From: Roseburia hominis A2-183
GTDB taxonomy: Bacteria > Bacillota > Clostridia > Lachnospirales > Lachnospiraceae
Direction of reading: 5' to 3'
Length of the DNA stretch: 64,000 nucleotides
Assembly: GCF_000225345.1 (NCBI RefSeq)
Contig: NC_015977.1
Span: 1,843,501-1,907,500, forward strand
Part shown: positions 1 through 64,000 of the stretch, one piece after another
Position numbering within the stretch: position 1 is the first letter of the stretch
Layout of the letters: each line of letters begins with the position of its first letter
Program-made: the position numbers and the translations under genes
Notes under the pieces: generated by a model
Told to the model about the DNA's origin: nothing
The model's input: only the letters and a program-made list of their open reading frames with translations
The model's database searches: none

Positions 1-19
1 TCGCTAATCGTGCTTTCAT
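1..19 (-). CDS. Possible start of a gene running off the window
   Basis: An ATG at position 19 on the minus strand is preceded six bases upstream by GGAG and lies about 70 bases downstream of a consensus promoter (88-116). Only six codons fall inside the window, beginning M-K-A-R-L-A, so the product cannot be named. The start is supported only by the ribosome binding site and the promoter. Confidence 0.35.
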
Positions 20-87
20 ATGACTCTCCATTCTTGCGCCGTCTCCTGCGCAATTCTAGTTTGTGCTCATTTTTAAATCTAACGTCC

Positions 88-116
88 AGTATAGCAACGA
101 TTTTTTACGATGTCAA
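88..116 (-). promoter_or_regulatory. Sigma-A type promoter downstream of ribF
   Basis: On the minus strand TTGACA (116-111) and TATACT (93-88) are separated by 17 bases, a near-perfect housekeeping promoter. It sits 30 bases beyond the ribF stop and fires away from ribF, so the gene at the left edge probably has its own transcript. No clear hairpin terminator is visible between it and ribF; there is only an AT-rich 14-base palindrome. Confidence 0.8.
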
Positions 117-146
117 CATATTTTTGTAACATTTATGTAATAATTA

Positions 147-1073
147 TTACGAGGTGTGTTTTTCAAAATAGGCACGGCCATAGGCAACATCGTTCTGCAT
201 CTGCTCTTTGAGCGCCTCAATCGATGCAAATTTCCGCTCGCTGCGGACTCTGCTTAAGAACTCCACCGTCACCATCTTATCGTAGACATCTTCCGCGAAA
301 TCCAGCAGATGTGTCTCCACCCCGACAGGATACTCTCCCTCAATCGTAGGCTTGCACCCCACGTTGCTGATGCCGCGGTACCACCGGTCTCCGATGTATG
401 CCTCCGTCACGTAGACACCGTTCGGCGGCAGCAGCTTCTCCTTCGGCGGCAGCTGGTTGATGGTCGGAATCCCGATCGTTCTTCCGATCTGGTTGCCGTG
501 CAGGACTCTGCTGGTCACAAAGTAACGGTATCCCAGAAGATGATTTGCCTTCTCGATATTCCCGGCTGCGATCTCTTCCCTCACGAACGTGCTGCTGATG
601 TCCCGGCTGTCTTCTTTTATTTTCTCCACAACGATCACTTCGTATCCGTATTTTCCGGCATACTGCCGCAGCATATGGTAATCGCCCCTGCGGTTATGTC
701 CGAAATGAAAGTCTTCCCCCACAACCATGCACTTTACATGAAGCTGCCGCACAATCTTAGCGATGAAATCCTCCGGCTCCATGCACATGATCTCCTGCGT
801 AAACGGGCACTCCACCACATAATCAATCCCCAGGTGCTCAAACATGTGCCTTTTTTCCTCATTCGTGGTCAGCACCTTCGCCTCCACATTCTGCACATTT
901 CTGCGAGGTGGAATGTCGAAGGTAAAAATCGCTCCCGCGAGACCTTCGTCCTTTTTCTTTGCAAAATACTGCAGCAGCTGCTCATGCCCCCTGTGAATCC
1001 CGTCAAACTTGCCGAGAGAAAGTACCGTATTCTCTTCTATATAAAAATCCGTTGTGTTCCTGATATATTTCAT
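147..1073 (-). CDS. ribF: Bifunctional riboflavin kinase/FAD synthetase
   Basis: RibF phosphorylates riboflavin to FMN and adenylylates FMN to FAD in the cytoplasm. The 308-residue length is normal. The N-terminal nucleotidyltransferase domain shows the early G-K-F-D-G-I-H-R-G-H motif (residues about 22-31) and an S-S-T motif near residue 161. The C-terminal riboflavin kinase domain carries G-R-T-I-G-I-P-T (about 196-203) and the T-H-L-L-D-F segment. It is the last gene of the operon, three bases after truB, which is standard Firmicutes order. The ATG start has a moderate purine-rich site inside the end of truB. Confidence 0.96.
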   Translation of the reverse strand: MKYIRNTTDFYIEENTVLSLGKFDGIHRGHEQLLQYFAKKKDEGLAGAIFTFDIPPRRNVQNVEAKVLTTNEEKRHMFEHLGIDYVVECPFTQEIMCMEPEDFIAKIVRQLHVKCMVVGEDFHFGHNRRGDYHMLRQYAGKYGYEVIVVEKIKEDSRDISSTFVREEIAAGNIEKANHLLGYRYFVTSRVLHGNQIGRTIGIPTINQLPPKEKLLPPNGVYVTEAYIGDRWYRGISNVGCKPTIEGEYPVGVETHLLDFAEDVYDKMVTVEFLSRVRSERKFASIEALKEQMQNDVAYGRAYFEKHTS

Positions 1074-1076
1074 GAT

Positions 1077-2000
1077 CTACTTAAACACCTTTAATGGTTT
1101 ATAGTCTTCCTTTTCCGCCTGATATTCATAAATGCCGAAAAATGCGCCTTCATCGTCGTAGACGCGGACCGGCGCCATTCTCATACTCTCATGTTCCTCC
1201 AAAAACATCTCCGGGCGCAGCCGGTTTCCGTTATATAAATATTTGCGGAACTGTCCGTCCACCGTCGCGCTCTCATATTTTAGAAAGACGGTATCCACCG
1301 CCTGAAGGAACGGAAGCTGCAGTTCTTCTGTCTCCGTCGCATCCGACCTGTGTGCAATCACGTACGCCTCCACCTCGGACAGCTTTATGGCGTCCGCAAG
1401 CGCGAACTCTCCGACTCTCGTGCGGAGCAGCGATTCCATGCACGCACCGCAGCCGAGCACCTCCCCCACATCCTGGCAGAGCGTGCGGATATACGTTCCC
1501 TTGGAACAACAGACACGCATCCTGACACGCGGCAGTTCGATCGAAAGGATCTCGATGGAAAAAATATGAACCGGACGCGCCGCACGTTCCACGGTCACGC
1601 CGGCCCGTGCCAGATCACACAGCTTCCTGCCGTCAACCTTTAAGGCAGAATACATCGGCGGCACCTGCATATAATCACCTACAAACGAGAGAACCGCTTT
1701 TTCCACTTCCTTTGCACTGCAGCGCACCTCCTGCTGCGTCAGGGTCTCGCCCGTCACATCCTGCGTGTCCGTCGTTCTTCCAAGCAGCATGACAGCCTCG
1801 TATTCCTTCGTCTTGTCCGTCAGCAGTTCGCAGATCTTCGTCGCCTTGCCGATACACACCGGGAGCACCCCCTCCGCATCCGGATCCAGCGTTCCCGTGT
1901 GTCCGATCTTTCTGGTCTTTAAGATCCCCCGAAGCTTAGCCACGACGTCAAACGAGGTAAATCCCTTTTCCTTATAGATATTGATAATTCCATTCATCAT
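1077..2000 (-). CDS. truB: tRNA pseudouridine(55) synthase
   Basis: TruB makes pseudouridine 55 in the T arm of tRNAs. The N-terminus I-N-I-Y-K-E-K-G-F-T-S-F-D is typical, and the catalytic aspartate is in H-T-G-T-L-D-P-D-A-E-G-V-L-P near residue 37. A C-terminal PUA-like region completes the 307-residue protein. Two ATG codons are adjacent (2000 and 1997); either may be used, and the family usually begins M-N-G. The gene starts 12 bases after the nrnA stop and belongs to the minus-strand translation operon. Confidence 0.96.
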   Translation of the reverse strand: MMNGIINIYKEKGFTSFDVVAKLRGILKTRKIGHTGTLDPDAEGVLPVCIGKATKICELLTDKTKEYEAVMLLGRTTDTQDVTGETLTQQEVRCSAKEVEKAVLSFVGDYMQVPPMYSALKVDGRKLCDLARAGVTVERAARPVHIFSIEILSIELPRVRMRVCCSKGTYIRTLCQDVGEVLGCGACMESLLRTRVGEFALADAIKLSEVEAYVIAHRSDATETEELQLPFLQAVDTVFLKYESATVDGQFRKYLYNGNRLRPEMFLEEHESMRMAPVRVYDDEGAFFGIYEYQAEKEDYKPLKVFK

Positions 2001-2012
2001 ACTGCTTTTTTC

Positions 2013-2963
2013 TCACTTTATCTGTTCTGCCAGATCCGAAATAATCTGTTCGATGATGGCATCCGCATCGCCAGTCATGGAAAATCCGGCTGCCCGGATG
2101 TGTCCGCCACCGCCGTACTTTACCGCCACCTTCGAGACATCCACCACTTCCCTGGATCTGGTGCTCGCCTTAAACGTGCCGTCTCCCGTCTCATACAAAA
2201 AGACTGCCACTTCCACATCCTTGGTCACGCGGAGCTGATTCACAATGCCGTCCAGATGCTTTGGCAGCACGTCATACTGCGTCATCTCCTCCTCCGTGAT
2301 CACGCTGGAAATACATTTTCCGTTCAGGTGCAGCCTGCTCTTTAACAGTGCAAGCCCCATAATGCGGTTCTGGTTGTATGTCTTTGTGTAGAAGGTATCA
2401 TCCACAATCTTCGGATAATTGATCCCGCACTCCATCAGCGCTCCGGCGATCTCCATCGTCTTTCTCGACGTACACGAATACTGGAAGACGCCGGTATCAT
2501 GTACCATTCCGGTATAAATGCACTCGGCAATCTCCTTTGTGATGCGCTCCTTTGGAAGCAGTTCATAGACAAGCTCCGACGCGGAACTTGCCTGCGGGAA
2601 AATGTAGTTGTCCTGTGCAAAGCTCTGGTTGCTGATGTGGTGATCCACACAGACGGTATGCTTCGCCTGCTCAAAGAAATGCGCCGCACCGCCCAGACGT
2701 CCCGTATCCCCGCAGTCCTGCGCGATAAACAGATCGTATACCGTATCCCCGGAAAAATCGGAGACGATCTCATTGGAGCGCGCCATAAATTTGAAAATAT
2801 TGGGAATCGGCTCCAGATAAACCGTCACGTCGATGTCGGGATACCATGTTTTAATGTAATTATAAGTAGCAAGGCAGGAGCCCACACAGTCGCCATCGGG
2901 ACGGATGTGTCCGCCGATGGCAACCGTATGAACCTCTGCCAGAAAATCATCAAAATTCGTCAT
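2013..2963 (-). CDS. nrnA: DHH/DHHA1 phosphoesterase, NrnA-type nanoRNase/pAp phosphatase
   Basis: The protein belongs to the DHH family that degrades 2-5 nt RNA fragments and dephosphorylates pAp or cyclic-dinucleotide linear products. The metal-binding DHH motif is seen as V-D-H-H (near residue 128). Earlier metal ligands are in H-I-R-P-D-G-D (about 19-25) and Q-D-C-G-D. The DHHA1 substrate motif G-G-G-G-H-I-R-A-A-G is near the C-terminus. Its start overlaps the rbfA stop in an ATGA, and the position between rbfA and truB is the usual one. Which of the family substrates it prefers cannot be told from sequence. Confidence 0.92.
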   Translation of the reverse strand: MTNFDDFLAEVHTVAIGGHIRPDGDCVGSCLATYNYIKTWYPDIDVTVYLEPIPNIFKFMARSNEIVSDFSGDTVYDLFIAQDCGDTGRLGGAAHFFEQAKHTVCVDHHISNQSFAQDNYIFPQASSASELVYELLPKERITKEIAECIYTGMVHDTGVFQYSCTSRKTMEIAGALMECGINYPKIVDDTFYTKTYNQNRIMGLALLKSRLHLNGKCISSVITEEEMTQYDVLPKHLDGIVNQLRVTKDVEVAVFLYETGDGTFKASTRSREVVDVSKVAVKYGGGGHIRAAGFSMTGDADAIIEQIISDLAEQIK

Positions 2964-3355
2964 TCTTCTGTTTCCTCTTCTGCCTCATCCGTCCGATCCG
3001 GAATATCCTTTGTCACATCATCAATCATCTTGGACATGCGCACACCGTACTCGATGGACTGATCCAGCACAAATGTGATCTCCGGCGTATTCCGGAGGTT
3101 GATGCTGTGGGCAAGCTGCCTGCGGATGTAACCCTCCGCACTTCTAAGACCTGCGAGCGTTGCCTTCTGGGATTCCTCATCCCCGAGCACGCTGATATAG
3201 GCCTTGCAGGTTTTCAGATCCGGTGCAACCTCCACCGTGACCACGCTGGTCATCGGGTTGATCCGCGGGTCCTTGATCTCCCCGCGGATGATATTCGACA
3301 ACTCGCGCAGCACTTCCCCGTTGATCCGGGTATTTTTAATACTGTTTTTTCTCAA
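2960..3355 (-). CDS. rbfA: 30S ribosome-binding factor A
   Basis: RbfA binds the 30S subunit and helps mature the 16S rRNA 5' end. I place the start at the TTG at 3355 because GGAAGGAG (3370-3363) lies seven bases before it and the family normally opens M-R-K-N-S-I-K-N-T-R. An upstream GTG at 3376 would add seven residues that contain the ribosome binding site itself. The resulting 131-residue protein has the expected I-K-D-P-R and V-T-V-E-V segments and an acidic C-terminal tail. It lies between infB and nrnA and overlaps nrnA by four bases. Confidence 0.92.
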   Translation of the reverse strand: MRKNSIKNTRINGEVLRELSNIIRGEIKDPRINPMTSVVTVEVAPDLKTCKAYISVLGDEESQKATLAGLRSAEGYIRRQLAHSINLRNTPEITFVLDQSIEYGVRMSKMIDDVTKDIPDRTDEAEEETEE

Positions 3356-3388
3356 TTTATAGCTCCTTCCATACACGCAAAACGTTTG

Positions 3389-6349
3389 TTAACGTGGTAC
3401 CTCCACCATCGTGTATGCCTCAACGATATCAAGCTCTGCAATGTCATTAAAGCCCTCAAAGACAAGGCCGCACTCGTATCCGGCTTTTACTTCCTTCACA
3501 TCGTCCTTGAAACGCTTTAAGGATGCCAGATTACCCTCGAAGATCTGCTCTCCGGCGCGGGAAATACGAACCTTGCAGCCTCTCTGGAACACACCGTCAA
3601 GCACATAGGAACCTGCGATATTTCCGATTCCGGATGCCTTGAAGATCTGGCGCACCTCCGCATGACCGAGCACCTTCTCCTCGAAGATCGGGTCGAGCAT
3701 TCCCTTCATAGCCGCCTCTACATCCTCGATCGCATTGTAGATGACCTTGTAGAGACGCATATCGACGTTCTCCTTGTCCGCTGTTGTCTTCGCCATCGGG
3801 TCCGGACGAACGTTGAATCCGATGATGATCGCATTGGATGCGGATGCAAGGCTGACATCGGACTCGTTGATGGCACCGACACCGCCGTGAATTACTTTTA
3901 CTACTACCTCTTCGTTGGACAGCTTCTCCAGACTCTGCTTTACAGCCTCCACAGAACCCTGTACATCTGCCTTAACAATAATATCCAGTTCCTTGACGTT
4001 ACCGGACTGAATCTGCGAGAACAGATCATCCAGCGACATCTTCGCCTTGGTATCTTCGATCAGACGGTTCTTGCCTTCGGAAATATAGGTCTCGGCAAAT
4101 GCTCTTGCCTCCTTCTCCGTATCCATGGCAACGAATGTCTCGCCTGCCTCCGGTACCGATGAAAGTCCGAGAATCTCCACCGGTGTGGACGGTCCCGCTT
4201 CCTTGACTCTTCTTCCCTGGTCGTCAATCATTGCACGCACTTTGCCGTAGCAGCTTCCGCATGCAATCGGCTGACCAACCTTTAAGGTACCCTTCTGTAC
4301 CAGAACGGTGGCAACTGCACCGCGTCCCTTATCCAGACGAGCCTCAATGACAAGGCCTCTCGCATTACGCTTCGGATTTGCCTTTAACTCAAGTACCTCT
4401 GCGGTCAGAAGGATCATCTCCAAAAGGTTCTCGATACCTTCCTTAGTATGTGCAGATACCGGACAAAATACCGTGCTTCCGCCCCAATCTTCCGGAATCA
4501 GTTCGTACTCGGACAGCTCCTGCTTCACGCGCTCGATATTGGCACTCGGCTTATCAATCTTGTTGATGGCAACGATAATCTCAACTCCCGCCGCCTTCGC
4601 ATGGTTGATTGCCTCAATCGTCTGCGGCATGACACCGTCATCTGCAGCGACTACCAGGATCGCAATATCTGTGGAATTTGCTCCACGCATACGCATTGCC
4701 GTGAATGCCTCATGTCCCGGTGTATCCAGGAATGTGATGTTCTGACCGTTGATCGAAACAACAGATGCACCGATATGCTGTGTGATACCGCCTGCCTCTT
4801 TGTCTGTCACACGGGTGGAGCGGATCGCATCCAGCAGGGATGTCTTACCATGATCGACATGACCCATGACGCAGACAACCGGCGGACGTGCCACAAGTGT
4901 CTCTTCCGGATCGTCTTCTTCTTTTAAGAGTTCTGCGATCACATCGATCTTCTCTTCCGGCTCACAGATGCAGTTGAACTCAAGCGCGATCTCCTCCGCC
5001 GTCTCATAGTCCACTTCCTGGTTCACCGTTACCATCGTGCCTTTCATGAAAAGCTTCTTCACGATCACGGACGGCTGCACTTTCATCTTATCGGCAAGCT
5101 CTTTGATCGTCAGCTTCTCCGGCAGAACGAGTGTCTTAATCACATCCTCTTCCTGCTTCGGCTGCGGCTGCTGGTTCGGCTTCTTCTTGCCGCCGTTCTT
5201 CTCCAGATTTACGAAGCGCTCCTGCTTCTTGCCGCCAAGTGCATCATAATCGTTTCTCTGTCTGTCGTTCTTGTTGCGGTCTTTCTCGCGCTCTCTGGAC
5301 TCCTTGCCGCGCAGTTCCTCTGTGGATGCTGCGGTCTCCTTGTTCATACGGTCGATCTCACGATCCAGTCTGCCGGACGGGTTGCCACCGCGGTAACCAT
5401 TGCCGCCACGGCCTCCGTTTCTGTCTCCCTGACCACCGTTTGCGCCAGGTCTTCCTCCGCCGTACGGTCTTCCTCCGCCATTATTGCCGCCGCGGTTGCC
5501 GTATCCATTCTGTCCCGGTCTTCTGTCGCGGTCTCCCTGCGGGCGACGATCCCCGTTCATCGGACGGCGGTCTCCGTTTGCTCCCGGTCTTCTGTCGCGG
5601 TCTCCCTGCGGACGACGGTCCCCGTTCATCGGACGGCGGTCACGGTCTCCCTGCGGGCGTGCCTGCGGATTCTGTGCATATACGTTCTCATACACATTCT
5701 CGTATACATTTTCACGGCGTTCCGGCTGCTTTGCTGCTGTCTCCTGCGGCTTTTTCTCCGGCGCTGCCGTTCTGGCCGCCTTTGCGCGCTCCGCTGCCTG
5801 ACGCTCTGCCTCCTCGGCTGCCTTTGCAGCCTCCGGGTTGATTGCGCGCTCAAATGCTCTCTTGACATCAAAGCTGTTTGCCGGTCTTGCCTGACGCTGC
5901 TCCGGTCTGCCTCCCTGTGGGCGGCGGTCTCCATTCATCGGACGACGGTCTCCGTTCATCGGACGGCGGTCACGGTCTCCCTGCGGGCGGCGTCCGCCTC
6001 CCTGCTTGCTGTACTGCGGATTAAATACCGCGGTAATGCTGGACTTCTTCTTTGGACGCTCCGGTCTGCCCTCCGCGTTCTCAGCAGCCTTCGGTGCCGC
6101 TTCCGCCTTCGGTGCCGCTTCCGCCTTCGGTGCTGCTTCCTTCTTCGGCGCTGCCTCCGCCTTCGGCGCTGTCTCCGTCTTTGGTGCTGCCTTTTTCTGG
6201 AACTTGTCGCGCACCATTTTCTGCACATCATCCTCAATGCTGCTGCTGTGCGACTTTACCGCATGCTCCGTCGTACTTAAAAATTCAATAATCTGTTTGT
6301 TTTCTATTCCTAACTCTTTTGCAAGTTCATGAACTCTCATTTTTGCCAT
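3389..6349 (-). CDS. infB: Translation initiation factor IF-2 with a long repeat-rich linker
   Basis: IF-2 is the GTPase that brings initiator tRNA to the ribosome. The preferred ATG (6349) gives [14 protein letters not shown] and 986 residues; an ATG 18 bases upstream overlaps the ylxQ stop. Domains in order: IF2_N (about 1-55), an Ala/Lys/Glu/Pro-rich stretch, a Gly/Arg/Asp/Pro-rich low-complexity linker up to about residue 370, a second IF2_N (about 405-460), and the G domain from about 490. The G domain shows [13 protein letters not shown] and N-K-I-D, followed by domains II-IV. Bacillus IF-2 is about 716 residues; the extra length is the linker. The GTPase core appears intact. Confidence 0.97.
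5514..5988 (-). repeat. Short repeats coding the IF-2 linker
   Basis: Within infB, units coding [19 protein letters not shown] recur in two blocks (about 5514-5655 and 5925-5988). They are separated by a coding stretch for an Ala/Glu/Arg helix-like segment. The DNA repeats as well as the peptide, so the copies look recently duplicated. Confidence 0.75.
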
Positions 6350-6366
6350 ATATCCTGTTTCCTCCA

Positions 6367-6687
6367 TTATTCAGTTGTTAACGTCAGTTTCAATTTATCT
6401 TCGATCGAATGGGCCAGCCCTTCGTTTGTCACTGCAAGCGATGCACGGAATTCCTTTCCAATGAAATGTCCCAATGTCTCTTTTTCTCCGTACACATACA
6501 TCGGAACTTCATAAAAAGTCGTCATATCCCGGAAATGCTTCTGTGTATTCTCAGACGCATCCGACGCGACAATGACAAGCCATGCCCTGCCATCCTTCAC
6601 CGCTTTTTCTGTGGAAAACTCTCCGCTTGCCACACCGCCCGCCTTGGCTGCAATGCCAAGCATCGACAACACTTTATCTGGTTTCAA
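6367..6687 (-). CDS. ylxQ: YlxQ-type L7Ae-family ribosomal protein
   Basis: This 106-residue protein is a kink-turn RNA-binding L7Ae/L30e-family member. It shows the family core L-G-I-A-A-K-A-G near residue 10, then [11 protein letters not shown], and a closing S-L-A-V-T-N segment. The start codon is TTG at 6687 with GGAG just upstream. It overlaps the end of rnpM by 14 bases, and its stop overlaps the upstream infB ATG by one base. The position between rnpM (ylxR) and infB is the standard Firmicutes arrangement and is strong support. Confidence 0.9.
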
Positions 6688-6964
6688 ACTTCTCCATCTC
6701 CTTTGTCAGTGTATCATAGACTTCCTTTGGAATTGGCATTTTTAATGATCGTTCCAGACCCTTGTTTTTTATTGCCGCGCGCAGGCACTCACTGTTCGGA
6801 CACACATAAGCGCCTCTGCCGTTTTTCCGCCCCGTAGCATCAAGTACAATCTGTGAGGAGGCCTCATCTTCCGCCGCCGTCTTGATTACCCGGATCATAT
6901 CTTTTTTCGGCTTAAGCTCTCTGCACCCCACGCACTGGCGCATTGGAATCTTTTTGTTTGCCAT
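6674..6964 (-). CDS. rnpM: YlxR/RnpM RNA-binding protein
   Basis: The 96-residue YlxR-family protein carries the diagnostic R-Q-C-V-G-C-R near residue 9 and G-R-G-A-Y-V-C near residue 48. This family was shown in Bacillus to bind and modulate RNase P. It lies directly downstream of nusA (18 bases) and overlaps ylxQ, so it is certainly operonic. Nothing is unusual in length or motifs. Confidence 0.93.
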   Translation of the reverse strand: MANKKIPMRQCVGCRELKPKKDMIRVIKTAAEDEASSQIVLDATGRKNGRGAYVCPNSECLRAAIKNKGLERSLKMPIPKEVYDTLTKEMEKFETR

Positions 6965-6982
6965 TCTCTGATCAACCCCTGC

Positions 6983-8224
6983 CTACTCTTCTTCATTCTC
7001 TGTGTCTGTCTCATCCGCAAGTTCGGATTCCTCAGCGTATTCTCCCTCGGCATCCGCATCCTCAGCATATCTGTCCCCGGCATACTCGCCGTCTTCGGTA
7101 TATTCGCCGTCCTCTGCGTACTCGTCATCCTCGTAATACTCGTCGTCCTCGTACTCGCTCTCATAATCCATGAAGTCGCCGGACTCTCTGGCCTGTGTCT
7201 CGCTCTTGATGTCGATCTTAAAGCCGGTAAGTCTTGCCGCAAGTCTCGCATTCTGTCCTTCCTTGCCGATCGCCAGGGAAAGCTGATAATCCGGAACGAT
7301 GACTTTCGCCGACTTCTCCTCCGCATCCGCGATAACAGAAATAACCTTTGCCGGGCTCAATGCGTTCTCGATCATCATTGCCGGATTCTCATTCCAGGTA
7401 ATGATGTCAATCTTCTCACCGCGCAGTTCGTTGACGATCGCATTGACTCTCGCACCGTTCATACCGACACATGCGCCCACCGGATCCACATCCGGATCAT
7501 TGGACCAGACGGCAATCTTGGTTCTGCTTCCTGCCTCCCGCGCGATCGCTTTAATCTCAACGATTCCCTCTCTCACCTCGGTCACTTCAGACTCGAACAG
7601 GCGCTTTACCAGCTCCGGATGGGTTCTTGACACGAGAATCTTCGGTCCCTTGGACGTATCCTTCACCTCCAGGATATAGACCTTGATGCGCTCGGTCGGC
7701 TGGAATACCTCGCCTCTCACCTGCTCGTTCTCGGTCAGGATCGCATCCACCTTGCCAAGGTTGACGCTCACATTTCTTCCGATGTAACGCTGTACCACAC
7801 CGGTCACAACATCCTTTTCCATGCTGTAATACTGGTTGTATAAAACCTTGCGCTCCTCTTCACGGATCTTCTGTAAGATGACATTCTTGGCATTCTGTGT
7901 TGCGATGCGTCCGAACTCCTTGGACTGGATCTCGACATTCACGATATCTCCGATCTCGTATTTGGAATCCACCATCTTGGCATTGACAAGGCTGATCTGC
8001 TCTACCGGATCCTCCACCTGCTCTACTACGGTCTTCTCCTGGAACACATGATACTCACAGGTCTGCGGGTCCATCGTCACCTTTACATTCTCGGATGTAC
8101 CGAAATGGTTCTTGCAGGCGGTCACCAGTGAATTCTCGATTGCCTCAAGCAGTGTCTCCTTGCTGATATTCTTCTCACGTTCCAGTATATTCAATGCTTC
8201 TAATAACTCATTATTACTACTCAT
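6983..8224 (-). CDS. nusA: Transcription termination/antitermination protein NusA with acidic tail
   Basis: NusA binds RNA polymerase and modulates pausing and termination. The 413 residues contain the N-terminal polymerase-binding domain, an S1 domain (about 135-200) and two KH domains, with [11 protein letters not shown] and [16 protein letters not shown] visible. After about residue 345 comes a tail of roughly 65 residues made mainly of Glu, Asp, Tyr, Ala and Gly, with repeated E-D-D-E-Y and E-D-G-E-Y units. Gram-positive NusA often ends soon after KH2, so the tail is an addition. The start has AGGAGG eight bases upstream. It follows rimP and precedes rnpM. Confidence 0.97.
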
Positions 8225-8269
8225 TTTATTATCCTCCTGTTTCCTTAGTGGTTATTAGCATATATTTTA

Positions 8270-8737
8270 TCAAAAATCGAATGCCAGACGGATCAGCGCG
8301 ATATCCGGCTTCTCAAACGTCATTTTCTCTCCGTTTTCTGTCTCTATTGTCACAGTACTTTCATCATATGCAGATAAAATACCATAAAATTCCTTTTCCC
8401 GGTTGATTGCACGGTAAGTGCGGATCTCAATCTCCTTTCCCATGCTCCGGACATAATCTTTTTCTTTCTTGAGCGGTCTGCCAAGTCCCGGGGAACTTAC
8501 CTCGAACACGTAGGAATCTTCCACGAAGTCCTCGCGGTCAAGAATCTCATTCATCTCTCTCGCCACTGCCTCGCAGTCGTTGACGGTGATCCCGCCCTCC
8601 TTGTCGATGTAGGCTCTCAGATACCAGGTTCCGCCTTCTTTTACATACTCCACATCCACGAGTTCAAAATGCATGCGCTCTAAGATCGGAGTAATCAGTT
8701 CTTCGGTGCGCGCTTCGTATGTTTCACGCTTTGACAT
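8270..8737 (-). CDS. rimP: Ribosome maturation factor RimP
   Basis: RimP acts in 30S subunit maturation. The start chosen is the ATG at 8737 (M-S-K-R-E-T-Y-E), preceded by AAGAAGG seven bases upstream. An in-frame ATG 51 bases further up would add residues that overlap this site. The 155-residue protein has the family motifs L-R-A-Y-I-D-K-E-G-G-I-T, C-E-A-V-A-R-E and V-S-S-P-G-L-G-R-P-L-K. It is the first gene of the rimP-nusA-rnpM-ylxQ-infB-rbfA-nrnA-truB-ribF operon. Confidence 0.95.
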   Translation of the reverse strand: MSKRETYEARTEELITPILERMHFELVDVEYVKEGGTWYLRAYIDKEGGITVNDCEAVAREMNEILDREDFVEDSYVFEVSSPGLGRPLKKEKDYVRSMGKEIEIRTYRAINREKEFYGILSAYDESTVTIETENGEKMTFEKPDIALIRLAFDF

Positions 8738-8825
8738 GTGTACACCTTCTTTCTCCATATTCAATTTTAATTGTAACAAACTGCCCACCCGGCCTTTACA
8801 CAGACTTTACAGGGCATAAACGTGA

Positions 8826-8855
8826 ATTGAGAGAGGGCTTTCGTCCTCTCTCAAT
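8826..8855. promoter_or_regulatory. Perfect 11-bp hairpin in the rimP-operon leader
   Basis: ATTGAGAGAGG (8826-8836) and CCTCTCTCAAT (8845-8855) are perfect complements around an eight-base loop. There is no T-run on either side, so it is not an ordinary intrinsic terminator. It lies about 90 bases upstream of rimP and would be in the operon 5' leader if the promoter is upstream of it. Its function is not known to me. Confidence 0.6.
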
Positions 8856-8932
8856 CAAGTCATCGTGTTATCATATATTAAAGTAGCACTTTTTTATGGG
8901 AAATGCAAGCTTTTTCTCGAAAATACAGGCTT

Positions 8933-9403
8933 TTATGCCGGCAGTTTGCAGACATCTACCCAGCACACCGGTTTTGCAAGCTGCTCCAACTGCGGTATCG
9001 TCAGTTCAATCGCGCTGTTGCTGCTCCCACACGCCGGAAAAACCGTCTCATATTTTTTCAAAGTCTCGTCCAGATACACCCGCACGCCTTCCTTGATTCC
9101 AAACGGGCAGACGCCTCCGATCGCATGTCCGATCCGTTCCTCCACCTCATCCGGCGCAAGCATCTTCGCCTTCGCACGGAAAAATGCCTTGTATTTTGCA
9201 TTGTCAATCCGGGCATCTCCCGCACACACGATCAGCACCGCCTCTCCGTCCACCAGAAAAGACAAAGTCTTTGCAATCCGCCCTGCTTCCGTGTGCAGTG
9301 CTTCCGCCGCCAGTTCCACCGTTGCCGAGGAGACGGGGAACTCCCGGATCTGATCTTCCATCTTATATTCTTTTAAATATGCCTTTGCCCTCTCCAGCGA
9401 CAT
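8933..9403 (-). CDS. YbaK/EbsC-family aminoacyl-tRNA deacylase
   Basis: The 156-residue protein is a YbaK-like member of the prolyl-tRNA editing superfamily, which hydrolyses misacylated tRNA such as Cys-tRNA(Pro). Typical segments are A-K-T-L-S-F-L-V (about 45), a central D-A-R-I-D-N-A-K-Y-K, and G-G-V-C-P-F-G-I near residue 98. The start is placed at the ATG at 9403, with AGAGG nine bases before it, rather than 66 bases upstream where no site is seen. It is a single gene running away from the tRNA genes. The exact tRNA substrate is not predictable. Confidence 0.85.
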   Translation of the reverse strand: MSLERAKAYLKEYKMEDQIREFPVSSATVELAAEALHTEAGRIAKTLSFLVDGEAVLIVCAGDARIDNAKYKAFFRAKAKMLAPDEVEERIGHAIGGVCPFGIKEGVRVYLDETLKKYETVFPACGSSNSAIELTIPQLEQLAKPVCWVDVCKLPA

Positions 9404-9553
9404 CGCACAAACCTCTCTTTCTGCGTCAGGAAGTATCGTTTCTGCTTTTACTTTCCTGCACTTTACCACGTTACTCTATCGCAATCCATCATACTCCTTT
9501 TTTCACGAATTGTACAGAATTTTCAGCTTTTTAAAAAAATTTCAAAAAAGGGG

Positions 9554-9581
9554 TTGCTTTTTTTTGAAAGCCTGTTATAAT
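9554..9581 (+). promoter_or_regulatory. Promoter of the tRNA-Glu pair
   Basis: TTGCTT (9554-9559) and TATAAT (9576-9581) are 16 bases apart and end 11 bases before the first tRNA. An A/T-rich tract with poly-T lies between the boxes. This is the expected layout for a strong stable-RNA promoter. Confidence 0.85.
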
Positions 9582-9592
9582 AGCATTTGTTC

Positions 9593-9664
9593 GGTTCCTT
9601 GGTCAAGCGGTTAAGACGTCGCCCTCTCACGGCGAAAACAGGGGTTCGATTCCCCTAGGAACTG
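9593..9664 (+). tRNA. tRNA-Glu (anticodon CTC), copy 1
   Basis: The 72-base gene folds as a cloverleaf: acceptor GGTTCCT/AGGAACT (first pair G-U), anticodon stem TCGCC/GGCGA with loop CTCTCAC giving anticodon CTC, and T arm AGGGGTTCGATTCCCCT. CTC reads the Glu codon GAG. CCA is not encoded, so it must be added post-transcriptionally. Confidence 0.95.
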
Positions 9665-9696
9665 CTCAATTTCATAATATATTTGGTATACCGTAT

Positions 9697-9768
9697 GGTT
9701 CCTTGGTCAAGCGGTTAAGACGTCGCCCTCTCACGGCGAAAACAGGGGTTCGATTCCCCTAGGAACTG
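9697..9768 (+). tRNA. tRNA-Glu (anticodon CTC), copy 2
   Basis: This copy is identical in sequence to the tRNA at 9593-9664, separated from it by 32 bases of A/T-rich spacer. Both share one upstream promoter and one downstream terminator, so they form a two-gene stable-RNA operon. CCA is again not encoded. Confidence 0.95.
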
Positions 9769-9800
9769 CTACTGTTAGTAATAACAGCCCAACCCGAAGA

Positions 9801-9826
9801 AGAAAGCGTTTACGCTTTCTTTTTTT
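9801..9826 (+). terminator. Terminator of the tRNA-Glu pair
   Basis: AGAAAGCG (9801-9808) pairs with CGCTTTCT (9813-9820) around a four-base loop and is followed by a run of T. It is 33 bases beyond the second tRNA and forms a classical intrinsic terminator. Confidence 0.92.
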
Positions 9827-9865
9827 ATTTCCAGAAAACGGAGTTGTCATGCTTTGCATCTTACC

Positions 9866-10390
9866 GGGATACGTTTTATGACAAGAAAAAGGGACTATCG
9901 CGTTCCAGATGCAACCGGAGGCGGCAATTCTTTGGAGGAAAATCCGAATATTTCTTCCATGCCGCGTTGGACATCGAATTCTGTGTCTTTCCATGTTTGG
10001 ACTTTCCACAAGGTGTGTCCGGCAAATCCACAGACAATGAGCGGACTTTCTGGTGCCCCTAGTGGCACCGCTTCACAGACAATATAAAACCGCGTGAACC
10101 GAAACTCACTGCCATCTGCTATTGAAAATAAGGCAGATGGCAGCTCAGACATCGGCTTCGCGCGGTTATGTTTTGTTCATTGGTGCCAACAAGGGGCACA
10201 CACAAAAGTCCTAAAATTGTCTGCGGATTACGAACACACCTTGTGGAATGTCCGAAACTTGGAAAAACACAGATCATCCAGAATGTTCGACGCGGCATGG
10301 TTAGAAATACCGGATTTTACGATTAGAATTGCTGTCCCAGATTGCATCTGGAACGCGATAGTCTCCTTTTCTTATCGCAAAACGTATCCC
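9866..10390. repeat. 525-bp imperfect palindrome without a credible gene
   Basis: The left arm (9866-10119) and right arm (10133-10390) are inverted copies of each other along nearly their whole length. The outermost 49 bases match at 44 positions (9866-9914 against 10342-10390). Both ends begin with GGGATACGTTTT reading inwards. The centre is a perfect 11-bp stem CTGCCATCTGC/GCAGATGGCAG with a 13-base loop. Short open frames exist on both strands, but they are mirror images of one another with no ribosome binding site or known domain. The element fills the space between the tRNA terminator and the 3' end of galE. It resembles a non-autonomous palindromic mobile element or a long rod-like structured RNA; neither can be proved here. 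Confidence 0.85.
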
Positions 10391-10437
10391 ATTTAAAATA
10401 CAATATCGTGTGGCAGCCCCGTCCGCTGCTTCACATC

Positions 10438-11454
10438 TTAATCTTCATATCCGTTCGGATTGTTCTTCTGCCATCTCCAGGAATCCTCACACATCTCACG
10501 GATACCATACTGTGCCTCCCAGCCAAGCTCGTTCTTTGCCTTGGACGGATCACAGTAGCAGGTTGCAATATCGCCCGGTCTTCTCGCCTTGATTACATAA
10601 GGAATCTTCACACCTGTTGCAGCCTCAAAATTCTTCACGATGTCAAGCACGCTGTAGCCGTGTCCGGTACCCAGATTGTAGATGCAGAGTCCCGCTTTCT
10701 CCTCAATCTTCTTGAGTGCCTTCACATGTCCGATGGCAAGATCGACCACATGGATGTAATCTCTCACGCCGGTACCGTCCGGTGTGTCATAATCGTTGCC
10801 GAATACACCGAGTTCTTTTAACTTTCCGACAGCCACCTGTGTTACATACGGCATGAGGTTGTTCGGGATACCGTTCGGATTCTCTCCCATCGTGCCGCTC
10901 TTGTGTGCACCGATCGGGTTAAAGTAGCGAAGCAGAATCACATTCCACTCCGGATCTGCCTTCTGGATGTCGGTCAGGATCTGCTCTAACATGGACTTTG
11001 TCCATCCGTACGGATTGGTGCACTGACCCTTCGGGCAGTTCTCCGTGATCGGGATCTCTGCCGGATCGCCGTATACTGTCGCTGAGGAGGAGAAAATGAT
11101 ATTCTTGCAGCCGTTCTGACGCATCACATCCACCAGTGTCAGCGTACCTGCAATGTTATTGTTGTAATACTCCCAAGGCTTTGCCACGGACTCGCCCACT
11201 GCCTTTAATCCCGCAAAATGGATACAGCAGTCGATCTTGTGCTCCGCAAAGATTTTGTTCAGGATATCACGGTCTAAGATATCCCCTTTATAAAAGGTTA
11301 CCGGCTTTCCTGTCAGCGCCTCCACACGCTGTAAGGACTTCTCGGAGGCATTGCTTAAATTATCCAGCACTACCACGTCATATCCGGCATTCTGTAATTC
11401 TACGCATGTATGGCTGCCGATATATCCGGCTCCGCCTGTTACTAAAATCGTCAT
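10438..11454 (-). CDS. galE: UDP-glucose 4-epimerase
   Basis: GalE interconverts UDP-glucose and UDP-galactose using bound NAD. The N-terminal Rossmann motif G-G-A-G-Y-I-G-S-H (residues 7-15) is intact. The catalytic S-S-A-T-V-Y-G and Y-G-W-T-K (the Y-x-x-x-K pair, near residue 149) are present. The length of 338 residues is normal. The start has AGGTGG ten bases upstream. The gene is alone, divergent from an AraC regulator and convergent with the tRNA pair, with the large palindrome just beyond its 3' end. It may supply UDP-galactose for the glycan cluster at the right end of the window. Confidence 0.96.
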
Positions 11455-11569
11455 AATGATTCCACCTTTCCCCGTTATGATTCATTGTTCCATCTGCCTT
11501 ACGAAAATTATATTACTCTATCCTCCGTAAAATGTATAGCCCAAAATGTATGAAATATATGTAATAATG

Positions 11570-11598
11570 TTGCTTTTCGGCTTTTCTGTTTTTATAAT
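11570..11598 (+). promoter_or_regulatory. Promoter of the AraC-family regulator
   Basis: TTGCTT (11570-11575) and TATAAT (11593-11598) are 17 bases apart, 50 bases before the ATG at 11649. The match is strong. The same intergenic region must also hold the galE promoter on the other strand, which is less clear. Confidence 0.75.
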
Positions 11599-11648
11599 GG
11601 ACTTATACGATAAGGATTTTACTGTCAGAAAGACAAGGAGTGTGTTCT

Positions 11649-12479
11649 ATGCCGCATCATTACAAAAATTCCTACAAAGTGACCGAAAAAGAACTGGTTT
11701 CCCTCTCCGTCTACAACGTCGGCTTCCAGAAATGTGACGCCCTCTACCAATGGGGTCCCGGTATCCGCGATCACTATCTGATCCACTATATCATTTCCGG
11801 AAAAGGCACCTACCGCGTCGCCGGTCAGACTTACCATCTGTCCGGCGGAGATACTTTTTTGGTCTACCCAAACACCGAGGTTGTCTACTGCGCGGATGAG
11901 CAGAACCCCTGGGAGTATGCCTGGGTCGGTTTTACCGGAAGCGACGCCTCCATGATCCTGAAGGCCACGGACTTCTCCCCTGAGAATCCTTTTATACGGG
12001 ACACCCCACGCGGCAATGATATTCACCGGCAGATTCTGCACATCTACGATGCACGCGGCAACGAATTCGAGCACGCGGTGGAGATGACAGGACGTCTCTA
12101 TACCATGCTCGCCCTGTTCATGCACGGTGCTACGCACGCCGGCAGCCAGAATTCCGCGAACAGCTATGTACAAAAAAGCATTGAGTACATCTCCTCAAAT
12201 TATTCCTACGCCATCACCGTGGAGGATATTGCTGGCTATGTCGGCGTGAGCCGCAGTCATCTGTTCCGCTCGTTTGAGGCTGTCCTAGGGCGCTCCCCCA
12301 AGGAATACCTGACGGATTTCCGCATGAAGCAGGCGTGCTATCTGCTGGAGCACTCCAGCCTGTCGATCACCGCGATCGCAAACTCGCTGGGGTTTGACAA
12401 CAGTCTCTATTTTTCCAAAACCTTTCACCGGCAGAAAGGCATGTCGCCCAAAGAATACCGGGAAAAGAACCGCTCGTAA
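11649..12479 (+). CDS. AraC-family transcriptional regulator with cupin sensor
   Basis: The N-terminal part (about 10-150) has a cupin-type AraC_binding fold, with S-G-K-G-T-Y-R-V-A-G-Q-T-Y-H-L and G-D-T-F-L-V-Y-P. The C-terminal 100 residues are a double helix-turn-helix (HTH_18), with V-E-D-I-A-G-Y-V-G-V-S-R-S-H-L-F-R and S-L-G-F-D-N-S-L-Y-F-S-K-T-F. The ATG at 11649 is chosen because AAGGAG ends nine bases before it; an upstream GTG would lie on that site. Regulators of this type commonly sense a sugar and control carbohydrate genes. The neighbouring galE is a possible but unproven target. Confidence 0.9.
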   Translation: MPHHYKNSYKVTEKELVSLSVYNVGFQKCDALYQWGPGIRDHYLIHYIISGKGTYRVAGQTYHLSGGDTFLVYPNTEVVYCADEQNPWEYAWVGFTGSDASMILKATDFSPENPFIRDTPRGNDIHRQILHIYDARGNEFEHAVEMTGRLYTMLALFMHGATHAGSQNSANSYVQKSIEYISSNYSYAITVEDIAGYVGVSRSHLFRSFEAVLGRSPKEYLTDFRMKQACYLLEHSSLSITAIANSLGFDNSLYFSKTFHRQKGMSPKEYREKNRS

Positions 12480-13205
12480 TCACTCGCTTTTGCAGCCGTC
12501 CAACAGTTCCACCGCCTCTCTGCCAAGCACCGCGCGGGTAAAGTCATGGACGTCTTTTAGTTTTCTGGGAAAGACCATACCGCCGCCGATCATATGCGTG
12601 GTGTGCTGGTCTGATCCCGCTGTAAATGGCAGATTGTGCTCTTTTCCATAGGCCAGAGCCCGCTCGTTAAACAGCGGGTTCTTGTGGCAGTCGCTCGCCC
12701 TGCTCGAATGCATGGCGTTTACGCCCTCCACCGCATCCACATATTCCGGAAACAGCCGGATTTCGGGAATGTAATCCTCCTCCCGGAACGGATGCGCATG
12801 GCTTATAATGCCGCCGCCCTCATGTACCAGCGCGTACTGTTCTTCGATCGATGCATCCTTAATCTGCGGATGTGCAAGCAGCCATGCCTGATCCAGTCCG
12901 TATACCAAAAACTCCGTCCCCTCATAACATGCTTCCCATCCAAAAAACACCGAGAGCCCGATGCGTTCCCCCTCTGCCTTTGCATGCTCATATCCGAGAC
13001 AGAAGCGCCGTACCCACTCCTCCCACGGCAGGGAACGGTCCACCGAAGTATTTCCGTAAAAAAAGTGATCCGTTACAATAATGCCGGTGTACCCTGCCTC
13101 TTTGTAGGCGCGCGCCATCTGGGCACCCGTGCTGCCGGCGCATGCGCTTGCCTCCGATGTATGCATATGTGTCTCATACAGGTATCTTTGTGTTTCCATC
13201 TTCAT
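12480..13205 (-). CDS. PHP-domain metal-dependent phosphoesterase
   Basis: The protein begins near Y-E-T-H-M-H-T-S-E (metal ligands H-x-H) and continues with I-V-T-D-H-F, I-I-S-H-A-H-P-F and a late A-G-S-D-Q-H. These are the histidine/aspartate ligands of the PHP fold, shared with histidinol phosphatase-like enzymes. Starts at 13205 or 13199 are both possible behind AAGGAG; longer frames overlap yolD. It sits downstream of the YolD/Y-family polymerase pair and is convergent with the AraC gene, the stops abutting. The substrate is unknown; a phosphoesterase acting on small molecules or nucleic acid ends fits the family. Confidence 0.8.
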   Translation of the reverse strand: MKMETQRYLYETHMHTSEASACAGSTGAQMARAYKEAGYTGIIVTDHFFYGNTSVDRSLPWEEWVRRFCLGYEHAKAEGERIGLSVFFGWEACYEGTEFLVYGLDQAWLLAHPQIKDASIEEQYALVHEGGGIISHAHPFREEDYIPEIRLFPEYVDAVEGVNAMHSSRASDCHKNPLFNERALAYGKEHNLPFTAGSDQHTTHMIGGGMVFPRKLKDVHDFTRAVLGREAVELLDGCKSE

Positions 13206-13215
13206 GCTGCTCCTT

Positions 13216-13665
13216 CTATTCTTCCTCATATCGGTCCTTCCCCGGTATCTCAACCGCAGACAGTTCCTCAATCGCTATGACGGTTCCATCTTCCATCCAA
13301 AGCGTCTTTTCGTATTCGTCTATCTTTTTTACCGCTCCGGTGACTGTCACATAGGCACCGCCCGCTTTTTTCGCGTCCGGGCGAAAATAGGTCACCGTCA
13401 CCCGCTCTCTCGCATCCGGGTGCTCCCGCAGCCAGACGAGCTGCTCGTTTAACTCCTCTTTGCGGCTCTCGGAAAGCTCTGCGCGCTCCGTCGTAAGACG
13501 TGCCGTCTCGCGGATCGCGTCCTCGTGTCCGCTCAACGCGGCAAACGGAGAGAACTGCGCCGCCCGATCCCACAGGGACATCGGCGGATGCACGCGCGAT
13601 CTGTGATGCACAAGCATCCGTATATCGTCATATTTGTGTTCCTCTGCCGCATGATCCCAGCCCAT
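13216..13665 (-). CDS. YolD-like protein
   Basis: The 149-residue protein carries the YolD-family core R-A-A-Q-F-S-P-F-A-A-L-S-G-H near residue 34 and a beta-rich C-terminal half typical of the family. Its ATG overlaps the stop of the upstream Y-family polymerase by one base. YolD proteins are regularly encoded beside UmuC/DinB-type polymerases, and this pairing is the main support for the call. The biochemical role of YolD is not established; it is presumed to assist the polymerase. Confidence 0.82.
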   Translation of the reverse strand: MGWDHAAEEHKYDDIRMLVHHRSRVHPPMSLWDRAAQFSPFAALSGHEDAIRETARLTTERAELSESRKEELNEQLVWLREHPDARERVTVTYFRPDAKKAGGAYVTVTGAVKKIDEYEKTLWMEDGTVIAIEELSAVEIPGKDRYEEE

Positions 13666-15125
13666 TATGCCTTATGCCCTCCAATCTGGCTGTTCCGCTC
13701 CATCGCGGTCGCGCCCTCCTGCAGATTCATGCCCTTAAGCATCGCGTTTTTCCCGTACTTTTTCTTCACGGAAAGCATTGCCTCCTGCAGGCTGCGCTCC
13801 TTTTTCAGCCGCAGTTCTTCCTGTTTTTTCTCCTCTTCCTGTCCGCCTGTATCTGTAAAAAGCTCCAGTTGTTCGTATTGTTCTTCCGCCTCGGCGCGGG
13901 CTTCTTCCACCAGCCGGTTGCCCACAAGCGTGATTCTCCGCACGAGAAGCTTTGGATTCACAATGTCGTCATACAGCCCCATCACCGCCTCCATAATCTT
14001 ACGGGAAGAGGAGGTTCTGGTTTTCAGGTTGACCGTACCGTGCGCATGCTTGGGAATCTTTCTCCCGTAGCGGTCCGCCACAATCTCTCCGCGATAGTCT
14101 GCATAAAGTGCCGGATTTGTAATATTTTCAATGTCATAACCGACGGTAAGCACAAGCTGATCCGTCACAAGACGCCGTTCCACCAGATCCAGCGCCAGCG
14201 CATCCGCCATCTCCTGCACCACCAGCCGCGCGCCCTTCGCGTCGTAGGGGCAATGCAGTACCTGCCCCGAACTTATGCTGTTCACCTGCGGTCTGTACGC
14301 CTTAATCTGTTCCATCGTCACCGGCTCCCAGCCCCATGCATGATCGATGAGCAGCTCCGCATTGATGCCGAACAGCCGGTATAACAATTCCTCGTTGTGG
14401 AACTCTCTGGCTCCTCCCAGCGAGCAGCGCGCAATGTCTCCCATCGTATACAGACCGTTCTCCTCCAGCTTCTTCTGGTAGCCCCGTCCTACCCGCCAGA
14501 AATCCGTCAGCGGACGGTAATTCCAGAGCAGTCTGCGGTAACTCATCTCGTCCAGTTTTGCAATGCGCACACCATTCCGATCCGGCTTTACATGTTTTGC
14601 CACAATATCGAGCGCCACTTTGCACAGATAGAGATTGGTTCCGATCCCGGCGGTTGCCGTGATGCCCGTCTCAGCAAAGACATCCTGTATCATTTTCGCC
14701 GCAAGTTCTCTCGCTGTCATGTGGTATGTCCCCAGATAATGCGTGACATCCATAAACACCTCGTCGATAGAATAGACATGAATATCCTCCGGCGCCACAT
14801 AACGCAGATAGAGATTGTAAATTCTGGTGCTGTAATCCATGTAGAGCGCCATGCGCGGCGGTGCGATCTGATAGGTCAGCCGCTCTTTCGGATGCCCAGC
14901 ATTCACTTCTTTTACTTTCTGTACGACCTCAAAGAGCCTCGCTCTTCCCGGAATGCCATAGGCTTTCAGGGAAGGTGATACTGCCAGACAGATTGTCTTT
15001 TCCGTGCGCTCGGGGTCTGCCACCACAAGGTTGGTCGTAAGCGGATCCAGCCCACGTTCCACGCACTCTACCGATGCATAGAAAGACTTTAAATCAATTG
15101 CAATATACACGTGTGCTTCGTCCAT
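13665..15125 (-). CDS. Y-family (UmuC/DinB-like) DNA polymerase
   Basis: This is a translesion DNA polymerase. The first catalytic aspartate lies in Y-I-A-I-D-L-K-S-F-Y-A-S near the N-terminus, and the second acidic pair is in V-Y-S-I-D-E-V-F-M-D (about residue 120). Little-finger and C-terminal extensions bring it to 486 residues, longer than DinB and like the UvrX/UmuC type found with YolD. The start at 15125 follows GGAGG by six bases; a longer frame extends 28 codons upstream without support. No LexA box was confidently identified upstream. Confidence 0.9.
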   Translation of the reverse strand: MDEAHVYIAIDLKSFYASVECVERGLDPLTTNLVVADPERTEKTICLAVSPSLKAYGIPGRARLFEVVQKVKEVNAGHPKERLTYQIAPPRMALYMDYSTRIYNLYLRYVAPEDIHVYSIDEVFMDVTHYLGTYHMTARELAAKMIQDVFAETGITATAGIGTNLYLCKVALDIVAKHVKPDRNGVRIAKLDEMSYRRLLWNYRPLTDFWRVGRGYQKKLEENGLYTMGDIARCSLGGAREFHNEELLYRLFGINAELLIDHAWGWEPVTMEQIKAYRPQVNSISSGQVLHCPYDAKGARLVVQEMADALALDLVERRLVTDQLVLTVGYDIENITNPALYADYRGEIVADRYGRKIPKHAHGTVNLKTRTSSSRKIMEAVMGLYDDIVNPKLLVRRITLVGNRLVEEARAEAEEQYEQLELFTDTGGQEEEKKQEELRLKKERSLQEAMLSVKKKYGKNAMLKGMNLQEGATAMERNSQIGGHKA

Positions 15126-15152
15126 CTGCGCCCTCCTTTTTTCTCTATTATA

Positions 15153-15195
15153 GCAGAAAAAAGGACAGAGTATCCAACAACTTACTCTGTCCTTT
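15153..15195 (-). terminator. Terminator of the amino-acid symporter gene
   Basis: A perfect 13-bp stem (15160-15172 with 15183-15195) with a ten-base loop is followed on the minus strand by a T-run. It begins 11 bases beyond the symporter stop and separates it from the polymerase operon. Confidence 0.92.
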
Positions 15196-15205
15196 GGCAA
15201 AACCA

Positions 15206-16594
15206 TCAAAAATTCTTCTGTTTTGCAAAATACTGCTTCGTCTCGGCTGCCACCACACCGCTTAGCGCCACCAGTGCAATCAGATTCGGCAGCGCCATCA
15301 GTCCGTTAAAAATATCCGCAATCGTCCAGACTGCCGACACGGTCATAAACGGTCCGATCAATACCGCCAGAATATACAGCCAGCGATAGCATTTTAACAC
15401 CCCGGGACGGTTGCCCACCAGATATTCCAGACATTTCTCGCTGTAATAATTCCAGCCAAGGATCGTTGTAAATGCAAAAAACACCAGACACAGCATCAGT
15501 AAAAACGAGGAGACGCGTTCCGGGAACGGAAGCCCGATCTGAAACGCTCTTGTCGTGACATCCACCCCGTCCAGACCGATGTTCCACGTATCCGTGATGA
15601 TGATGGACAATCCGGTCATCGTACAGATAATCAGCGTATCGATCACCGTTCCCATCATGGATACCAGTCCCTGCGCCACCGGCTCATCGGTCTTCGCGGT
15701 AGCTGCAGCGATCGGCGCACTTCCAAGCCCCGCTTCGTTGGAGAAAATACCTCTCGCGATTCCCTTCTGCATCGCAACAAGGATTGCGCCAAGTGTTCCT
15801 CCTGCCGCTGCACGGAGTCCAAACGCGCTTTGTACGATGGTGGCAAGTGCTGCCGGAATCTCTCCCAAATGCGTCAGCAGAATGATCAGCACAGTCACCA
15901 CATACACAAGCGCCATAAACGGCACAACCACCTGTGCCACGGAGGAAATCCGCTTAATCCCTCCGATAATAACGAGTGCCACGCACACGGTCAGTATCAG
16001 CCCGGATATCACAACGCTCCACGAATAGGTGTTGCTAAACAGATGCACCGAACATGCCGTCTCCGGATCAAAAAAGCCCTTTACCGCACCGGTAATTCCG
16101 TTGATCTGCGTAAAGGTTCCGATGCCGAGCAGACCGACTCCCACGCCGAAGAATGCGAAGATCTGTCCCAGCCAGCGGAATTTTCTGCCCATACCGTTCT
16201 CAATATAGTAAAACGGTCCGCCGACCACATGTCCATCCGCTTCCACCACGCGGTACTTGATCGCCAAAAGACATTCCGTATACTTGGTCGCCGTGCCAAA
16301 CAGCGCCGCAATCCACATCCAGAACAAGGCGCCCGGCCCGCCTGCCACGACCGCCGTCGCCACTCCCACGATATTACCGGTACCGATCGTTGCCGACAGC
16401 GCCGTGCAGAGTGCGCCGAAACTCGACACCTCTCCGTCCTTGCCGTCTTTTTCGTTTGCAATAATGTGTCTGACCGCAAGCGGCAGCTTCGTGATCTGAA
16501 GTCCCCGCAGACGGATCGTCAGAAATATGCCAACCGCAAGGATCAGCACGATCAGGGGAACTCCCCAGACAAAATCATCAATGATCTTTAGCAT
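15206..16594 (-). CDS. Alanine/glycine:cation symporter (AGCS family)
   Basis: This polytopic inner-membrane protein of about 462 residues imports alanine or glycine with sodium or protons. Family hallmarks are visible: G-T-G-N-I-V-G-V-A-T-A-V, then K-G-I-A-R-G-I-F-S-N-E-A-G-L-G-S-A-P, and about ten hydrophobic segments. The ATG at 16594 is preferred; in-frame codons upstream cross the predicted promoter. It is a single-gene unit with its own promoter and terminator. Which amino acid it prefers cannot be told. Confidence 0.92.
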   Translation of the reverse strand: MLKIIDDFVWGVPLIVLILAVGIFLTIRLRGLQITKLPLAVRHIIANEKDGKDGEVSSFGALCTALSATIGTGNIVGVATAVVAGGPGALFWMWIAALFGTATKYTECLLAIKYRVVEADGHVVGGPFYYIENGMGRKFRWLGQIFAFFGVGVGLLGIGTFTQINGITGAVKGFFDPETACSVHLFSNTYSWSVVISGLILTVCVALVIIGGIKRISSVAQVVVPFMALVYVVTVLIILLTHLGEIPAALATIVQSAFGLRAAAGGTLGAILVAMQKGIARGIFSNEAGLGSAPIAAATAKTDEPVAQGLVSMMGTVIDTLIICTMTGLSIIITDTWNIGLDGVDVTTRAFQIGLPFPERVSSFLLMLCLVFFAFTTILGWNYYSEKCLEYLVGNRPGVLKCYRWLYILAVLIGPFMTVSAVWTIADIFNGLMALPNLIALVALSGVVAAETKQYFAKQKNF

Positions 16595-16638
16595 AACCGT
16601 TCCATTCCTCTCCATGTAATACTGCACTGTTGCAAAGT

Positions 16639-16668
16639 AGCATAGCACGAATGTGCGCGGTTTGGCAA
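16639..16668 (-). promoter_or_regulatory. Probable promoter of the symporter gene
   Basis: On the minus strand TTGCCA (16668-16663) and TATGCT (16644-16639) are 18 bases apart, 45 bases before the chosen ATG. The match is moderate. Confidence 0.5.
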
Positions 16669-16723
16669 GGGATTTTTTCAAAGCTTTGAGAAAGATCTTC
16701 ACTGGAAAATCAAGAAATTTATA

Positions 16724-16770
16724 GAATAAAAAGCAAGGAACATACCGCTTAAAGTATATTCCCTGCTTTT
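16724..16770 (-). terminator. Terminator of the GGGtGRT operon
   Basis: A 17-bp stem with two G-U pairs on the minus-strand RNA (16754-16770 with 16729-16745) is followed by a T-rich stretch. It lies 20 bases beyond the GGGtGRT stop. Confidence 0.85.
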
Positions 16771-16789
16771 CAATTAAATACGATACTAC

Positions 16790-17800
16790 TTAGAACTTAC
16801 CAGCTTTGTGAGCTTCCTCAACACTTACTGCAACAGCAACTGTAGCACCAACCATCGGGTTGTTACCCATTCCGATCAGACCCATCATCTCAACGTGAGC
16901 CGGTACGGAAGAGGAACCTGCGAACTGTGCGTCAGAGTGCATACGTCCCATGGTATCTGTCATACCGTAGGAAGCAGGACCTGCTGCCATGTTGTCCGGG
17001 TGAAGGGTACGGCCTGTACCACCGCCGGATGCAACGGAAAAGTATTTCTTACCCTGCTCGATACATTCTTTCTTGTATGTACCTGCAACCGGATGCTGGA
17101 AACGTGTCGGGTTCGTAGAGTTACCGGTGATGGAAACACCTACGTTCTCGTGATGCATGATTGCAACACCTTCCTGAACGTCATCTGCACCGTAGCACTT
17201 TACAGTAGCGCGAAGTCCGTTGGAGTATGCCTTCTCGTATACAACGTTTAATTTTGCTGCCTTGTAGTCATACTGTGTCTCAACGAATGTAAATCCATTG
17301 ATACGAGAGATGATCTGTGCAGCGTCTTTTCCAAGACCGTTTAAGATAACGCGCAGAGGTTTCTGACGTACTTTGTTTGCCTTCTCAGCGATACCGATTG
17401 CACCCTCAGCAGCTGCGAAAGACTCGTGACCTGCCAGGAAGCAGAAGCACTCGGTCTCTTCCTCTAATAACATCTTACCAAGGTTACCATGTCCAAGACC
17501 TACTTTTCTGTGGTCAGCAACAGAACCCGGGATACAGAATGCCTGAAGACCCTCACCGATTGCTGCAGCAGCATCAGCAGCCTTTGTGCATCCTTTCTTG
17601 ATTGCGATTGCAGCACCTACTGTGTAAGCCCAGCAAGCGTTCTCGAAACAGATCGGCTGAATCTTCTTTACCTGATCATATACATTCAAACCAGCATCTT
17701 TGGTAATCTTCTCTGCCTCTTCGATGGAGCTGATACCATAGCTGTTTAATACAGCGTTGATCTGGTCAATTCTTCTTTCATATCCTTCAAATAATGCCAT
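16790..17800 (-). CDS. GGGtGRT protein
   Basis: The 336-residue protein belongs to the anaerobe family named for its G-G-G-T-G-R-T motif, seen here near residue 262. Other conserved-looking stretches are G-L-G-H-G-N-L-G, A-G-H-E-S-F and a glycine-rich C-terminus with G-L-I-G-M-G-N-N-P-M-V-G-A-T. Its function is not established. It follows the NifU-like scaffold gene by 18 bases, and the two are probably cotranscribed, ending at the terminator at 16724-16770. The constant pairing suggests an iron-sulfur or cofactor-linked role; that is inference. Confidence 0.9.
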   Translation of the reverse strand: MALFEGYERRIDQINAVLNSYGISSIEEAEKITKDAGLNVYDQVKKIQPICFENACWAYTVGAAIAIKKGCTKAADAAAAIGEGLQAFCIPGSVADHRKVGLGHGNLGKMLLEEETECFCFLAGHESFAAAEGAIGIAEKANKVRQKPLRVILNGLGKDAAQIISRINGFTFVETQYDYKAAKLNVVYEKAYSNGLRATVKCYGADDVQEGVAIMHHENVGVSITGNSTNPTRFQHPVAGTYKKECIEQGKKYFSVASGGGTGRTLHPDNMAAGPASYGMTDTMGRMHSDAQFAGSSSVPAHVEMMGLIGMGNNPMVGATVAVAVSVEEAHKAGKF

Positions 17801-17818
17801 TTTCGTCCGTCTCCTTTC

Positions 17819-18511
17819 CTACTCTTCTCTCGGGTCGATGATTTTAACAGCATCTGCTACACGGCCGTACTGTCCCTTTGCTTTCTCCCAAGCAGTGTTC
17901 GGATCATCGCCTTTTTTGATGAAGTCAGTCATTTTTCCAAGAGAAACGAACTGGTATCCGATAACCTCGTTGTTCTCGTCAAGAGCGATACCTGTTACAT
18001 AGCCCTCAGCCATCTCCAGATAACGAACGCCCTTCTCCTTGGTTGCGTACATGGTACCAACCTGGGAACGAAGTCCTTTTCCTAAATCCTCAAGACCGGC
18101 ACCGATTGCAAGTCCATCATCAGAGAAAGCACTCTGTGTACGACCGTAAACGATCTGTAAGAATAACTCTCTCATTGCTGTATTGATGGCATCACAGACA
18201 AGGTCTGTATTGAGTGCCTCAAGGATGGTCTTACCCTGTAATACCTCTGCTGCCATAGCTGCAGAATGTGTCATACCGGAGCATCCGATGGTCTCAACTA
18301 ATGCCTCTTCGATCACACCATTCTTCACATTCAGGGAAAGCTTGCAGGCACCCTGCTGAGGTGCACACCAGCCTACACCGTGTGTAAAGCCTGAAATATC
18401 TTCAATTTTTTTGGAATGAACCCACTTGCCTTCTTCCGGAATCGGAGCTGGTTCATGTTTTGCGCCCTTTGCGACTGGGCACATGTTTTCAACTTCCTTA
18501 GTGTAAATCAT
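17819..18511 (-). CDS. NifU-like iron-sulfur scaffold-type protein paired with GGGtGRT
   Basis: The 230-residue protein resembles the NifU/IscU scaffold N-domain. It has cysteines in G-W-C-A-P, G-A-C-K-L and T-I-G-C-S-G-M-T that could bind a cluster, and an A-x-x-A-A-E-V-L-Q-G-K-T segment after the last one. The C-terminal 90 residues are not part of classic NifU. The start follows AAAGGAG by seven bases. Its partner downstream is the GGGtGRT protein. The scaffold name is an annotation by similarity; a direct role in cluster assembly is unproven. Confidence 0.82.
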   Translation of the reverse strand: MIYTKEVENMCPVAKGAKHEPAPIPEEGKWVHSKKIEDISGFTHGVGWCAPQQGACKLSLNVKNGVIEEALVETIGCSGMTHSAAMAAEVLQGKTILEALNTDLVCDAINTAMRELFLQIVYGRTQSAFSDDGLAIGAGLEDLGKGLRSQVGTMYATKEKGVRYLEMAEGYVTGIALDENNEVIGYQFVSLGKMTDFIKKGDDPNTAWEKAKGQYGRVADAVKIIDPREE

Positions 18512-18656
18512 TTTAAGACTCCTTTCGCATAAATAGAACTGAGTTGTTAAACATTGTTACACATTTAACATACTGCATTTATTCTCTCACATTTTCTTGA
18601 TTTTCACAAGTGGGTACTGCAAATTTTATGCACTTTTGTCAAAACAGCTGCTTTTC

Positions 18657-20075
18657 TTACATTTGCGTCACAGGTAAAAACCCTTCCGTTCCGTCTTTTG
18701 CACGCACATACATCCAACCGTCTCCGTCCGACCGGATACAGTAGATGTCCTCCCCTGCCGCAATCGTCTGTTCTGCTGATGTCTCATCCATCGAAAAATA
18801 CACGGTCAGTGCTCCCTTATGCTCCAGCTTACACGGCTCGTAATAGGAATAAAGCCCGCCGTCCGCATGCTCGATCTTCTTCTCCGAACTGTTGTACCAG
18901 GCATACCCCTGCAGGATGCAGTCTGCCGGCTTGTCGTAACGGATCAGATCCATCACACCGCCCTGGCCGTTAAAACCGCTGAATCCGGCATTCCGGTCCC
19001 GGAACGGGAATCCTCCGACCTCTCCCAGATAGTAAAGATCTCCATCATATTTGAAAAAATGGGTCGCCCCGATGCCATCTGTTCCTTCATCAAGTACGGC
19101 AATCTCCAGACCATCATCCTCTTCCGGTGTTCCGATGTTCTCCACAAGGTCTGTCACATAAAACGCATCCTCAACCGGCGCGTGCATCTGAATGTACTCG
19201 GCAAGGTCGTACGCTGTCCCGTCGATCGTGAGCGTGCAGACCACCTGCTCCCCCTTACCGGTTACCGTGTAGCTGACTTCGTTAAGAACTCCATTGTCCA
19301 AAAGAGCGATCTCTGCGGTCTCGCCTGCCGAATAGGATTTCGGATATATATGTTCCGCTTCATATGCCGTCTGCATTGCCTTGATCAGTTTCAGATTCGC
19401 CTGCTCAATCTCACTTAATCCCGCATCGCCTGCAGTCGCTCCCCCGGCGGGCGTATACCAGCTGCACGCATCAAAATGCGCCTGCAGGTAGGTGTCATCA
19501 AAGGTTTTTCCATGTCTGGCATAAATCTCGTTTGCCGCCAGATAGAGTTCCTGCTCTGACAGATCCGACAGATTCTCCTCCGTCACCGGCAGTATTGCGC
19601 CAACCGGAACGACATACTGATCGGCATCGTAATGAACGTCATCCGCATCGATCTTCACACTTGATGCGATGGCCGTGACCTCCTCCATCATGGATCCGTA
19701 CTCTTCCACGATTGTCTGATCCTCCGTATCGCACGCAACATCCGTCGGCTGCATCAGGTAATACAGCGTTCCGTCCTCCGTGTAGGCGATCAGGTTCTCT
19801 CCCGCACCGTAATTCATCCATGCGTCGCTTTTTTCAAAGGAACACAGGTAGCCAAGTCCTTCCATCTTCTCATAGGAAGCCGTCTGATAGATGGTAAATC
19901 CATTCTCATCCTCTTTGATCGTACAGCGGTCCGCCCAGTCTTCCGGAAGCATCACTGTAATGTCGTTCCATGTATAATCTTTACCGTTCTCCACAGGTGA
20001 ACTGTTCTTTGCGCCGCATCCTGTCAAAATCAGCATTCCTGCAAGAAGCATTCCCTGCACCCATCTTCTCTTCAT
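18657..20075 (-). CDS. Lipoprotein with YARHG and SH3-like domains
   Basis: A signal peptide with lipobox L-T-G-C (cysteine near residue 20) predicts a lipid-anchored extracytoplasmic protein. A YARHG domain is seen at about 175-245, with E-I-Y-A-R-H-G-K-T-F and an H-F-D-A-C-S-W-Y segment. The last 60 residues look like a bacterial SH3 domain ending E-G-F-L-P-V-T. The middle part has no family I recognise. YARHG and SH3 domains are associated with cell-wall binding, so an envelope role is likely. It lies 24 bases after the beta-helix protein gene and may be cotranscribed. Confidence 0.82.
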   Translation of the reverse strand: MKRRWVQGMLLAGMLILTGCGAKNSSPVENGKDYTWNDITVMLPEDWADRCTIKEDENGFTIYQTASYEKMEGLGYLCSFEKSDAWMNYGAGENLIAYTEDGTLYYLMQPTDVACDTEDQTIVEEYGSMMEEVTAIASSVKIDADDVHYDADQYVVPVGAILPVTEENLSDLSEQELYLAANEIYARHGKTFDDTYLQAHFDACSWYTPAGGATAGDAGLSEIEQANLKLIKAMQTAYEAEHIYPKSYSAGETAEIALLDNGVLNEVSYTVTGKGEQVVCTLTIDGTAYDLAEYIQMHAPVEDAFYVTDLVENIGTPEEDDGLEIAVLDEGTDGIGATHFFKYDGDLYYLGEVGGFPFRDRNAGFSGFNGQGGVMDLIRYDKPADCILQGYAWYNSSEKKIEHADGGLYSYYEPCKLEHKGALTVYFSMDETSAEQTIAAGEDIYCIRSDGDGWMYVRAKDGTEGFLPVTQM

Positions 20076-20099
20076 TGTCTCTGTCCCTCTTCTGTTGTC

Positions 20100-20765
20100 C
20101 TACCGCTTTTCCACTACCTCGCTGCGGTTCTTGTAAATCGAATTTGCCGGAACCACGCCACGCACGCTCGAAAGCGGATAAACATTGGTGTGGCTTCCGA
20201 TGACGGTTCCCGGATTCAGCACGGAATTGCAGCCGACTTCCACATAGTCGCCGAGCATTGCTCCGAATTTCTTTAACCCTGTTTCAATTTTCTCATCATG
20301 ATCCTTTACCACCACCAGCGTCTTATCCGACTTGACATTGGAAGTGATCGAGCCGGCACCCATATGGGATTTGTAACCGAGAATCGAATCTCCCACGTAA
20401 TTGTAATGCGGAACCTGCACGGAATTAAAAATCACAACGTTTTTCAATTCTGTTGAATTGCCCACCACGGAGCCTTTTCCTACGATGGCATTCCCCCTGA
20501 CAAAAGCGCAGTGTCTGATTTCCGCATCCTCATCAATAATTAAAGGTCCATTTAAGAAAGCAGTCGGTGCAACCGTCGCACTCTTCGCCACCCAGATATT
20601 CTCGCCGCGCTGCTCATAGACCTCCGGGTCAAGCGTCGGTCCCAGCTTCTTTATAAAGCCGCTGATTTTCGGCAGAGCCTCCCACGGATAGGTCAGTCCC
20701 GCAAACAGTTCCGCCGCAATCGTCTCCCCTAAGTCATATAACTGGCTGATTTTTGCTGTTTCCAT
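20100..20765 (-). CDS. Left-handed beta-helix acyl/nucleotidyltransferase-like protein (GlmU C-domain type)
   Basis: From about residue 55 the protein is built of hexapeptide repeats such as I-W-V-A-K-S-A-T-V-A-P, F-V-R-G-N-A-I-V-G-K-G-S-V-V-G and V-G-C-N-S-V-L-N-P-G-T-V-I-G. This is the left-handed beta-helix seen in the acyltransferase half of GlmU. There is no N-terminal pyrophosphorylase domain, so it is not a complete GlmU. The ATG at 20765 is preferred over the GTG directly before it. The gene lies 15 bases after the chemoreceptor gene. The substrate, probably a sugar nucleotide, is unknown. Confidence 0.75.
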   Translation of the reverse strand: METAKISQLYDLGETIAAELFAGLTYPWEALPKISGFIKKLGPTLDPEVYEQRGENIWVAKSATVAPTAFLNGPLIIDEDAEIRHCAFVRGNAIVGKGSVVGNSTELKNVVIFNSVQVPHYNYVGDSILGYKSHMGAGSITSNVKSDKTLVVVKDHDEKIETGLKKFGAMLGDYVEVGCNSVLNPGTVIGSHTNVYPLSSVRGVVPANSIYKNRSEVVEKR

Positions 20766-20780
20766 CACACAAATTCCTCT

Positions 20781-22895
20781 CTATTCCCTGTAATTTTTAT
20801 TGACATAAGCCTGGATCTCTTCGCTGTCCTCCGGCATACGGCATCCGACAATGAACTCACCATCATTATCCGTACTGCGGATGATATGTCCGTCCAGCGT
20901 CCGTGCCTCCTCCAGCGGGAAGTCCGGGATTTCCAGCAAAATATCCTGCCCGATCGCATTTGCGAAATCCTCCTGATGTGCGCTGAATGCGAAACCGCCT
21001 GCGCTGATATTGATCATCCTGCCGTTGTAAGCTTTGCCGGATTTTTTCAGCGTCACGGTACATGCATTGGCAACCGGCATACGCGGATACTTTCTGCGGT
21101 TGATGACCTTCGGGTTTGTCGCCACAGCAATCCGGTAGCTGTCGGCACCCGCATTGGAAGCGGCGGATACGCTGACATCCTCCCATGTATACAGTGCATT
21201 GTTGACACAGATCTGCAGTTCATATGTAATGTCTTTTTTCTTTATCTCAATCGTTTTTCCGGCTTCCGGCTTGATCTTTACCAGAACTCCGTCGCTCTGA
21301 CTCTCAAACACTTCCCCGTGGAACTCCGTCCCGGCTGCCTGTGCTCCGTTCTTAGCGACTAACACCACATGCATTCCCGGCTGCGCATCGCCAATTCCCA
21401 TGAATCCGCCGCTACCGAGTTCTTCCATGAGCTTTCCTACCACACTCTCAATCTTATCCACATTGACGGAAGACTCCTCGTATTTGCTGAGCATCGTGCG
21501 GGACGCTTCGTCGGACTGGTTGATGCACTCCGTCATGACCTCCATGGTATCGCAGATCTGCTTCATGTTCTCCACCATGTCGCTGTTGGAAGCTTCCACT
21601 TCCTTCATAGCGCCGTCAATTACCCCGATATTCTGTCCCAGCTTTTTGGAATCATCGGTAATGCTTGTGACACTCTCCTGCACCTGCGTGAGCTTCTCTC
21701 TTGTCATGCGGATCATCTCAAGCGTCTTGGTGATGGATTCCGTCATCTTCTCCGAAGTCTCCTCCAGATGATCCAGTGCGTCCCTGATACGTCCGGAAGA
21801 AGTCTTGGTTCCCATGCTCAGATCCTGTATCTGACCTGCCACCACGGCAAAGCCCTTTCCGGCTTCCCCGGCTCTCGCCGCCTCAATCGAAGCGTTCAGT
21901 GCCAGAAGGTTCGTCTGGAACGTGATTCCCTCTATGGTACCCGTCTCTTCCTTTACCATTTCAAATTTCTGCTTAAAGTTCTCGAGCACCTGCTCGACCT
22001 CGCCGGAAAGCGCCGCCATGGTATCCGTCGTATTCATGACATCCGCAAGTTCTTCCGCACTCACATCCGCATGCTCAACCGACTCCTGGATCAGCGTCAC
22101 CATCTCATCGATCAGTCCCGCCACATTCTGCACCTGCGTGCTGATGTCGGTACTCCGGTCCATGGAGGACATCGTCTTATTGTGGAGAACATCGTTGTTC
22201 CGGGTGAGTTCCTCCATACTGCTTACGACGGAATCCGCTCCCTGCCGGTTCTCATCCGCCAGCTCACGCACAACCGTAACGCCGTCCACAATCGAGTTGC
22301 TCGCTCCCTTTACCTGTCCCACCGTCGTCACGACCCGGCTCAGATTATCCCGGATCGATGCCACCAGCGCTCCGTCCGACTCATTTAAGTGGTCGACAGA
22401 AAGAATATAACAGATATAACACAGAAGCAGTGTTGAAAACTGCAGGTAATAGTCTGTCATTTTCACATTCGGATTCAGGCCGAGGAAGACATGGAGCAGT
22501 GCACTGAGCACAATGACGATCTCGTTTGTGACCGCGCACCGTATCATATAACTGCGATCCTTGAACAGAATCAACATACTCGTCAACGGCAGAATATATG
22601 CATAGGCGGTCGCCGAGTCCGTGATACACACCACATAGGCATAGAAAAAGCCATATCCGAGAGCCAGGACATCCTTATAACACGGTGTCGCTCTCCCCTT
22701 TAACTTCAACGTCAGCAGTCCGATTGCAAACGGCACCCACGCCATAACCAGAAAAACAACATACTGCGTCGCCGTATAGATTCCCTTGGAAAGGTCGCTT
22801 CCGTATGACAGTGTCATAATCGCAATCAAAGCCAGCCATACTTTCATTGCCTTTAAATTGGCTTTCTCTTTAAAGGCCTGCTCATTGTACTCCAT
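20781..22895 (-). CDS. Methyl-accepting chemotaxis protein with C-terminal PilZ domain
   Basis: The first 190 residues contain about six hydrophobic segments with only short loops, so there is no classical periplasmic sensor. Next is a coiled-coil methyl-accepting signalling domain whose hairpin tip reads [19 protein letters not shown]. The C-terminal 110 residues form a PilZ domain with R-R-K-Y-P-R and N-I-S-A-G-G, the c-di-GMP ligands. No HAMP domain is obvious. The start at 22895 follows AGGAGG by nine bases. The protein could couple membrane sensing and c-di-GMP to the chemotaxis kinase. A consensus promoter lies just upstream. Confidence 0.9.
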
Positions 22896-22945
22896 GCCCT
22901 GTTTCCTCCTGTGTCTTCTGCCGGATTCTATCAATAACTACTCAA

Positions 22946-22974
22946 ATTTTAATGACATTTTATCCGGCTGTCAA
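22946..22974 (-). promoter_or_regulatory. Promoter of the chemoreceptor gene
   Basis: TTGACA (22974-22969) and TAAAAT (22951-22946) are 17 bases apart on the minus strand, 50 bases before the start. This is a sigma-A type site, not the sigma-D type common for motility genes. Confidence 0.78.
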
Positions 22975-23029
22975 TAGCAAGCATGCACCGCACGCCATCC
23001 GATTTTTACTTTCTTTTCTCATTCGTTTC

Positions 23030-26000
23030 TCATCCAGGAAATTCATCCAGAAAATTGGATGCAGCCGCCTGCTGTTTTGCCTCTTCCTCCTCGTAAGCCG
23101 CATACTCCTCCGCCATCGCATCATAAAACGGAGGCACGTCCTCCTCAATGTACTGTGCGCCGTCCTCAGCCGCCAGCGGCTGCGGCTGTGCATTTTCTTC
23201 TAATTCCTCATAGAACATGCGCTCCCCGCCCTTGCCGTCGGAAGCACCCTCACGCTTTGTGCCGGGATTGTCAAAATCAAACACAATGCGGTCATCCTCC
23301 AGCTTTAGGCAGGTGTCAAACGTGTTGCCGGCTTTTGACACAAACCCGGTCACTTTATCTTTGGTTTTCCCTGTCTCTAACAGTTCGCGCATGACCTCCT
23401 CGGTCAGCGCCACCTTCGCCACCGTGTGGGAGACCTTAAAACCGCACTCACACTCGTAATACCACTGGCTCTTCTTTAACATTTTCCCGCATTTCGGGCA
23501 GGCAAGTGTTGTCTCGACGGGCTTTGGCTTCTCCGGAAAATCAAATGCGATCTGCCCTTCCGGCGTCAGCTTCAGCGGCGCGTCGAACTTCATGCCGGTC
23601 TTCGCCACAAATCCCTTGATCACGTCCGTCTTCCCGCGGAGCAAAAGTTCCTTTACCTGTGCTTCCTTTAATGAGACACCCGCGATCTTGCCGATTGCGA
23701 ACCGGCAGCTGTCCGGATTCTCCTTTGAATAGTTGGCACAGCCGTATCCAAACATCGTCTTTACGATATCTCCGCCGCAGACCGGACATTTTACATCCTT
23801 TACCTTCGGCGCTTCCAGATCCGTAAAATCAAACTTCAGCCCCGTGACCTTTCCCTTCTCATCCTTTGCCAGTGCGACGCGCGCATCAAATTTCTTCCCG
23901 CTCTTCGACTTAAAGCCGCGGATCGTTCCGGTTCTTCCGTTGGTCAGAAGCTCCTTTACGTTCGCTTCCGTCAGTGCCTTCTCCGCCATCTTCCCGACAG
24001 AGAACCGGCAGCTGTTCGGATCGTCCTTCACATAATTGGCACAGCCAAAGCCGAACGGCGTCGCCACGATATCACCGCCGCAGATCGGGCACACCACATC
24101 CTTGATCTTTTTGGCTTCGACATGTTCAAAATCAAATCTCAATTCAATTCTTCCGTCTTCCGTGTGTTCCAGAGCGACACAGGCGTCAAACTTCTTCCCG
24201 CTCTTCGACTTGAATCCGCGGATCGTTCCGGTTCTCCCCTGATTTAAAAGCTCCTTCACCTGCGCTGCGTTTAAGTCCTTTCCCGCCATCGTACCGATTG
24301 CAAACCGGCAGCTGTCCGGGTCATCCTGCCTGTAATTCGCGCAGCCGAACCCGAACGACGTCTCCACAATCGCCCCGCCGCAGATCGGACACACGACATC
24401 GGGAACAACGGCGGCATCGTTCTGTGAAAAATCAAATGCAATATTCTTTCTTCCGTCCTCCGTCTGCTCCAGCTTTAAACAGGCATTGAACTTCTTTTTA
24501 TTCCTGGCAGTAAAGCCGCGGATCAGACCGGTCTTTCCGGTCGTAAGAAGCTCCGTCAGATCATCGACGCCCAGCGCCTTTCCCGCGATCTTTCCCACGG
24601 AAAAATAACATTCATCGGGATGCTCGTGGTGCTTGACGCAGCTATAGCCAAACGGCGTGATCTCCACGGCAGAACCGCACACTGGACATACGACACCCTC
24701 CAGGATTTCCGGCTGGTTCTTTGAAAAATCAAATCCAACCGAAACTTTTCCCTCATCATCCTTTTCCAGGATGAGGCTCGCCGAGAACTTTTTCTTCGAC
24801 TTCGAGACAAACCCGGACAGCACGCCGGTATGTCCTTCGGTCAAAAGCTCCTTTACTTCCTCATCGTTTAAGTCTCTTCCGGCGATTGTACCGATGGAGA
24901 AGCGGCATCCGCCGCCATCTTTCTGATAATTGCTGCACCCGTAACCGAACGGCGTCGTCTCGATCGTTCCTCCGCACACCGGACAGGGAATGCCGAGGCT
25001 GCGCTTCGCCGCAAGCCCCTTTCCGCCCTTTCCGACGAGCGGGTGGATCCGCGTGGCAATCTGGCCGGTCAGATCCTGCTCGATCATGGCGACCGTCTCC
25101 CTGCGGATAAAATCCTCCAGTTTTGAGCGGTAATCCTCCATCACGACCGCTCCCCGCGTAATTCCGTCCAGTCCCTTTTCCCAGGAAGCTGTCATCTTGG
25201 GGTTGAGCAGTGCCGGAACCGTCATCGAAACCACCTCAAAGATCATTTCCCCCAGCCGCTCCGGCGTGAGAACCTGCGTCTTTTTGTTCAGATTCAGATA
25301 GCCGACCCGAACCAGCTTTTTGATGATCTCTGCCCGCGTGGCAGATGTACCGATTCCGGAACCCTTGATCTGCTCTCTTAATTCTTCCTCCTCGATGAGC
25401 TGTCCGGCATTCTCCATGGCGAGCACCATCGATCCTGACGTGTAACGCTTCGGCGGGGAGGTCTTCCCCTCACGGATGACATAGCCGTCCGAAAAAAGCG
25501 TCTCTCCCTTTTGAAGCTTGTCGGCATACGCCAAAAGCCCGGCGTTCTCCTCTTCTTCCTGTGCAGCCTCAGCATCACCGCCCTGCGTCTGCTCCTCCCC
25601 GTCCGTCTTCGCCGCATTCCGCTCCTTCGCCGATTTCGGAATGCCTGCAATCTCCAGATAGCCCGGAACCTTTAACTGCTTCGCGGAAGTGTAAAGCTTC
25701 TCACCGCCTGCCGCAACGACAAGCTTCACCGTCTGATACTCCGCCGGCGGATAAAAAATGCTTAAGAAACGGCGCACAATCATCTCATAGACGCTTCGTT
25801 CAAGACTGTTTAAAGATTCCAGCTCTGTGAGCTGTCCGGTCGGAATGATCGCGTAGTGGTCGGTAATCTTGGAATCATCCGTATACTGCGTGTTCGCAAT
25901 GTTCCGGCAGCGGCCTTCCTTCATGATGCGCTCCACATAAGGAGCCACCGGCGCAAAATTTTTCAGTCTGCTGATATTTTTTGTAATCTCTTTTGCCACC

Positions 26001-27052
26001 GCCGAGGAGAGCACACGTGCATCCGTTCTCGGATAGGTGGTAAGCTTCTTCTCATACAGATCCTGCGCCACCTGCAGCGTCTCATCCGGACTGATCTTAA
26101 AACGCTTGGAACACTCCGCCTGCAGCTCCGCAAGATTGAAAAGCAGCGGCGCACGCTTTTTCTGCGTCCCTGTCTCCACGGAATCAATGAGCGCTTCCTG
26201 TCCCTTTAACTCCGCAATCAGCGTCTGCGCGCTCTCTTCCTTTTTAAAGCCGTTTTCCTTATATAAAAGCGGCGACTCAAAATATTTAGAGCCTTCTATT
26301 GCCTTCCACTCCGCCGTGATCCGGCATTCTTCCTCTCCTTCGGGATGAAAGGTTCCCACGACACGGTAAAACGGCGTCTCTGTAAAATTGCGGATCTCGC
26401 GCTCCCGGATCACAACCATGCCAAGAACACAGGTCATGACGCGGCCGACCGCGATCGCCGTATAGCTCGATGTTCCCGCCGCATCATTCAGAAGTTTTCC
26501 GTACTTTACCGACATGGCTCTGGAAAAATTGATTCCCATCGCATAATCCTCGATCGTCCGCATCACACCCGACTTTGCGAGATTGTCATACTCCGACATA
26601 TCTTTTGCCTCACGGATGCCGCGCAGAATCTCCTCCTCAGTCTGCGAATCGATCCAGACGCGGAGCTCCTTCATGCCCTCGCGCACGCCGCCGAACTTCC
26701 GGATATTTTCCTCGATCGTCTGTCCTTCTTTTCCGGCATCTCCTGCCCAGTAGACCGTGTCAATATCCTCGCGGTGCAGCATTTTATGTACCACATCATA
26801 CTGCCTGCTCACAGATGGGATTACATTATATTTGTAATCCCGCGGCAGAAACGGCAGATCTTCCAGCCGCCATTTTTTATACCGCTCATCATACTCCTCC
26901 GGGTACACCATCTCCACCAGATGCCCCACGCACCAGGTGATGACATACCCGTCGTTCTCTATATAACCGTCATTTCTTCCGGATACGCCGAGAATCCGCG
27001 CGAACTCCTGCGCAACACTCGGTTTCTCCGTGATGATCAAAGATTTTGCCAC
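23030..27052 (-). CDS. topB: Type IA DNA topoisomerase (TopB-like) with six zinc-ribbon modules
   Basis: The first 680 residues are a type IA topoisomerase. The Toprim domain opens S-L-I-I-T-E-K-P-S-V-A-Q and has W-A-G-D-A-G-K-E-G-Q-T. The catalytic tyrosine is in T-T-Y-P-R-T-D-A-R. The GTG at 27052 is taken as start because GGAGG ends ten bases before it; the longer TTG frame begins one base ahead of that site. From about residue 685 to 1275 come six tandem units of about 98 residues, each opening with C-P-x-C-G and usually a second cysteine pair. Ordinary TopB is about 700 residues, so this protein is nearly doubled. It is preceded by its own promoter. Confidence 0.93.
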   Translation of the reverse strand: MAKSLIITEKPSVAQEFARILGVSGRNDGYIENDGYVITWCVGHLVEMVYPEEYDERYKKWRLEDLPFLPRDYKYNVIPSVSRQYDVVHKMLHREDIDTVYWAGDAGKEGQTIEENIRKFGGVREGMKELRVWIDSQTEEEILRGIREAKDMSEYDNLAKSGVMRTIEDYAMGINFSRAMSVKYGKLLNDAAGTSSYTAIAVGRVMTCVLGMVVIREREIRNFTETPFYRVVGTFHPEGEEECRITAEWKAIEGSKYFESPLLYKENGFKKEESAQTLIAELKGQEALIDSVETGTQKKRAPLLFNLAELQAECSKRFKISPDETLQVAQDLYEKKLTTYPRTDARVLSSAVAKEITKNISRLKNFAPVAPYVERIMKEGRCRNIANTQYTDDSKITDHYAIIPTGQLTELESLNSLERSVYEMIVRRFLSIFYPPAEYQTVKLVVAAGGEKLYTSAKQLKVPGYLEIAGIPKSAKERNAAKTDGEEQTQGGDAEAAQEEEENAGLLAYADKLQKGETLFSDGYVIREGKTSPPKRYTSGSMVLAMENAGQLIEEEELREQIKGSGIGTSATRAEIIKKLVRVGYLNLNKKTQVLTPERLGEMIFEVVSMTVPALLNPKMTASWEKGLDGITRGAVVMEDYRSKLEDFIRRETVAMIEQDLTGQIATRIHPLVGKGGKGLAAKRSLGIPCPVCGGTIETTPFGYGCSNYQKDGGGCRFSIGTIAGRDLNDEEVKELLTEGHTGVLSGFVSKSKKKFSASLILEKDDEGKVSVGFDFSKNQPEILEGVVCPVCGSAVEITPFGYSCVKHHEHPDECYFSVGKIAGKALGVDDLTELLTTGKTGLIRGFTARNKKKFNACLKLEQTEDGRKNIAFDFSQNDAAVVPDVVCPICGGAIVETSFGFGCANYRQDDPDSCRFAIGTMAGKDLNAAQVKELLNQGRTGTIRGFKSKSGKKFDACVALEHTEDGRIELRFDFEHVEAKKIKDVVCPICGGDIVATPFGFGCANYVKDDPNSCRFSVGKMAEKALTEANVKELLTNGRTGTIRGFKSKSGKKFDARVALAKDEKGKVTGLKFDFTDLEAPKVKDVKCPVCGGDIVKTMFGYGCANYSKENPDSCRFAIGKIAGVSLKEAQVKELLLRGKTDVIKGFVAKTGMKFDAPLKLTPEGQIAFDFPEKPKPVETTLACPKCGKMLKKSQWYYECECGFKVSHTVAKVALTEEVMRELLETGKTKDKVTGFVSKAGNTFDTCLKLEDDRIVFDFDNPGTKREGASDGKGGERMFYEELEENAQPQPLAAEDGAQYIEEDVPPFYDAMAEEYAAYEEEEAKQQAAASNFLDEFPG
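23230..24990 (-). repeat. Six tandem zinc-ribbon coding units in topB
   Basis: Each unit encodes a C-P-[VIK]-C-G zinc knuckle, a segment like T-P-F-G-Y-G-C-x-N-Y, a second cysteine, then K-E-L-L-x-x-G-x-T-x-x-x-x-G-F and a closing F-D-F. Units 3 and 4 are the most alike (shared R-T-G-T-I-R-G-F-K-S-K-S-G-K-K-F-D-A), pointing to the most recent duplication. The sixth unit is the most divergent, with C-P-K-C-G and C-E-C-G. Confidence 0.88.
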
Positions 27053-27086
27053 AATCTGTTCCTCCAATTACTTTCGCATGAAGCAA

Positions 27087-27115
27087 ATTATAGCATTTTT
27101 CTCGACATCGGGCAA
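27087..27115 (-). promoter_or_regulatory. Promoter of the topoisomerase gene
   Basis: TTGCCC (27115-27110) and TATAAT (27092-27087) are 17 bases apart on the minus strand, within the 64-base gap after the ATPase gene and about 35 bases before the GTG start. Confidence 0.8.
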
Positions 27116-27116
27116 C

Positions 27117-28481
27117 TTACAGTTCATTCATATCCACGAGCACGAACCGCTTATCCCGCTCCGCCATGGCGGTAACCTCCGGTGCAAATCCCTGTGCGGA
27201 AAAGAGGAAATAATATTCCGCGCCGATTTTTGCCCGCTTCATGTTAAGGAACAGCGCCTCGCACATTTCCATCGTAAGCTCGGGTTCCTGCCAGTTGCAG
27301 AGTCCGACCATATTCTGTCGAATCTCATTCTGCGCAATGATGTCGATATTCCCCTCTTTGCCAACCCAGGTTCCCATGCGTGCAATCTTAAGCGGAAGCT
27401 TTCCCACCATACCGAGAAGTCCCAGATATTCCATGCATACCTCCACAAAATACCGGGAGAGGTACGCATCCAGTCCGGGCGCGATATATCTGTCGTAGAA
27501 TTCTTCCGGGCGGGTCATATACAAATCCGACAGATGCGGATAGATAAAGTGAAACCAGAAATTCACATAATTGTCGCAGATCCGATACACACCTTTCTTC
27601 GTGTTCTCCCAGCCGCCCGTCTCAAACGATACCACCTTCTGGATGATATCAAATGCCGCCAAATTCTTCATATAGACGCTGATCTTGGCGCGCGAGAATC
27701 CGGTCGTCCGGTACAGATCATTCAGCTTGTCCTGCCCGGCCGCGATCTGCGCCAGGATGGTCTCATAGACAGACAGTTCCCGCAGACTCTCCCCGATCAG
27801 ATCTTCCGCCGCATGGTACAGATAGCCGCCCGGCGAAAGAATCAGTCTACAGATATTGGTCTTTACATCCGCTTTTGCGTTCCAGCGGTTGATGTATCCC
27901 GGCACACCGCCGATGATGCCGTAAGTCTTGATACATTCCGCCACCGGATACTCGGGCAACGCCCGCACCACTTCCAGAAAATTCAGATTCGTAAATTTGA
28001 TTTTCCGGTCTATTTTGCGGCATGCCGCCTCACCGATACACTCTGGAAGTTCCCGCTCTGCCCATGACACCGCCGAGCTGCAGAGCAGAATCATCACAGG
28101 TCCCGGATAAAGCCTGTGCGCTTTCAGTTTCAGCACCGCCTCCATAAAAGTAGGATCCTTTTTGGCAATATACTGAAATTCATCGATCACGACTACCAGC
28201 TTCGTGGGATCACCGCTCTTTACCCGGTTAAAATATTCCTCATAGGTATACTTCTGCAGCATCACCTCAAACCGCGCCGTCAGTTCACGCCCCATCTGCG
28301 CGCGCTGCTCTCGCTCCGCCACCTGTCTCGCGCGGTAATAAAAATGCTTCTTGTTCTGCACAAATGCGCTAAGCAGCCTCTCCTTCTCCGAGTCCGTCCG
28401 CCCGTACAGCACAACCAGCTGATTGCCCGGTTCCCGGTAGCACTCTTCCAGTTCCATTAACACCGACGATTTTACGACCAT
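27117..28481 (-). CDS. DUF234-type ATPase with a degenerate P-loop
   Basis: The protein has the layout of the archaeal-type ATPase family with a C-terminal DUF234 (PD-(D/E)xK-like) domain. The Walker B region V-V-V-I-D-E-F-Q-Y-I is intact near residue 103. There is a winged-helix-like middle and a C-terminal domain with G-N-I-D-I-I-A-Q-N and Y-Y-L-F-S-A-Q-G-F. The Walker A position reads Y-G-R-T-D-S-E-K-E-R-L, lacking the glycine before the lysine and the following Thr/Ser that the family normally shows as G-R-R-R-V-G-K-T. Nucleotide binding may therefore be lost or altered. It has a strong promoter of its own. The cellular role of the family is unknown. Confidence 0.8.
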   Translation of the reverse strand: MVVKSSVLMELEECYREPGNQLVVLYGRTDSEKERLLSAFVQNKKHFYYRARQVAEREQRAQMGRELTARFEVMLQKYTYEEYFNRVKSGDPTKLVVVIDEFQYIAKKDPTFMEAVLKLKAHRLYPGPVMILLCSSAVSWAERELPECIGEAACRKIDRKIKFTNLNFLEVVRALPEYPVAECIKTYGIIGGVPGYINRWNAKADVKTNICRLILSPGGYLYHAAEDLIGESLRELSVYETILAQIAAGQDKLNDLYRTTGFSRAKISVYMKNLAAFDIIQKVVSFETGGWENTKKGVYRICDNYVNFWFHFIYPHLSDLYMTRPEEFYDRYIAPGLDAYLSRYFVEVCMEYLGLLGMVGKLPLKIARMGTWVGKEGNIDIIAQNEIRQNMVGLCNWQEPELTMEMCEALFLNMKRAKIGAEYYFLFSAQGFAPEVTAMAERDKRFVLVDMNEL

Positions 28482-28571
28482 CTCTTCTCCTCTGCACTTT
28501 CCTGCCGGGCACGAAAAGCCACACCGCATCCCATATCCGGCACATTCTATCTGTCCATATGTTCTGCGGAA

Positions 28572-28600
28572 ATTATATCATTTTTTAACTTTCCGGGCAA
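28572..28600 (-). promoter_or_regulatory. Promoter of the DUF234 ATPase gene
   Basis: TTGCCC (28600-28595) and TATAAT (28577-28572) are 17 bases apart on the minus strand, 91 bases before the start. The boxes are identical to those of the topoisomerase promoter at 27087-27115. The -35 box touches the edge of the structured repeat that begins at 28599. Confidence 0.82.
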
Positions 28601-28763
28601 TAAAAAAGAATCTCGCTTGCGAAATTCTCCGCGCGCAAGCGGTTCGCAAAGCGATATTTTCCTTACCGCGAGCTGCGCATCCTCGCGGAGCGTTTTTTAT
28701 TTTCATAGGGAAGTTCTACTTTCACACATTAACGTATCACGCTATTTCCTATGAAATAAAAAA
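28599..28763. repeat. Structured non-coding element, copy 1
   Basis: The stretch folds into two nested structures. The first is closed by AATAAAAAA (28599-28607) with TTTTTTATT (28693-28701) and contains CTCCGCG (28628-28634) paired with CGCGGAG (28684-28690). The second is a hairpin of TTTTTTATTTTCATAGGGAA (from 28693) with TTTCCTATGAAATAAAAAA (28745-28763). A related stretch with the same order of parts occurs at 51984-52096. No gene is present in this 313-base gap. Confidence 0.7.
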
Positions 28764-28792
28764 GAATCCTGCAAGCAGGATTCTTTTTTATT
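28755..28792 (-). terminator. Terminator of asd
   Basis: An 18-bp perfect stem (28755-28772 with 28775-28792) with a two-base centre carries T-runs on both outer sides. It lies directly after the asd stop (28795) and, being symmetrical, could also act on the other strand. Confidence 0.9.
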
Positions 28793-28794
28793 CT

Positions 28795-29886
28795 TTATTT
28801 CGCTGTGATGTATCCCTGTGCTTTCAAAAGCTCTGCGCAGAGCACTGCACCGCCTGCGGCGCCGCGCACGGTATTGTGGGACAGTCCCACGAACTTCCAG
28901 TCATAGACCGTGTCCTCTCTCAGACGTCCTACCGAGATACCCATACCGTTCTCATAGTTGACATCCAGAGCGATCTGCGGGCGGTTATCTTCCTCGAGAT
29001 ACTGGATAAAATGCTCCGGTGCGCTCGGAAGCTTTAACTCCTGCGGAACACCGCTGAAATTGCGAAGTGCCTCGATCAGCTGCTCTTTTGTCGGGTTCTT
29101 CTTAAACTTTACGAACACCGCCGCAGTGTGACCGTTTAACACCGGCACACGGATGCACTGGCAGGTGATGACCGGGGATTTGGCCGGAACGATCGCTTTC
29201 TTCTCCGGGTCCACATGTCCCCAGATACGAAGCGGCTCCTTCTCCGACTTCTCCTCCTCACCGCCGATATACGGAATGATATTGCCAACCATCTCCGGCC
29301 AGTCCTTAAAGGTCTTGCCGGCTCCGGAAATGGCCTGATAGGTTGTTGCCACCACCTCATACGGCTCAAATTCCTTCCACGCCGTAAGCACCGGCGCGTA
29401 AGACTGAATGGAGCAGTTCGGCTTTACAGCCACGAAACCGCGCTTTGTGCCAAGACGCTCCTTCTGGTATTTGATGACCTCCATATGCTCCGGGTTGACC
29501 TCCGGAACCACCATCGGCACATCCGGTGTCCAGCGGTGCGCGCTGTTATTGGAAACGACCGGAGTTTCTGTCTTCGCATACTCCTCCTCAATCTTCTTAA
29601 TCTCTTCCTTTGTCATGTCCACTGCGGAAAATACGAAATCGACCTCTGCCGCAACCTTCTCCACTTCGTTGACATTCATAACGACAATCTTTTTCACTGC
29701 TTCCGGCATCGGTGTGTCCATCTTCCAGCGGTCTCCGACTGCCTCCTCATAAGTCTTACCGGCACTTCTCGGGCTCGCTGCGATCGTTGTCACTTCAAAC
29801 CACGGATGATTCTCCAGCAGAGAAATAAATCTCTGACCAACCATACCTGTACCACCCAGAATACCAACTCTCAACTTTTCACTCAT
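28795..29886 (-). CDS. asd: Aspartate-semialdehyde dehydrogenase
   Basis: Asd reduces aspartyl phosphate to the semialdehyde, feeding lysine/diaminopimelate, threonine and methionine synthesis. The NADP-binding G-G-T-G-M-V-G-Q-R (residues 11-19) and the catalytic cysteine in K-P-N-C-S-I-Q (near residue 155) are present. The 363-residue length and motif spacing match the archaeal/fungal-type subfamily rather than the E. coli type. It has its own promoter, a structured leader of about 140 bases and a strong terminator, so it is transcribed alone. Confidence 0.95.
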   Translation of the reverse strand: MSEKLRVGILGGTGMVGQRFISLLENHPWFEVTTIAASPRSAGKTYEEAVGDRWKMDTPMPEAVKKIVVMNVNEVEKVAAEVDFVFSAVDMTKEEIKKIEEEYAKTETPVVSNNSAHRWTPDVPMVVPEVNPEHMEVIKYQKERLGTKRGFVAVKPNCSIQSYAPVLTAWKEFEPYEVVATTYQAISGAGKTFKDWPEMVGNIIPYIGGEEEKSEKEPLRIWGHVDPEKKAIVPAKSPVITCQCIRVPVLNGHTAAVFVKFKKNPTKEQLIEALRNFSGVPQELKLPSAPEHFIQYLEEDNRPQIALDVNYENGMGISVGRLREDTVYDWKFVGLSHNTVRGAAGGAVLCAELLKAQGYITAK

Positions 29887-29914
29887 GACTCTTCTAATCT
29901 CCTCATCTTTTTCT

Positions 29915-30027
29915 TATGACACCCGCTGTGGCATACGACTCCGCCTCTCATTGCCTCTGCCGGATCATCACACGTACCTGCTTTTTGCACTGTTCGTGTC
30001 CGTCGGTGGCGAACAAGTGTCGTCATA
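29915..30027 (-). promoter_or_regulatory. Structured 5' leader of asd
   Basis: Between the asd promoter and start, TATGACAC (29915-29922) can pair with GTGTCGTCATA (30017-30027, three-base bulge), closing a domain. Inside it CACTGTTCG (29988-29996) pairs with CGAACAAGTG (30010-30019, one bulge); the two right-hand strands share 30017-30019. No T-box motif is present and I do not recognise a lysine or other known riboswitch. The architecture suggests a regulatory leader; the ligand, if any, is unknown. Confidence 0.45.
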
Positions 30028-30033
30028 GTGAAT

Positions 30034-30062
30034 ATATTATGCCATTTCCCGTCAAAAAGCAA
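30034..30062 (-). promoter_or_regulatory. Promoter of asd
   Basis: TTGCTT (30062-30057) and TAATAT (30039-30034) are 17 bases apart on the minus strand, leaving a leader of about 140 bases. The -35 box overlaps a seven-bp A/T-flanked hairpin (30054-30070) that may serve as a weak argH terminator. Confidence 0.65.
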
Positions 30063-30126
30063 TGCTTTTTTCGTAAAACTTCCCGGCTTTTTTTGACAGT
30101 TCTTGTACATTTCTCACAATGTCACG

Positions 30127-31533
30127 TTACTGTATTGAAGTTTCAAGAGGCTTCCACTCTTCCTCCAGGTACTTCTTCTCCGCTGCGATCACCTGTTCCA
30201 TCGCCTCTTTTCCCGGTGCTCCCACCGTCAGACGCTTGTTCACGCAGGTTTCCATGGAGATCGCCTCATAGACATCATCCTCAAACACCGGACTGATTGC
30301 CTTTAACTCCTCCAGGCTCATATCATCGATCGCAATTCCCTTTTCGATGCAGTAAAGCACGATCTGTCCCACAATTCCATGTGCATCGCGGAACGGCACC
30401 CCGTGGTTCACCAGATAGTCGGCGGCATCCGTCGCGTTGGTAAAGCCTCCGTTCGCCGAAGCACGCATGCGCTCCCTGTTGAACTTCATCGTGGCGAGCA
30501 TGCCGTTAAACAGCGCGATACAGCCTTTGACCGTGTCCATCGCGTCAAAGGAAAGCTCCTTGTCCTCCTGCATGTCCTTATTGTACGCAAGCGGAATTCC
30601 CTTCATCGTCGTGAGAAGCGACATCAGCGCGCCGTAGACGCGTCCGGTCTTTCCTCTGACTAATTCTGCGATGTCCGGGTTCTTTTTCTGCGGCATGATG
30701 CTGCTTCCGGTACTGTACGCATCATCAATCTCCACAAACTGGTACTCGTTGGAATTCCAGATAATGACCTCCTCCGAAAAGCGTGACAGATGCATCATGA
30801 TCGTGGCGCAGGCAGACAAAAATTCGATCAGATAATCGCGGTCAGACACGCCGTCCATGCTGTTTAAAGTCGGTCCGTAAAAACCGAGCAGTTCTGCCGT
30901 GTATGCACGGTCAAGCGGATAGGTGGTGCCTGCGAGCGCTCCGGAACCAAGCGGACAGTAATTCATCCGCTCGTAGATGTCATGCAGGCGCAGGCGGTCT
31001 CTCTTAAACATCTCAAAATAGGCCCCCATGTGATGCGCGAGCGTGATCGGCTGAGCTTTCTGCAGGTGTGTGAAACCCGGCATGATCGTCTCCGTATTCT
31101 GCTCCATGATATGCAATATCGTGCCGAGCAGTTCCTTTAAGAGCGCATCCACATGGAGCAGCTCTTCTCTGGTGTAGAGACGCATATCGAGCGCCACCTG
31201 GTCGTTGCGGCTGCGCCCGGTATGCAGCTTCTTTCCGGTGTCTCCCAGACGGTCGATCAGATTCGCCTCCACAAAGCTGTGAATATCCTCATATTCATCC
31301 GTTATAACAAGACGTCCGGCTTCCACATCCGCAAGGATTTCCTTTAAGCATGCGACGATCGCCTGCATCTCCTCCTCGGTTAAGATTCCCTGTTTCCCGA
31401 GCATCCGCACATGTGCAATACTTCCCTCAATGTCCTGTTTATAGAATTTCTGGTCAAACGAAATAGACGCATTAAAATTATAGACCAGCTTGTCGGTCTG
31501 TTTGGTAAAACGTCCTCCCCATAACTGAGCCAT
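30127..31533 (-). CDS. argH: Argininosuccinate lyase
   Basis: ArgH releases arginine and fumarate from argininosuccinate. The 468-residue protein opens with L-W-G-G-R-F-T and carries the superfamily signature [12 protein letters not shown] near residue 282. Further catalytic segments are S-R-N-D-Q-V-A-L-D and H-L-Q-K-A-Q-P. The start has GAGG eight bases upstream. argG is not adjacent in this window, so the arginine genes are not clustered here. Confidence 0.96.
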
Positions 31534-31566
31534 TTTAAAAACCTCGCTTTCACTACATTTCCTATC

Positions 31567-31595
31567 ATTCTACATGAAGTTCGCGCTTCCCGCAA
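31567..31595 (-). promoter_or_regulatory. Promoter of argH
   Basis: TTGCGG (31595-31590) and TAGAAT (31572-31567) are 17 bases apart on the minus strand, 34 bases before the argH start. I do not see a convincing arginine-repressor box next to it. Confidence 0.65.
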
Positions 31596-31616
31596 GTCCT
31601 TTCATGCTTTACCGCA

Positions 31617-32273
31617 TCAAATTCCCTGTGCCGCCGCTTTTGCAGCAATCTGGGCATCGCGCTCCCGCTTGGAAAAAACGCACCCGCAATAATACTGCCG
31701 GTACATTCCGTATTGTTCGGAAAGCTCTACCGAGCGCTTGTAGCCATTTTTCTTTTTGAAGTCAGAATTCAAATATGCCACGCCGTATTCCTCCGCCAGC
31801 GCATCCCCGATCTCATTTAATTTTTCCGCATTCTTGAGCGGACTGATGGACAGCGTCGTGGTAAAGTAATCCATGCCAAGGCTTTTTGCGGTCTCCGCCG
31901 CCTCTCTCAAGCGCAGCTCATAGCACCGGAAGCAGCGTTCGCCGCCCTCCTTTTCCTCCTCCATTCCGCGCGCCATCTCATAAAAACGCTCCTTATCATA
32001 GGCGCCCTCCCGGAATGCGATCGGATATTTTGCCGGAAGCTCCCGAATCAGCCGCTGCTGCTCCTGCACCCGCATATGATACTCTTCTTCCGGATAAATA
32101 TTGGGGTTGTAATAATCCACGGTGATATGAAAATACTGCGACAGATACTCGAGGCAGTACGAGCTGCACGGCGCGCAGCAGCTGTGCAGCAGCAGCGTTG
32201 GCACACGGTTCTGCTCCTTTAATCCAGCGATCGTCGCCTCCAGCATTTTCTGATAATTCTTCTGTGCTCTCAT
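31617..32273 (-). CDS. queH: Epoxyqueuosine reductase QueH
   Basis: QueH performs the last step of queuosine synthesis in tRNA and is the non-homologous replacement of QueG. The N-terminal S-C-C-A-P-C-S motif, the central C-F-R-C-Y pair and the late Y-Y-C-G-C supply the cluster and metal cysteines typical of the DUF208 family. The ATG at 32273 follows GGAGG by seven bases and overlaps the stop of the glycosyltransferase gene in an ATGA. Length is 218 residues, normal for the family. Confidence 0.93.
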   Translation of the reverse strand: MRAQKNYQKMLEATIAGLKEQNRVPTLLLHSCCAPCSSYCLEYLSQYFHITVDYYNPNIYPEEEYHMRVQEQQRLIRELPAKYPIAFREGAYDKERFYEMARGMEEEKEGGERCFRCYELRLREAAETAKSLGMDYFTTTLSISPLKNAEKLNEIGDALAEEYGVAYLNSDFKKKNGYKRSVELSEQYGMYRQYYCGCVFSKRERDAQIAAKAAAQGI

Positions 32274-33460
32274 GCTTCCACCTCCTCTGCAAATGCGAGG
32301 ATCTGCTCCGCACGGCGCTTCCATGTATATTCCCGCTCAAAGGTCTCATAGGCAGAAGCCGCAATCTTCTCACGAAGTCTTACATCCGTAAGTGTTCTCT
32401 CCGCCTGCTCACACAGCGTGTCCGGTTTTTCCAGCGAATAAAAAAGCAGCTCCTTCCCGTCTGTAAACGTTCTTCTTAAATACGGATTTTCATCGGTTAA
32501 CACCACCGCATGATTCGCCATTCCGGCAGGAACCCGGTCGTGCATTCCCCGGTTAAAAATCGGTGAGACATTTAAAAGCACATGGGCTTTGGCAATCCGC
32601 TCAAAGGAGAGCGCAAACGGCACCGCCGGCTCGCGCCGCAGGCTGTGCTCGTCCCCGCAGGAATATTTTTCCCAGCCTTCCCCGAATACGGTAACCGGCA
32701 GTTTCTCCGCGAGCAGCGCGTCCAACACCGCCTTGCGGAAATAATCACGCACATAGGCATCCACCGCATACATGCTGTTCATAAACAGCGCAAACTGTCC
32801 GGCAGGAAGTTCCAGTTTCTCCTCCTTAAGCTGCTGTGAAAATGCTTCCTCCATCGGCAGTGTGGGATCGGCAAGCCTCCGCTCAATCAGATCTTTCATC
32901 ATGCTCCCAAGCGGCTCGGGAGCATTCTCTACAATCTGATAAACCGCGTCCGGTCTGTCATACGTTCCCGGAAATAAAATCCGGCACTCCGGCTCTTTTG
33001 TGCCCTCGTAGACTGCTCTTGTCGCCCCGAGCGGCAGCATGTGAACGCTCGCCACCTTTTCATAATATTTTTCTACGTACTTCTGCTGTGCCTCGTCGAG
33101 GACAATCGCATGCAGGTTTTTCACACCGCTTGAAAGTCCCTGATAGTGAAACAGCGGGTGATCTAAAATATAGTCAAAAAACGGTCCCGCTAGGCGGTCC
33201 ACATAGGGAGTGCCGTCGTCTAACACCATCCGCGGCAGAAGGGAATTAAAATCCAGAATCAGGCGGTACGGCTGTCCGATATAGCGCGCAAGCTTCGCAT
33301 CCAGATCATCCTCCTTTGAGAGTTCGCACACCGTCACCTCATATCCCAGTTCCTCAAACGCCGCGCCGATCTGATTTGCGAAAAAGTTGCTGGACAGATA
33401 GCAGATTTCCCTGGAACTGAATACCAGAATTTTTCCCTTCTGCTTCCTTTCCTGCATCAT
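32270..33460 (-). CDS. CgeB-like glycosyltransferase
   Basis: The C-terminal half has the Glyco_trans_1_2 / spore-maturation CgeB pattern. It shows V-F-G-E-G-W-E, L-L-N-V-S-P-I-F-N-R-G-M-H-D-R-V-P and then N-H-A-V-V-L-T-D-E-N-P. The N-terminal half resembles DUF3880 with F-S-S-R-E-I-C-Y-L-S-S-N-F. Such proteins transfer a sugar from a nucleotide donor, acceptor unknown. The ATG at 33460 follows GGAGG by six bases and overlaps the HD gene stop in an ATGA. It lies in a three-gene unit with the HD protein and queH. Confidence 0.78.
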   Translation of the reverse strand: MMQERKQKGKILVFSSREICYLSSNFFANQIGAAFEELGYEVTVCELSKEDDLDAKLARYIGQPYRLILDFNSLLPRMVLDDGTPYVDRLAGPFFDYILDHPLFHYQGLSSGVKNLHAIVLDEAQQKYVEKYYEKVASVHMLPLGATRAVYEGTKEPECRILFPGTYDRPDAVYQIVENAPEPLGSMMKDLIERRLADPTLPMEEAFSQQLKEEKLELPAGQFALFMNSMYAVDAYVRDYFRKAVLDALLAEKLPVTVFGEGWEKYSCGDEHSLRREPAVPFALSFERIAKAHVLLNVSPIFNRGMHDRVPAGMANHAVVLTDENPYLRRTFTDGKELLFYSLEKPDTLCEQAERTLTDVRLREKIAASAYETFEREYTWKRRAEQILAFAEEVEA

Positions 33461-33981
33461 GACACACCTCCAAGTGCAAACATGCTCCGGCAGATCCATT
33501 TTCCGGTCTCCGTCGCAAAAATCCTCTGATATGCCGTCTCTACAGCCGCTTTATCCGGCACAAACCCGCCGTCTCCGTCCGTTCTGCCGTCCTCATACAA
33601 ATTCACCAGAAAATCCGCCTCCACCAGAATCTGATAGTCTCTGCCCTCTATGCCCGTGTAGGTGTGGTGATGTCCGATCAGATAGCAGACGCGCTCAATC
33701 ACATTCTCCGCAAAGCCCAGCCGCATCAGCATCCCGCGTGCCACCGCAGGGCCTTCCTGCTCCTGCAGCTTTCCCTCACTGCTTCCATACTTCTCCTCCG
33801 CCGGCTTGATGCCGATATCGTGCGTGTATGCAGCTGCTTCCAGAATATAGAGTTCCTCCGGCGAAAGCTGTTCGCGCTCCCCGATCAGCTTTGCATAGCT
33901 GTGTACCTTTGTAAAATGCTGGATCCGTTTCGGGTCTCCGCTGTAATATGCGATCATTTCCAAAAAAAGTTTCTCTAACAT
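33457..33981 (-). CDS. HD-domain phosphohydrolase
   Basis: The 174-residue protein has the HD metal-binding pattern: H-F-T-K-V-H-S-Y-A near residue 22, then A-A-A-Y-T-H-D-I-G-I (the H-D pair, near 53), I-G-H-H-H-T-Y and a later E-A-D aspartate. The start at 33981 follows AAAGGAG by five bases. It is the first gene of the HD-glycosyltransferase-queH unit, each overlapping the next by four bases. The substrate is unknown; many such small HD proteins hydrolyse nucleotides. Confidence 0.82.
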   Translation of the reverse strand: MLEKLFLEMIAYYSGDPKRIQHFTKVHSYAKLIGEREQLSPEELYILEAAAYTHDIGIKPAEEKYGSSEGKLQEQEGPAVARGMLMRLGFAENVIERVCYLIGHHHTYTGIEGRDYQILVEADFLVNLYEDGRTDGDGGFVPDKAAVETAYQRIFATETGKWICRSMFALGGVS

Positions 33982-34002
33982 CTTTTCTCCTTTGACAGAA
34001 AG

Positions 34003-34038
34003 AAGACCTTTACCAAGCATCCGCTTCATAAAGGTCTT
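34003..34038 (-). terminator. Hairpin terminator after the small membrane protein
   Basis: AAGACCTTTA (34003-34012) and TAAAGGTCTT (34029-34038) form a ten-bp stem with a 16-base loop, four bases beyond the membrane-protein stop. The following T-tract is weak (CTTTCTGT), so it may only attenuate transcription into the HD gene. Confidence 0.55.
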
Positions 34039-34042
34039 ATCA

Positions 34043-34348
34043 TTACGCTCTTGCTTCCCGCAGTGTCAGTATCGCAAACACATAGATCAAAATACACAAC
34101 AGGCAGAATACGGCTCTGCCGCAAAGTACCCCGGCAACCAGCTGTACTGCGGCGACCACGGCGTGTACCCACACCGGTACCTCCTGCAGACAGGCAGCAA
34201 TCGCCACCTCGATCAAAACGATCACACACACCGGCACCACCGGAATCTTCATCGCTAAAACGGCGATCAGAATCGTCGCAAGCGCCGCAACCACCTCTGC
34301 AAACAAAATCAGCATCTTCTTATTATCACGATTTGCAATCTCTCCCAT
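34043..34348 (-). CDS. Small hydrophobic membrane protein of unknown function
   Basis: The 101-residue protein has three to four hydrophobic segments after a short charged N-terminus (M-G-E-I-A-N-R-D-N-K-K) and ends L-T-L-R-E-A-R-A. I recognise no family. The start at 34348 follows AAGGAG by nine bases; an upstream in-frame start lacks a site. It is divergent from the SGNH hydrolase gene and upstream of the HD gene. Confidence 0.65.
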   Translation of the reverse strand: MGEIANRDNKKMLILFAEVVAALATILIAVLAMKIPVVPVCVIVLIEVAIAACLQEVPVWVHAVVAAVQLVAGVLCGRAVFCLLCILIYVFAILTLREARA

Positions 34349-34443
34349 ACAAATGAACTCCTTTATTGTCTTTCTATTCTGTCTGCAGGTCTTCACCCGC
34401 ATGCGCTCATTATAGCAAGGATCGAAAAAAAGAACAAGTCCAC

Positions 34444-34472
34444 TGGAAAAATACCTTCACTTCCGCTATAAT
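34444..34472 (+). promoter_or_regulatory. Probable promoter of the SGNH hydrolase gene
   Basis: A perfect TATAAT (34467-34472) has TGGAAA (34444-34449) 17 bases upstream, a weak -35. The start codon is 62 bases downstream. Confidence 0.5.
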
Positions 34473-34533
34473 AACGCAGGAATATACTCTTATATTCCTT
34501 ACCAGTAAATAATAAAGAAAAGAGAACAAACTT

Positions 34534-35709
34534 ATGAATGATACAAAATGGGTCTCCATGTGGGGCAATGCCATGTCCATCGCAGAACATCATCCGGAAG
34601 GCTACGCAAAAGATCTGACGCTGCGCTATCCGGTCTATGCACCTTTTTCCGGAAGCGCACTCCGCTTCACGCTCGACAACTACTGCGGAAAGGAACCTGT
34701 CACCATCCACCGGGCAACGGTGGCGGTGTGTGATTCCGATCTCACCGGGAAAGTTCCTCTTTCCTGTCCGCTTGCTGCAGGCACCATCCGCGATATTACC
34801 TTTGACGGCAGCCATTCCGTCACACTGGCAGCGGGTGCATCCGCCGCGAGCGATGCACTCTCCTTTCCGGTATCTGCCGGTCAGACGCTCTGCGTCAGCC
34901 TGTATTTTGACGGCTACACTGCCATGCAGTCCGCCGTGCTGATCACAGGTCCATTGTCCCGCGGCTATTTTTCCTACGGCGACCAGACGCACAGCGAAGC
35001 GCTGCCCCTTGCCACCTCCAAGGCGACAAACTGGTTCTATTTTCTTAGCAACATCGATATTCTGACAAAGGAAGATTGTCATGCCATTATCTGCTACGGA
35101 GATTCCATCACCGCACAGGCATGGCCGGACTATCTGACGCTGCGCCTCATCGAAGAAGGGCACAACCATACCTCGGTGATCCGCCGTGCGGCAAGCGGTA
35201 CGCGTATTCTGCGCCAGTACGACTGTATCACCTACGATTCCTACGGTCTTAAGGGAACCAACCGTTTTGCCCACGAAATTCCAACCGCCGGTGCGGATAC
35301 CGTCATCATCCAGCAGGGCATCAATGACATCATCCATCCGGTCGGAACCGACGTCAATCCGTTCCGTCCCATGAGTGATCTGCCGACTGCCGCCGAACTG
35401 ATCGACGGTCTGAAATGGTATATCGAGGAGGCCAGAAAGCTTCACGACAGCGTCTATCTCGGAACCCTTCTGCCGATTTACGGCTGGCGCACCTACGCAC
35501 CGTTCCGCGAAGAGCTGCGCGGTGCCGTCAATGACTGGATCCGCTCCAACCACGAGAGCGACGGCTGTATCGATTTCGATCAGGCACTTCGTGCCGCCGA
35601 TGATCCGCGCTCTTTCGCGGAAGGATATGACAGCGGCGATCATCTGCATCCGAGCAATCCTGCATATAAAAAAATGGCAGACACAGTGCCTGCCACTTTA
35701 TTGCGCTAA
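34534..35709 (+). CDS. SGNH/GDSL-family hydrolase
   Basis: The catalytic part begins near residue 190 with C-Y-G-D-S-I-T (block I serine), then Q-Q-G-I-N-D-I (block III) and ends with G-D-H-L-H-P-S (block V, Asp and His of the triad). An N-terminal beta-rich domain of about 180 residues precedes it. No signal peptide is visible, so it may act in the cytoplasm. Such enzymes remove acyl groups from sugars or lipids. The last 35 bases of the gene also contain the terminator of the convergent udk gene. Confidence 0.85.
   Translation: MNDTKWVSMWGNAMSIAEHHPEGYAKDLTLRYPVYAPFSGSALRFTLDNYCGKEPVTIHRATVAVCDSDLTGKVPLSCPLAAGTIRDITFDGSHSVTLAAGASAASDALSFPVSAGQTLCVSLYFDGYTAMQSAVLITGPLSRGYFSYGDQTHSEALPLATSKATNWFYFLSNIDILTKEDCHAIICYGDSITAQAWPDYLTLRLIEEGHNHTSVIRRAASGTRILRQYDCITYDSYGLKGTNRFAHEIPTAGADTVIIQQGINDIIHPVGTDVNPFRPMSDLPTAAELIDGLKWYIEEARKLHDSVYLGTLLPIYGWRTYAPFREELRGAVNDWIRSNHESDGCIDFDQALRAADDPRSFAEGYDSGDHLHPSNPAYKKMADTVPATLLR
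35665..35697 (-). terminator. udk operon terminator inside the SGNH coding end
   Basis: TGGCAG (35675-35680) and CTGCCA (35690-35695) with inner pairs form a stem followed on the minus strand by seven T (35674-35668). It lies 13 bases beyond the udk stop but within the last codons of the convergent SGNH gene. Confidence 0.85.
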
Positions 35710-36330
35710 TTATTTATTCTTTAAATGTTTGCGTACGCGTTCAATCAGCATGTCAAGCGCCACGATATTTTCTCCCCCTTCCGGGATGATAATATCTGCC
35801 CGGCGCTTGCTCGGTTCTACAAACTGTTCATGCATCGGCTTTACCGTTGTCAGATACTGGGTAATCACGCTGTCTAACGAACGCCCGCGTTCCTTTACAT
35901 CACGGATGATCCGCCGCAGAATCCGCACATCCGCATCTGTATCCACAAATACCTTGATATCCATAAGATCACAGAGACTCGGCTCAGCAAAAATGAGAAT
36001 GCCCTCCAGCACAATCACCGGTGCAGGTTTTACCAGAATGGTCTCCTCGGAACGATTATGTATCGAGTAGTCATAGACTGGCATATAAATCTGCTCTCCC
36101 GCTTTCAGCTTACAGATATGTTCACACAACAGTGCTGTATCAAACGCATCCGGATGATCATAGTTTAACTTCGACCGTTCCTCATAACACATGTCGTCAT
36201 GGCGTTTATAGTAGTTATCATGACGCAGAATACTCACCTCATCATCGCCAAAGCTGTCGATCAGTTTGTCGGCAAGTGTTGTCTTGCCGCTTCCGGTGCC
36301 TCCTGCAATTCCAATCAAAATTGTATTCAT
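35710..36330 (-). CDS. udk: Uridine kinase
   Basis: Udk phosphorylates uridine and cytidine to the monophosphates. The P-loop G-G-T-G-S-G-K-T-T is at residues 10-18; D-N-Y-Y-K-R, N-Y-D-H-P-D-A-F-D and V-L-E-G-I-L are the usual nucleoside-binding segments. The 206-residue length is normal. It is the last gene of the nucleoside operon, 17 bases after deoC, and its terminator overlaps the neighbouring gene end. Confidence 0.95.
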   Translation of the reverse strand: MNTILIGIAGGTGSGKTTLADKLIDSFGDDEVSILRHDNYYKRHDDMCYEERSKLNYDHPDAFDTALLCEHICKLKAGEQIYMPVYDYSIHNRSEETILVKPAPVIVLEGILIFAEPSLCDLMDIKVFVDTDADVRILRRIIRDVKERGRSLDSVITQYLTTVKPMHEQFVEPSKRRADIIIPEGGENIVALDMLIERVRKHLKNK

Positions 36331-36347
36331 CCTACCGCTCCTGATTA

Positions 36348-36992
36348 CTATTTCCCAATGATAGCAAGTGTAGCGCTCGTTCCAAGGCGGCTTGCTCCGG
36401 CATCGATCATTGCCTGTGCTTCCTCTGCCGTGTGAATTCCGCCGGATGCCTTCACACCCATATCATCGCCCACGGTTTTTCTCATCAGTGCGACATCTTC
36501 CGCCTTTGCCCCTCCGGTGGAAAATCCGGTGGAAGTCTTTACGAAATCAGCTCCTGCTTCTTTTGCCAGCTCACATGCCTTCACCTTTTCCTCGTCTGTC
36601 AGAAGACAGGTCTCGATGATGACCTTTAAGACAATATCGCTGCCACAGACTTCTTTTAAGGTATGAATATCATTTTTTACATAGTCATACTTCTTGTCTT
36701 TCAATGCGCCGACATTGATTACCATATCGATCTCCTGTGCGCCGTCCTCGATGGCAGCCTTCGTCTCGAATGCCTTCACACCGGTGTCGGACATTCCCAG
36801 AGGGAAACCTACCACTGTGCACACCTTCACGTCAGAACCTTTTAACTTCTCTGCCACAAAACGGGTGTAATACTGGTTCACGCACACGGATGCGAAATCA
36901 TTGGCAAGCGCCTCATCACAGATCTTTGCCACCTGTGTCTCCGTCGCCTCTGCCTTTAAAATAGTATGGTCAAAATATTTGCTTGAAATCAT
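36348..36992 (-). CDS. deoC: Deoxyribose-phosphate aldolase
   Basis: DeoC cleaves 2-deoxyribose 5-phosphate into glyceraldehyde 3-phosphate and acetaldehyde. The sequence shows D-H-T-I-L-K-A near the start, K-V-I-I-E-T near residue 142 and the Schiff-base lysine in F-V-K-T-S-T-G-F-S (near 171). The ATG at 36992 is preferred as it gives the usual 214 residues. It lies between the nucleoside permeases and udk, fitting nucleoside catabolism. Confidence 0.95.
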
Positions 36993-37068
36993 GATCTTAG
37001 AATCCTTTCTGTTTGTTATCATATGCTCCCGGACGCTTCCGGAAATTCCGGTCTCTTACGCCGTCTTC

Positions 37069-38007
37069 CTATCTGGCACCCTTATCATACGGAATACCCT
37101 CCGCTTTCGGTGCCTGGGAATTCTTGGATGTAAACGCAAGAATAATCATGGATGCGATAAACGGCATCATGCTGTAGATATTCTTGGACAATCCGAGGTT
37201 TGCAAGCACGGTGGAATCCGCGATGTTCGCCAGGGAACGGAATACCGCAAAGAACACGGCTGCGCCCGCAATGTTGAACGGCTTCCACTGTCCGAAAATC
37301 ATAACTGCCAAGGCGAGGAAACCGGCTCCCGCTACGCCGACCTCAAAGTTCCAGGTGGTAACGGATGGAACGATGTAGGCGAAGCCTCCGATTCCGCCGA
37401 GTGCACCCGAGATCATGACACCGGTATATCTCCACTGATACACATTGATACCGACCGAATCGGCTGCCTGCGGATGTTCACCGCACGCGCGCAGACGTAA
37501 GCCCCATTTGGTCTTGAACAAAAATACATAGCTTACAATCAGAATGATAATTCCGATAATCAGGAAAATGTTGATCGTGAGCGGTCCGATTTTATAGATA
37601 AATGCCTTGTTGCTGTAGGAAAGCTTTGCGGAAGCCGCACCGTTTCCCGCTGCCGAGGAGTTGTTGAACGCTTTTACCGCTACGATCGCCACCGCTGTGG
37701 CAAGCATATTTAAAGCCGTTCCGCCGATTGTCTGATCCGCCTTTAACGTGATGGCGGAAAATCCGAGCAGAAGGGAATAGAGAATTCCCGCTACCGCACT
37801 TGCCAGGATGGACACCGCCACCAGCACGCCGGACGGAAGGGAATCCCCGCAGAGTGCCAGGACGAAAACGCCCGCCAGACCGCCGATTGCCATGATACCT
37901 TCAAGTGCAATGTTGATTACACCGCTTCGCTCCGAGAACATACCGCCAAGCGCCACCAGCATCAATACTACCGCATAGAGTAATGTAAACTTAATCAGTA
38001 AGAACAT
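37069..38007 (-). CDS. nupQ: Nucleoside ABC transporter permease (NupQ/YufQ-like)
   Basis: The 312-residue polytopic protein belongs to the BPD_transp_2 permease family used with BMP lipoproteins. Typical stretches are S-G-V-I-N-I-A-L-E-G-I-M near residue 28 and G-E-H-P-Q-A-A-D-S-V-G-I-N, the coupling-loop region. Its ATG overlaps the stop of the partner permease by one base. Together with nupP, nupO and nupN it forms an importer for nucleosides, and deoC and udk downstream fit the substrate. Confidence 0.92.
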   Translation of the reverse strand: MFLLIKFTLLYAVVLMLVALGGMFSERSGVINIALEGIMAIGGLAGVFVLALCGDSLPSGVLVAVSILASAVAGILYSLLLGFSAITLKADQTIGGTALNMLATAVAIVAVKAFNNSSAAGNGAASAKLSYSNKAFIYKIGPLTINIFLIIGIIILIVSYVFLFKTKWGLRLRACGEHPQAADSVGINVYQWRYTGVMISGALGGIGGFAYIVPSVTTWNFEVGVAGAGFLALAVMIFGQWKPFNIAGAAVFFAVFRSLANIADSTVLANLGLSKNIYSMMPFIASMIILAFTSKNSQAPKAEGIPYDKGAR

Positions 38008-39101
38008 TATTTCACATCCTCCTTCTTCGCTTTTTTCCTGCTGAGCTTCGATACGACCACGCTCTTAAAGAGCATAACAAACGCACACAGGTAAATGATG
38101 ACTGCCACGATCAGATCCGCAATCTCCGGCTGATAATACTTGGTTGGTAGATACGCGCCTCCCACGGAGATATGTGCGACAAAGATTGCTGCAAATACCA
38201 CGCCGATCGGATTGCTCAGCGCCAAAAGTGCTACCGGGATACCGTTGAAACCGATCGCCGGAAGCGCTGTGGACACCTGCGGATTCCACTCGGATGCACC
38301 GGACAGATAGTAAAGTCCCGCACCGATACCTGCAAGTGCGCCGGAGATTGTCATGGAAAGCACAATGTTGCGTTTTTCATTGATGCCCGCATATTTTGCG
38401 GCGTCTTTGTTAAAGCCACAGGCTTTTAACTCATAACCGAATGTGGTCTTATTGAGTACCACATACATGATAATTGCGATCGCCATCGCGATAAAAATGG
38501 CAATCGTGGTCGAGCTTGTCTTAAAAACAGCGCTCATGCCGCAATCTGGAATCAATGACTGCGGTGCTGCGGAACTCAGCTTGTAAGTACGCGTCGTCTT
38601 CTGGTCGTACATTCCGGATACCGTGCTGTACATCAGCTCGTTCACCAGATATAAACCGATCCAGTTAAACATGATGGAGGTGATAACCTCATTGACATTA
38701 AAGTACGCCTTGAAAATTCCCGGAACAGCACCCCAGATGGCTCCGCAGACCATTGCTGCCAGAAGACATACATACCACGGCATCTGCAGAATCAGTGCAA
38801 AATACAATGCACCGAACACGCCCAAGGTATACTGGCCTGCCGCACCGATGTTGAACAGTCCCGTCTTAAAAGCAAACGCAACGGAAAGACCCGTCATGAT
38901 CAGCGGTGTCGCCTGCGCAATCTCACTTCCGATTCCCTTTGGTTTGAGGTAAAAGCCACCCTTGATAATTCTTGAAAAACCATCCAATGCATTCTCTGCA
39001 TTGATACAATAAAGTATGATAAGTCCCACGAGAAGTCCGATCACAATGCAAAGAAGCGATGCAAAGATGGACAATAGGACATCCTTTGTCTTTTCACTCA
39101 T
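38007..39101 (-). CDS. nupP: Nucleoside ABC transporter permease (NupP/YufP-like)
   Basis: The 364-residue second permease has about nine hydrophobic segments and the family stretches F-N-I-G-A-A-G-Q-Y (near 85) and K-A-C-G-F-N-K-D-A-A-K-Y-A-G-I-N. The C-terminus is rich in lysine. The second in-frame ATG (39101) is favoured because AAAGGA lies nine bases before it but only three before the first. It is cotranscribed with nupO upstream and nupQ downstream. Confidence 0.92.
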   Translation of the reverse strand: MSEKTKDVLLSIFASLLCIVIGLLVGLIILYCINAENALDGFSRIIKGGFYLKPKGIGSEIAQATPLIMTGLSVAFAFKTGLFNIGAAGQYTLGVFGALYFALILQMPWYVCLLAAMVCGAIWGAVPGIFKAYFNVNEVITSIMFNWIGLYLVNELMYSTVSGMYDQKTTRTYKLSSAAPQSLIPDCGMSAVFKTSSTTIAIFIAMAIAIIMYVVLNKTTFGYELKACGFNKDAAKYAGINEKRNIVLSMTISGALAGIGAGLYYLSGASEWNPQVSTALPAIGFNGIPVALLALSNPIGVVFAAIFVAHISVGGAYLPTKYYQPEIADLIVAVIIYLCAFVMLFKSVVVSKLSRKKAKKEDVK

Positions 39102-39140
39102 TGTCATATTTCCTTTCTGTTAATCTGTAAGGCCTCGCCT

Positions 39141-40682
39141 TTATGCTTTCTTTGCAACCTCATCCCGCTTTGCACCTGCCATGTAAAGTCCAAGTTCCTC
39201 CACAGTCACTTTCTTCGGATCCAGTTCTCCTACGATCTCACCCTCGTACATCACCAGGATACGGTCGGACACGTCCATAACTTCATCCAGCTCCAACGAG
39301 ACTAACAGCACGGCTTTTCCTTTGTCGCGCTGTGCCACAAGCTGCTTATGGATATACTCGATCGCGCCTACGTCAAGACCTCTGGTCGGCTGCACTGCCA
39401 CAAGAAGCTCCGGGTCTTTGTCAATCTCTCTTGCAATAATCGCCTTCTGCTGGTTACCGCCGGACATACTCCGCACAATGGTCACAGGTCCCTGACCGCT
39501 TCGCACATCATACTGCTCGATCAGCTTCTGCGCATATCTGCGCACCTCGCCCGACTTGATAAAGCCCGCGCGTTCAAACTGCGGCTGCCAGTAGCGCTGC
39601 AGCACGAGATTCTGCTCCAGCGTGTAGTCCAGTACCAGTCCGTGCTTATGCCGGTCTTCCGGAATATGGCTCATACCATGCTTGGAACGCTCCCGGATCG
39701 TGGTGTTTGTGATATCCTGTCCCAGAAATTTCACGCTGCCCCCTCCGATCTTCTCCAGTCCGGTCAGCCCCTGCACCAACTCTGTCTGTCCGTTGCCGTC
39801 GATACCCGCAATACATACGATCTCACCACGGCGCACCTGAAACGAGACATCCCGCACGGCATTGTTCTCATGTGATCTGCTTGCCACCGTCAGATGCGAT
39901 ACCTCAAGCACCGTATCCCCCGGCTTTTTCTCGTCCTTGTCAACGGTAAAGCTTACATTTCTGCCCACCATCATCTTGGAAAGTTCTTCCTTCGTCGTAT
40001 CCGCGATGTCGACCGTTCCGATGTACTTTCCTTTTCTTAAGATCGTACAGCGGTCCGCCACCTCCATGATCTCATTCAGCTTATGCGTGATGAACAGAAT
40101 GGATTTGCCCTCGTGCGCGAGATTCTTCATAATCTTCATCAGTTCCTCGATCTCCTGCGGCGTCAGCACTGCCGTCGGCTCATCAAAGATCAGCACCTCG
40201 TTATCACGGTAGAGCATCTTAAGAATCTCAACACGCTGCTGCATACCTACGGTGATATCCGAAATCAGCGCATCCGGCTCCACCTTAAGCCCGTACCTCT
40301 CACTCAGCTCCAGTACCTTTTTTCTGGCACCATCTTTTTCAAGGAACAATCCTTTCGATGGCTCAACACCAAGGATAATATTATCCAGCACGGAGAAACA
40401 CTCCACCAGCTTGAAATGCTGATGAACCATTCCGATGTTCAGATCATTCGCGTCGTTCGGCGTATTGATCTGTACAACCTGCCCGTTCTTTTTGATCGTA
40501 CCGGACGTCGGCTGGTACAGACCAAACAGAATACTCATAAGGGTAGACTTCCCTGCACCATTCTCACCAAGCAGTGCATGAATCTCTCCCTTTCTCAACT
40601 GCAGGGTAATATTATCGTTGGCTTTGATTCCTGGAAATTCTTTCGTGATGTTCAACATCTCAATAACATATTCGTTTTCCAT
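39141..40682 (-). CDS. nupO: Nucleoside ABC transporter ATP-binding protein (NupO/YufO-like)
   Basis: This is a double ABC ATPase. Domain 1 has G-E-N-G-A-G-K-S-T, V-G-M-Q-Q-R and L-I-F-D-E-P-T. Domain 2 has the unusual G-I-D-G-N-G-Q-T-E-L Walker A, S-G-G-N-Q-Q-K and V-A-V-Q-P-T-R-G in place of a Walker B aspartate-glutamate. One degenerate site is usual for this family. The ATG at 40682 is favoured by AGGA nine bases upstream. A hairpin terminator lies between it and nupN, so the ATPase and permeases may be made in smaller amounts than the lipoprotein. Confidence 0.93.
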   Translation of the reverse strand: MENEYVIEMLNITKEFPGIKANDNITLQLRKGEIHALLGENGAGKSTLMSILFGLYQPTSGTIKKNGQVVQINTPNDANDLNIGMVHQHFKLVECFSVLDNIILGVEPSKGLFLEKDGARKKVLELSERYGLKVEPDALISDITVGMQQRVEILKMLYRDNEVLIFDEPTAVLTPQEIEELMKIMKNLAHEGKSILFITHKLNEIMEVADRCTILRKGKYIGTVDIADTTKEELSKMMVGRNVSFTVDKDEKKPGDTVLEVSHLTVASRSHENNAVRDVSFQVRRGEIVCIAGIDGNGQTELVQGLTGLEKIGGGSVKFLGQDITNTTIRERSKHGMSHIPEDRHKHGLVLDYTLEQNLVLQRYWQPQFERAGFIKSGEVRRYAQKLIEQYDVRSGQGPVTIVRSMSGGNQQKAIIAREIDKDPELLVAVQPTRGLDVGAIEYIHKQLVAQRDKGKAVLLVSLELDEVMDVSDRILVMYEGEIVGELDPKKVTVEELGLYMAGAKRDEVAKKA

Positions 40683-40765
40683 ATACATGTATCCTCTTCG
40701 TTCTTTTTTTTCATGCGCCGCATGAGTCATTCCTGCATATCTTATAGTATAACATCTTCTGGATA

Positions 40766-40804
40766 TAAAAAAAAGAGGAAGAGAAACTATTTCTCTTCCC
40801 CTTT
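40766..40804 (-). terminator. Attenuating terminator between nupN and nupO
   Basis: A 15-bp stem with one mismatch (40790-40804 with 40772-40786) and a three-base loop is followed on the minus strand by a T-run. It lies 12 bases beyond nupN and before the start of nupO. Partial read-through would give high lipoprotein and low transporter levels, as is common in such operons. Confidence 0.85.
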
Positions 40805-40815
40805 AAAGAGTCCGC

Positions 40816-42000
40816 TTACTCTACATAGTCAACGGTCACGTGAGAACCTACCTCCGGCTGATTCTCTGTATCGTTAGAAACAGTGATGCTGCCGTCCTTG
40901 AGTCCGTCTAATACTGTATTGTACTCATCTACCGTAAATGTTGTAAAGCCCCAGGAATCTGTATCCGTCGGAAGACCAAGATAATCGCCCTGTGCCAGAC
41001 CGAGCTGCTCAGACTTGCCACCGATGGAAGCCCAGTTGCCGCCAAAGTATGCATCCAGTGCAGAGTTCACTGCAGAGCCTAAGCCCTTCATAGCAGAGGT
41101 AATGCACAGATCACCGATCTTCGGACGCTGGTCAACATCGACACCGATTACCTTGCCGTCGTACTGCTCTGCAGCCTCAACAGCAGATGTGTAGATACCG
41201 CCGCCGCATGCGAATACAACCTGTGTGCCATCCTGATACCAGCCCTCCATACGAGCTGTGATCGCATCACTTCCGTAGAACTGACCGCCATAGTAGTATT
41301 TCACATCTACATCAACGCCCATCTCTTCTGCTGCATCGTTGATACCCTGAATATAACCGTAACCATAACGGATAACTGCCGGAACTGCGATTCCACCGAG
41401 GAATCCAAGGCTTGTGTAACCATCCTTAACTGCCGCATAACCTGCAAGGTAACCTGCCTGCTCCTCCTGGAAAGAACAGATATATACGTTGTCGCTGATT
41501 CCGACTGCGTTGCCGGAAAGATCTACGATGTCAGCCTCTGTCACATCAACTGCGATAAAGGAAACATCCGGATAAAGATCCTGCTCCTCAGCGATTGCCG
41601 GTCCGAACAGATAACCCGGCATAACGATTACGGTTGCACCGTCTGCAACTGCAAGGTCGATTGCGTTGATTCTCTCCTCGTCTGTGTCCTCAGCCGGCTT
41701 ATAGTACTGATACTCAATACCGTTCTTATCACCGTAAGCCACACAGGTCTCCCATGTGATCTGGTTGAAAGACTCGTCTGTGATGTCACCGGAATCGGTA
41801 ATCATTGCGATCTTTCCATCAGCGGATACTGCAGGAGCAGCTGCCTCTGTGCTCTCCTCTGCTGCAGCCTCTGTCGCTGCCGGTGCTGCTGTCTGATTGT
41901 TGTCTGCAGTTGTATTCTCCTCGCTGGAAGAACCACAGCCTGCGAACATGGTGGTTGCCATTGCTGCAGTGAGCAGTAAGCTAATCACTTTTTTCTTCAT
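40816..42000 (-). CDS. nupN: BMP-family nucleoside-binding lipoprotein
   Basis: The 394-residue protein has a signal peptide with lipobox F-A-G-C near residue 20, an Ala/Glu/Thr-rich linker, and a Bmp/PnrA-type binding domain with I-T-D-S-G-D-I-T-D-E-S-F-N-Q near residue 60. It is anchored outside the membrane and captures nucleosides for nupOPQ. The ATG at 42000 follows AAGGAGG by eight bases. It is the first gene of the operon. Confidence 0.93.
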   Translation of the reverse strand: MKKKVISLLLTAAMATTMFAGCGSSSEENTTADNNQTAAPAATEAAAEESTEAAAPAVSADGKIAMITDSGDITDESFNQITWETCVAYGDKNGIEYQYYKPAEDTDEERINAIDLAVADGATVIVMPGYLFGPAIAEEQDLYPDVSFIAVDVTEADIVDLSGNAVGISDNVYICSFQEEQAGYLAGYAAVKDGYTSLGFLGGIAVPAVIRYGYGYIQGINDAAEEMGVDVDVKYYYGGQFYGSDAITARMEGWYQDGTQVVFACGGGIYTSAVEAAEQYDGKVIGVDVDQRPKIGDLCITSAMKGLGSAVNSALDAYFGGNWASIGGKSEQLGLAQGDYLGLPTDTDSWGFTTFTVDEYNTVLDGLKDGSITVSNDTENQPEVGSHVTVDYVE

Positions 42001-42078
42001 AATATTTTCCTCCTTTTGCACTCAGTCATAACCCGCTCTAATAAACATTGATAAGCATGTGTTATAACTAGCATATAA

Positions 42079-42108
42079 ATAAAAATCTCCCAGCACAATT
42101 ACTGAGAG
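42079..42108 (-). terminator. Terminator of tRNA-Thr
   Basis: CTCCCAG (42087-42093) and CTGAGAG (42102-42108) pair on the minus-strand RNA with one G-U, followed by a T-run. It lies 11 bases after the tRNA and before nupN. Confidence 0.8.
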
Positions 42109-42119
42109 TTTTTATTTAA

Positions 42120-42192
<73 letters not shown>

Positions 42193-42219
42193 AGGTCATG
42201 TTTAACATCACATTGAGTT

Positions 42220-42247
42220 ATTATAACGGAATTTCAAAAAATTGCAA
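42220..42247 (-). promoter_or_regulatory. Promoter of tRNA-Thr
   Basis: TTGCAA (42247-42242) and TATAAT (42225-42220) are 16 bases apart on the minus strand, 27 bases before the tRNA. TTGCAA is its own complement and may also serve the plus-strand potA promoter. Confidence 0.78.
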
Positions 42248-42271
42248 CTACTTTTTTTCAATTATTAAAAT
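42242..42271 (+). promoter_or_regulatory. Possible promoter of the potABCD operon
   Basis: On the plus strand TTGCAA (42242-42247) and TAAAAT (42266-42271) are 18 bases apart, about 100 bases before potA. A GC-rich hairpin CCCGCA/TGCGGG (42324-42339) lies in the leader. The -10 box is less certain than that of the divergent tRNA. Confidence 0.42.
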
Positions 42272-42374
42272 AAAATCTTTCTTATGCTATGAAAATACTG
42301 CAAAATCAGCATATCATCGATCTCCCGCAGACATGCGGGTGCATTCTGCATATATTAAGAAAGGACTCCCCCGA

Positions 42375-43448
42375 ATGAGCAAAAAACTGATCAATCTTAT
42401 GCACATTGCCAAATCCTACGGTGACAATGTCATTCTGGACGATTTGAACCTCTACATCCGTGAGAATGAATTCATCACACTGCTCGGTCCGTCCGGCTGC
42501 GGCAAGACAACAACCCTGCGCATTATCGGCGGATTTGAGACCCCTGACAAAGGCCAGGTTCTGTTTGACGGAAAGGATATTACCGCCCTCCCGCCCAATG
42601 AGCGCGATCTCAATACTGTATTCCAGAAATACGCCCTTTTTCCGCATATGTCCATCGCGGAAAATATCGCTTTCGGACTTAAGATCAGAAAAAAAAGCAA
42701 GGCATACATCGACGACAAAATCAAATACGCCTTAAAGCTCGTAAACCTGGACGGATTCGAGCACCGCTCCATCGATTCTTTGAGCGGCGGACAGCAGCAG
42801 AGAATTGCCATCGCCCGCGCCATCGTCAATGAGCCGAAGGTTCTTCTCCTCGACGAGTCGCTCGGCGCACTGGACTTAAAGTTCCGCCAGGAAATGCAGT
42901 ATGAGCTGATCCGCCTGAAAAACGAGCTCGGCATCACCTTTGTCTTTGTTACGCACGACCAGGAGGAAGCCCTCACCATGTCCGACACCATCGTCGTCAT
43001 GAACCAGGGCTACATCCAGCAGATCGGCACACCGGAAATGATCTACAATGAGCCGGTCAACGCGTTCGTAGCCGATTTTATCGGGGACAGCAATATCATC
43101 GACGGTATCATGATGAAAGACCGGGTCGTTGAGATTCTCGGCACCAGGATTCCCTGTGTGGATGAAGGATTCGGCACCAACACGCCGGTCGACGTCGTCA
43201 TCCGTCCGGAGAATGTGGAGATCGTCGCACCCGGGGAAGGCTTTATGGACGGCGATATCACTTCCGTCATCTTCAAGGGCGTCCACTACGAGATCGAGAT
43301 CATGGCGGGCGGCTTTGAGTGGCTGGTGGACACCACGCAGTTTTACACCGTCGGAACCCATGTCGGGATCCGCGTGATTCCATTCAACATCCAGATTATG
43401 AACAAACCGGAATCCGAGGACGAGGAGGCAGCAGGAATCGATGTCTAA
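42375..43448 (+). CDS. potA: Spermidine/putrescine ABC transporter ATP-binding protein
   Basis: PotA energises polyamine import. The protein shows G-P-S-G-C-G-K-T-T (Walker A, near 39), L-S-G-G-Q-Q-Q-R (signature), L-L-L-D-E-S-L (Walker B, with Ser instead of the usual Pro-containing E-P/E-S variant) and a C-terminal TOBE domain. The ATG at 42375 follows AAAGGA by nine bases; the open frame continues 59 codons further up but that part has no homology or site. Length is 357 residues. It overlaps potB by eight bases. Confidence 0.94.
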
Positions 43449-44265
43449 CTTCAAAAAACAGCTTCTGGCAGGACCTTATCTGATCTGGATGATCGGATTT
43501 ATTCTTCTGCCGCTTGTATTTATTCTCTATTATGCCATCACTGCGGCGGACGGCAGCTTTACCTTTTCCAATATCGCCGCCATCGCCGATCCGGTGCATG
43601 TCAAGTCGATTCTTCTCTCTTTAAAGCTCGGCTTTCTGTGCACGCTGTTCTGCCTTGTTTTGTCCTATCCGCTCTGCATGATTTTAAGCACATTCCGCTT
43701 CCGTCACCAGAGCTTTGTCGTCTTTTTGTTCATCCTCCCGATGTGGATGAATTTTATGCTGCGCATTCTCGCGTGGAGACTTCTGCTCTCCAACAACGGT
43801 ATTGTCAATGCCATTTTAGAAGCCGTCGGCACCGGCCATGTGAAGATGCTCAACACCCCGACCGCCGTTGTGTTCGGCATGGTGTACGATTTTCTTCCTT
43901 TTATGATCCTGCCGATCTACAACTCCATGGTGCGGATCAACAAGGACGTCATCGAAGCCGCCAGGGATCTCGGCGCGAACAATCTGACCGTTCTCGTAAA
44001 AATCATTTTTCCGCTCACCCTCTCCGGCGTGTTAAGCGGAATCGTCATGGTCTTTGTGCCGGCACTGACCTCGTTCGTCATCTCCGACCTGCTCGGTGGG
44101 GGCAAGGTGCTCTTAATCGGAAACGTCATTGAGCAGGAATTTATGCAGGGCACCAACTGGCATCTGGGTTCCGGACTGTCCGTTGTGCTGATGCTGTTTG
44201 TCATTGCAAGTATGGCACTTATGAATGTGCTGGATAAAGACGAAGGAGGTACCGCGGTATGGTAA
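43441..44265 (+). CDS. potB: Spermidine/putrescine ABC transporter permease
   Basis: The 274-residue permease has six hydrophobic segments and the coupling-loop EAA motif [11 protein letters not shown] near residue 175, which contacts PotA. It overlaps potA at its start and potC at its end, so the genes are translationally linked. It appears intact. Confidence 0.93.
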
Positions 44266-44841
44266 AGAAATGGGGACAGCGCATCTATCTTGCCGTCATC
44301 TTTTTATTTTTGTATCTACCGATCCTCGTACTCATCGTGCTCTCTTTTAACAATTCAAAATCACGTGTCGTATGGGGCGGTTTTACACTCAAATGGTACG
44401 CTTCCTGTTTTACGGACGAGACCATCATGAATGCGTTTGTGACAACTCTACAGGTCACACTCACCGCAGCCATCGTCTCGACCGTCATCGGAACGCTTGC
44501 CGCGATCGGCATCAGTGCCATGAAAAAAAAAGAACCGCACCATCATGCTCGGTGCCACTCCGATGTACGCGTTCTACAAGGTGACCTGGCCGGAGATCAA
44601 ATCCGGTGTATTTTCCGGATTCCTGATGGCGGTTACCATGTCGCTCGACGATTTTTCCATCGCCTTTTTTACCAAAGGTGCCGGCGTCAACACCCTGTCG
44701 ACGATGCTCTACACAGAGCTGCGCAAGGGGGTGTGCCCGGAATTGTACGCCCTGTCAACCATTTTGTTTGCATTTCTTCTGCTTCTTGTCATGAACCGCC
44801 GTTCGGACAGAATCGCCGGGAATCATGCCGGTATCCATTAA
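44259..44841 (+). pseudogene. potC: Broken potC: frameshift and internal deletion
   Basis: The N-terminus (M-V-K-K-W-G-Q-R to A-I-G-I-S-A-M-K-K-K, frame of 44259) matches the second polyamine permease. At 44523-44531 there is a run of nine A after which the frame becomes meaningless. With eight A the frame would read K-K-K-N-R-T-I-M and continue into L-G-A-T-P-M-Y-A-F-Y-K-V, a true PotC C-terminal part ending at 44841. Even then about 80-90 residues of the middle, including several membrane spans and the first half of the EAA motif, are missing. The repaired protein would be about 194 residues against about 260. Both lesions suggest a dead gene, though an assembly error is possible. Confidence 0.82.
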
Positions 44842-44859
44842 AGGAGGTGCCACTTACTT

Positions 44860-45933
44860 ATGAAACGATTCCATTATGCACTGATTACCGCCGCGTTTGC
44901 CGCCCTGCTTCTCTCGGCGTGCGGCAGCGCGGATACCGATACCGCCGGCAGCTCCGGCGACAATTCCCTCGTCGTGTTAAACTACGGCAAATATCTGGAT
45001 GCCTCCGCCATCAAAATGTTTGAGCAGGAAACCGGCATCAAGATCAAGCTCGAGGAATACGAGAGTCCCGAGGAGATGTACACGAAGTTTTCTGCCGGTT
45101 CCATCAGTTACGATGTCGTGTGCACCTCGGATTATATGGTGGAGCGGCTGATCCACGAGGGAAAAGTGGCGCCGATTGATTTTTCCTCCTTCTCCTACTA
45201 TAAGAATCTTGATCCCGCTATTCTTGCTGCCGCCGAGGTCTTCGACCCGCAGAACCAGTATTCCATGCCGTACTTTTACGGCACGCTGGGAATCCTGTAC
45301 AACACGACCATGGTGAGCGAGGAGGAGACCGAGAGCTGGAACATCCTGTGGGACGACCGCTACCGCGATACCATCATCATGCAGAACTCCGTCCGGGATT
45401 CCTTTGTCCCGGCGCTCCGTCTTCTGGGCCGCGACATCAACACGGAGGACGAGACCGATCTGCGTGACGCGCTCTCGCTTCTGGTGGAGCAGAAACCCCT
45501 CGTCTACGCTTATTATGTGGATGAGACCGCAGATGAGATGATCGCGGGGAATGCGGCGTTAGCGCTCGTCTACTCCGGCGAGGCAGCCACCGCCATGGAG
45601 TCCAACGCCGATCTCTCCTACACGGTTCCGAAGGAGGGATCCAACCTCTGGATCGATTCCTGGTTCATTCCGGCTGACAGCACACACAAGGAAAACGCCG
45701 AAAAGTTTCTGGATTTTCTGTACCGCGAGGACGTCGCCATGCTCAATTTTGACTGCGTCTGCTACGCCACGCCAAATCAGGCCGTCGTCGATGCGCTTGA
45801 CGAGGACACCCGCAATGATACCACGATCTTTCCTCCTGACGATGTCTTTGCGAACTGCACGGTCTACAAACAGCTCGGCAGCGATACCCCAGAGCTTTAC
45901 AGCTATCTCTGGAAAACATTAAAGTCCGAATAG
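44860..45933 (+). CDS. potD: Spermidine/putrescine-binding lipoprotein
   Basis: PotD is the extracytoplasmic polyamine receptor. A signal peptide with lipobox L-S-A-C (cysteine near residue 21) is followed by the family opening V-V-L-N-Y-G-K-Y-L-D, then Y-D-V-V-C-T-S-D-Y-M and M-P-Y-F-Y-G-T-L-G-I-L-Y-N, and a late W-I-D-S-W-F-I-P. The 357-residue frame is intact although potC just upstream is broken. It is followed by a terminator. Confidence 0.93.
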   Translation: MKRFHYALITAAFAALLLSACGSADTDTAGSSGDNSLVVLNYGKYLDASAIKMFEQETGIKIKLEEYESPEEMYTKFSAGSISYDVVCTSDYMVERLIHEGKVAPIDFSSFSYYKNLDPAILAAAEVFDPQNQYSMPYFYGTLGILYNTTMVSEEETESWNILWDDRYRDTIIMQNSVRDSFVPALRLLGRDINTEDETDLRDALSLLVEQKPLVYAYYVDETADEMIAGNAALALVYSGEAATAMESNADLSYTVPKEGSNLWIDSWFIPADSTHKENAEKFLDFLYREDVAMLNFDCVCYATPNQAVVDALDEDTRNDTTIFPPDDVFANCTVYKQLGSDTPELYSYLWKTLKSE

Positions 45934-45991
45934 CATCCGACATTTTTAGTAATATTGTCCAATTGCTTTTTGACTTTCTATATGATAAATT

Positions 45992-46031
45992 AAATCCACA
46001 TAAATGCAGCTACGCATTCATGTGGATTTTT
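45992..46031 (+). terminator. Terminator of the pot operon
   Basis: AAATCCACAT with AATGC (45992-46007, one bulged base) pairs with GCATT and ATGTGGATTT (46013-46029), followed by T. A possible -35/-10 pair (45955-45984) just upstream would place this hairpin in the leader of the DUF5688 gene instead; the terminator reading is simpler. Confidence 0.8.
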
Positions 46032-46081
46032 CTTCCCCATCTGTACGATTTTACTTCCCCTCCATTCATTCGGAGGATTTT

Positions 46082-46978
46082 ATGAATTACCACGATTTCA
46101 AGCAGCAGATCATCTCTACTCTCTCGGACCGCCTCGGCTCCGATGTCCGCATCACTGTTTCAGACATTCTCAAAAACAACGATACCCATCTTGACGGACT
46201 CACCATTCTCGCGCCCGGTCAGAACCTGGCGCCCACCATTTATCTGGATTACTACTATGGACAGTATGAGCGCGGCAGATCGTTTTCCGACATCACAGAC
46301 GACATTCTGACCGCCTATCGGGAGAACCGTCCCAAATCCCCTGTTGACATCTCTTTTTTCACCGACTATGACAAGGTAAAATCCCGCGTCACAATGAAGC
46401 TGATCAACTATGAGCGCAACCGCGAACTGTTAAAGCGGGTTCCCTACTATCGCTTTTTGGATCTCGCCATCGTCTTCTTATGCCTGGTGGAATCTGATTC
46501 TTCCGGCACAGCAACGGTCCTGATCCACAATGAACATCTCACTTACTGGGGGATTACCAGAGACGACCTCTACGCCCTCGCCATGGCAAACACACCGCAG
46601 CTGCTCCGCTATGATCTGCGCAGCATGACCGAAGTTCTGCGCGAGCTGTTTGCGGATGAATTTGCGGATCCAGCGGGAAACGATCTCATTGAGCCTTTTC
46701 CGATCTACGTTCTGTCCAACCAGCACAGGCTCAACGGCTCCTCCTGTATTCTCTATCAGCATCTGCTGCACGATTTTGCCCGGCGCATCGGCAGTGATTT
46801 TTATATTCTGCCGAGCAGCGTCCACGAAGTTCTTCTGATTCCCGCAGACAACCAGATCAGTATGTCCACACTCTCCTCCATGGTCCGGGACGTCAATTCG
46901 TCCCAGCTGGCCAGAGAAGAGATTTTGTCGGATCACGTCTACTACTACTCCCTCGAGACGGACCAGATCACTATGTGA
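46082..46978 (+). CDS. DUF5688-family protein
   Basis: The 298-residue protein matches my memory of the DUF5688 family, common in Lachnospiraceae genomes and of unknown function. It has no signal peptide or membrane segment. It shows an N-terminal F-K-Q-Q-I-I, a central V-T-M-K-L-I-N-Y-E-R-N and a C-terminal D-F-Y-I-L-P-S-S-V-H-E-V. The ATG at 46082 follows GGAGG by five bases; the upstream part of the open frame covers the pot terminator. It is convergent with glgA, stops two bases apart. Confidence 0.75.
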   Translation: MNYHDFKQQIISTLSDRLGSDVRITVSDILKNNDTHLDGLTILAPGQNLAPTIYLDYYYGQYERGRSFSDITDDILTAYRENRPKSPVDISFFTDYDKVKSRVTMKLINYERNRELLKRVPYYRFLDLAIVFLCLVESDSSGTATVLIHNEHLTYWGITRDDLYALAMANTPQLLRYDLRSMTEVLRELFADEFADPAGNDLIEPFPIYVLSNQHRLNGSSCILYQHLLHDFARRIGSDFYILPSSVHEVLLIPADNQISMSTLSSMVRDVNSSQLAREEILSDHVYYYSLETDQITM

Positions 46979-46980
46979 TC

Positions 46981-48432
46981 CTATGGTCTGCCCACGATAT
47001 CCTCATACAGCCGCGCATACATCTCCGCTGACTTTTTCCAGGAGAAATCCTCCCGCATCGCACGCTCCGCAATGCCGTTCCAGCATTTTCTCTGCGTGTA
47101 ATACACGCGCATCGCATAGCGGAGGACGCCCAGCATTTCATGCGCATTATAATTGGCAAAGGAGAATCCTGTGCCGGTCTGCTCGTATTCATTGTACGGC
47201 ATCACCGTATCTTTCAGCCCGCCCGTCTCGCGCACGATCGGCACGGTTCCGTAGCGAAGACTCATCAGCTGCGACAGACCACACGGCTCAAACAGCGACG
47301 GCATTAAAAACGCATCGCAGGAGCCGTAGATGCGGTGTGCAAGCTCCTCCGAGTAGCCGATCGTCACGTGAATCTTCTGCGGATATTTTTCCGCAAAATA
47401 GCGCAGCATCTCCTCGTAGCGCGCCTCACCGGTACCCGCCACCACAAGCTGCAGACGCTCGGTGCTCATCAGTTCATCCATCACATAGGCAATCAGGTCA
47501 AATCCCTTCTGATCCGTCATCCGGGACACCATTCCAAGTAAAAATACGTCCTTATCCACCGGGAGTCCCAAAAGCTTCTGAAGCTTTAACTTATTGAGTC
47601 CCTTCCCCTCCGTGTGATTGGTCTCGTTGTAATGGTTCGCCAGATAGGCATCTGTCTGCGGATCATATTCCCTGATATCAATGCCGTTTAAGATTCCATA
47701 CAGGCTGCCTTCCCGGGCGCGCATCAGACCGTCCAATCCCTCTCCGCCCTCCGGCGTCATGATCTCTCTCGCATATGTGGGGCTCACCGTCGTGACCGCA
47801 TCGGCATACACCACACCGCCCTTCAGGTAGTTGGCCTCCCCGTAGGACTCCAGCTTATCCGAAGAAAAGATCTGCTCTGGCAGACCGGTAATATCTATAA
47901 CCGCCGGCAGTGAGAACCTTCCCTGAAACTTCAGATTGTGAACGGAAAAGACCGTGCGGATATTGGAATAACATCTCTGATCCCCGTAAAATGTCCGCAA
48001 GAATACCGGTACCAGTCCCGTCTGCCAGTCATGGCAGTGAATGACATCCGGCCAGAAATCCAGATACGGCAGCGCCTCTAACACCGCTTTCGAGAAGAAT
48101 GCGAACTTCTCCACGTCCTCATAGATATTGTGATACGGCTTATCTCCCGCAAAGTAGAATTCATTGTCCACAAAATAGTATGTAATGCCGTTCTGTACCG
48201 TTTCAAAGATACCGACGTACTGTCTCCGCCAGCTGAGATTCACATAGAAATGGCAGACAAACCGCAGCTGTGCCTTCCACTTTTCATCCATGCATAAATA
48301 CTTTGGCATGATAATGCGCACATCAAAATGCTTCTTATCGAAATACCCCGGCAGCGATCCGGTCACATCCGCCAGACCACCCGTTTTCATAAACGGCACT
48401 GCTTCCGAAGCTGCAAATAAAATCTTCATCAT
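46981..48432 (-). CDS. glgA: Glycogen synthase (GT5)
   Basis: GlgA extends alpha-1,4-glucan from ADP-glucose. The N-terminal substrate loop K-T-G-G-L-A-D-V-T-G-S-L-P is at residues 16-28. The catalytic C-terminal E-P-C-G-L-S-Q segment (near 380) and G-G-L-K-D-T-V are present. The 483-residue length is normal. No other glycogen gene is in the window. It lies 28 bases after the S24/S26 peptidase gene and could be cotranscribed with it, although the functions look unrelated. Confidence 0.94.
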   Translation of the reverse strand: MMKILFAASEAVPFMKTGGLADVTGSLPGYFDKKHFDVRIIMPKYLCMDEKWKAQLRFVCHFYVNLSWRRQYVGIFETVQNGITYYFVDNEFYFAGDKPYHNIYEDVEKFAFFSKAVLEALPYLDFWPDVIHCHDWQTGLVPVFLRTFYGDQRCYSNIRTVFSVHNLKFQGRFSLPAVIDITGLPEQIFSSDKLESYGEANYLKGGVVYADAVTTVSPTYAREIMTPEGGEGLDGLMRAREGSLYGILNGIDIREYDPQTDAYLANHYNETNHTEGKGLNKLKLQKLLGLPVDKDVFLLGMVSRMTDQKGFDLIAYVMDELMSTERLQLVVAGTGEARYEEMLRYFAEKYPQKIHVTIGYSEELAHRIYGSCDAFLMPSLFEPCGLSQLMSLRYGTVPIVRETGGLKDTVMPYNEYEQTGTGFSFANYNAHEMLGVLRYAMRVYYTQRKCWNGIAERAMREDFSWKKSAEMYARLYEDIVGRP

Positions 48433-48460
48433 GTAATCACCCCCAGGCTTTTTGATCCCT

Positions 48461-48937
48461 CTATTTATTATAGCGCTTATTGTTTCTTCTGAAAAGTGCG
48501 AATCTTACCATGCGCCGCAGCCGCGCGGCAGGCACCATAATAGCTCTGCGCGCCGGTCTGAGCCATAGCCACACCACACTTAACATCCGGTATCCCGGAT
48601 TCCCCACATCCATATAGCGTCCGTCTCTTACCATACCGGTCATTTTCCCCTTGACCTGCTCCCGCCGCACGGGTCCCTCGATGGCTGTCTGGTGATCCCC
48701 CAGCAGATACAGTCCGTCCTGCCCGATCTTATAAATCCGGTGCAGTACCAGCATTCCGTTTTCCCTGCGATAAAGCACAACGTCCCCGCGCCGCAGCGCG
48801 CTCCCATCCTCTATGCCGGCAAGTACCACCTCGTCCCTCCGCGGATCTATAAACGGATACATGCTGTACCCCTGTGGATGAATCTGTATGCATACTCCCG
48901 CCTTAAGGAGCGGCTCAATCTCATAGATCTGCTCCAT
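48461..48937 (-). CDS. S24/S26-family peptidase-like protein
   Basis: The 158-residue protein has the signal-peptidase/LexA-type core. The serine lies in P-Q-G-Y-S-M-Y-P-F near residue 25, then G-D-V-V-L-Y-R, and histidine in L-V-L-H-R-I where bacterial type I enzymes carry the catalytic lysine. The Ser-His layout recalls SipW/archaeal-type signal peptidases. Unlike those, no clear N-terminal membrane anchor is seen; hydrophobic residues cluster near 110-130. The ATG at 48937 is chosen for GGGAGGGG four bases upstream. Divergent from a PqqD/HPr-kinase gene, it may process the leader peptides encoded at 52-53 kb. Confidence 0.75.
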   Translation of the reverse strand: MEQIYEIEPLLKAGVCIQIHPQGYSMYPFIDPRRDEVVLAGIEDGSALRRGDVVLYRRENGMLVLHRIYKIGQDGLYLLGDHQTAIEGPVRREQVKGKMTGMVRDGRYMDVGNPGYRMLSVVWLWLRPARRAIMVPAARLRRMVRFALFRRNNKRYNK

Positions 48938-48963
48938 TCTTCCCCTCCCGTTTCTCTTCATTC

Positions 48964-48996
48964 ATTGTAGCATTTTTTACCTCTGAATGCTATAAT
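48964..48996. promoter_or_regulatory. Divergent promoter region with inverted repeat
   Basis: TATAAT (48991-48996, plus strand) and TACAAT (48969-48964, minus strand) are the -10 boxes for the PqqD/HPr-kinase gene and the peptidase gene. They lie inside an inverted repeat TTGTAGCATT (48965-48974) / AATGCTATAA (48986-48995), nine of ten bases complementary. Neither side has a good -35 box. Shared regulation of the two genes is likely but inferred. Confidence 0.45.
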
Positions 48997-49036
48997 AAGC
49001 ATACTTATGAACCGCTAATAAAGGAGTGACACCGGT

Positions 49037-50179
49037 ATGAAACTCAACGATCGATACATCAAGGCAACGCTCGCAGGTATTCCCTATCTGCTTCCTTACG
49101 GACAGCTCATCGCAGCTCCCGCTCCTGCCACCCGGCTCAACGATTCCGGGGCACTTCTGTGGGACGGCATCTTAGAGGGCGATAGCCGCGAGGAACTGCT
49201 CGCCCTTCTCGCAGACCGTTACCATGCCACAGAGCGCGAGCGCGCGGCACTTGCGGAAGATGTCGACCAGTATCTTCATTCCCTGTGCCGTATGGGAATT
49301 CTTCTTGCGGATACACCCGAAAGCCGGGGCGATGATACGCCTCCTCTTTTCTACCGCATCGGTCCTCTGGTCTTTTCCTACCGCGGTCCCTCTCTCCTAT
49401 ACGACCGCTTCTTCTCCGCTTTTTCCTGCGAAGAGGAAGACTTCGACCAGGAGGTTCTTATTCTGACCGGGAAACCGGCTTCCATTCCTTACGGCGCCGT
49501 GCTTATTCACACGGAGGAACTTACCATCTGCGACAGCGGAAGTTCGTATTGTTTCTTTTTTGCAGCGCCGTGGGGCATCCGCGAAATGCATGTAAAAAAA
49601 GACGGCTCGCGCGCCGTCCTTTACCGCATGCCGGATCCGGATGATATGCACATCGAAGACCTGTTTCACGCACTTCGCTTCGCTTTTCTCATCCTGGCTC
49701 AGCAGAAGGAGCTTTATGTGCTGCACTCCGCCTCTTTTTTGTACCGCGGGCGCGCCTTTCTCGTTTCCGGCAGTTCCGGAACCGGGAAGTCCACACACTC
49801 TGCCCTGTGGCATGATCTGTACCAGACGCCCCTCTTAAACGGCGACTTAAACCTGCTCGGAATCAGAGACAACATACCCTACGCCTATGGACTTCCATGG
49901 TGCGGCACATCGGGCATCTGCACCCCGAAAGACTATCCGCTCGGCGGCATCATCTTCTTAAAGCAGGCTGCCATAGATCAGGTGCAGTCCCTGCAGCCGG
50001 ACGAAAAAGTGCTCCACATCCTGCAGCGGATGATCTCCCCCGCGTGGACAAAGGAGCTTCTCCTTCGCAATCTGCATTTTTCCGAAGCCCTCGCTCCGCT
50101 CATCTTTTCCTGCCGGCTGTACTGCACGAAAGAGCCTTCCGCTGCCAGGACCTTAAAAGCCGCCATCGATGCTCTTTAG
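49037..50179 (+). CDS. PqqD domain fused to HPr kinase-like domain
   Basis: The first 95 residues look like a PqqD/RiPP-recognition domain, with L-N-D-S-G-A-L-L-W-D and V-D-Q-Y-L-H-S-L-C-R-M-G-I-L. The C-terminal half has the HPr kinase/phosphorylase-type P-loop S-G-S-S-G-T-G-K-S-T-H-S (near 254) followed by N-G-D-L-N-L and G-L-P-W-C-G-T-S-G. In lasso-peptide clusters such as paeninodin, HPr-kinase homologues phosphorylate the precursor peptide. This fusion would bring a leader-binding domain and a kinase together. The gene is convergent with the ABC exporter (stops overlap by four bases) and shares a promoter region with the peptidase. The substrate is inferred to be one of the nearby leader peptides. 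Confidence 0.82.
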   Translation: MKLNDRYIKATLAGIPYLLPYGQLIAAPAPATRLNDSGALLWDGILEGDSREELLALLADRYHATERERAALAEDVDQYLHSLCRMGILLADTPESRGDDTPPLFYRIGPLVFSYRGPSLLYDRFFSAFSCEEEDFDQEVLILTGKPASIPYGAVLIHTEELTICDSGSSYCFFFAAPWGIREMHVKKDGSRAVLYRMPDPDDMHIEDLFHALRFAFLILAQQKELYVLHSASFLYRGRAFLVSGSSGTGKSTHSALWHDLYQTPLLNGDLNLLGIRDNIPYAYGLPWCGTSGICTPKDYPLGGIIFLKQAAIDQVQSLQPDEKVLHILQRMISPAWTKELLLRNLHFSEALAPLIFSCRLYCTKEPSAARTLKAAIDAL

Positions 50180-51942
50180 AATTCCCGCATCATCTGACGG
50201 ATCTCTTCCTCCTGCATCTGCACACACTTCTGCTCCCGGATGCGGTACACCTTCTGACAGATGGACAATACCGTCGGGCGGTGTGTTGTGACGATACAGG
50301 TGCGTGGCTCCGTGGTGCTCATGATATTCCGCAGCACTCTGCGCTCCGTTACGACGTCTAACGCCGAGGTCGCCTCATCCAGCAGAAGAATCGGTGATCG
50401 GCGAAGCAGTGCTCTGGCAATCGACAGACGCTGCGCCTGTCCCTCCGAGAATCCGCCTCCACGCTCTCCAACCATGGAATAGATCCCATCGGGAAGTTTT
50501 TCCACAAACTCCCAGGCACATGCCGCCTTTAACACTTCACAGATTTCCTCATCCGAGGCTTCCGGTCTTACATTTCTCATATTTTCCGCGATTGTTCCCG
50601 AAAACATGGTATTCCCCTGCGGCACATAGGAAAACAGCCGTCTTGCAGAGGGATCTACGGCGATCTTCTCCCCGTCCGTCTCCCCGATCAGGATCCGCTC
50701 TCCCTCCTGCGGATGCAAAAGCCCCAGCATCAGGCGGAGCATTGTCGTCTTCCCCTCCCCGGAAGGTCCCACGAGAGCGACAATCTCCTTGGGACGCGCC
50801 AAAAAGTCTGCACCGCAAAACACCTGCTTTCCATTATGATAGGCGTAACTCACCCCGGAAAAGACGATTCCGATGCCATCCGACCGATTCTGTCCGGCGA
50901 ACTGCTCCACCTGATCGGCATCCGAAAAATCTTCCTTGGGCATATCGAGAATGTCCATCAGTCTTCCCGCCGATGTGGTTAAAGACACTGCCGTGGGCAC
51001 CAGAGACACCAGCTGGTTTAAGGTTCCCGTGAGAGAGCCCGACAGCGATAAAAACATGGTCATGGTACCGTAGGAGATCGCACCGCTCCACACACGGTAG
51101 ATTCCAAACCCGTAGCAGCTGTAAGACACCGCAAGTCCCACGATCGACAGCAGAATTGAGGTCGCCATAGACATTTTCTGAAACTCCAGCTTCATGGTGA
51201 GATACTCCCGCTGCAGACCGCGCAGACGCTCCGCGTACAGCCGGATCAGATCAAATGCCTTGATCGTCTGGATATTGGAAAACGCCTCCTGATTAAAGCC
51301 CGACATCTTTGCGCTCATCGCCGCACTCCGCTCATTATTCCCCTTCATGCGGCGAAGCAGCGTCTTCGACATCAGCATGCTGACCGGCATTCCGATCAGC
51401 GCTAATAACGCGAACATCGGATCATGGTAGAACACGACCGCAAAGGTGCTGACAAAACGCACCGTATAGATCACGAGATTCGGAATCCAGTTTAGGACAC
51501 CGCTTGAAATATTGGAGGCATCCGAACTCCAGCGCGTTAAAAGATCTCCCGTGTGGTAGTTCTGGATTGACTCCAGATCCGTCAACAGCATTTTTTCAAA
51601 AATATCCGCCTTGATGGCATTGTCCACGCTGATGCTGATCTTGTTCGCAAAGTAATTGGAGATCTGGGAAATCAGGACATTTCCAACCGAGAACCCGATA
51701 TAGAGGCAGAAGGTGCGCGCCAGAAGCCCCGCCTGCTGTCCTGTGATAATATCCACCATATCGCGGGAAATGAGACTTGAAATGAGCGATACCAGCGTTC
51801 CCGCAAGTCCCAGAAGCGTATAAAATATCATCTGCTTCCAATAAAGTCTCGCATATTCGTAGATCCATAGCGTCTGTCTCCACATATCACGGAGCATTCC
51901 CTCTTTGATCCGCTCTCTGTAATGTCTGAACTTCTCAAGCAT
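50176..51942 (-). CDS. ABC exporter (fused permease and ATPase)
   Basis: The 588-residue protein has six membrane helices (about 30-310) and an ATPase with G-P-S-G-E-G-K-T-T (near 385), F-S-E-G-Q-A-Q-R (signature with E replacing a G) and L-L-L-D-E-A-T-S-A-L-D. There is no N-terminal C39 peptidase domain, so leader removal would need a separate protease. The start has only AGGA eight bases upstream. It lies just downstream of three leader-peptide genes and is the candidate exporter for them. Confidence 0.9.
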   Translation of the reverse strand: MLEKFRHYRERIKEGMLRDMWRQTLWIYEYARLYWKQMIFYTLLGLAGTLVSLISSLISRDMVDIITGQQAGLLARTFCLYIGFSVGNVLISQISNYFANKISISVDNAIKADIFEKMLLTDLESIQNYHTGDLLTRWSSDASNISSGVLNWIPNLVIYTVRFVSTFAVVFYHDPMFALLALIGMPVSMLMSKTLLRRMKGNNERSAAMSAKMSGFNQEAFSNIQTIKAFDLIRLYAERLRGLQREYLTMKLEFQKMSMATSILLSIVGLAVSYSCYGFGIYRVWSGAISYGTMTMFLSLSGSLTGTLNQLVSLVPTAVSLTTSAGRLMDILDMPKEDFSDADQVEQFAGQNRSDGIGIVFSGVSYAYHNGKQVFCGADFLARPKEIVALVGPSGEGKTTMLRLMLGLLHPQEGERILIGETDGEKIAVDPSARRLFSYVPQGNTMFSGTIAENMRNVRPEASDEEICEVLKAACAWEFVEKLPDGIYSMVGERGGGFSEGQAQRLSIARALLRRSPILLLDEATSALDVVTERRVLRNIMSTTEPRTCIVTTHRPTVLSICQKVYRIREQKCVQMQEEEIRQMMREF

Positions 51943-51983
51943 TGTAATTTTCCTATTCTTTCATAAAAATGAATTCTGTCTGC

Positions 51984-52096
51984 AGGATTCTCCGCCTGCG
52001 GCGGGTCGCTCTTGCGACATCTTTCGTCTCCGCCGCAGTGCGATCCCTGGAGAGTTTTTTATGTAATAGGAAAGAAGTTTCCTATTACATAAAAAA
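51984..52096. repeat. Structured non-coding element, copy 2
   Basis: This stretch shares order and partial sequence with 28599-28763. Both have an ATTCTCCGC start, then GTCGC or TTCGC, then CCGC, GCGATCC or GCGCATCC, and GAG before GTTTTTTAT. It ends in a perfect 19-bp hairpin TTTTTTATGTAATAGGAAA (52055-52073) / TTTCCTATTACATAAAAAA (52078-52096) with a four-base loop. The open frame across it has no ribosome binding site and I treat it as non-coding. Confidence 0.7.
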
Positions 52097-52136
52097 GAGC
52101 TTCACAGGAGGAACCGATTCCTCCCGCGAAGCTTTT
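52092..52136 (-). terminator. Terminator of the leader-peptide genes
   Basis: On the minus strand AGCTTC and GGAGGAA with their complements form an interrupted stem (about 52098-52134) followed by CTTTTTT. It lies 36 bases beyond the last peptide gene and shares its T-run with the hairpin of the repeat element. Confidence 0.82.
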
Positions 52137-52171
52137 GACTTCTCACATCCGCCCGGTCGCCTGCCGGCTTC

Positions 52172-52546
52172 TTAATCTGTAATGTTCACGCTTGTCACCG
52201 CAAGCCCCGCATCTGCCTGCACAACCAGATCCCCGAGTCCGATATTGTCGGTCGGATTCTGATGATAGTTATAATTGATCACAAGTGTATTCGTTCCGCT
52301 GCCGGATACCAGTGATCCGCCGGAACTGGTGTAGGTTACCGGAAGACTGAACGAAATGGTCAGTGTCTGCGCCTCTTTCGTATGATCGGCACTGTGCTGA
52401 CCGTTCACCTGGATACGGTACTCCCCGCTTCCGGACTGCGGTGTCTGATGAATGTACGCACTCGCCGTATAGCATCCGCTTGCAAGATAGACCCCTTCCG
52501 CAAGCTCTTCTGTTCTAAGAATCACAGGACTCTCATAATTCGTCAT
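52172..52546 (-). CDS. Leader-bearing peptide 1 with beta-rich C-terminal part
   Basis: The 124-residue product starts M-T-N-Y-E-S-P-V-I-L and has the shared leader ending T-E-E-L-A-E-G-V-Y-L-A-S-G (about 12-24). The remainder contains a single cysteine directly after the leader. It is rich in Gly, Ser, Thr, Asn and alternating hydrophobic residues (for example L-T-I-S-F-S-L-P-V-T-Y), suggesting a small beta-sandwich. It thus differs completely from the cores of the two sister genes. GGGGG lies seven bases upstream of the ATG. It is 25 bases after gene 2 and cotranscribed with it. I know no named family. Confidence 0.78.
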   Translation of the reverse strand: MTNYESPVILRTEELAEGVYLASGCYTASAYIHQTPQSGSGEYRIQVNGQHSADHTKEAQTLTISFSLPVTYTSSGGSLVSGSGTNTLVINYNYHQNPTDNIGLGDLVVQADAGLAVTSVNITD

Positions 52547-52571
52547 AGCATTTCCCCCGTTTTAAAGATTG

Positions 52572-52907
52572 TTACATGTTCCAGTCTGTGACCGCATCAT
52601 CCGGACCATAGCCCTTCTTCTCCCATGACGGCTTACGGTTACCATTATCCACATCGTAACTTCCCGCATACCCGGAATCCACATAATGGCTCAACAGACC
52701 GCAGCCGGAAGCAGTATTCGCCGGGCATCCAAGACATCCGAACTGCTGCTTGTATCCGCGTGTGGTGCCATTCCAGTCGGAATAATCCGGCGCCTGCCAC
52801 ACACCGTTCATGTAGACACTGTCACACTTGATGCCTCCGCTTGCAAGATAAACCCCCTCTGCAAGCTCCTCCGTCCGTATCATCACCGGACGCTCATAAT
52901 TCTTCAT
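52572..52907 (-). CDS. Leader-bearing peptide 2 with four-cysteine core
   Basis: From the ATG at 52907 (AAGGTGG eight bases upstream) the 111-residue product begins M-K-N-Y-E-R-P-V-M-I and has the same T-E-E-L-A-E-G-V-Y-L-A-S-G-G leader. The core holds C-D-S-V-Y-M-N-G-V-W-Q-A-P-D-Y-S, then G-C-L-G-C-P-A-N and G-C-G-L, spacing shared with peptide 3. The tail is rich in Gly, Asp, Tyr and Trp. It has its own perfect promoter and a hairpin just ahead of the ribosome binding site. No known family is recognised. Confidence 0.8.
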   Translation of the reverse strand: MKNYERPVMIRTEELAEGVYLASGGIKCDSVYMNGVWQAPDYSDWNGTTRGYKQQFGCLGCPANTASGCGLLSHYVDSGYAGSYDVDNGNRKPSWEKKGYGPDDAVTDWNM

Positions 52908-52935
52908 AAAACCAGCCACCTTCTAACACTTTTTT

Positions 52936-52951
52936 GCGGCACTTCTGCCGC
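52936..52951 (-). promoter_or_regulatory. Hairpin in the 5' leader of peptide 2
   Basis: GCGGCA (52936-52941) and TGCCGC (52946-52951) form a six-bp stem with a four-base loop between the promoter and the ribosome binding site. On the coding strand it is followed by A rather than T, so it is not a terminator; it may stabilise the messenger. Confidence 0.5.
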
Positions 52952-52971
52952 TGACTCATACACATATTTTA

Positions 52972-53000
52972 AGTATAAAATTCTGTGTTTACGCTGTCAA
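52972..53000 (-). promoter_or_regulatory. Promoter of peptides 2 and 1
   Basis: TTGACA (53000-52995) and TATACT (52977-52972) are 17 bases apart on the minus strand, in the 132-base gap after peptide 3. It is one of the strongest promoters in the window and should give high expression. Confidence 0.82.
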
Positions 53001-53039
53001 GCATGAATTTTCTGCCAGAACGGCATGCCGGCATTTTCT

Positions 53040-53360
53040 CTACCAGACCATGGCATCCGGTGTCAGTCCCTGCTGTTCCCAGACAGGCTGATAGACATTT
53101 CCGGCGACTTTTGCATCACCCTTTTGCAGCTTGCAGCCGTCACCGTCATCCGCCGCACAGCCCTCGCAGCCTTTTCTGTCATAGGCACGCATCTGCACAT
53201 TGCTGTTGCTGTAATCCGGCTTTTTCCAGGCTCCCTTCATGTACCGGCTGTCACATCCACCTGCCGTCGGATCTTCCCCGGTCTGTCCGCCGCTTGCCAG
53301 ATAGACGCCCTCCGAACATTCCGTCATCAAAATCACTTCCGGTTTTTCATAGTTCTGCAT
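53040..53360 (-). CDS. Leader-bearing peptide 3 with four-cysteine core
   Basis: The ATG at 53360 follows GGAAGGTGG by six bases. The 106-residue product begins M-Q-N-Y-E-K-P-E-V-I-L with leader E-C-S-E-G-V-Y-L-A-S-G-G. Its core has C-D-S-R-Y-M-K-G-A-W-K-K-P-D-Y-S, then G-C-E-G-C-A-A-D and G-C-K-L, matching peptide 2 position by position at the cysteines. An extra cysteine lies inside the leader. It has a separate upstream region with direct repeats. Function unknown; a secreted, possibly disulfide-bonded or modified peptide is inferred. Confidence 0.8.
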   Translation of the reverse strand: MQNYEKPEVILMTECSEGVYLASGGQTGEDPTAGGCDSRYMKGAWKKPDYSNSNVQMRAYDRKGCEGCAADDGDGCKLQKGDAKVAGNVYQPVWEQQGLTPDAMVW

Positions 53361-53410
53361 AAGAAACCACCTTCCACAATCCCACCACATACAGGATTCT
53401 TTTTCTTTTC

Positions 53411-53464
53411 ATTATAGTGGTTTCTGCGGCGTGATTCCTCGTACAAACTTGTGATTTCTTGTAC
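53411..53464 (-). promoter_or_regulatory. Activator-type promoter of peptide 3
   Basis: A perfect TATAAT (53416-53411) lacks a recognisable -35. In its place two direct repeats lie upstream, GTGATTCCTCGTAC (53431-53444) and GTGATTTCTTGTAC (53451-53464), identical at 12 of 14 positions with a 20-base period. A weaker third copy may follow. Direct repeats about two helical turns apart beside a -35-less promoter resemble LytTR-type (AgrA-like) operators; no such regulator gene is in the window. Confidence 0.55.
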
Positions 53465-53506
53465 GATTTTGCACTTGTAAGCCTTTGTACTTGCATCGTT
53501 GTGCAC

Positions 53507-54928
53507 CTATCGCACTGCCACCTCACCGAGGCAGTATCCGTTTTCTGTGGCATCCGCTTCGTTTGCAAGTAAAATCTGTTCCCCGCTGTCTGCATCGCTA
53601 AGATTGATATATACCCGGTAAGTCCCGCTCTCCCAGCCGCGGATCGGAATGGTTCCGGTGAGCGCCAGTTCCCTGTCGTCCTCATTTCCGCCGGAAAGCT
53701 TAAGTAGCTCCTCTTCCCATTCATCCGTATAGCAGACTGCCCCCGTCTCATCTGTAACGCTCACACAGACTTTTGTCTGCCGGTAAAACGGTGCAAACCC
53801 GCTGTTTTTTAAAGCAGCATTTACCTCCACCGTATCCGCCCAGAACGAATGGCTCAAAGCGGCACCGGCAATCCACAGGCGGTACCCCAGATGCCGTTCC
53901 ACATAAGACCAGCCGTCCATTCCGTCGTAGCAGTCATCTGTATTCACGACCGTCCCTGCCCACTTATCCAGGACATTCCTGTCATAGTCCTCGTTTAAGT
54001 AACTCACATGCATGGTTTTCAGATCCGCGATCGCATTTTCAAGATCATTGTACGGGTTATCGACAATCACTTCCCCGCCGGACGGCACACTGCTGCACAA
54101 TACATCCTGAAATGCCAGTTCTTCCTCCCGCGTCCACGCCGAAAAATCCCCGGCGTCCTGTCTGGTGTTATCGCTGTAAGTTCCGTAATCGCTCACGCTT
54201 CCCAGCATGCCGTCATTAAAAAGTCCAAGCCTTTTGGCCAGCGGGTTCTCTGTCCAGCCGTCCGGTGCCGCCTCCCCCGTGATTTTTCTCCACTGCGCCG
54301 GCGTCCGCACGGAGAGAAACGTGGACGCATCGCTCACATCGGCAAGGCGTGCCGCCAGTTCTCTCATAGAATCCGGATCCGTGTATTTTGTTCCGTTCAT
54401 CTCCCCCCAGTTGCCGATAAAGAGTCCCTGAAGCGTATAGATACAGCTGTGATACTCCCGGAGCACATCTCCCACCTGCTCCATATGCTGCAATATAATG
54501 TCAAGATTCTCCGGTTCATACTGCTCGTTCTCCCCGTTCCAGTCATAGAGGAAACGGACGATCCATTTCTTGTCGCTGTCCGCCATGGCTGCAAACAACT
54601 GCCGGACATTTGACAGCCCCTCCTCCGATATGGCACCCGTCCGGTATTCCCGCAGATTGATCTGCATCATTCCAAGCCGCGTCGCGTCATCTTCCCTCGT
54701 CCTGTCTCTTAAATCTGTGGCATAGTCGACCGGTTCATCCGTAATGCGGTAGCCGTAAATGTAATAAAATCCGCGGTCCGGATTGGAAAGCCTCCTGGAT
54801 GACTCTGCAAACGCCGCCGGCGTACATGTCACCTTCCAGTGAAACAGACTGCCCATTTGAGCTGCTGCTATAAGACACAAAACAACCGCTGCGCCAAGCG
54901 CCAAAATCCTTTTCCAACGTCCACTCAT
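53507..54928 (-). CDS. DUF4874/DUF4832 protein, membrane-anchored (copy 1)
   Basis: An N-terminal hydrophobic segment (about 8-26) acts as signal or anchor. It is followed by the DUF4874 opening N-P-D-R-G-F-Y-Y-I-Y and, in the second half, the DUF4832 pattern with H-L-G-Y-R-L-W-I and F-A-P-F-Y. The N-terminal domain is thought to be a TIM-barrel-like glycosidase fold; G-N-W-G-E-M-N in the middle resembles a catalytic acidic segment. The gene overlaps the large membrane-protein gene by four bases (ATGA). The family often accompanies surface polysaccharide genes; its reaction is unproven. Confidence 0.82.
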   Translation of the reverse strand: MSGRWKRILALGAAVVLCLIAAAQMGSLFHWKVTCTPAAFAESSRRLSNPDRGFYYIYGYRITDEPVDYATDLRDRTREDDATRLGMMQINLREYRTGAISEEGLSNVRQLFAAMADSDKKWIVRFLYDWNGENEQYEPENLDIILQHMEQVGDVLREYHSCIYTLQGLFIGNWGEMNGTKYTDPDSMRELAARLADVSDASTFLSVRTPAQWRKITGEAAPDGWTENPLAKRLGLFNDGMLGSVSDYGTYSDNTRQDAGDFSAWTREEELAFQDVLCSSVPSGGEVIVDNPYNDLENAIADLKTMHVSYLNEDYDRNVLDKWAGTVVNTDDCYDGMDGWSYVERHLGYRLWIAGAALSHSFWADTVEVNAALKNSGFAPFYRQTKVCVSVTDETGAVCYTDEWEEELLKLSGGNEDDRELALTGTIPIRGWESGTYRVYINLSDADSGEQILLANEADATENGYCLGEVAVR

Positions 54929-57414
54929 GATTCCTCCAGCTGATATAACCGATAGGTGTTCTGCCGTATCATATAGCAGCAGAAATTCTCATCTTCATAA
55001 TATACCTTCATCTCCTGCGGATAGGATGCTTCAAACTTCCTGCACCATTCGTACGCTTTGGATTCCAGTATCGTGCGGCTGTCCAGATTGGAATAGGTCT
55101 GCGAGAGTTTTGAGAATGTCATCATCTCCCTCTCTGCCTGCTCCCGCGAGATCTCCGAGGCATTGATGCTGTTCCCCTCGCTGAAATAGGTCGTATAGTA
55201 AGAAGTGTATTTTTCCTCTGCCAGCCAGTCCGGTCCGGTAAAGAAGTGGTTCTGCGCGTATTGGATCGGCCGCTTCTCCACATACACAAAAATGTATTCC
55301 GTCGGCAGGGTATAGCCACTTCCGTTCACCCGGTTCAGGAAAGTCAAAAGCTCCTCATGCCGCCCCTGTTCGATCACCTGGTAAAGTTCGTCCGTGGTAG
55401 ACACAATCGTATAGCTGTTCTCCGGGAATTTATCCGTGATGTCCTGTGTCACCATCACCGCCGCATTGTATCTGGTCAGTTCATAGTAGAGGTATCCGTG
55501 AAAAATGCCACGCTGTCTCGTCCCCACATAGATCACCGCCACTCCCGCGGCAAGCGCAAGCGGCAGCACACGTCTGCCGGGCGTAAGGGCGATTGCCCCG
55601 GCAGCCAGATCCACCGGAATGACCACGACCGCCAGAATGAAAAGCTGTTCCGTAGAGCATAGCCTGGAGCCTGCAATAAGCTCCGGCAGCCCGAGGAACG
55701 GCGCCGCATAGACAATCATAAGCAATACCGATATTCCGACCAGCACCGGATATCCGTCAAACAGCTGCCGGATCTTTTTGCTGTCACTTCCCTTTTTTAG
55801 CAGGCCGGTGATAATCCCCGCCGCCATCCGGTACACCGCCCAGAGGATCAGTGCCAGACCGCTAAAAAGCACAATCCATTCCGCCCGGTTCTCACGGTAC
55901 AGCTGCACATACCCGTATTTCCAGACCAGTTGTGCCTTGCCGGCGAACGATGCCGCCATCCGTTCTGCCATCGCAAGCATATGATTACCGGCAGATTGTT
56001 TCGGAGCGCTATTTTGTCCCGCATCCGCACTCCCGCCATCCGGTGTCTGCCCGTTCCCCCCGTGGGATTGTTCCGTCGGCTGCACCGCTGCTTCTGTCGT
56101 CTCCCCGCTCTCTGTCATCCTCTCACCGGACCATGTCTGCTCCTTCGATGTCTGCTCACTCGATGTCTGCGCCTGTTCTAAGATCTGTTCCGCCTGGCTG
56201 GTACGCCCCTCCGCGGTATCCGTACCGTTTATGACATTGACCGCCCATCCGATCGATCCCTGGAACGGTACACCCTTCGCATACGCAATTCCCATCGGCA
56301 GCACCGCTATCAGCACACCGAGGCAGACCGCCTTTACGAGAGATACAAACCTTCTCTTTTGAAAAAGAGCGGGAAGCCTGCACGCGGCAATCACCACGCA
56401 GAGGAAAAACGCCATCATCGTGACATAAAAATGAATGGCAAGGGAAGCCGCCAGTGACAGCAGAAACAGCAGCAGATTCTCATCCGTCAAAAACTTTCTG
56501 ATCCGCTCTCTCCGGCTGCCGGATCTGTCGCTAAAGTCCGTCTTAAGGCAGCGAAGCAGAAACAGTGCGCACAGGAATTGTGTATACAGTCCGAACTCCT
56601 GCGGCAGCGTCCACTGCAGACGGGACATGGAAAAGATCTCGTCAATGCACAAAAGATCCACGGTCAGGAACAACGCCAGTGCAAGCACCGCGGTTCCATC
56701 CCATGCAAATAATTCCTTCAGCAGCAGATACGCGCTGACCAGAAAAACCGCGACGTGGATTCCCGCCAGAAACAGCTGGCTGCTATAAATCTTTACCCCG
56801 AACAGCACGCGCATGGCGTAGATAAAGCAGTGCATGGCTTCCGGGTAGATTCCCTCATAAAAAGGCGTACCGTTTAACAGCCCGTAGATCCACGAGTGGT
56901 GGCGGTACATATCGCCAAACCCGTAGGAGTAATCATGGAATGCCCCGTAGGAAAAATACACCATGCCAAAGCACACAACCACCCCCAGCATCAGATAGAC
57001 GCAGCGCCGTCCCCGTATGCTCCGCCTGAATTGTGCATGTGCACGCCCAATCCCGTTTTTTACCCTGTTGCGCAGGCGAAGCAGCAAAAGCCGGATGCCG
57101 TAGGTTCCCAGAAACAGGCGGGAGATCTTTTTGATCTGCTCCCGCCGCACGGGGTGCCATCTCAGCAAGCCAAGCAGCAATGTGCCGTAAAACAGCACGG
57201 CAATCAGCCATCCGTACAGTATATGAAACACGCCCAGACTTAGTACCACCGTATTGAGCAGCACAACCGGAACCGTCACACAGAAAGCAAACCGCACCGT
57301 ACGGCTCCTGCCTCTTAAATAATCCCGGAATACCACAGACGGCCACACAAACAGAATCATCACATAGGCAAAAAATACCCTGACATATTCCAGTGCCCAG
57401 TACCATGTATCCAT
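54925..57414 (-). CDS. Large polytopic membrane protein, possibly GT-C-like
   Basis: The 829-residue protein has about a dozen hydrophobic segments. A loop near residue 165-185 has F-G-D-M-Y-R-H-H-S-W-I-Y-G, a position where GT-C glycosyltransferases carry acidic motifs. Between two membrane segments (about 405-490) lies a hydrophilic loop rich in Gln, Ser, Thr, Glu and Gly. The last 170 residues form a soluble domain. GGAGGAG lies six bases before the start. The position between a nucleotidyltransferase and a DUF4832 gene suggests a role in surface glycan assembly; the GT-C label is tentative. Confidence 0.6.
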   Translation of the reverse strand: MDTWYWALEYVRVFFAYVMILFVWPSVVFRDYLRGRSRTVRFAFCVTVPVVLLNTVVLSLGVFHILYGWLIAVLFYGTLLLGLLRWHPVRREQIKKISRLFLGTYGIRLLLLRLRNRVKNGIGRAHAQFRRSIRGRRCVYLMLGVVVCFGMVYFSYGAFHDYSYGFGDMYRHHSWIYGLLNGTPFYEGIYPEAMHCFIYAMRVLFGVKIYSSQLFLAGIHVAVFLVSAYLLLKELFAWDGTAVLALALFLTVDLLCIDEIFSMSRLQWTLPQEFGLYTQFLCALFLLRCLKTDFSDRSGSRRERIRKFLTDENLLLFLLSLAASLAIHFYVTMMAFFLCVVIAACRLPALFQKRRFVSLVKAVCLGVLIAVLPMGIAYAKGVPFQGSIGWAVNVINGTDTAEGRTSQAEQILEQAQTSSEQTSKEQTWSGERMTESGETTEAAVQPTEQSHGGNGQTPDGGSADAGQNSAPKQSAGNHMLAMAERMAASFAGKAQLVWKYGYVQLYRENRAEWIVLFSGLALILWAVYRMAAGIITGLLKKGSDSKKIRQLFDGYPVLVGISVLLMIVYAAPFLGLPELIAGSRLCSTEQLFILAVVVIPVDLAAGAIALTPGRRVLPLALAAGVAVIYVGTRQRGIFHGYLYYELTRYNAAVMVTQDITDKFPENSYTIVSTTDELYQVIEQGRHEELLTFLNRVNGSGYTLPTEYIFVYVEKRPIQYAQNHFFTGPDWLAEEKYTSYYTTYFSEGNSINASEISREQAEREMMTFSKLSQTYSNLDSRTILESKAYEWCRKFEASYPQEMKVYYEDENFCCYMIRQNTYRLYQLEES

Positions 57415-57450
57415 TTTGCTCTCCTCCTTTCCCGTCGAACATCCTATTTT

Positions 57451-58656
57451 CTAGCGGAACAGCTTCATCTCCTCCACAAGCTTTCCGCGCGCTCTCGCCT
57501 TCTTTAACACCGCGTACCCCGATACCCGGCGCATCTTAACGTTGCGGTATGCAAAACCGCAGAACATCATCACCCACAACACCGGATGCAGAATGCGGTA
57601 GCGCCCTGCCCCTGGATAGGTGAGCAACATCTGATGATGAAATTCCCGGCAATAATCCCGCCAGCCGGTTCCCCGCAGCGCCACCATACGGTCGGCACTT
57701 GACTTGCCGAACTCCTCCGCTTCCAGAATCTCTGTCAGGAATGCTTCCAGATTTGCAGCTTCCGCCTCCCAGTCAAATCTGCAAAGCAGCAGGGGCACTT
57801 TTTCCCCGGAAAGTCCCAGATATTTTACACAGACCGCCGTCACCAGCCGCGCAAATCCCATCACGCGGCATTCCTCTGCCATGGAGAAAAAACGCTCCTC
57901 TACCCCGCTGCCGTATCCCTTTTCCCAGAATACGACCCAGTCGCAGAGCAGCTTTAACCCGAATCCGGCACGCAGGAAATGCTGCAGCATATGAAGCAGC
58001 AGGTAAAACGCATGATATGCCGGCTGCAGCACCGGAAACTCTACGCCCATCACCGCCGTCCTCTCACAGTGCGCCAGAAATTCCGCCTGATGTGCGGCGA
58101 GCCACTCGTTGACGCTTTTGGAGTCGAACGGCTCTGCCAGCGCAACGTGAATTTCTATTCCGATCTGCTCTGTGCCAACGCAGACGATATGATGGTGCGC
58201 GTGCTGCTCTGGGGCTTTCCGGAATCCATGCTCATGCAGCACCTCATACGCCTTTTCTCCCGCTTTCTGATCCGCAACGAGCAGATCAATATCCCCGGAC
58301 TTGCGAAGTTCCGGCACCGGATAGAGTCCCGCCGTGCCGCTCCCCTTTAAAAGAACCGTCTCGATTCCATGTTCCCGCAAAAGTCCTGTCACATATTTCC
58401 CGAGGAACAGCAAGCGGTAGCTCTGCCGCACCGTCTCTGCGCTTCTCTTCTCAAGGCGCTTCCGGTTCTCATCCTCCTCGGGCAGCTTGGGTGCCAGCAC
58501 GTCGTACAGCAGCGGCAGCACGCGATGCCGGTCTGCCAGTTCAAGAATGGCTCCGTATTTTTCAGCCGGCGGGAGCATTTCCGCCGGTCTGCCGTGCAGC
58601 GCCGCATCCAGCAGCCTGCACAAATCCCATTGTTCTTCTTCCATCTGCTGTCTCAT
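57451..58656 (-). CDS. PF14907-type nucleotidyltransferase family protein
   Basis: The open frame extends far upstream, but the ATG at 58656 overlaps the flippase stop by one base and follows GGAGG by six, giving 401 residues. The sequence has the family layout: L-A-D-R-H-R-V-L-P-L-L-Y, then V-L-L-K-G-S-G-T-A-G-L-Y-P, and the nucleotidyltransferase pair G-D-I-D-L-L-V near residue 150. Members are frequent next to PqqD, HPr-kinase and S24/S26 peptidase genes in peptide clusters. It could modify either a peptide or a glycan precursor; its substrate is unknown. Confidence 0.8.
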   Translation of the reverse strand: MRQQMEEEQWDLCRLLDAALHGRPAEMLPPAEKYGAILELADRHRVLPLLYDVLAPKLPEEDENRKRLEKRSAETVRQSYRLLFLGKYVTGLLREHGIETVLLKGSGTAGLYPVPELRKSGDIDLLVADQKAGEKAYEVLHEHGFRKAPEQHAHHHIVCVGTEQIGIEIHVALAEPFDSKSVNEWLAAHQAEFLAHCERTAVMGVEFPVLQPAYHAFYLLLHMLQHFLRAGFGLKLLCDWVVFWEKGYGSGVEERFFSMAEECRVMGFARLVTAVCVKYLGLSGEKVPLLLCRFDWEAEAANLEAFLTEILEAEEFGKSSADRMVALRGTGWRDYCREFHHQMLLTYPGAGRYRILHPVLWVMMFCGFAYRNVKMRRVSGYAVLKKARARGKLVEEMKLFR

Positions 58657-60200
58657 CACATTCCTCCCCGATGCAGCCTGCCCCACTCGATGCGCCGCAG
58701 GCGCTCCAACACCCGTTTCCATTCTTTCGTCCTGCCGTATGCCATAAAAAACAACAGATTGGGCAGCACCACGCAGAGCGGCAGCCGGATGAGAAGAACG
58801 GTAAGCGGACTTCCCTCTGCCAGTCCGCAGACCAGGTCTGTCACAATCCATACCGCTCCCACACAGACCGCGTATAAAAGGTAGCGCAAATAAAACCGGT
58901 GCACCGGCAGGTGCAATCTTCTTCGGTACAGGACAAACGGCTCCACCCACACCGACGTGAGAATCGTTGACAAAAACGTTCCGATAAATACGCCGAGCGT
59001 CTGATACTGTCTTACCAGAAGAATCGACAGCACCAGATTGAGCGCCGCCTCCGCCAGCGCCTTGTAGCGATCGAACCAGAACAATCCCATGGAATCCCGA
59101 AAGGTCAGCACCGCTTTCCTGGTTCCGTTGATAAAAAAGTTGAGGCATAAGATCATGACAACGGAGCGTTCAAACAGATACTGTCTGCCAAAAGCCAGCT
59201 CCACAAACGGATTGAGCAATTCGTACAGGCAGATCGCCGCAAACCCGTAAAGCCACTGCCCGATAAAAAAGGCCGTCTCAAAAATCTCGCGGATTTTGCC
59301 CTGGTCCTCCGTTGCTCCCAGATTGCCCACACTCGCTGTAATTCCCGCAAAGACCTGGTCCAACACCTGGCGGACGGAACCGATCAGAAGATAATAATTG
59401 GAATATATTCCGACACTGACCACGCCGACAAACGCGGAGATCAGTAAATTATCGGTATTATTTACAACGACCGTCCCAAGCTTGTGCATCATCATGGCGC
59501 GGATATTCCGAAACAGTCCCGTCCGCTCCTCTGCTGGAAGACGTTCCTTCTCTTTTTCCTTTAAATACGGGAAAAGCTTTTCCGCCTTTCGCGAGATACA
59601 CACATTTGACAGAACCGTGCACATCAGATACATCAACAAAAACAGAATAAAGTTTCCCGTAGTAAGCAGCACAACAATCTGCAGCAGATCCTGCAGCACC
59701 AAAAAGCCGGTCTGATAGATGAGCACCACATAATTCATCTGATGCGCCTCAATCAGCGTCCTCTTGTACACCAGCAGATACGACAGCACAGAGTTGGCGA
59801 GATAGAGAAGGTAAATAAACGTCAGATGCTCCACCTCGGGTCTGTTTTTCATGAGCACGTCCATAAACGGAATCAGCGCCAGTCCCAGCACGCCCACACA
59901 CACCGCGGTTCCACGGTAAAATGTCTGGTAAAGCTTCATCAGCTGCTGCTGCTTCTTGATGTTGCCCTCCGCGATCGGCCGGTACAAGGCGTAAGTGATT
60001 GCCGTGCCTGCGCCAAGCTCGGTCAACGAAAGCACGTTTAAAATATCGGTGAACAGACCGTTGATTCCGACATAGTTTTCACTCAGCGTATGCGTAAAAA
60101 TCACACGCGTCACAAATCCCATCAGAATCGCCGTCATTCTGGAGATGACCGCCACGGTTGTATTCATTGCCGAATATTCTGTTCTGCTCTTTGTTTCCAT
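58656..60200 (-). CDS. Polysaccharide flippase (MVF/PST type)
   Basis: The 514-residue protein has about twelve to fourteen hydrophobic helices and the opening N-T-T-V-A-V-I-S-R-M-T-A-I-L-M-G-F, typical of MATE-like exporters of lipid-linked glycans. N-Y-V-G-I-N-G-L-F-T-D-I-L-N-V-L-S-L-T-E-L-G is a hallmark of the Firmicutes lipopolysaccharide-flippase group. It is part of the minus-strand glycan operon, 17 bases after the Stealth gene. Confidence 0.88.
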   Translation of the reverse strand: METKSRTEYSAMNTTVAVISRMTAILMGFVTRVIFTHTLSENYVGINGLFTDILNVLSLTELGAGTAITYALYRPIAEGNIKKQQQLMKLYQTFYRGTAVCVGVLGLALIPFMDVLMKNRPEVEHLTFIYLLYLANSVLSYLLVYKRTLIEAHQMNYVVLIYQTGFLVLQDLLQIVVLLTTGNFILFLLMYLMCTVLSNVCISRKAEKLFPYLKEKEKERLPAEERTGLFRNIRAMMMHKLGTVVVNNTDNLLISAFVGVVSVGIYSNYYLLIGSVRQVLDQVFAGITASVGNLGATEDQGKIREIFETAFFIGQWLYGFAAICLYELLNPFVELAFGRQYLFERSVVMILCLNFFINGTRKAVLTFRDSMGLFWFDRYKALAEAALNLVLSILLVRQYQTLGVFIGTFLSTILTSVWVEPFVLYRRRLHLPVHRFYLRYLLYAVCVGAVWIVTDLVCGLAEGSPLTVLLIRLPLCVVLPNLLFFMAYGRTKEWKRVLERLRRIEWGRLHRGGM

Positions 60201-60217
60201 GGCGTCTCCTCTCTGTC

Positions 60218-61300
60218 TTAGTGCTTTTCCCCTGCTCCGTCCGTTTCAAAGGAACTCTTTTTCGGAAAAGCTTTTAAAAATGCTTCGTTTAATTCCCTCT
60301 TGACCCTGTCATACGCCTCCACCTTCTGGGAATCATTGATGCAGACAGCCGGGCTTTTTTTCTTCTCAATCACATGAAGCAGCGATGTATTCTGATCCGA
60401 GAGATCATAATACCTGCAGAACCGGCAGGCATTGACAGGATAAAAATTACCCTCCAGCTTCTGCCATTCTCTGAGCAGATACTGACTCACATCCTCCCTG
60501 CTGCGGAATCTGTGGCTGCACACCTCCGACAAAAGCGCTCCCTCCCGCTGCCAGAGCGCCTCGTAGGTGTTCTTTAGAAGCGGCGACGGACCGTGCACCG
60601 TATAAAATCCGGTAAACCGCGGGAACATGCGCTCGAGCAGGTTATACCCGAAATATAAGAGCGGATACCCCGGATGCCAGTAGGCTCCCGGCTGCTGCTT
60701 CATGTTTTCCCGCTTGTCAAAATACCTCGCAAGCACCATCGCATTGTTCAGATAGATATACGGCATGACGGCATCCTCCCGGTTTGCCACGACCGGCTGT
60801 AAGGCAAGCATGTCAAGCGGCTTTCCGTCCCGGAAAAACTGTCCGGGGCTTACCTGCCGCAACAGAAACATATCGTCGTTAAAATAGACAAACTGTTCCG
60901 ACAATCCGGGGATGCGGTGAAAATTGAGCTCGATTGTGTGGGAATTAAACGTCGGCAGAAATTCTCCCGGAATATAATCCTCGTGGCGCACAATCTCAAG
61001 CTTCGGATGATTCCCATTCAGCCACTTCGGCACATGTCCCCATGTGACAAAATAGATCTTGTGCACCCACGGGGCATTCTGTTCCACACTGCGGAACCAG
61101 AACCGCAGGCAGTCCCAATCACGGTAGCGCACATCCCTGGTATCGCAGGCAACGCCGGACTTCTCTCTCTCTCCGGTCTCTTCTACCGCTGTTTTCTCCC
61201 CCATCTTCCCATATCGATCCCGCTCTCTCTGCCATGCCGGATCCCCGCCGTCAACCCAGGCAATCACAAAATCAATCTGTGTTTCCTTTTTCTCTTCCAT
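60218..61300 (-). CDS. Stealth-family capsular polysaccharide phosphotransferase
   Basis: Stealth proteins transfer sugar-1-phosphate to build phosphodiester-linked glycans. CR1 is seen as I-D-F-V-I-A-W-V-D-G-G-D (8-19). CR2 covers R-F-W-F-R-S-V-E-Q-N-A-P-W and V-Y-F-N-D-D-M-F-L (the N-D-D segment). Later conserved regions include H-P-G-Y-P and a C-terminal I-N-D-S. The 360-residue length is normal. The ATG at 61300 follows GGGAGG by five bases and overlaps the end of the upstream DUF4832 gene by 29 bases. Confidence 0.88.
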   Translation of the reverse strand: MEEKKETQIDFVIAWVDGGDPAWQRERDRYGKMGEKTAVEETGEREKSGVACDTRDVRYRDWDCLRFWFRSVEQNAPWVHKIYFVTWGHVPKWLNGNHPKLEIVRHEDYIPGEFLPTFNSHTIELNFHRIPGLSEQFVYFNDDMFLLRQVSPGQFFRDGKPLDMLALQPVVANREDAVMPYIYLNNAMVLARYFDKRENMKQQPGAYWHPGYPLLYFGYNLLERMFPRFTGFYTVHGPSPLLKNTYEALWQREGALLSEVCSHRFRSREDVSQYLLREWQKLEGNFYPVNACRFCRYYDLSDQNTSLLHVIEKKKSPAVCINDSQKVEAYDRVKRELNEAFLKAFPKKSSFETDGAGEKH

Positions 61301-62573
61301 GCAATCCTCCCTGCACCATCCATCTGCCGATCAAGAGCCGGCTTCCCGCGCCTTCATTCGCAAACGGCAGCGGTTTTCCGTCTTTCTTCCGCACCATGGA
61401 AAGGTAGAGTTTCTCCTCTTTTCCTTCCCCGTCGTCTTCTCCCGCCGCAATTTCAACCTTTGCCACGTCCGTCTGACCGCCCTTTAATCCGCAGATCTCA
61501 TAAGGAACCTTCTGCACCTTCTGCTCTTTGCCTTCATCACACTCCCGGATCAGAAGCAGATCCGTTTTCTGGCATACGGCGGAAAATCCTTCATTTTTCA
61601 GTGTCACCCAAAGGCTTCCCTTTTTCCACTCTGCACAAAGCACGCAGATCCGGTAACCGAGGCGGCTGCCGATCTCCTCATACAGCGATTTTCCGGACGG
61701 GAGACGGCATGCCTTCCACTCTGCCATCCGCGCCGGGTCATAGATGCTGTTTAAATAGGTCACCTGCATCTTTTGAAGTTCCTCTAAGACTGCCTCCGCG
61801 GACAGCTTTATTCCCGCCAGCGCCTCCCCTCCGCACAGAATATTTTCATCCTGTCCGCTCAGATAAGCCTGCTCATCTGCCGCACACCACGGTTCTTCCC
61901 AGTCTGCCGCCTCCCTCGGCACATCCCCGAACGTCCCCATATGGTCGGCTCCGGCAAACATGGCATCATCGTATAGTCCCAGTCCGCGCACCGGCCTATT
62001 TCCCGCCAGCATGCGCAGATGCACCGGCTTTCGCACCGAGAGTGTCAGCGCATGGTGCGTCGCCTCCTGCCAGGTCTGCGCCAGCAGGCAGATCTGATCC
62101 GGGCGCAGAAACCGGGAGGTATGCATCTCTCCCCAGCTTCCCACAAACACGCCCTGCACGGTCAGAATGGCATCCGCATACCGTTCCGCAAAACTACCGA
62201 GCGCCTGCATGTGTCTCTGCACCACAAAAATGCGCTGCGGCTCGCGCTCCATCCCCTTTCCCTCCGTATCGTAACAGACGCGCAGGATCATCTCTTTTTT
62301 CCGCTCTTGAAAGGCACGAAAAATCTGCTCCGCAAAGTCCAGTGCAAGAGTGTCCAGTTCACGCGAGGCGTAATCGCGGATGTCCAGCCGGACCAGAGCA
62401 AGTGTCTCCCCGGGATAATCCGGCAGCCAGTCTAAGGATACTTTCTCCGGTCTCCCCAGCCGGAACGTGTAGATGTGATACCACCCACGCCCCGGAGCAA
62501 TATAGGGCTTCTGCTGTCTTTTTAAATTTTCTGCGTAAAAAGAACGCTTACTCCTTTTTGTCCATGAAAACAT
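61272..62573 (-). CDS. DUF4874/DUF4832-like protein without anchor (copy 2)
   Basis: The ATG at 62573 (M-F-S-W-T-K-R-S) follows AGGAG by six bases and overlaps the glycosyltransferase end by 26 bases; the longer open frame upstream is the shadow of that gene. The 433-residue protein parallels copy 1: P-G-R-G-W-Y-H-I-Y-T-F near the start, V-F-V-G-S-W-G-E-M-H in the middle and R-L-G-Y-R-I-C-V later. It lacks the N-terminal hydrophobic segment of copy 1, so it may be cytoplasmic. Similarity to copy 1 is clear but distant. Confidence 0.75.
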   Translation of the reverse strand: MFSWTKRSKRSFYAENLKRQQKPYIAPGRGWYHIYTFRLGRPEKVSLDWLPDYPGETLALVRLDIRDYASRELDTLALDFAEQIFRAFQERKKEMILRVCYDTEGKGMEREPQRIFVVQRHMQALGSFAERYADAILTVQGVFVGSWGEMHTSRFLRPDQICLLAQTWQEATHHALTLSVRKPVHLRMLAGNRPVRGLGLYDDAMFAGADHMGTFGDVPREAADWEEPWCAADEQAYLSGQDENILCGGEALAGIKLSAEAVLEELQKMQVTYLNSIYDPARMAEWKACRLPSGKSLYEEIGSRLGYRICVLCAEWKKGSLWVTLKNEGFSAVCQKTDLLLIRECDEGKEQKVQKVPYEICGLKGGQTDVAKVEIAAGEDDGEGKEEKLYLSMVRKKDGKPLPFANEGAGSRLLIGRWMVQGGLHGREKGNTD

Positions 62574-63345
62574 CCCGCTCTCCTGCCCCCGCATCAATTC
62601 CAAGCACCTTGATCCGAAATACCACGCCGATGATGGAGAAGACCATGCGGAACATATAGACCACCGGTTTGAGTCCGGAGTGCATGCTGGTGCCACAGCT
62701 TCTCGCATGCATGACAGCAGGGATCTCATCTATGCGGAATCCGAGCAGCTGCATCTGAATGATCATATTGGCATCCGGATACTTGTCGTCAAAGTGCTTA
62801 TACTTCGAGTAATATAAAAATGCCCTGCGGTTAAGTCCCTGCAGACCGGTCGTCGGATCGGCAATCTTTCGTCCGGTACTGATCTTTATCATCCAGCGGA
62901 AGAATCCGTATGCCAGTTTCTTCGTAGCGGAGACCGAATACTCTGCACTTCCCTCCATAAAACGCGAACAAAGCACGATATCCGGGCAGCGTCCGTCCGC
63001 ATCCTGCTGTTTTAGTCTCTGATAGATCACCGGTATGTTGCACACATCATGCTGTCCGTCCGCATCCATCTGGATCACATAGGAATATTTGCGGCGGATC
63101 GCGTATTTATATCCAAGCTGCAGGGCGCTCCCGTACCCCAGATTAAAGACATGGGATACCAGCGTATGTCCGTGTGCCTTTACGACCCAGTTCGTAGAGT
63201 CCGAGGACGCGTCATTCATGACCAGAATATCCGCAATCTCCGCGATCTCCGGGCGTTCCAGCTCCTCCAGCACCCGCTCTATATTTTTCTCCTCATTGTA
63301 TGCCGGAATGATAATCAGCAGTTCTTTTTGTTTCTTCTCTACCAT
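62548..63345 (-). CDS. Family 2 glycosyltransferase (dolichyl-phosphate mannosyltransferase-like)
   Basis: The 265-residue protein begins L-L-I-I-I-P-A-Y-N-E-E-K-N-I and has M-N-D-A-S-S-D-S-T, the donor-binding Q-M-D-A-D-G-Q-H-D near residue 95, and the acceptor-side D-P-T-T-G-L-Q-G. This GT-A pattern matches DPM1/GT2 enzymes that charge a lipid carrier with a sugar. A hydrophobic segment near the C-terminus may attach it to the membrane. It lies between the partial glycosyltransferase and DUF4832 copy 2. Confidence 0.92.
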   Translation of the reverse strand: MVEKKQKELLIIIPAYNEEKNIERVLEELERPEIAEIADILVMNDASSDSTNWVVKAHGHTLVSHVFNLGYGSALQLGYKYAIRRKYSYVIQMDADGQHDVCNIPVIYQRLKQQDADGRCPDIVLCSRFMEGSAEYSVSATKKLAYGFFRWMIKISTGRKIADPTTGLQGLNRRAFLYYSKYKHFDDKYPDANMIIQMQLLGFRIDEIPAVMHARSCGTSMHSGLKPVVYMFRMVFSIIGVVFRIKVLGIDAGAGERDVFMDKKE

Positions 63346-63355
63346 CGTATCTTCC

Positions 63356-64000
63356 TTATTCTTTCTCGGAAAGCAGCTGCTCCAACAGCCGTTCCTCGTT
63401 CTCGTAATTTACAGGACGCTTTAACGCCGCCTGCGCGTACGCCCTGCGCCGGTCCGGATTCCGGATCAGGAAGCCCACAGCTTCCTTTACCGCCGCAGCG
63501 TCAAGCGCGCACAAAATCCCGTCCTCCCCGTCTGTAATCTGCTCTCTGTTACATTCGGAAGCAACGATCGCACAGCCAAGCGTCTGCGCCTCCTGTATCG
63601 CAATGCTTTTCCCCTCATATCCGGTCGCATGCACATAGATATCCGTCTGCCGGTAGTACGGATAGGGATTCTCAACCGCTCCAAGCAGCAGGAAATCCTC
63701 CTTTAATCCGCACGACGCAATGTGCTGCTCTAATTCCCTGCGGCTGCTTCCCTCGCCCAGCACATACCACCGGACTGGGTATCCCTCCGCCTTTAACTGC
63801 CGCATCGCTTCGATCGCAACCGGATATGCCTTCTGCGGGGTGAGTCTTCCCACCGTAAGCAGGCGGATTCCGTCGAAATCATCCGTAAATCCTCCCGGCT
63901 GCCCGGACATCTTCCGGATTTTTTCACAGTCGATCCGATTGTGATAGATCCTGGTGCGTGCACTGCACTCCGGATACACGGCGAGAAACGCCCGCTTTAC
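63356..64000 (-). CDS. Family 1 (GT4-type) glycosyltransferase, 5' end outside the window
   Basis: Only the C-terminal 214 codons are inside; the frame is open to the window edge with K-R-A-F-L-A-V-Y-P-E-C preceding an internal GTG, so the start lies beyond 64000. The GT-B C-terminal domain shows L-L-T-V-G-R-L-T-P-Q-K-A, V-L-G-E-G-S-S-R-R-E-L and the donor-binding E-G-K-S-I-A-I-Q-E-A-Q. It is the most upstream visible gene of the glycan operon. Confidence 0.9.
   Translation of the reverse strand, partial: VKRAFLAVYPECSARTRIYHNRIDCEKIRKMSGQPGGFTDDFDGIRLLTVGRLTPQKAYPVAIEAMRQLKAEGYPVRWYVLGEGSSRRELEQHIASCGLKEDFLLLGAVENPYPYYRQTDIYVHATGYEGKSIAIQEAQTLGCAIVASECNREQITDGEDGILCALDAAAVKEAVGFLIRNPDRRRAYAQAALKRPVNYENEERLLEQLLSEKE

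Follow-up and report, generated by a model that had tools for sequence, protein, structure and literature searches.

Based on our data we propose that a group of genes in Roseburia hominis A2-183 encodes a system resembling that of the linear polyphosphorylated peptides (LPP), which belongs to a Pel-type polysaccharide cluster and probably serves to tag small secreted proteins and export them. The genes lie in a stretch of 64,000 nucleotides (positions 1,843,501 to 1,907,500 of NC_015977.1, hereafter the window), and the module and a Gram-positive pelDEADAFG-like operon that starts just past the window share one 24-kb cluster (Table 1). The original prediction had described a 5-kb set of an S24/S26-type peptidase, a PqqD-HPrK fusion, an exporter lacking its own peptidase and small genes with a common leader, and had called it a combination without a named RiPP class. 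All these genes are present where it had placed them, and the roles it had assigned, PqqD in leader recognition, the kinase as modifier, the S26 enzyme in cleavage and the exporter, agree with the main text of the experimental study of the LPP system (lppA/K/B/S/D/N; Popov et al. 2026, PMC13381572, May 2026). Because the enzyme set is that published there for the LPPs, "undescribed" is no longer right, and the module is a distinct variant of an LPP-type system. The 5-kb set was also incomplete, as the tie to the Pel-type cluster was missed and so was the PF14907 nucleotidyltransferase (57451-58656), which lies 4 kb past position 53464 and is part of the enzyme set.

Table 1. Features of the module and its neighbourhood (window positions unless marked otherwise).
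Feature	Position	Strand	Basis or remark
S26 peptidase, SipW/archaeal signal-peptidase type (LppS-like), proposed leader peptidase	48461..48961	-	TIGR02228, conserved motifs
Fused PqqD/RRE and HPrK-like kinase, 380 aa	49037..50179	+	PF05402 above cut-off, kinase motifs
MsbA-like ABC exporter (LppD-like)	50176..51942	-	PF00664 and PF00005
Terminator-like hairpin, 16 pairs, T-rich tail, directly 3' of precursor 1	52098..52133	-	consensus match alone
Precursor 1: leader/tag MTNYESPVILRTEELAEGVYLASG (52475-52546) and 100-aa beta-sandwich core, modelled as cellulose/chitin-binding-domain-like	52172..52546	-	
Precursor 2: leader/tag (52836-52907) and conserved 87-aa core with four Cys	52572..52907	-	
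Sigma-70-like promoter, 11/12, 5' of precursors 2 and 1	52972..53000	-	consensus match alone
Precursor 3: leader/tag (53289-53360) and core akin to precursor 2	53040..53360	-	
DUF4874/DUF4832 protein	53507..54928	-	Pfam
829-aa membrane-type protein	54925..57414	-	no Pfam family; homologues recur in PelG loci
PF14907 nucleotidyltransferase, 401 aa	57451..58656	-	Pfam; start trimmed to Met at 58656
Polysaccharide flippase	58656..60200	-	
Stealth-type protein	60218..61300	-	
Second DUF4874/DUF4832 protein	61272..62729	-	
GT2-like glycosyltransferase	62548..63345	-	judged by sequence
PelG, PelF, PelADA-like, PelE-like and PelD-like genes	G000:C1:1908441-1916314		past window end

The peptidase falls under the curated cut-off of TIGR02228 (E 3.5e-9, 36.7 bits, cut-off 51.85) and under that of Pfam S24 (13.1 bits, cut-off 23.3), and its SM, HR and GD motif residues are retained in 15 of 15 sequences of an alignment that includes the one from the window. 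In the fusion, a PqqD domain above the PF05402 cut-off (34.8 bits, residues 33-89) is joined to a P-loop domain that matches HPrK-type models weakly, ScmC (17.9 bits) and HprK_rel_A (14.7 bits) both lying far under cut-off; its H230, P-loop GxGK and NGD show no variation in 13 of 13 aligned fusions. Searched against the PDB, a profile of the fusion RRE aligned weakly to LppB (9x8z, E 0.022) and to lasso RREs, and the PqqD half as a single query found no relative. Pfam detects no C39 peptidase domain on the exporter, whose top NCBIfam matches include MsbA models, all under cut-off, and whose orthologues share 54-68% identity, level with the conservation of the cores. The nucleotidyltransferase we infer to be of the LppN/pseudomycoidin type.

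The three small genes, with probable starts at 52546, 52907 and 53360, share a leader that carries YxxPxV near its start and AEGVYxASG at its end. The serine of EGVYxASG, at position Tyr+19, is present in 237 of the 237 leaders read, and neither this serine nor the glycine shows any variation, whereas the -3 residue can be N, D, E or T. The prediction of a common leader was thus borne out, but that of three different cores was not: precursors 2 and 3 are 48% identical across the whole protein, and core 3, used as a query without its leader, retrieves gene-2-type proteins at 32-39% identity, which is as close as it comes to its relatives. With genes 2 and 3 being relatives, the cores fall into two kinds. 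Cores 1 and 2 show good conservation across genera wherever present, so that conserved families cover two of the three cores, and core lengths span 55-127 residues. By eye, the core families have no serine common to all, their C termini ending in ITD, WNM, QGxxD and others, and a C-terminal serine as kinase target, as in paeninodin, was rejected accordingly; two orphan precursors do carry a C-terminal serine (L083:7117-7551 and L082:6646-6915). A viral origin of core 1 was likewise rejected, as the 23 pattern stretches found in viral contigs included no relative of it.

Modelling suggests that core 1 is a beta-sandwich of the cellulose/chitin-binding type, possibly CBM2-like, a fold that suggests sugar binding. 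The Foldseek match of the model is moderate (best E 1.9e-3, nothing below 1e-3), and in VIA unrelated domains follow close behind (CD109 8.3, integrin 8.1). By sequence, the core-1 profile retrieved no carbohydrate-binding domain, its best match being a lectin at E 0.3, and the profiles of cores 1 and 2 gave no useful match in the PDB. The structure of core 2 was predicted with low confidence (pLDDT 66).

Of the genes between the precursors and the window end, that for the Stealth-type protein presumably encodes a sugar-phosphate transferase. At L081 the pel genes PelG, PelF and PelD with an epimerase domain stand in the expected order (PF16933 517 bits, DUF3492 264 bits, epimerase domain 38.6 bits), the PelE position has no Pfam match and the PelADA position matches DUF2194 alone. 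PelG, PelF and PelD with its N-terminal epimerase domain are also reported for Gram-positive pelDEADAFG loci (Whitfield 2020, PMC7112168), of which DUF4832 is a known accessory. The same report notes Roseburia pel loci within larger capsule- or teichoic-acid-like clusters; the module sets the present cluster apart, as the text of PMC7112168 contains neither PqqD nor "peptide export".

The association of the module genes was surveyed in 200 genomes of the family Lachnospiraceae, one per genus. The fusion search matched 43 of them at E<=1e-10, and 13 were called strong (E < 1e-50, a line set after the table had been seen). A leader profile (E < 1e-5) matched 13 of the 200, namely 12 of the 13 strong-fusion genomes and 1 of the 187 others (Fisher p 3e-17, genera treated as independent), and because leader genomes are concentrated in this way the association is not due to chance; partial matches in G047 (5.7e-4, model positions 1-15) and G101 (0.036, positions 1-11) are excluded from the count. 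The original prediction had proposed this very search and had held that leaders found consistently without these neighbours would speak against it. In fact 12 of the 13 leader genomes have a strong fusion, though of the 27 leader matches 9 are either separated from a fusion by more than 10 kb or come from a genome that lacks it. The bare DNA motif of the leader was noisier, with matches in 21 of 200 genomes, 12 of them unconfirmed by the profile, and control matches in 13 genomes. Within the fetched stretches of the 13 strong-fusion genomes the exporter was found in all, the S26 peptidase in 11 and the nucleotidyltransferase in 9, and genome-wide all 13 carry PF14907.

PelG was detected in 12 of the 13 strong-fusion genomes versus 23 of the 187 others (Fisher p 1.6e-9, genera again treated as independent), a total of 35 that excludes G177, which is under the cut-off. 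As those 23 genomes have PelG and no strong fusion, Pel does not need the module, which is an optional extra carried by 12 of the 35 PelG genomes among the 200 searched. G096 has the fusion but no PelG in its genome and no S26 peptidase or YxxP leader in the fetched stretch, and in G146, a genome 68% complete, PelG and three leaders occur in the absence of a fusion. Full-length PqqD-kinase proteins of G049 (7e-32) and G023 (2e-26) have degenerate P-loops and have lost the NGD Asp; both genomes lack PelG, and their fetched stretches contain no S26 peptidase, exporter or leader. Counting these two, PelG is found in 12 of 15. The remaining 28 of the 43 match chiefly to the kinase half. Unfused kinases together with an S26 peptidase and an ABC gene occur in G047, in G087, where the set lies ~24 kb from PelG, and in G035, where it adjoins PelG. 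Among the 23 genomes that have PelG and lack a strong fusion, the comparison covered 19 (20 stretches, single-sequence queries only). A contig scan with one protein as query gave 3 loci, all in MAGs of Lachnospiraceae and at 36% identity.

Phosphorylation and every other biochemical step, the cleavage site, the function of the cargo and its role in the matrix we infer as follows. The PqqD/RRE half of the fusion would grip the YxxPxV motif of the leader, and the fused kinase half would phosphorylate the invariant serine of EGVYxASG. The SipW-like peptidase would then cut close by, probably just on the N-terminal (upstream) side of this serine, so that the modified serine would be retained at the mature N terminus; as the second halves of the leaders differ, the cleavage and serine positions are equated with those of the LPPs by spacing only. 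The MsbA-like transporter would export the modified protein, the nucleotidyltransferase may attach a sugar or a nucleotide to this phosphate, and the cargo, at least that of the beta-sandwich type, would bind polysaccharide and act in the extracellular matrix formed by the neighbouring pel genes. By analogy with pseudomycoidin, one could go further and suppose that the nucleotidyltransferase adds a sugar to the phosphorylated serine and that the exported carbohydrate-binding proteins form covalent bonds with the Pel-type polysaccharide or crosslink it, as phospho-glyco-linked matrix proteins. This extension is speculative and we consider it rather doubtful; if true, it would provide a biological role for the LPP family and a new mode of bacterial matrix building.

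Signal peptidases follow a small-residue rule at their cut site, which ASG fits, and the leader may accordingly be no more than a secretion signal cut after ASG, with the kinase-like half acting as an ATP-driven chaperone or switch and no lasting modification. The lack, by eye, of a serine shared by all core families would agree with such export, as would the main-text report that deletion of lppN caused no detectable change (PMC13381572). Yet the -3 residue varies while serine and glycine are fixed, the kinase motif residues are invariant, and in the LPP system the cut is reported upstream of the serine and is poor without phosphorylation (PMC13381572), so that we regard export without modification as unlikely. 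We consider it considerably less probable that the precursors are bacteriocin-like antimicrobial peptides with a dedicated ABC exporter, even though small leader-bearing genes adjoin such an exporter and the module is patchy within the genus (8 of 40 genomes including its own). Against this stand the conservation of cores 1 and 2 between genera, the transporter without a C39 domain, the modelled carbohydrate-binding-type sandwich of core 1, the location of the set in PelG clusters, and the lack of a match between the three precursors and any bacteriocin model of Pfam or NCBIfam.

The module might also be the accessory part of an incomplete or split lasso pathway with a cyclase acting from elsewhere, since paeninodin-type lasso loci likewise comprise genes for PqqD, HPrK, a nucleotidyltransferase and an ABC protein (PMC8498205, PMC7533575). 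The lasso leader peptidase PF13471 (B2, Transglut_core3), however, is not above cut-off in 13 of 14 genomes, that of the window included, and in the remaining one, G096, it lies on a different contig from the fusion; together with cores of the length found here, this makes a split lasso pathway very improbable. That the genes are chance neighbours within a polysaccharide region, as the fusion gene on the strand opposite to its neighbours and the patchy distribution could hint, is refuted by the co-occurrence of the set in many genera, at the Fisher values given above.

The preferred reading, tagging and export of small proteins in a Pel-type cluster, suggests that RiPP-type leaders may also act in the modification and secretion of ordinary proteins, in which case protein secretion would no longer be sharply set off from peptide natural products. 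The discoverers of the LPPs left their role open, calling biofilm formation a tempting, untested idea in the main text (PMC13381572), and the present variant offers handles on it, namely a conserved cargo with a sugar-binding-like predicted fold, recurrent pel-type neighbours and a fused recognition-kinase enzyme. Our literature search found no experimental work on the fused RRE-kinase variant, no paper with the motif EGVYAASG, none joining Roseburia, exopolysaccharide, RiPP and Pel, and none joining four of PqqD, radical SAM, HPr kinase, nucleotidyltransferase and signal peptidase; a single paper names linear polyphosphorylated peptides together with lasso. The main text of PMC13381572 contains no mention of Clostridi-, Lachnospir-, Roseburia, Pel or carbohydrate-binding.

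Among known systems, paeninodin- and pseudomycoidin-type lasso clusters share with the module, besides PqqD (there B1) and the other genes named above, the leader motif [Y/W]xxPx[L/V], but the Roseburia module has an S26 enzyme instead of a B2 peptidase domain and long cores instead of short threaded ones. Unlike C39/PCAT bacteriocin export, its exporter carries no C39 domain. Split clostridial modules in the same taxonomic class (L110-L125) have PqqD, S26, HPrK-like kinase and ABC genes and short precursors with YxxP leaders; they differ in that their enzymes are unfused, their precursors are mostly 40-70 aa and radical SAM genes occur in 2 of the 16 fetched loci. By eye, some of these split modules adjoin SLH-like surface proteins.

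The closest likeness is to the LPP system as set out in the main text of PMC13381572. Both have an RRE, an HprK-like kinase, a SipW-like leader peptidase, an MsbA-like exporter and an NTP transferase, with 1-3 YxxP-leader precursors of 35-200 aa, in which the N terminus with YxxPxV is constant and the C terminus varies; a macrolactam cyclase gene is not seen in the module, and both sit in polysaccharide loci. The YxxPxV half of the LPP motif (in full YxxPxVLxHQxIxFETxxS) is present in Roseburia-type leaders and the second half, HQxIxFETxxS, is replaced by one ending in EGVYxASG; precursors with FETxxS were found in L170 and L171. In contrast to the discrete RRE protein of the LPPs, the RRE of the Roseburia module is fused to the kinase, its cargo is larger and includes at least some proteins that are conserved, one of them predicted to have a fold of the sugar-binding type, and the variant resides in Lachnospiraceae, within a Pel-type cluster.

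The S26-type peptidase, the fusion of a PqqD domain (RRE) to an HPrK-like kinase and the exporter without its own peptidase domain were all found, as the original prediction had it, at the positions tabulated below, in a genome consisting of one contig of 3,592,125 bases. Three small precursor genes had been credited with a common leader and three different C-terminal parts; the leader stands, as all three share an N-terminal YExP followed by EGVYLASG, but the cores of genes 2 and 3 are related and that of gene 1 differs. Gene 1 carries a strong terminator-like hairpin on its 3' side and a promoter-like site lies upstream of gene 2 (both consensus matches only), an arrangement compatible with expression of the precursors as a unit of their own. 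An orphan fourth precursor of 89 aa in the same genome (L082:6646-6915, in the region of G000:C1:496646) joins the leader to a small Cys-rich core; similar cores occur in other fetched stretches, directly beside S26 (L043:9390-9635) and at a contig end (L087:8339-8587).

Genes of the module, with positions in the window
Gene	Position	Detail
S26-type peptidase	48461-48961	
PqqD-HPrK fusion	49037-50179	380 aa
ABC exporter	50176-51942	without C39 domain
Small precursor gene 1	52172-52546	
Small precursor gene 2	52572-52907	
Small precursor gene 3	53040-53360	
Nucleotidyltransferase	57451-58656	PF14907

DUF4874/DUF4832 proteins, a flippase, a Stealth protein and glycosyltransferases come next, on the same strand as the precursors. 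Just beyond the window are encoded PelG (PF16933, 517 bits), PelF (DUF3492), a DUF2194 protein in the place of PelADA, a PelD-like protein with an epimerase domain and, in the place of PelE, a protein without any Pfam match. This is the pelDEADAFG gene order described for Gram-positive Pel loci in PMC7112168, which also mentions DUF4832 accessories and enlarged Roseburia loci. An 829-aa membrane-type protein (54925-57414) belongs to no Pfam family, and its homologues turn up repeatedly in stretches around PelG, whether the module is there or not.

Across 200 family genomes, one per genus, the fusion query matched 43 at E<=1e-10, 13 of them strongly (E below 1e-50, a line drawn after seeing the table). 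The stretches fetched from these 13 contain the exporter in every case, S26 in 11 and the nucleotidyltransferase in nine, PF14907 being present somewhere in all 13 genomes. Of the two stretches in which S26 was not found, that of G025 has a contig end only 1 kb from the fusion; the other is that of G096. In G135 the fusion shares a contig with the exporter, S26 and precursors but is nearly 40 kb away from them. Leader and enzymes, whose co-occurrence the original prediction had proposed to examine by profile search, do keep company: a profile built from 52 leaders and run against the same genomes detected 13 below E 1e-5, namely 12 strong fusion genomes and G146, with 18 of their 27 matches within 10 kb of the fusion. 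Of the remaining nine, three are in G146 and two in G135, at about 37 kb from the fusion; G000, G022, G029 and G034 account for the last four, elsewhere in these genomes. G096, the sole strong fusion genome missed, carries by eye a leader-like EGIYAGSG without YxxP.

PelG exceeded the cut-off in 35 of the 200 genomes, including the 13 leader genomes without exception and 12/13 strong fusion genomes. It lies 9 to 20 kb from the fusion on one contig in 11 of the 13; in G025 both are close to contig starts. Treating genera as independent, Fisher p values were 3e-17 for fusion and leader, 1.6e-9 for fusion and PelG and 1.7e-11 for leader and PelG. Nineteen of the 23 other PelG genomes supplied 20 PelG stretches, and in these S26, kinase and exporter occur together in G035 only, as an unfused set adjoining PelG (L097:10980-19584) with two precursors whose WxxP leaders end in ENIAASG. 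In G087 a likewise unfused set and PelG are about 24 kb apart. In G146 a stand-alone PqqD gene (L159:3901-4170) directly adjoins a pelD-like gene, and of three leader-bearing precursors one shows a weak likeness to ubiquitin, below cut-off, and another resembles it by eye.

The leader was followed in 240 sequences: the top 120 of 685 homologues of precursor 1 and the top 120 of 261 of precursor 2. In 237 of them the segment E-x-[VI]-[YFD] plus four residues is present, the three uncounted being two odd leaders and one sequence without a leader; place 7 is Ser and place 8 Gly in 237/237, place 6 is variable and the spacing from the Tyr of YxxP to the Ser is 19 in 229/230, counts that are not independent because the sequences are related. 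The same Ser recurs in leaders of the loci's other core families. Most likely, judging each step by homology and conservation, the RRE would bind YxxPxV, the tethered kinase would phosphorylate the ASG Ser, the S26 enzyme would trim the leader, the exporter would release the protein, the nucleotidyltransferase may build further on the phosphate, and the mature proteins would act in the polysaccharide matrix. If the Ser is +3, as in linear polyphosphorylated peptides (LPPs), the cut would fall between Tyr20 and residue 21.

Of 40 genomes of the genus, 8 have the fusion, its own genome among them (3/16 among those of good quality), and the other seven copies show 38-56% identity; this patchiness suggests gain and loss or transfer. 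In the class its profile matches 107/391 genomes at E<=1e-20, the matches listed beginning at model position 102 or later (the kinase part) except in G000 and G022; of the 16 class loci fetched, 15 have a separate PqqD homologue nearby, 14 an ABC homologue, 13 S26 and four a homologue of the nucleotidyltransferase. The phylum sample gave 7/329 at 1e-22. The clostridial modules L110-L125 carry PqqD, S26, HPrK-like kinase and ABC as separate genes with short YxxP precursors; some adjoin SLH-like surface proteins (by eye), and L113 and L118 contain radical SAM genes. PqqD-kinase fusions at L051:9245-10441 and L053:9244-10350 have degenerate P-loops (lysine lost in the former, GTEKN in the latter) with no peptidase, exporter or leader nearby; they are possibly regulators or decaying copies.

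The original prediction did not know the combination with these precursors as a named RiPP class, a position overtaken by the account of LPPs in Bacillota by Popov et al. 2026 (PMC13381572), in which the same enzymes appear. As described there, YxxP precursors of 35-200 aa are polyphosphorylated at core Ser3 in a kinase-dependent manner and cleaved by the SipW-like LppS with RRE assistance; capsule loci are a frequent location. In paeninodin and pseudomycoidin, peptides are phosphorylated and phosphoglycosylated by enzymes of these same kinase and nucleotidyltransferase types (PMC8498205). The PqqD half of the fusion profile aligns with TbiB1 (E 0.0029), PbaB1 (0.021) and LppB 9x8z (0.022), and positions aligned to LppB N33 and D70 are kept in 12/13 and 11/13 fusions. 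Short precursors with the published FETxxS motif adjoin a second kinase-like gene at L170:5993-6118 and L171:13993-14121; each locus holds another YxxP precursor, and L171 also a lasso-like WxxP precursor. Unlike LPPs as published, the window system has its RRE fused to the kinase rather than discrete, a different leader end without the full LPP motif, larger and conserved cargo, and a pel context. Lacking the discrete RRE and full leader motif, it is not classed here as a plain LPP; the shared enzymes, the PqqD-half alignments and the FETxxS precursors make an LPP-like variant the best reading.
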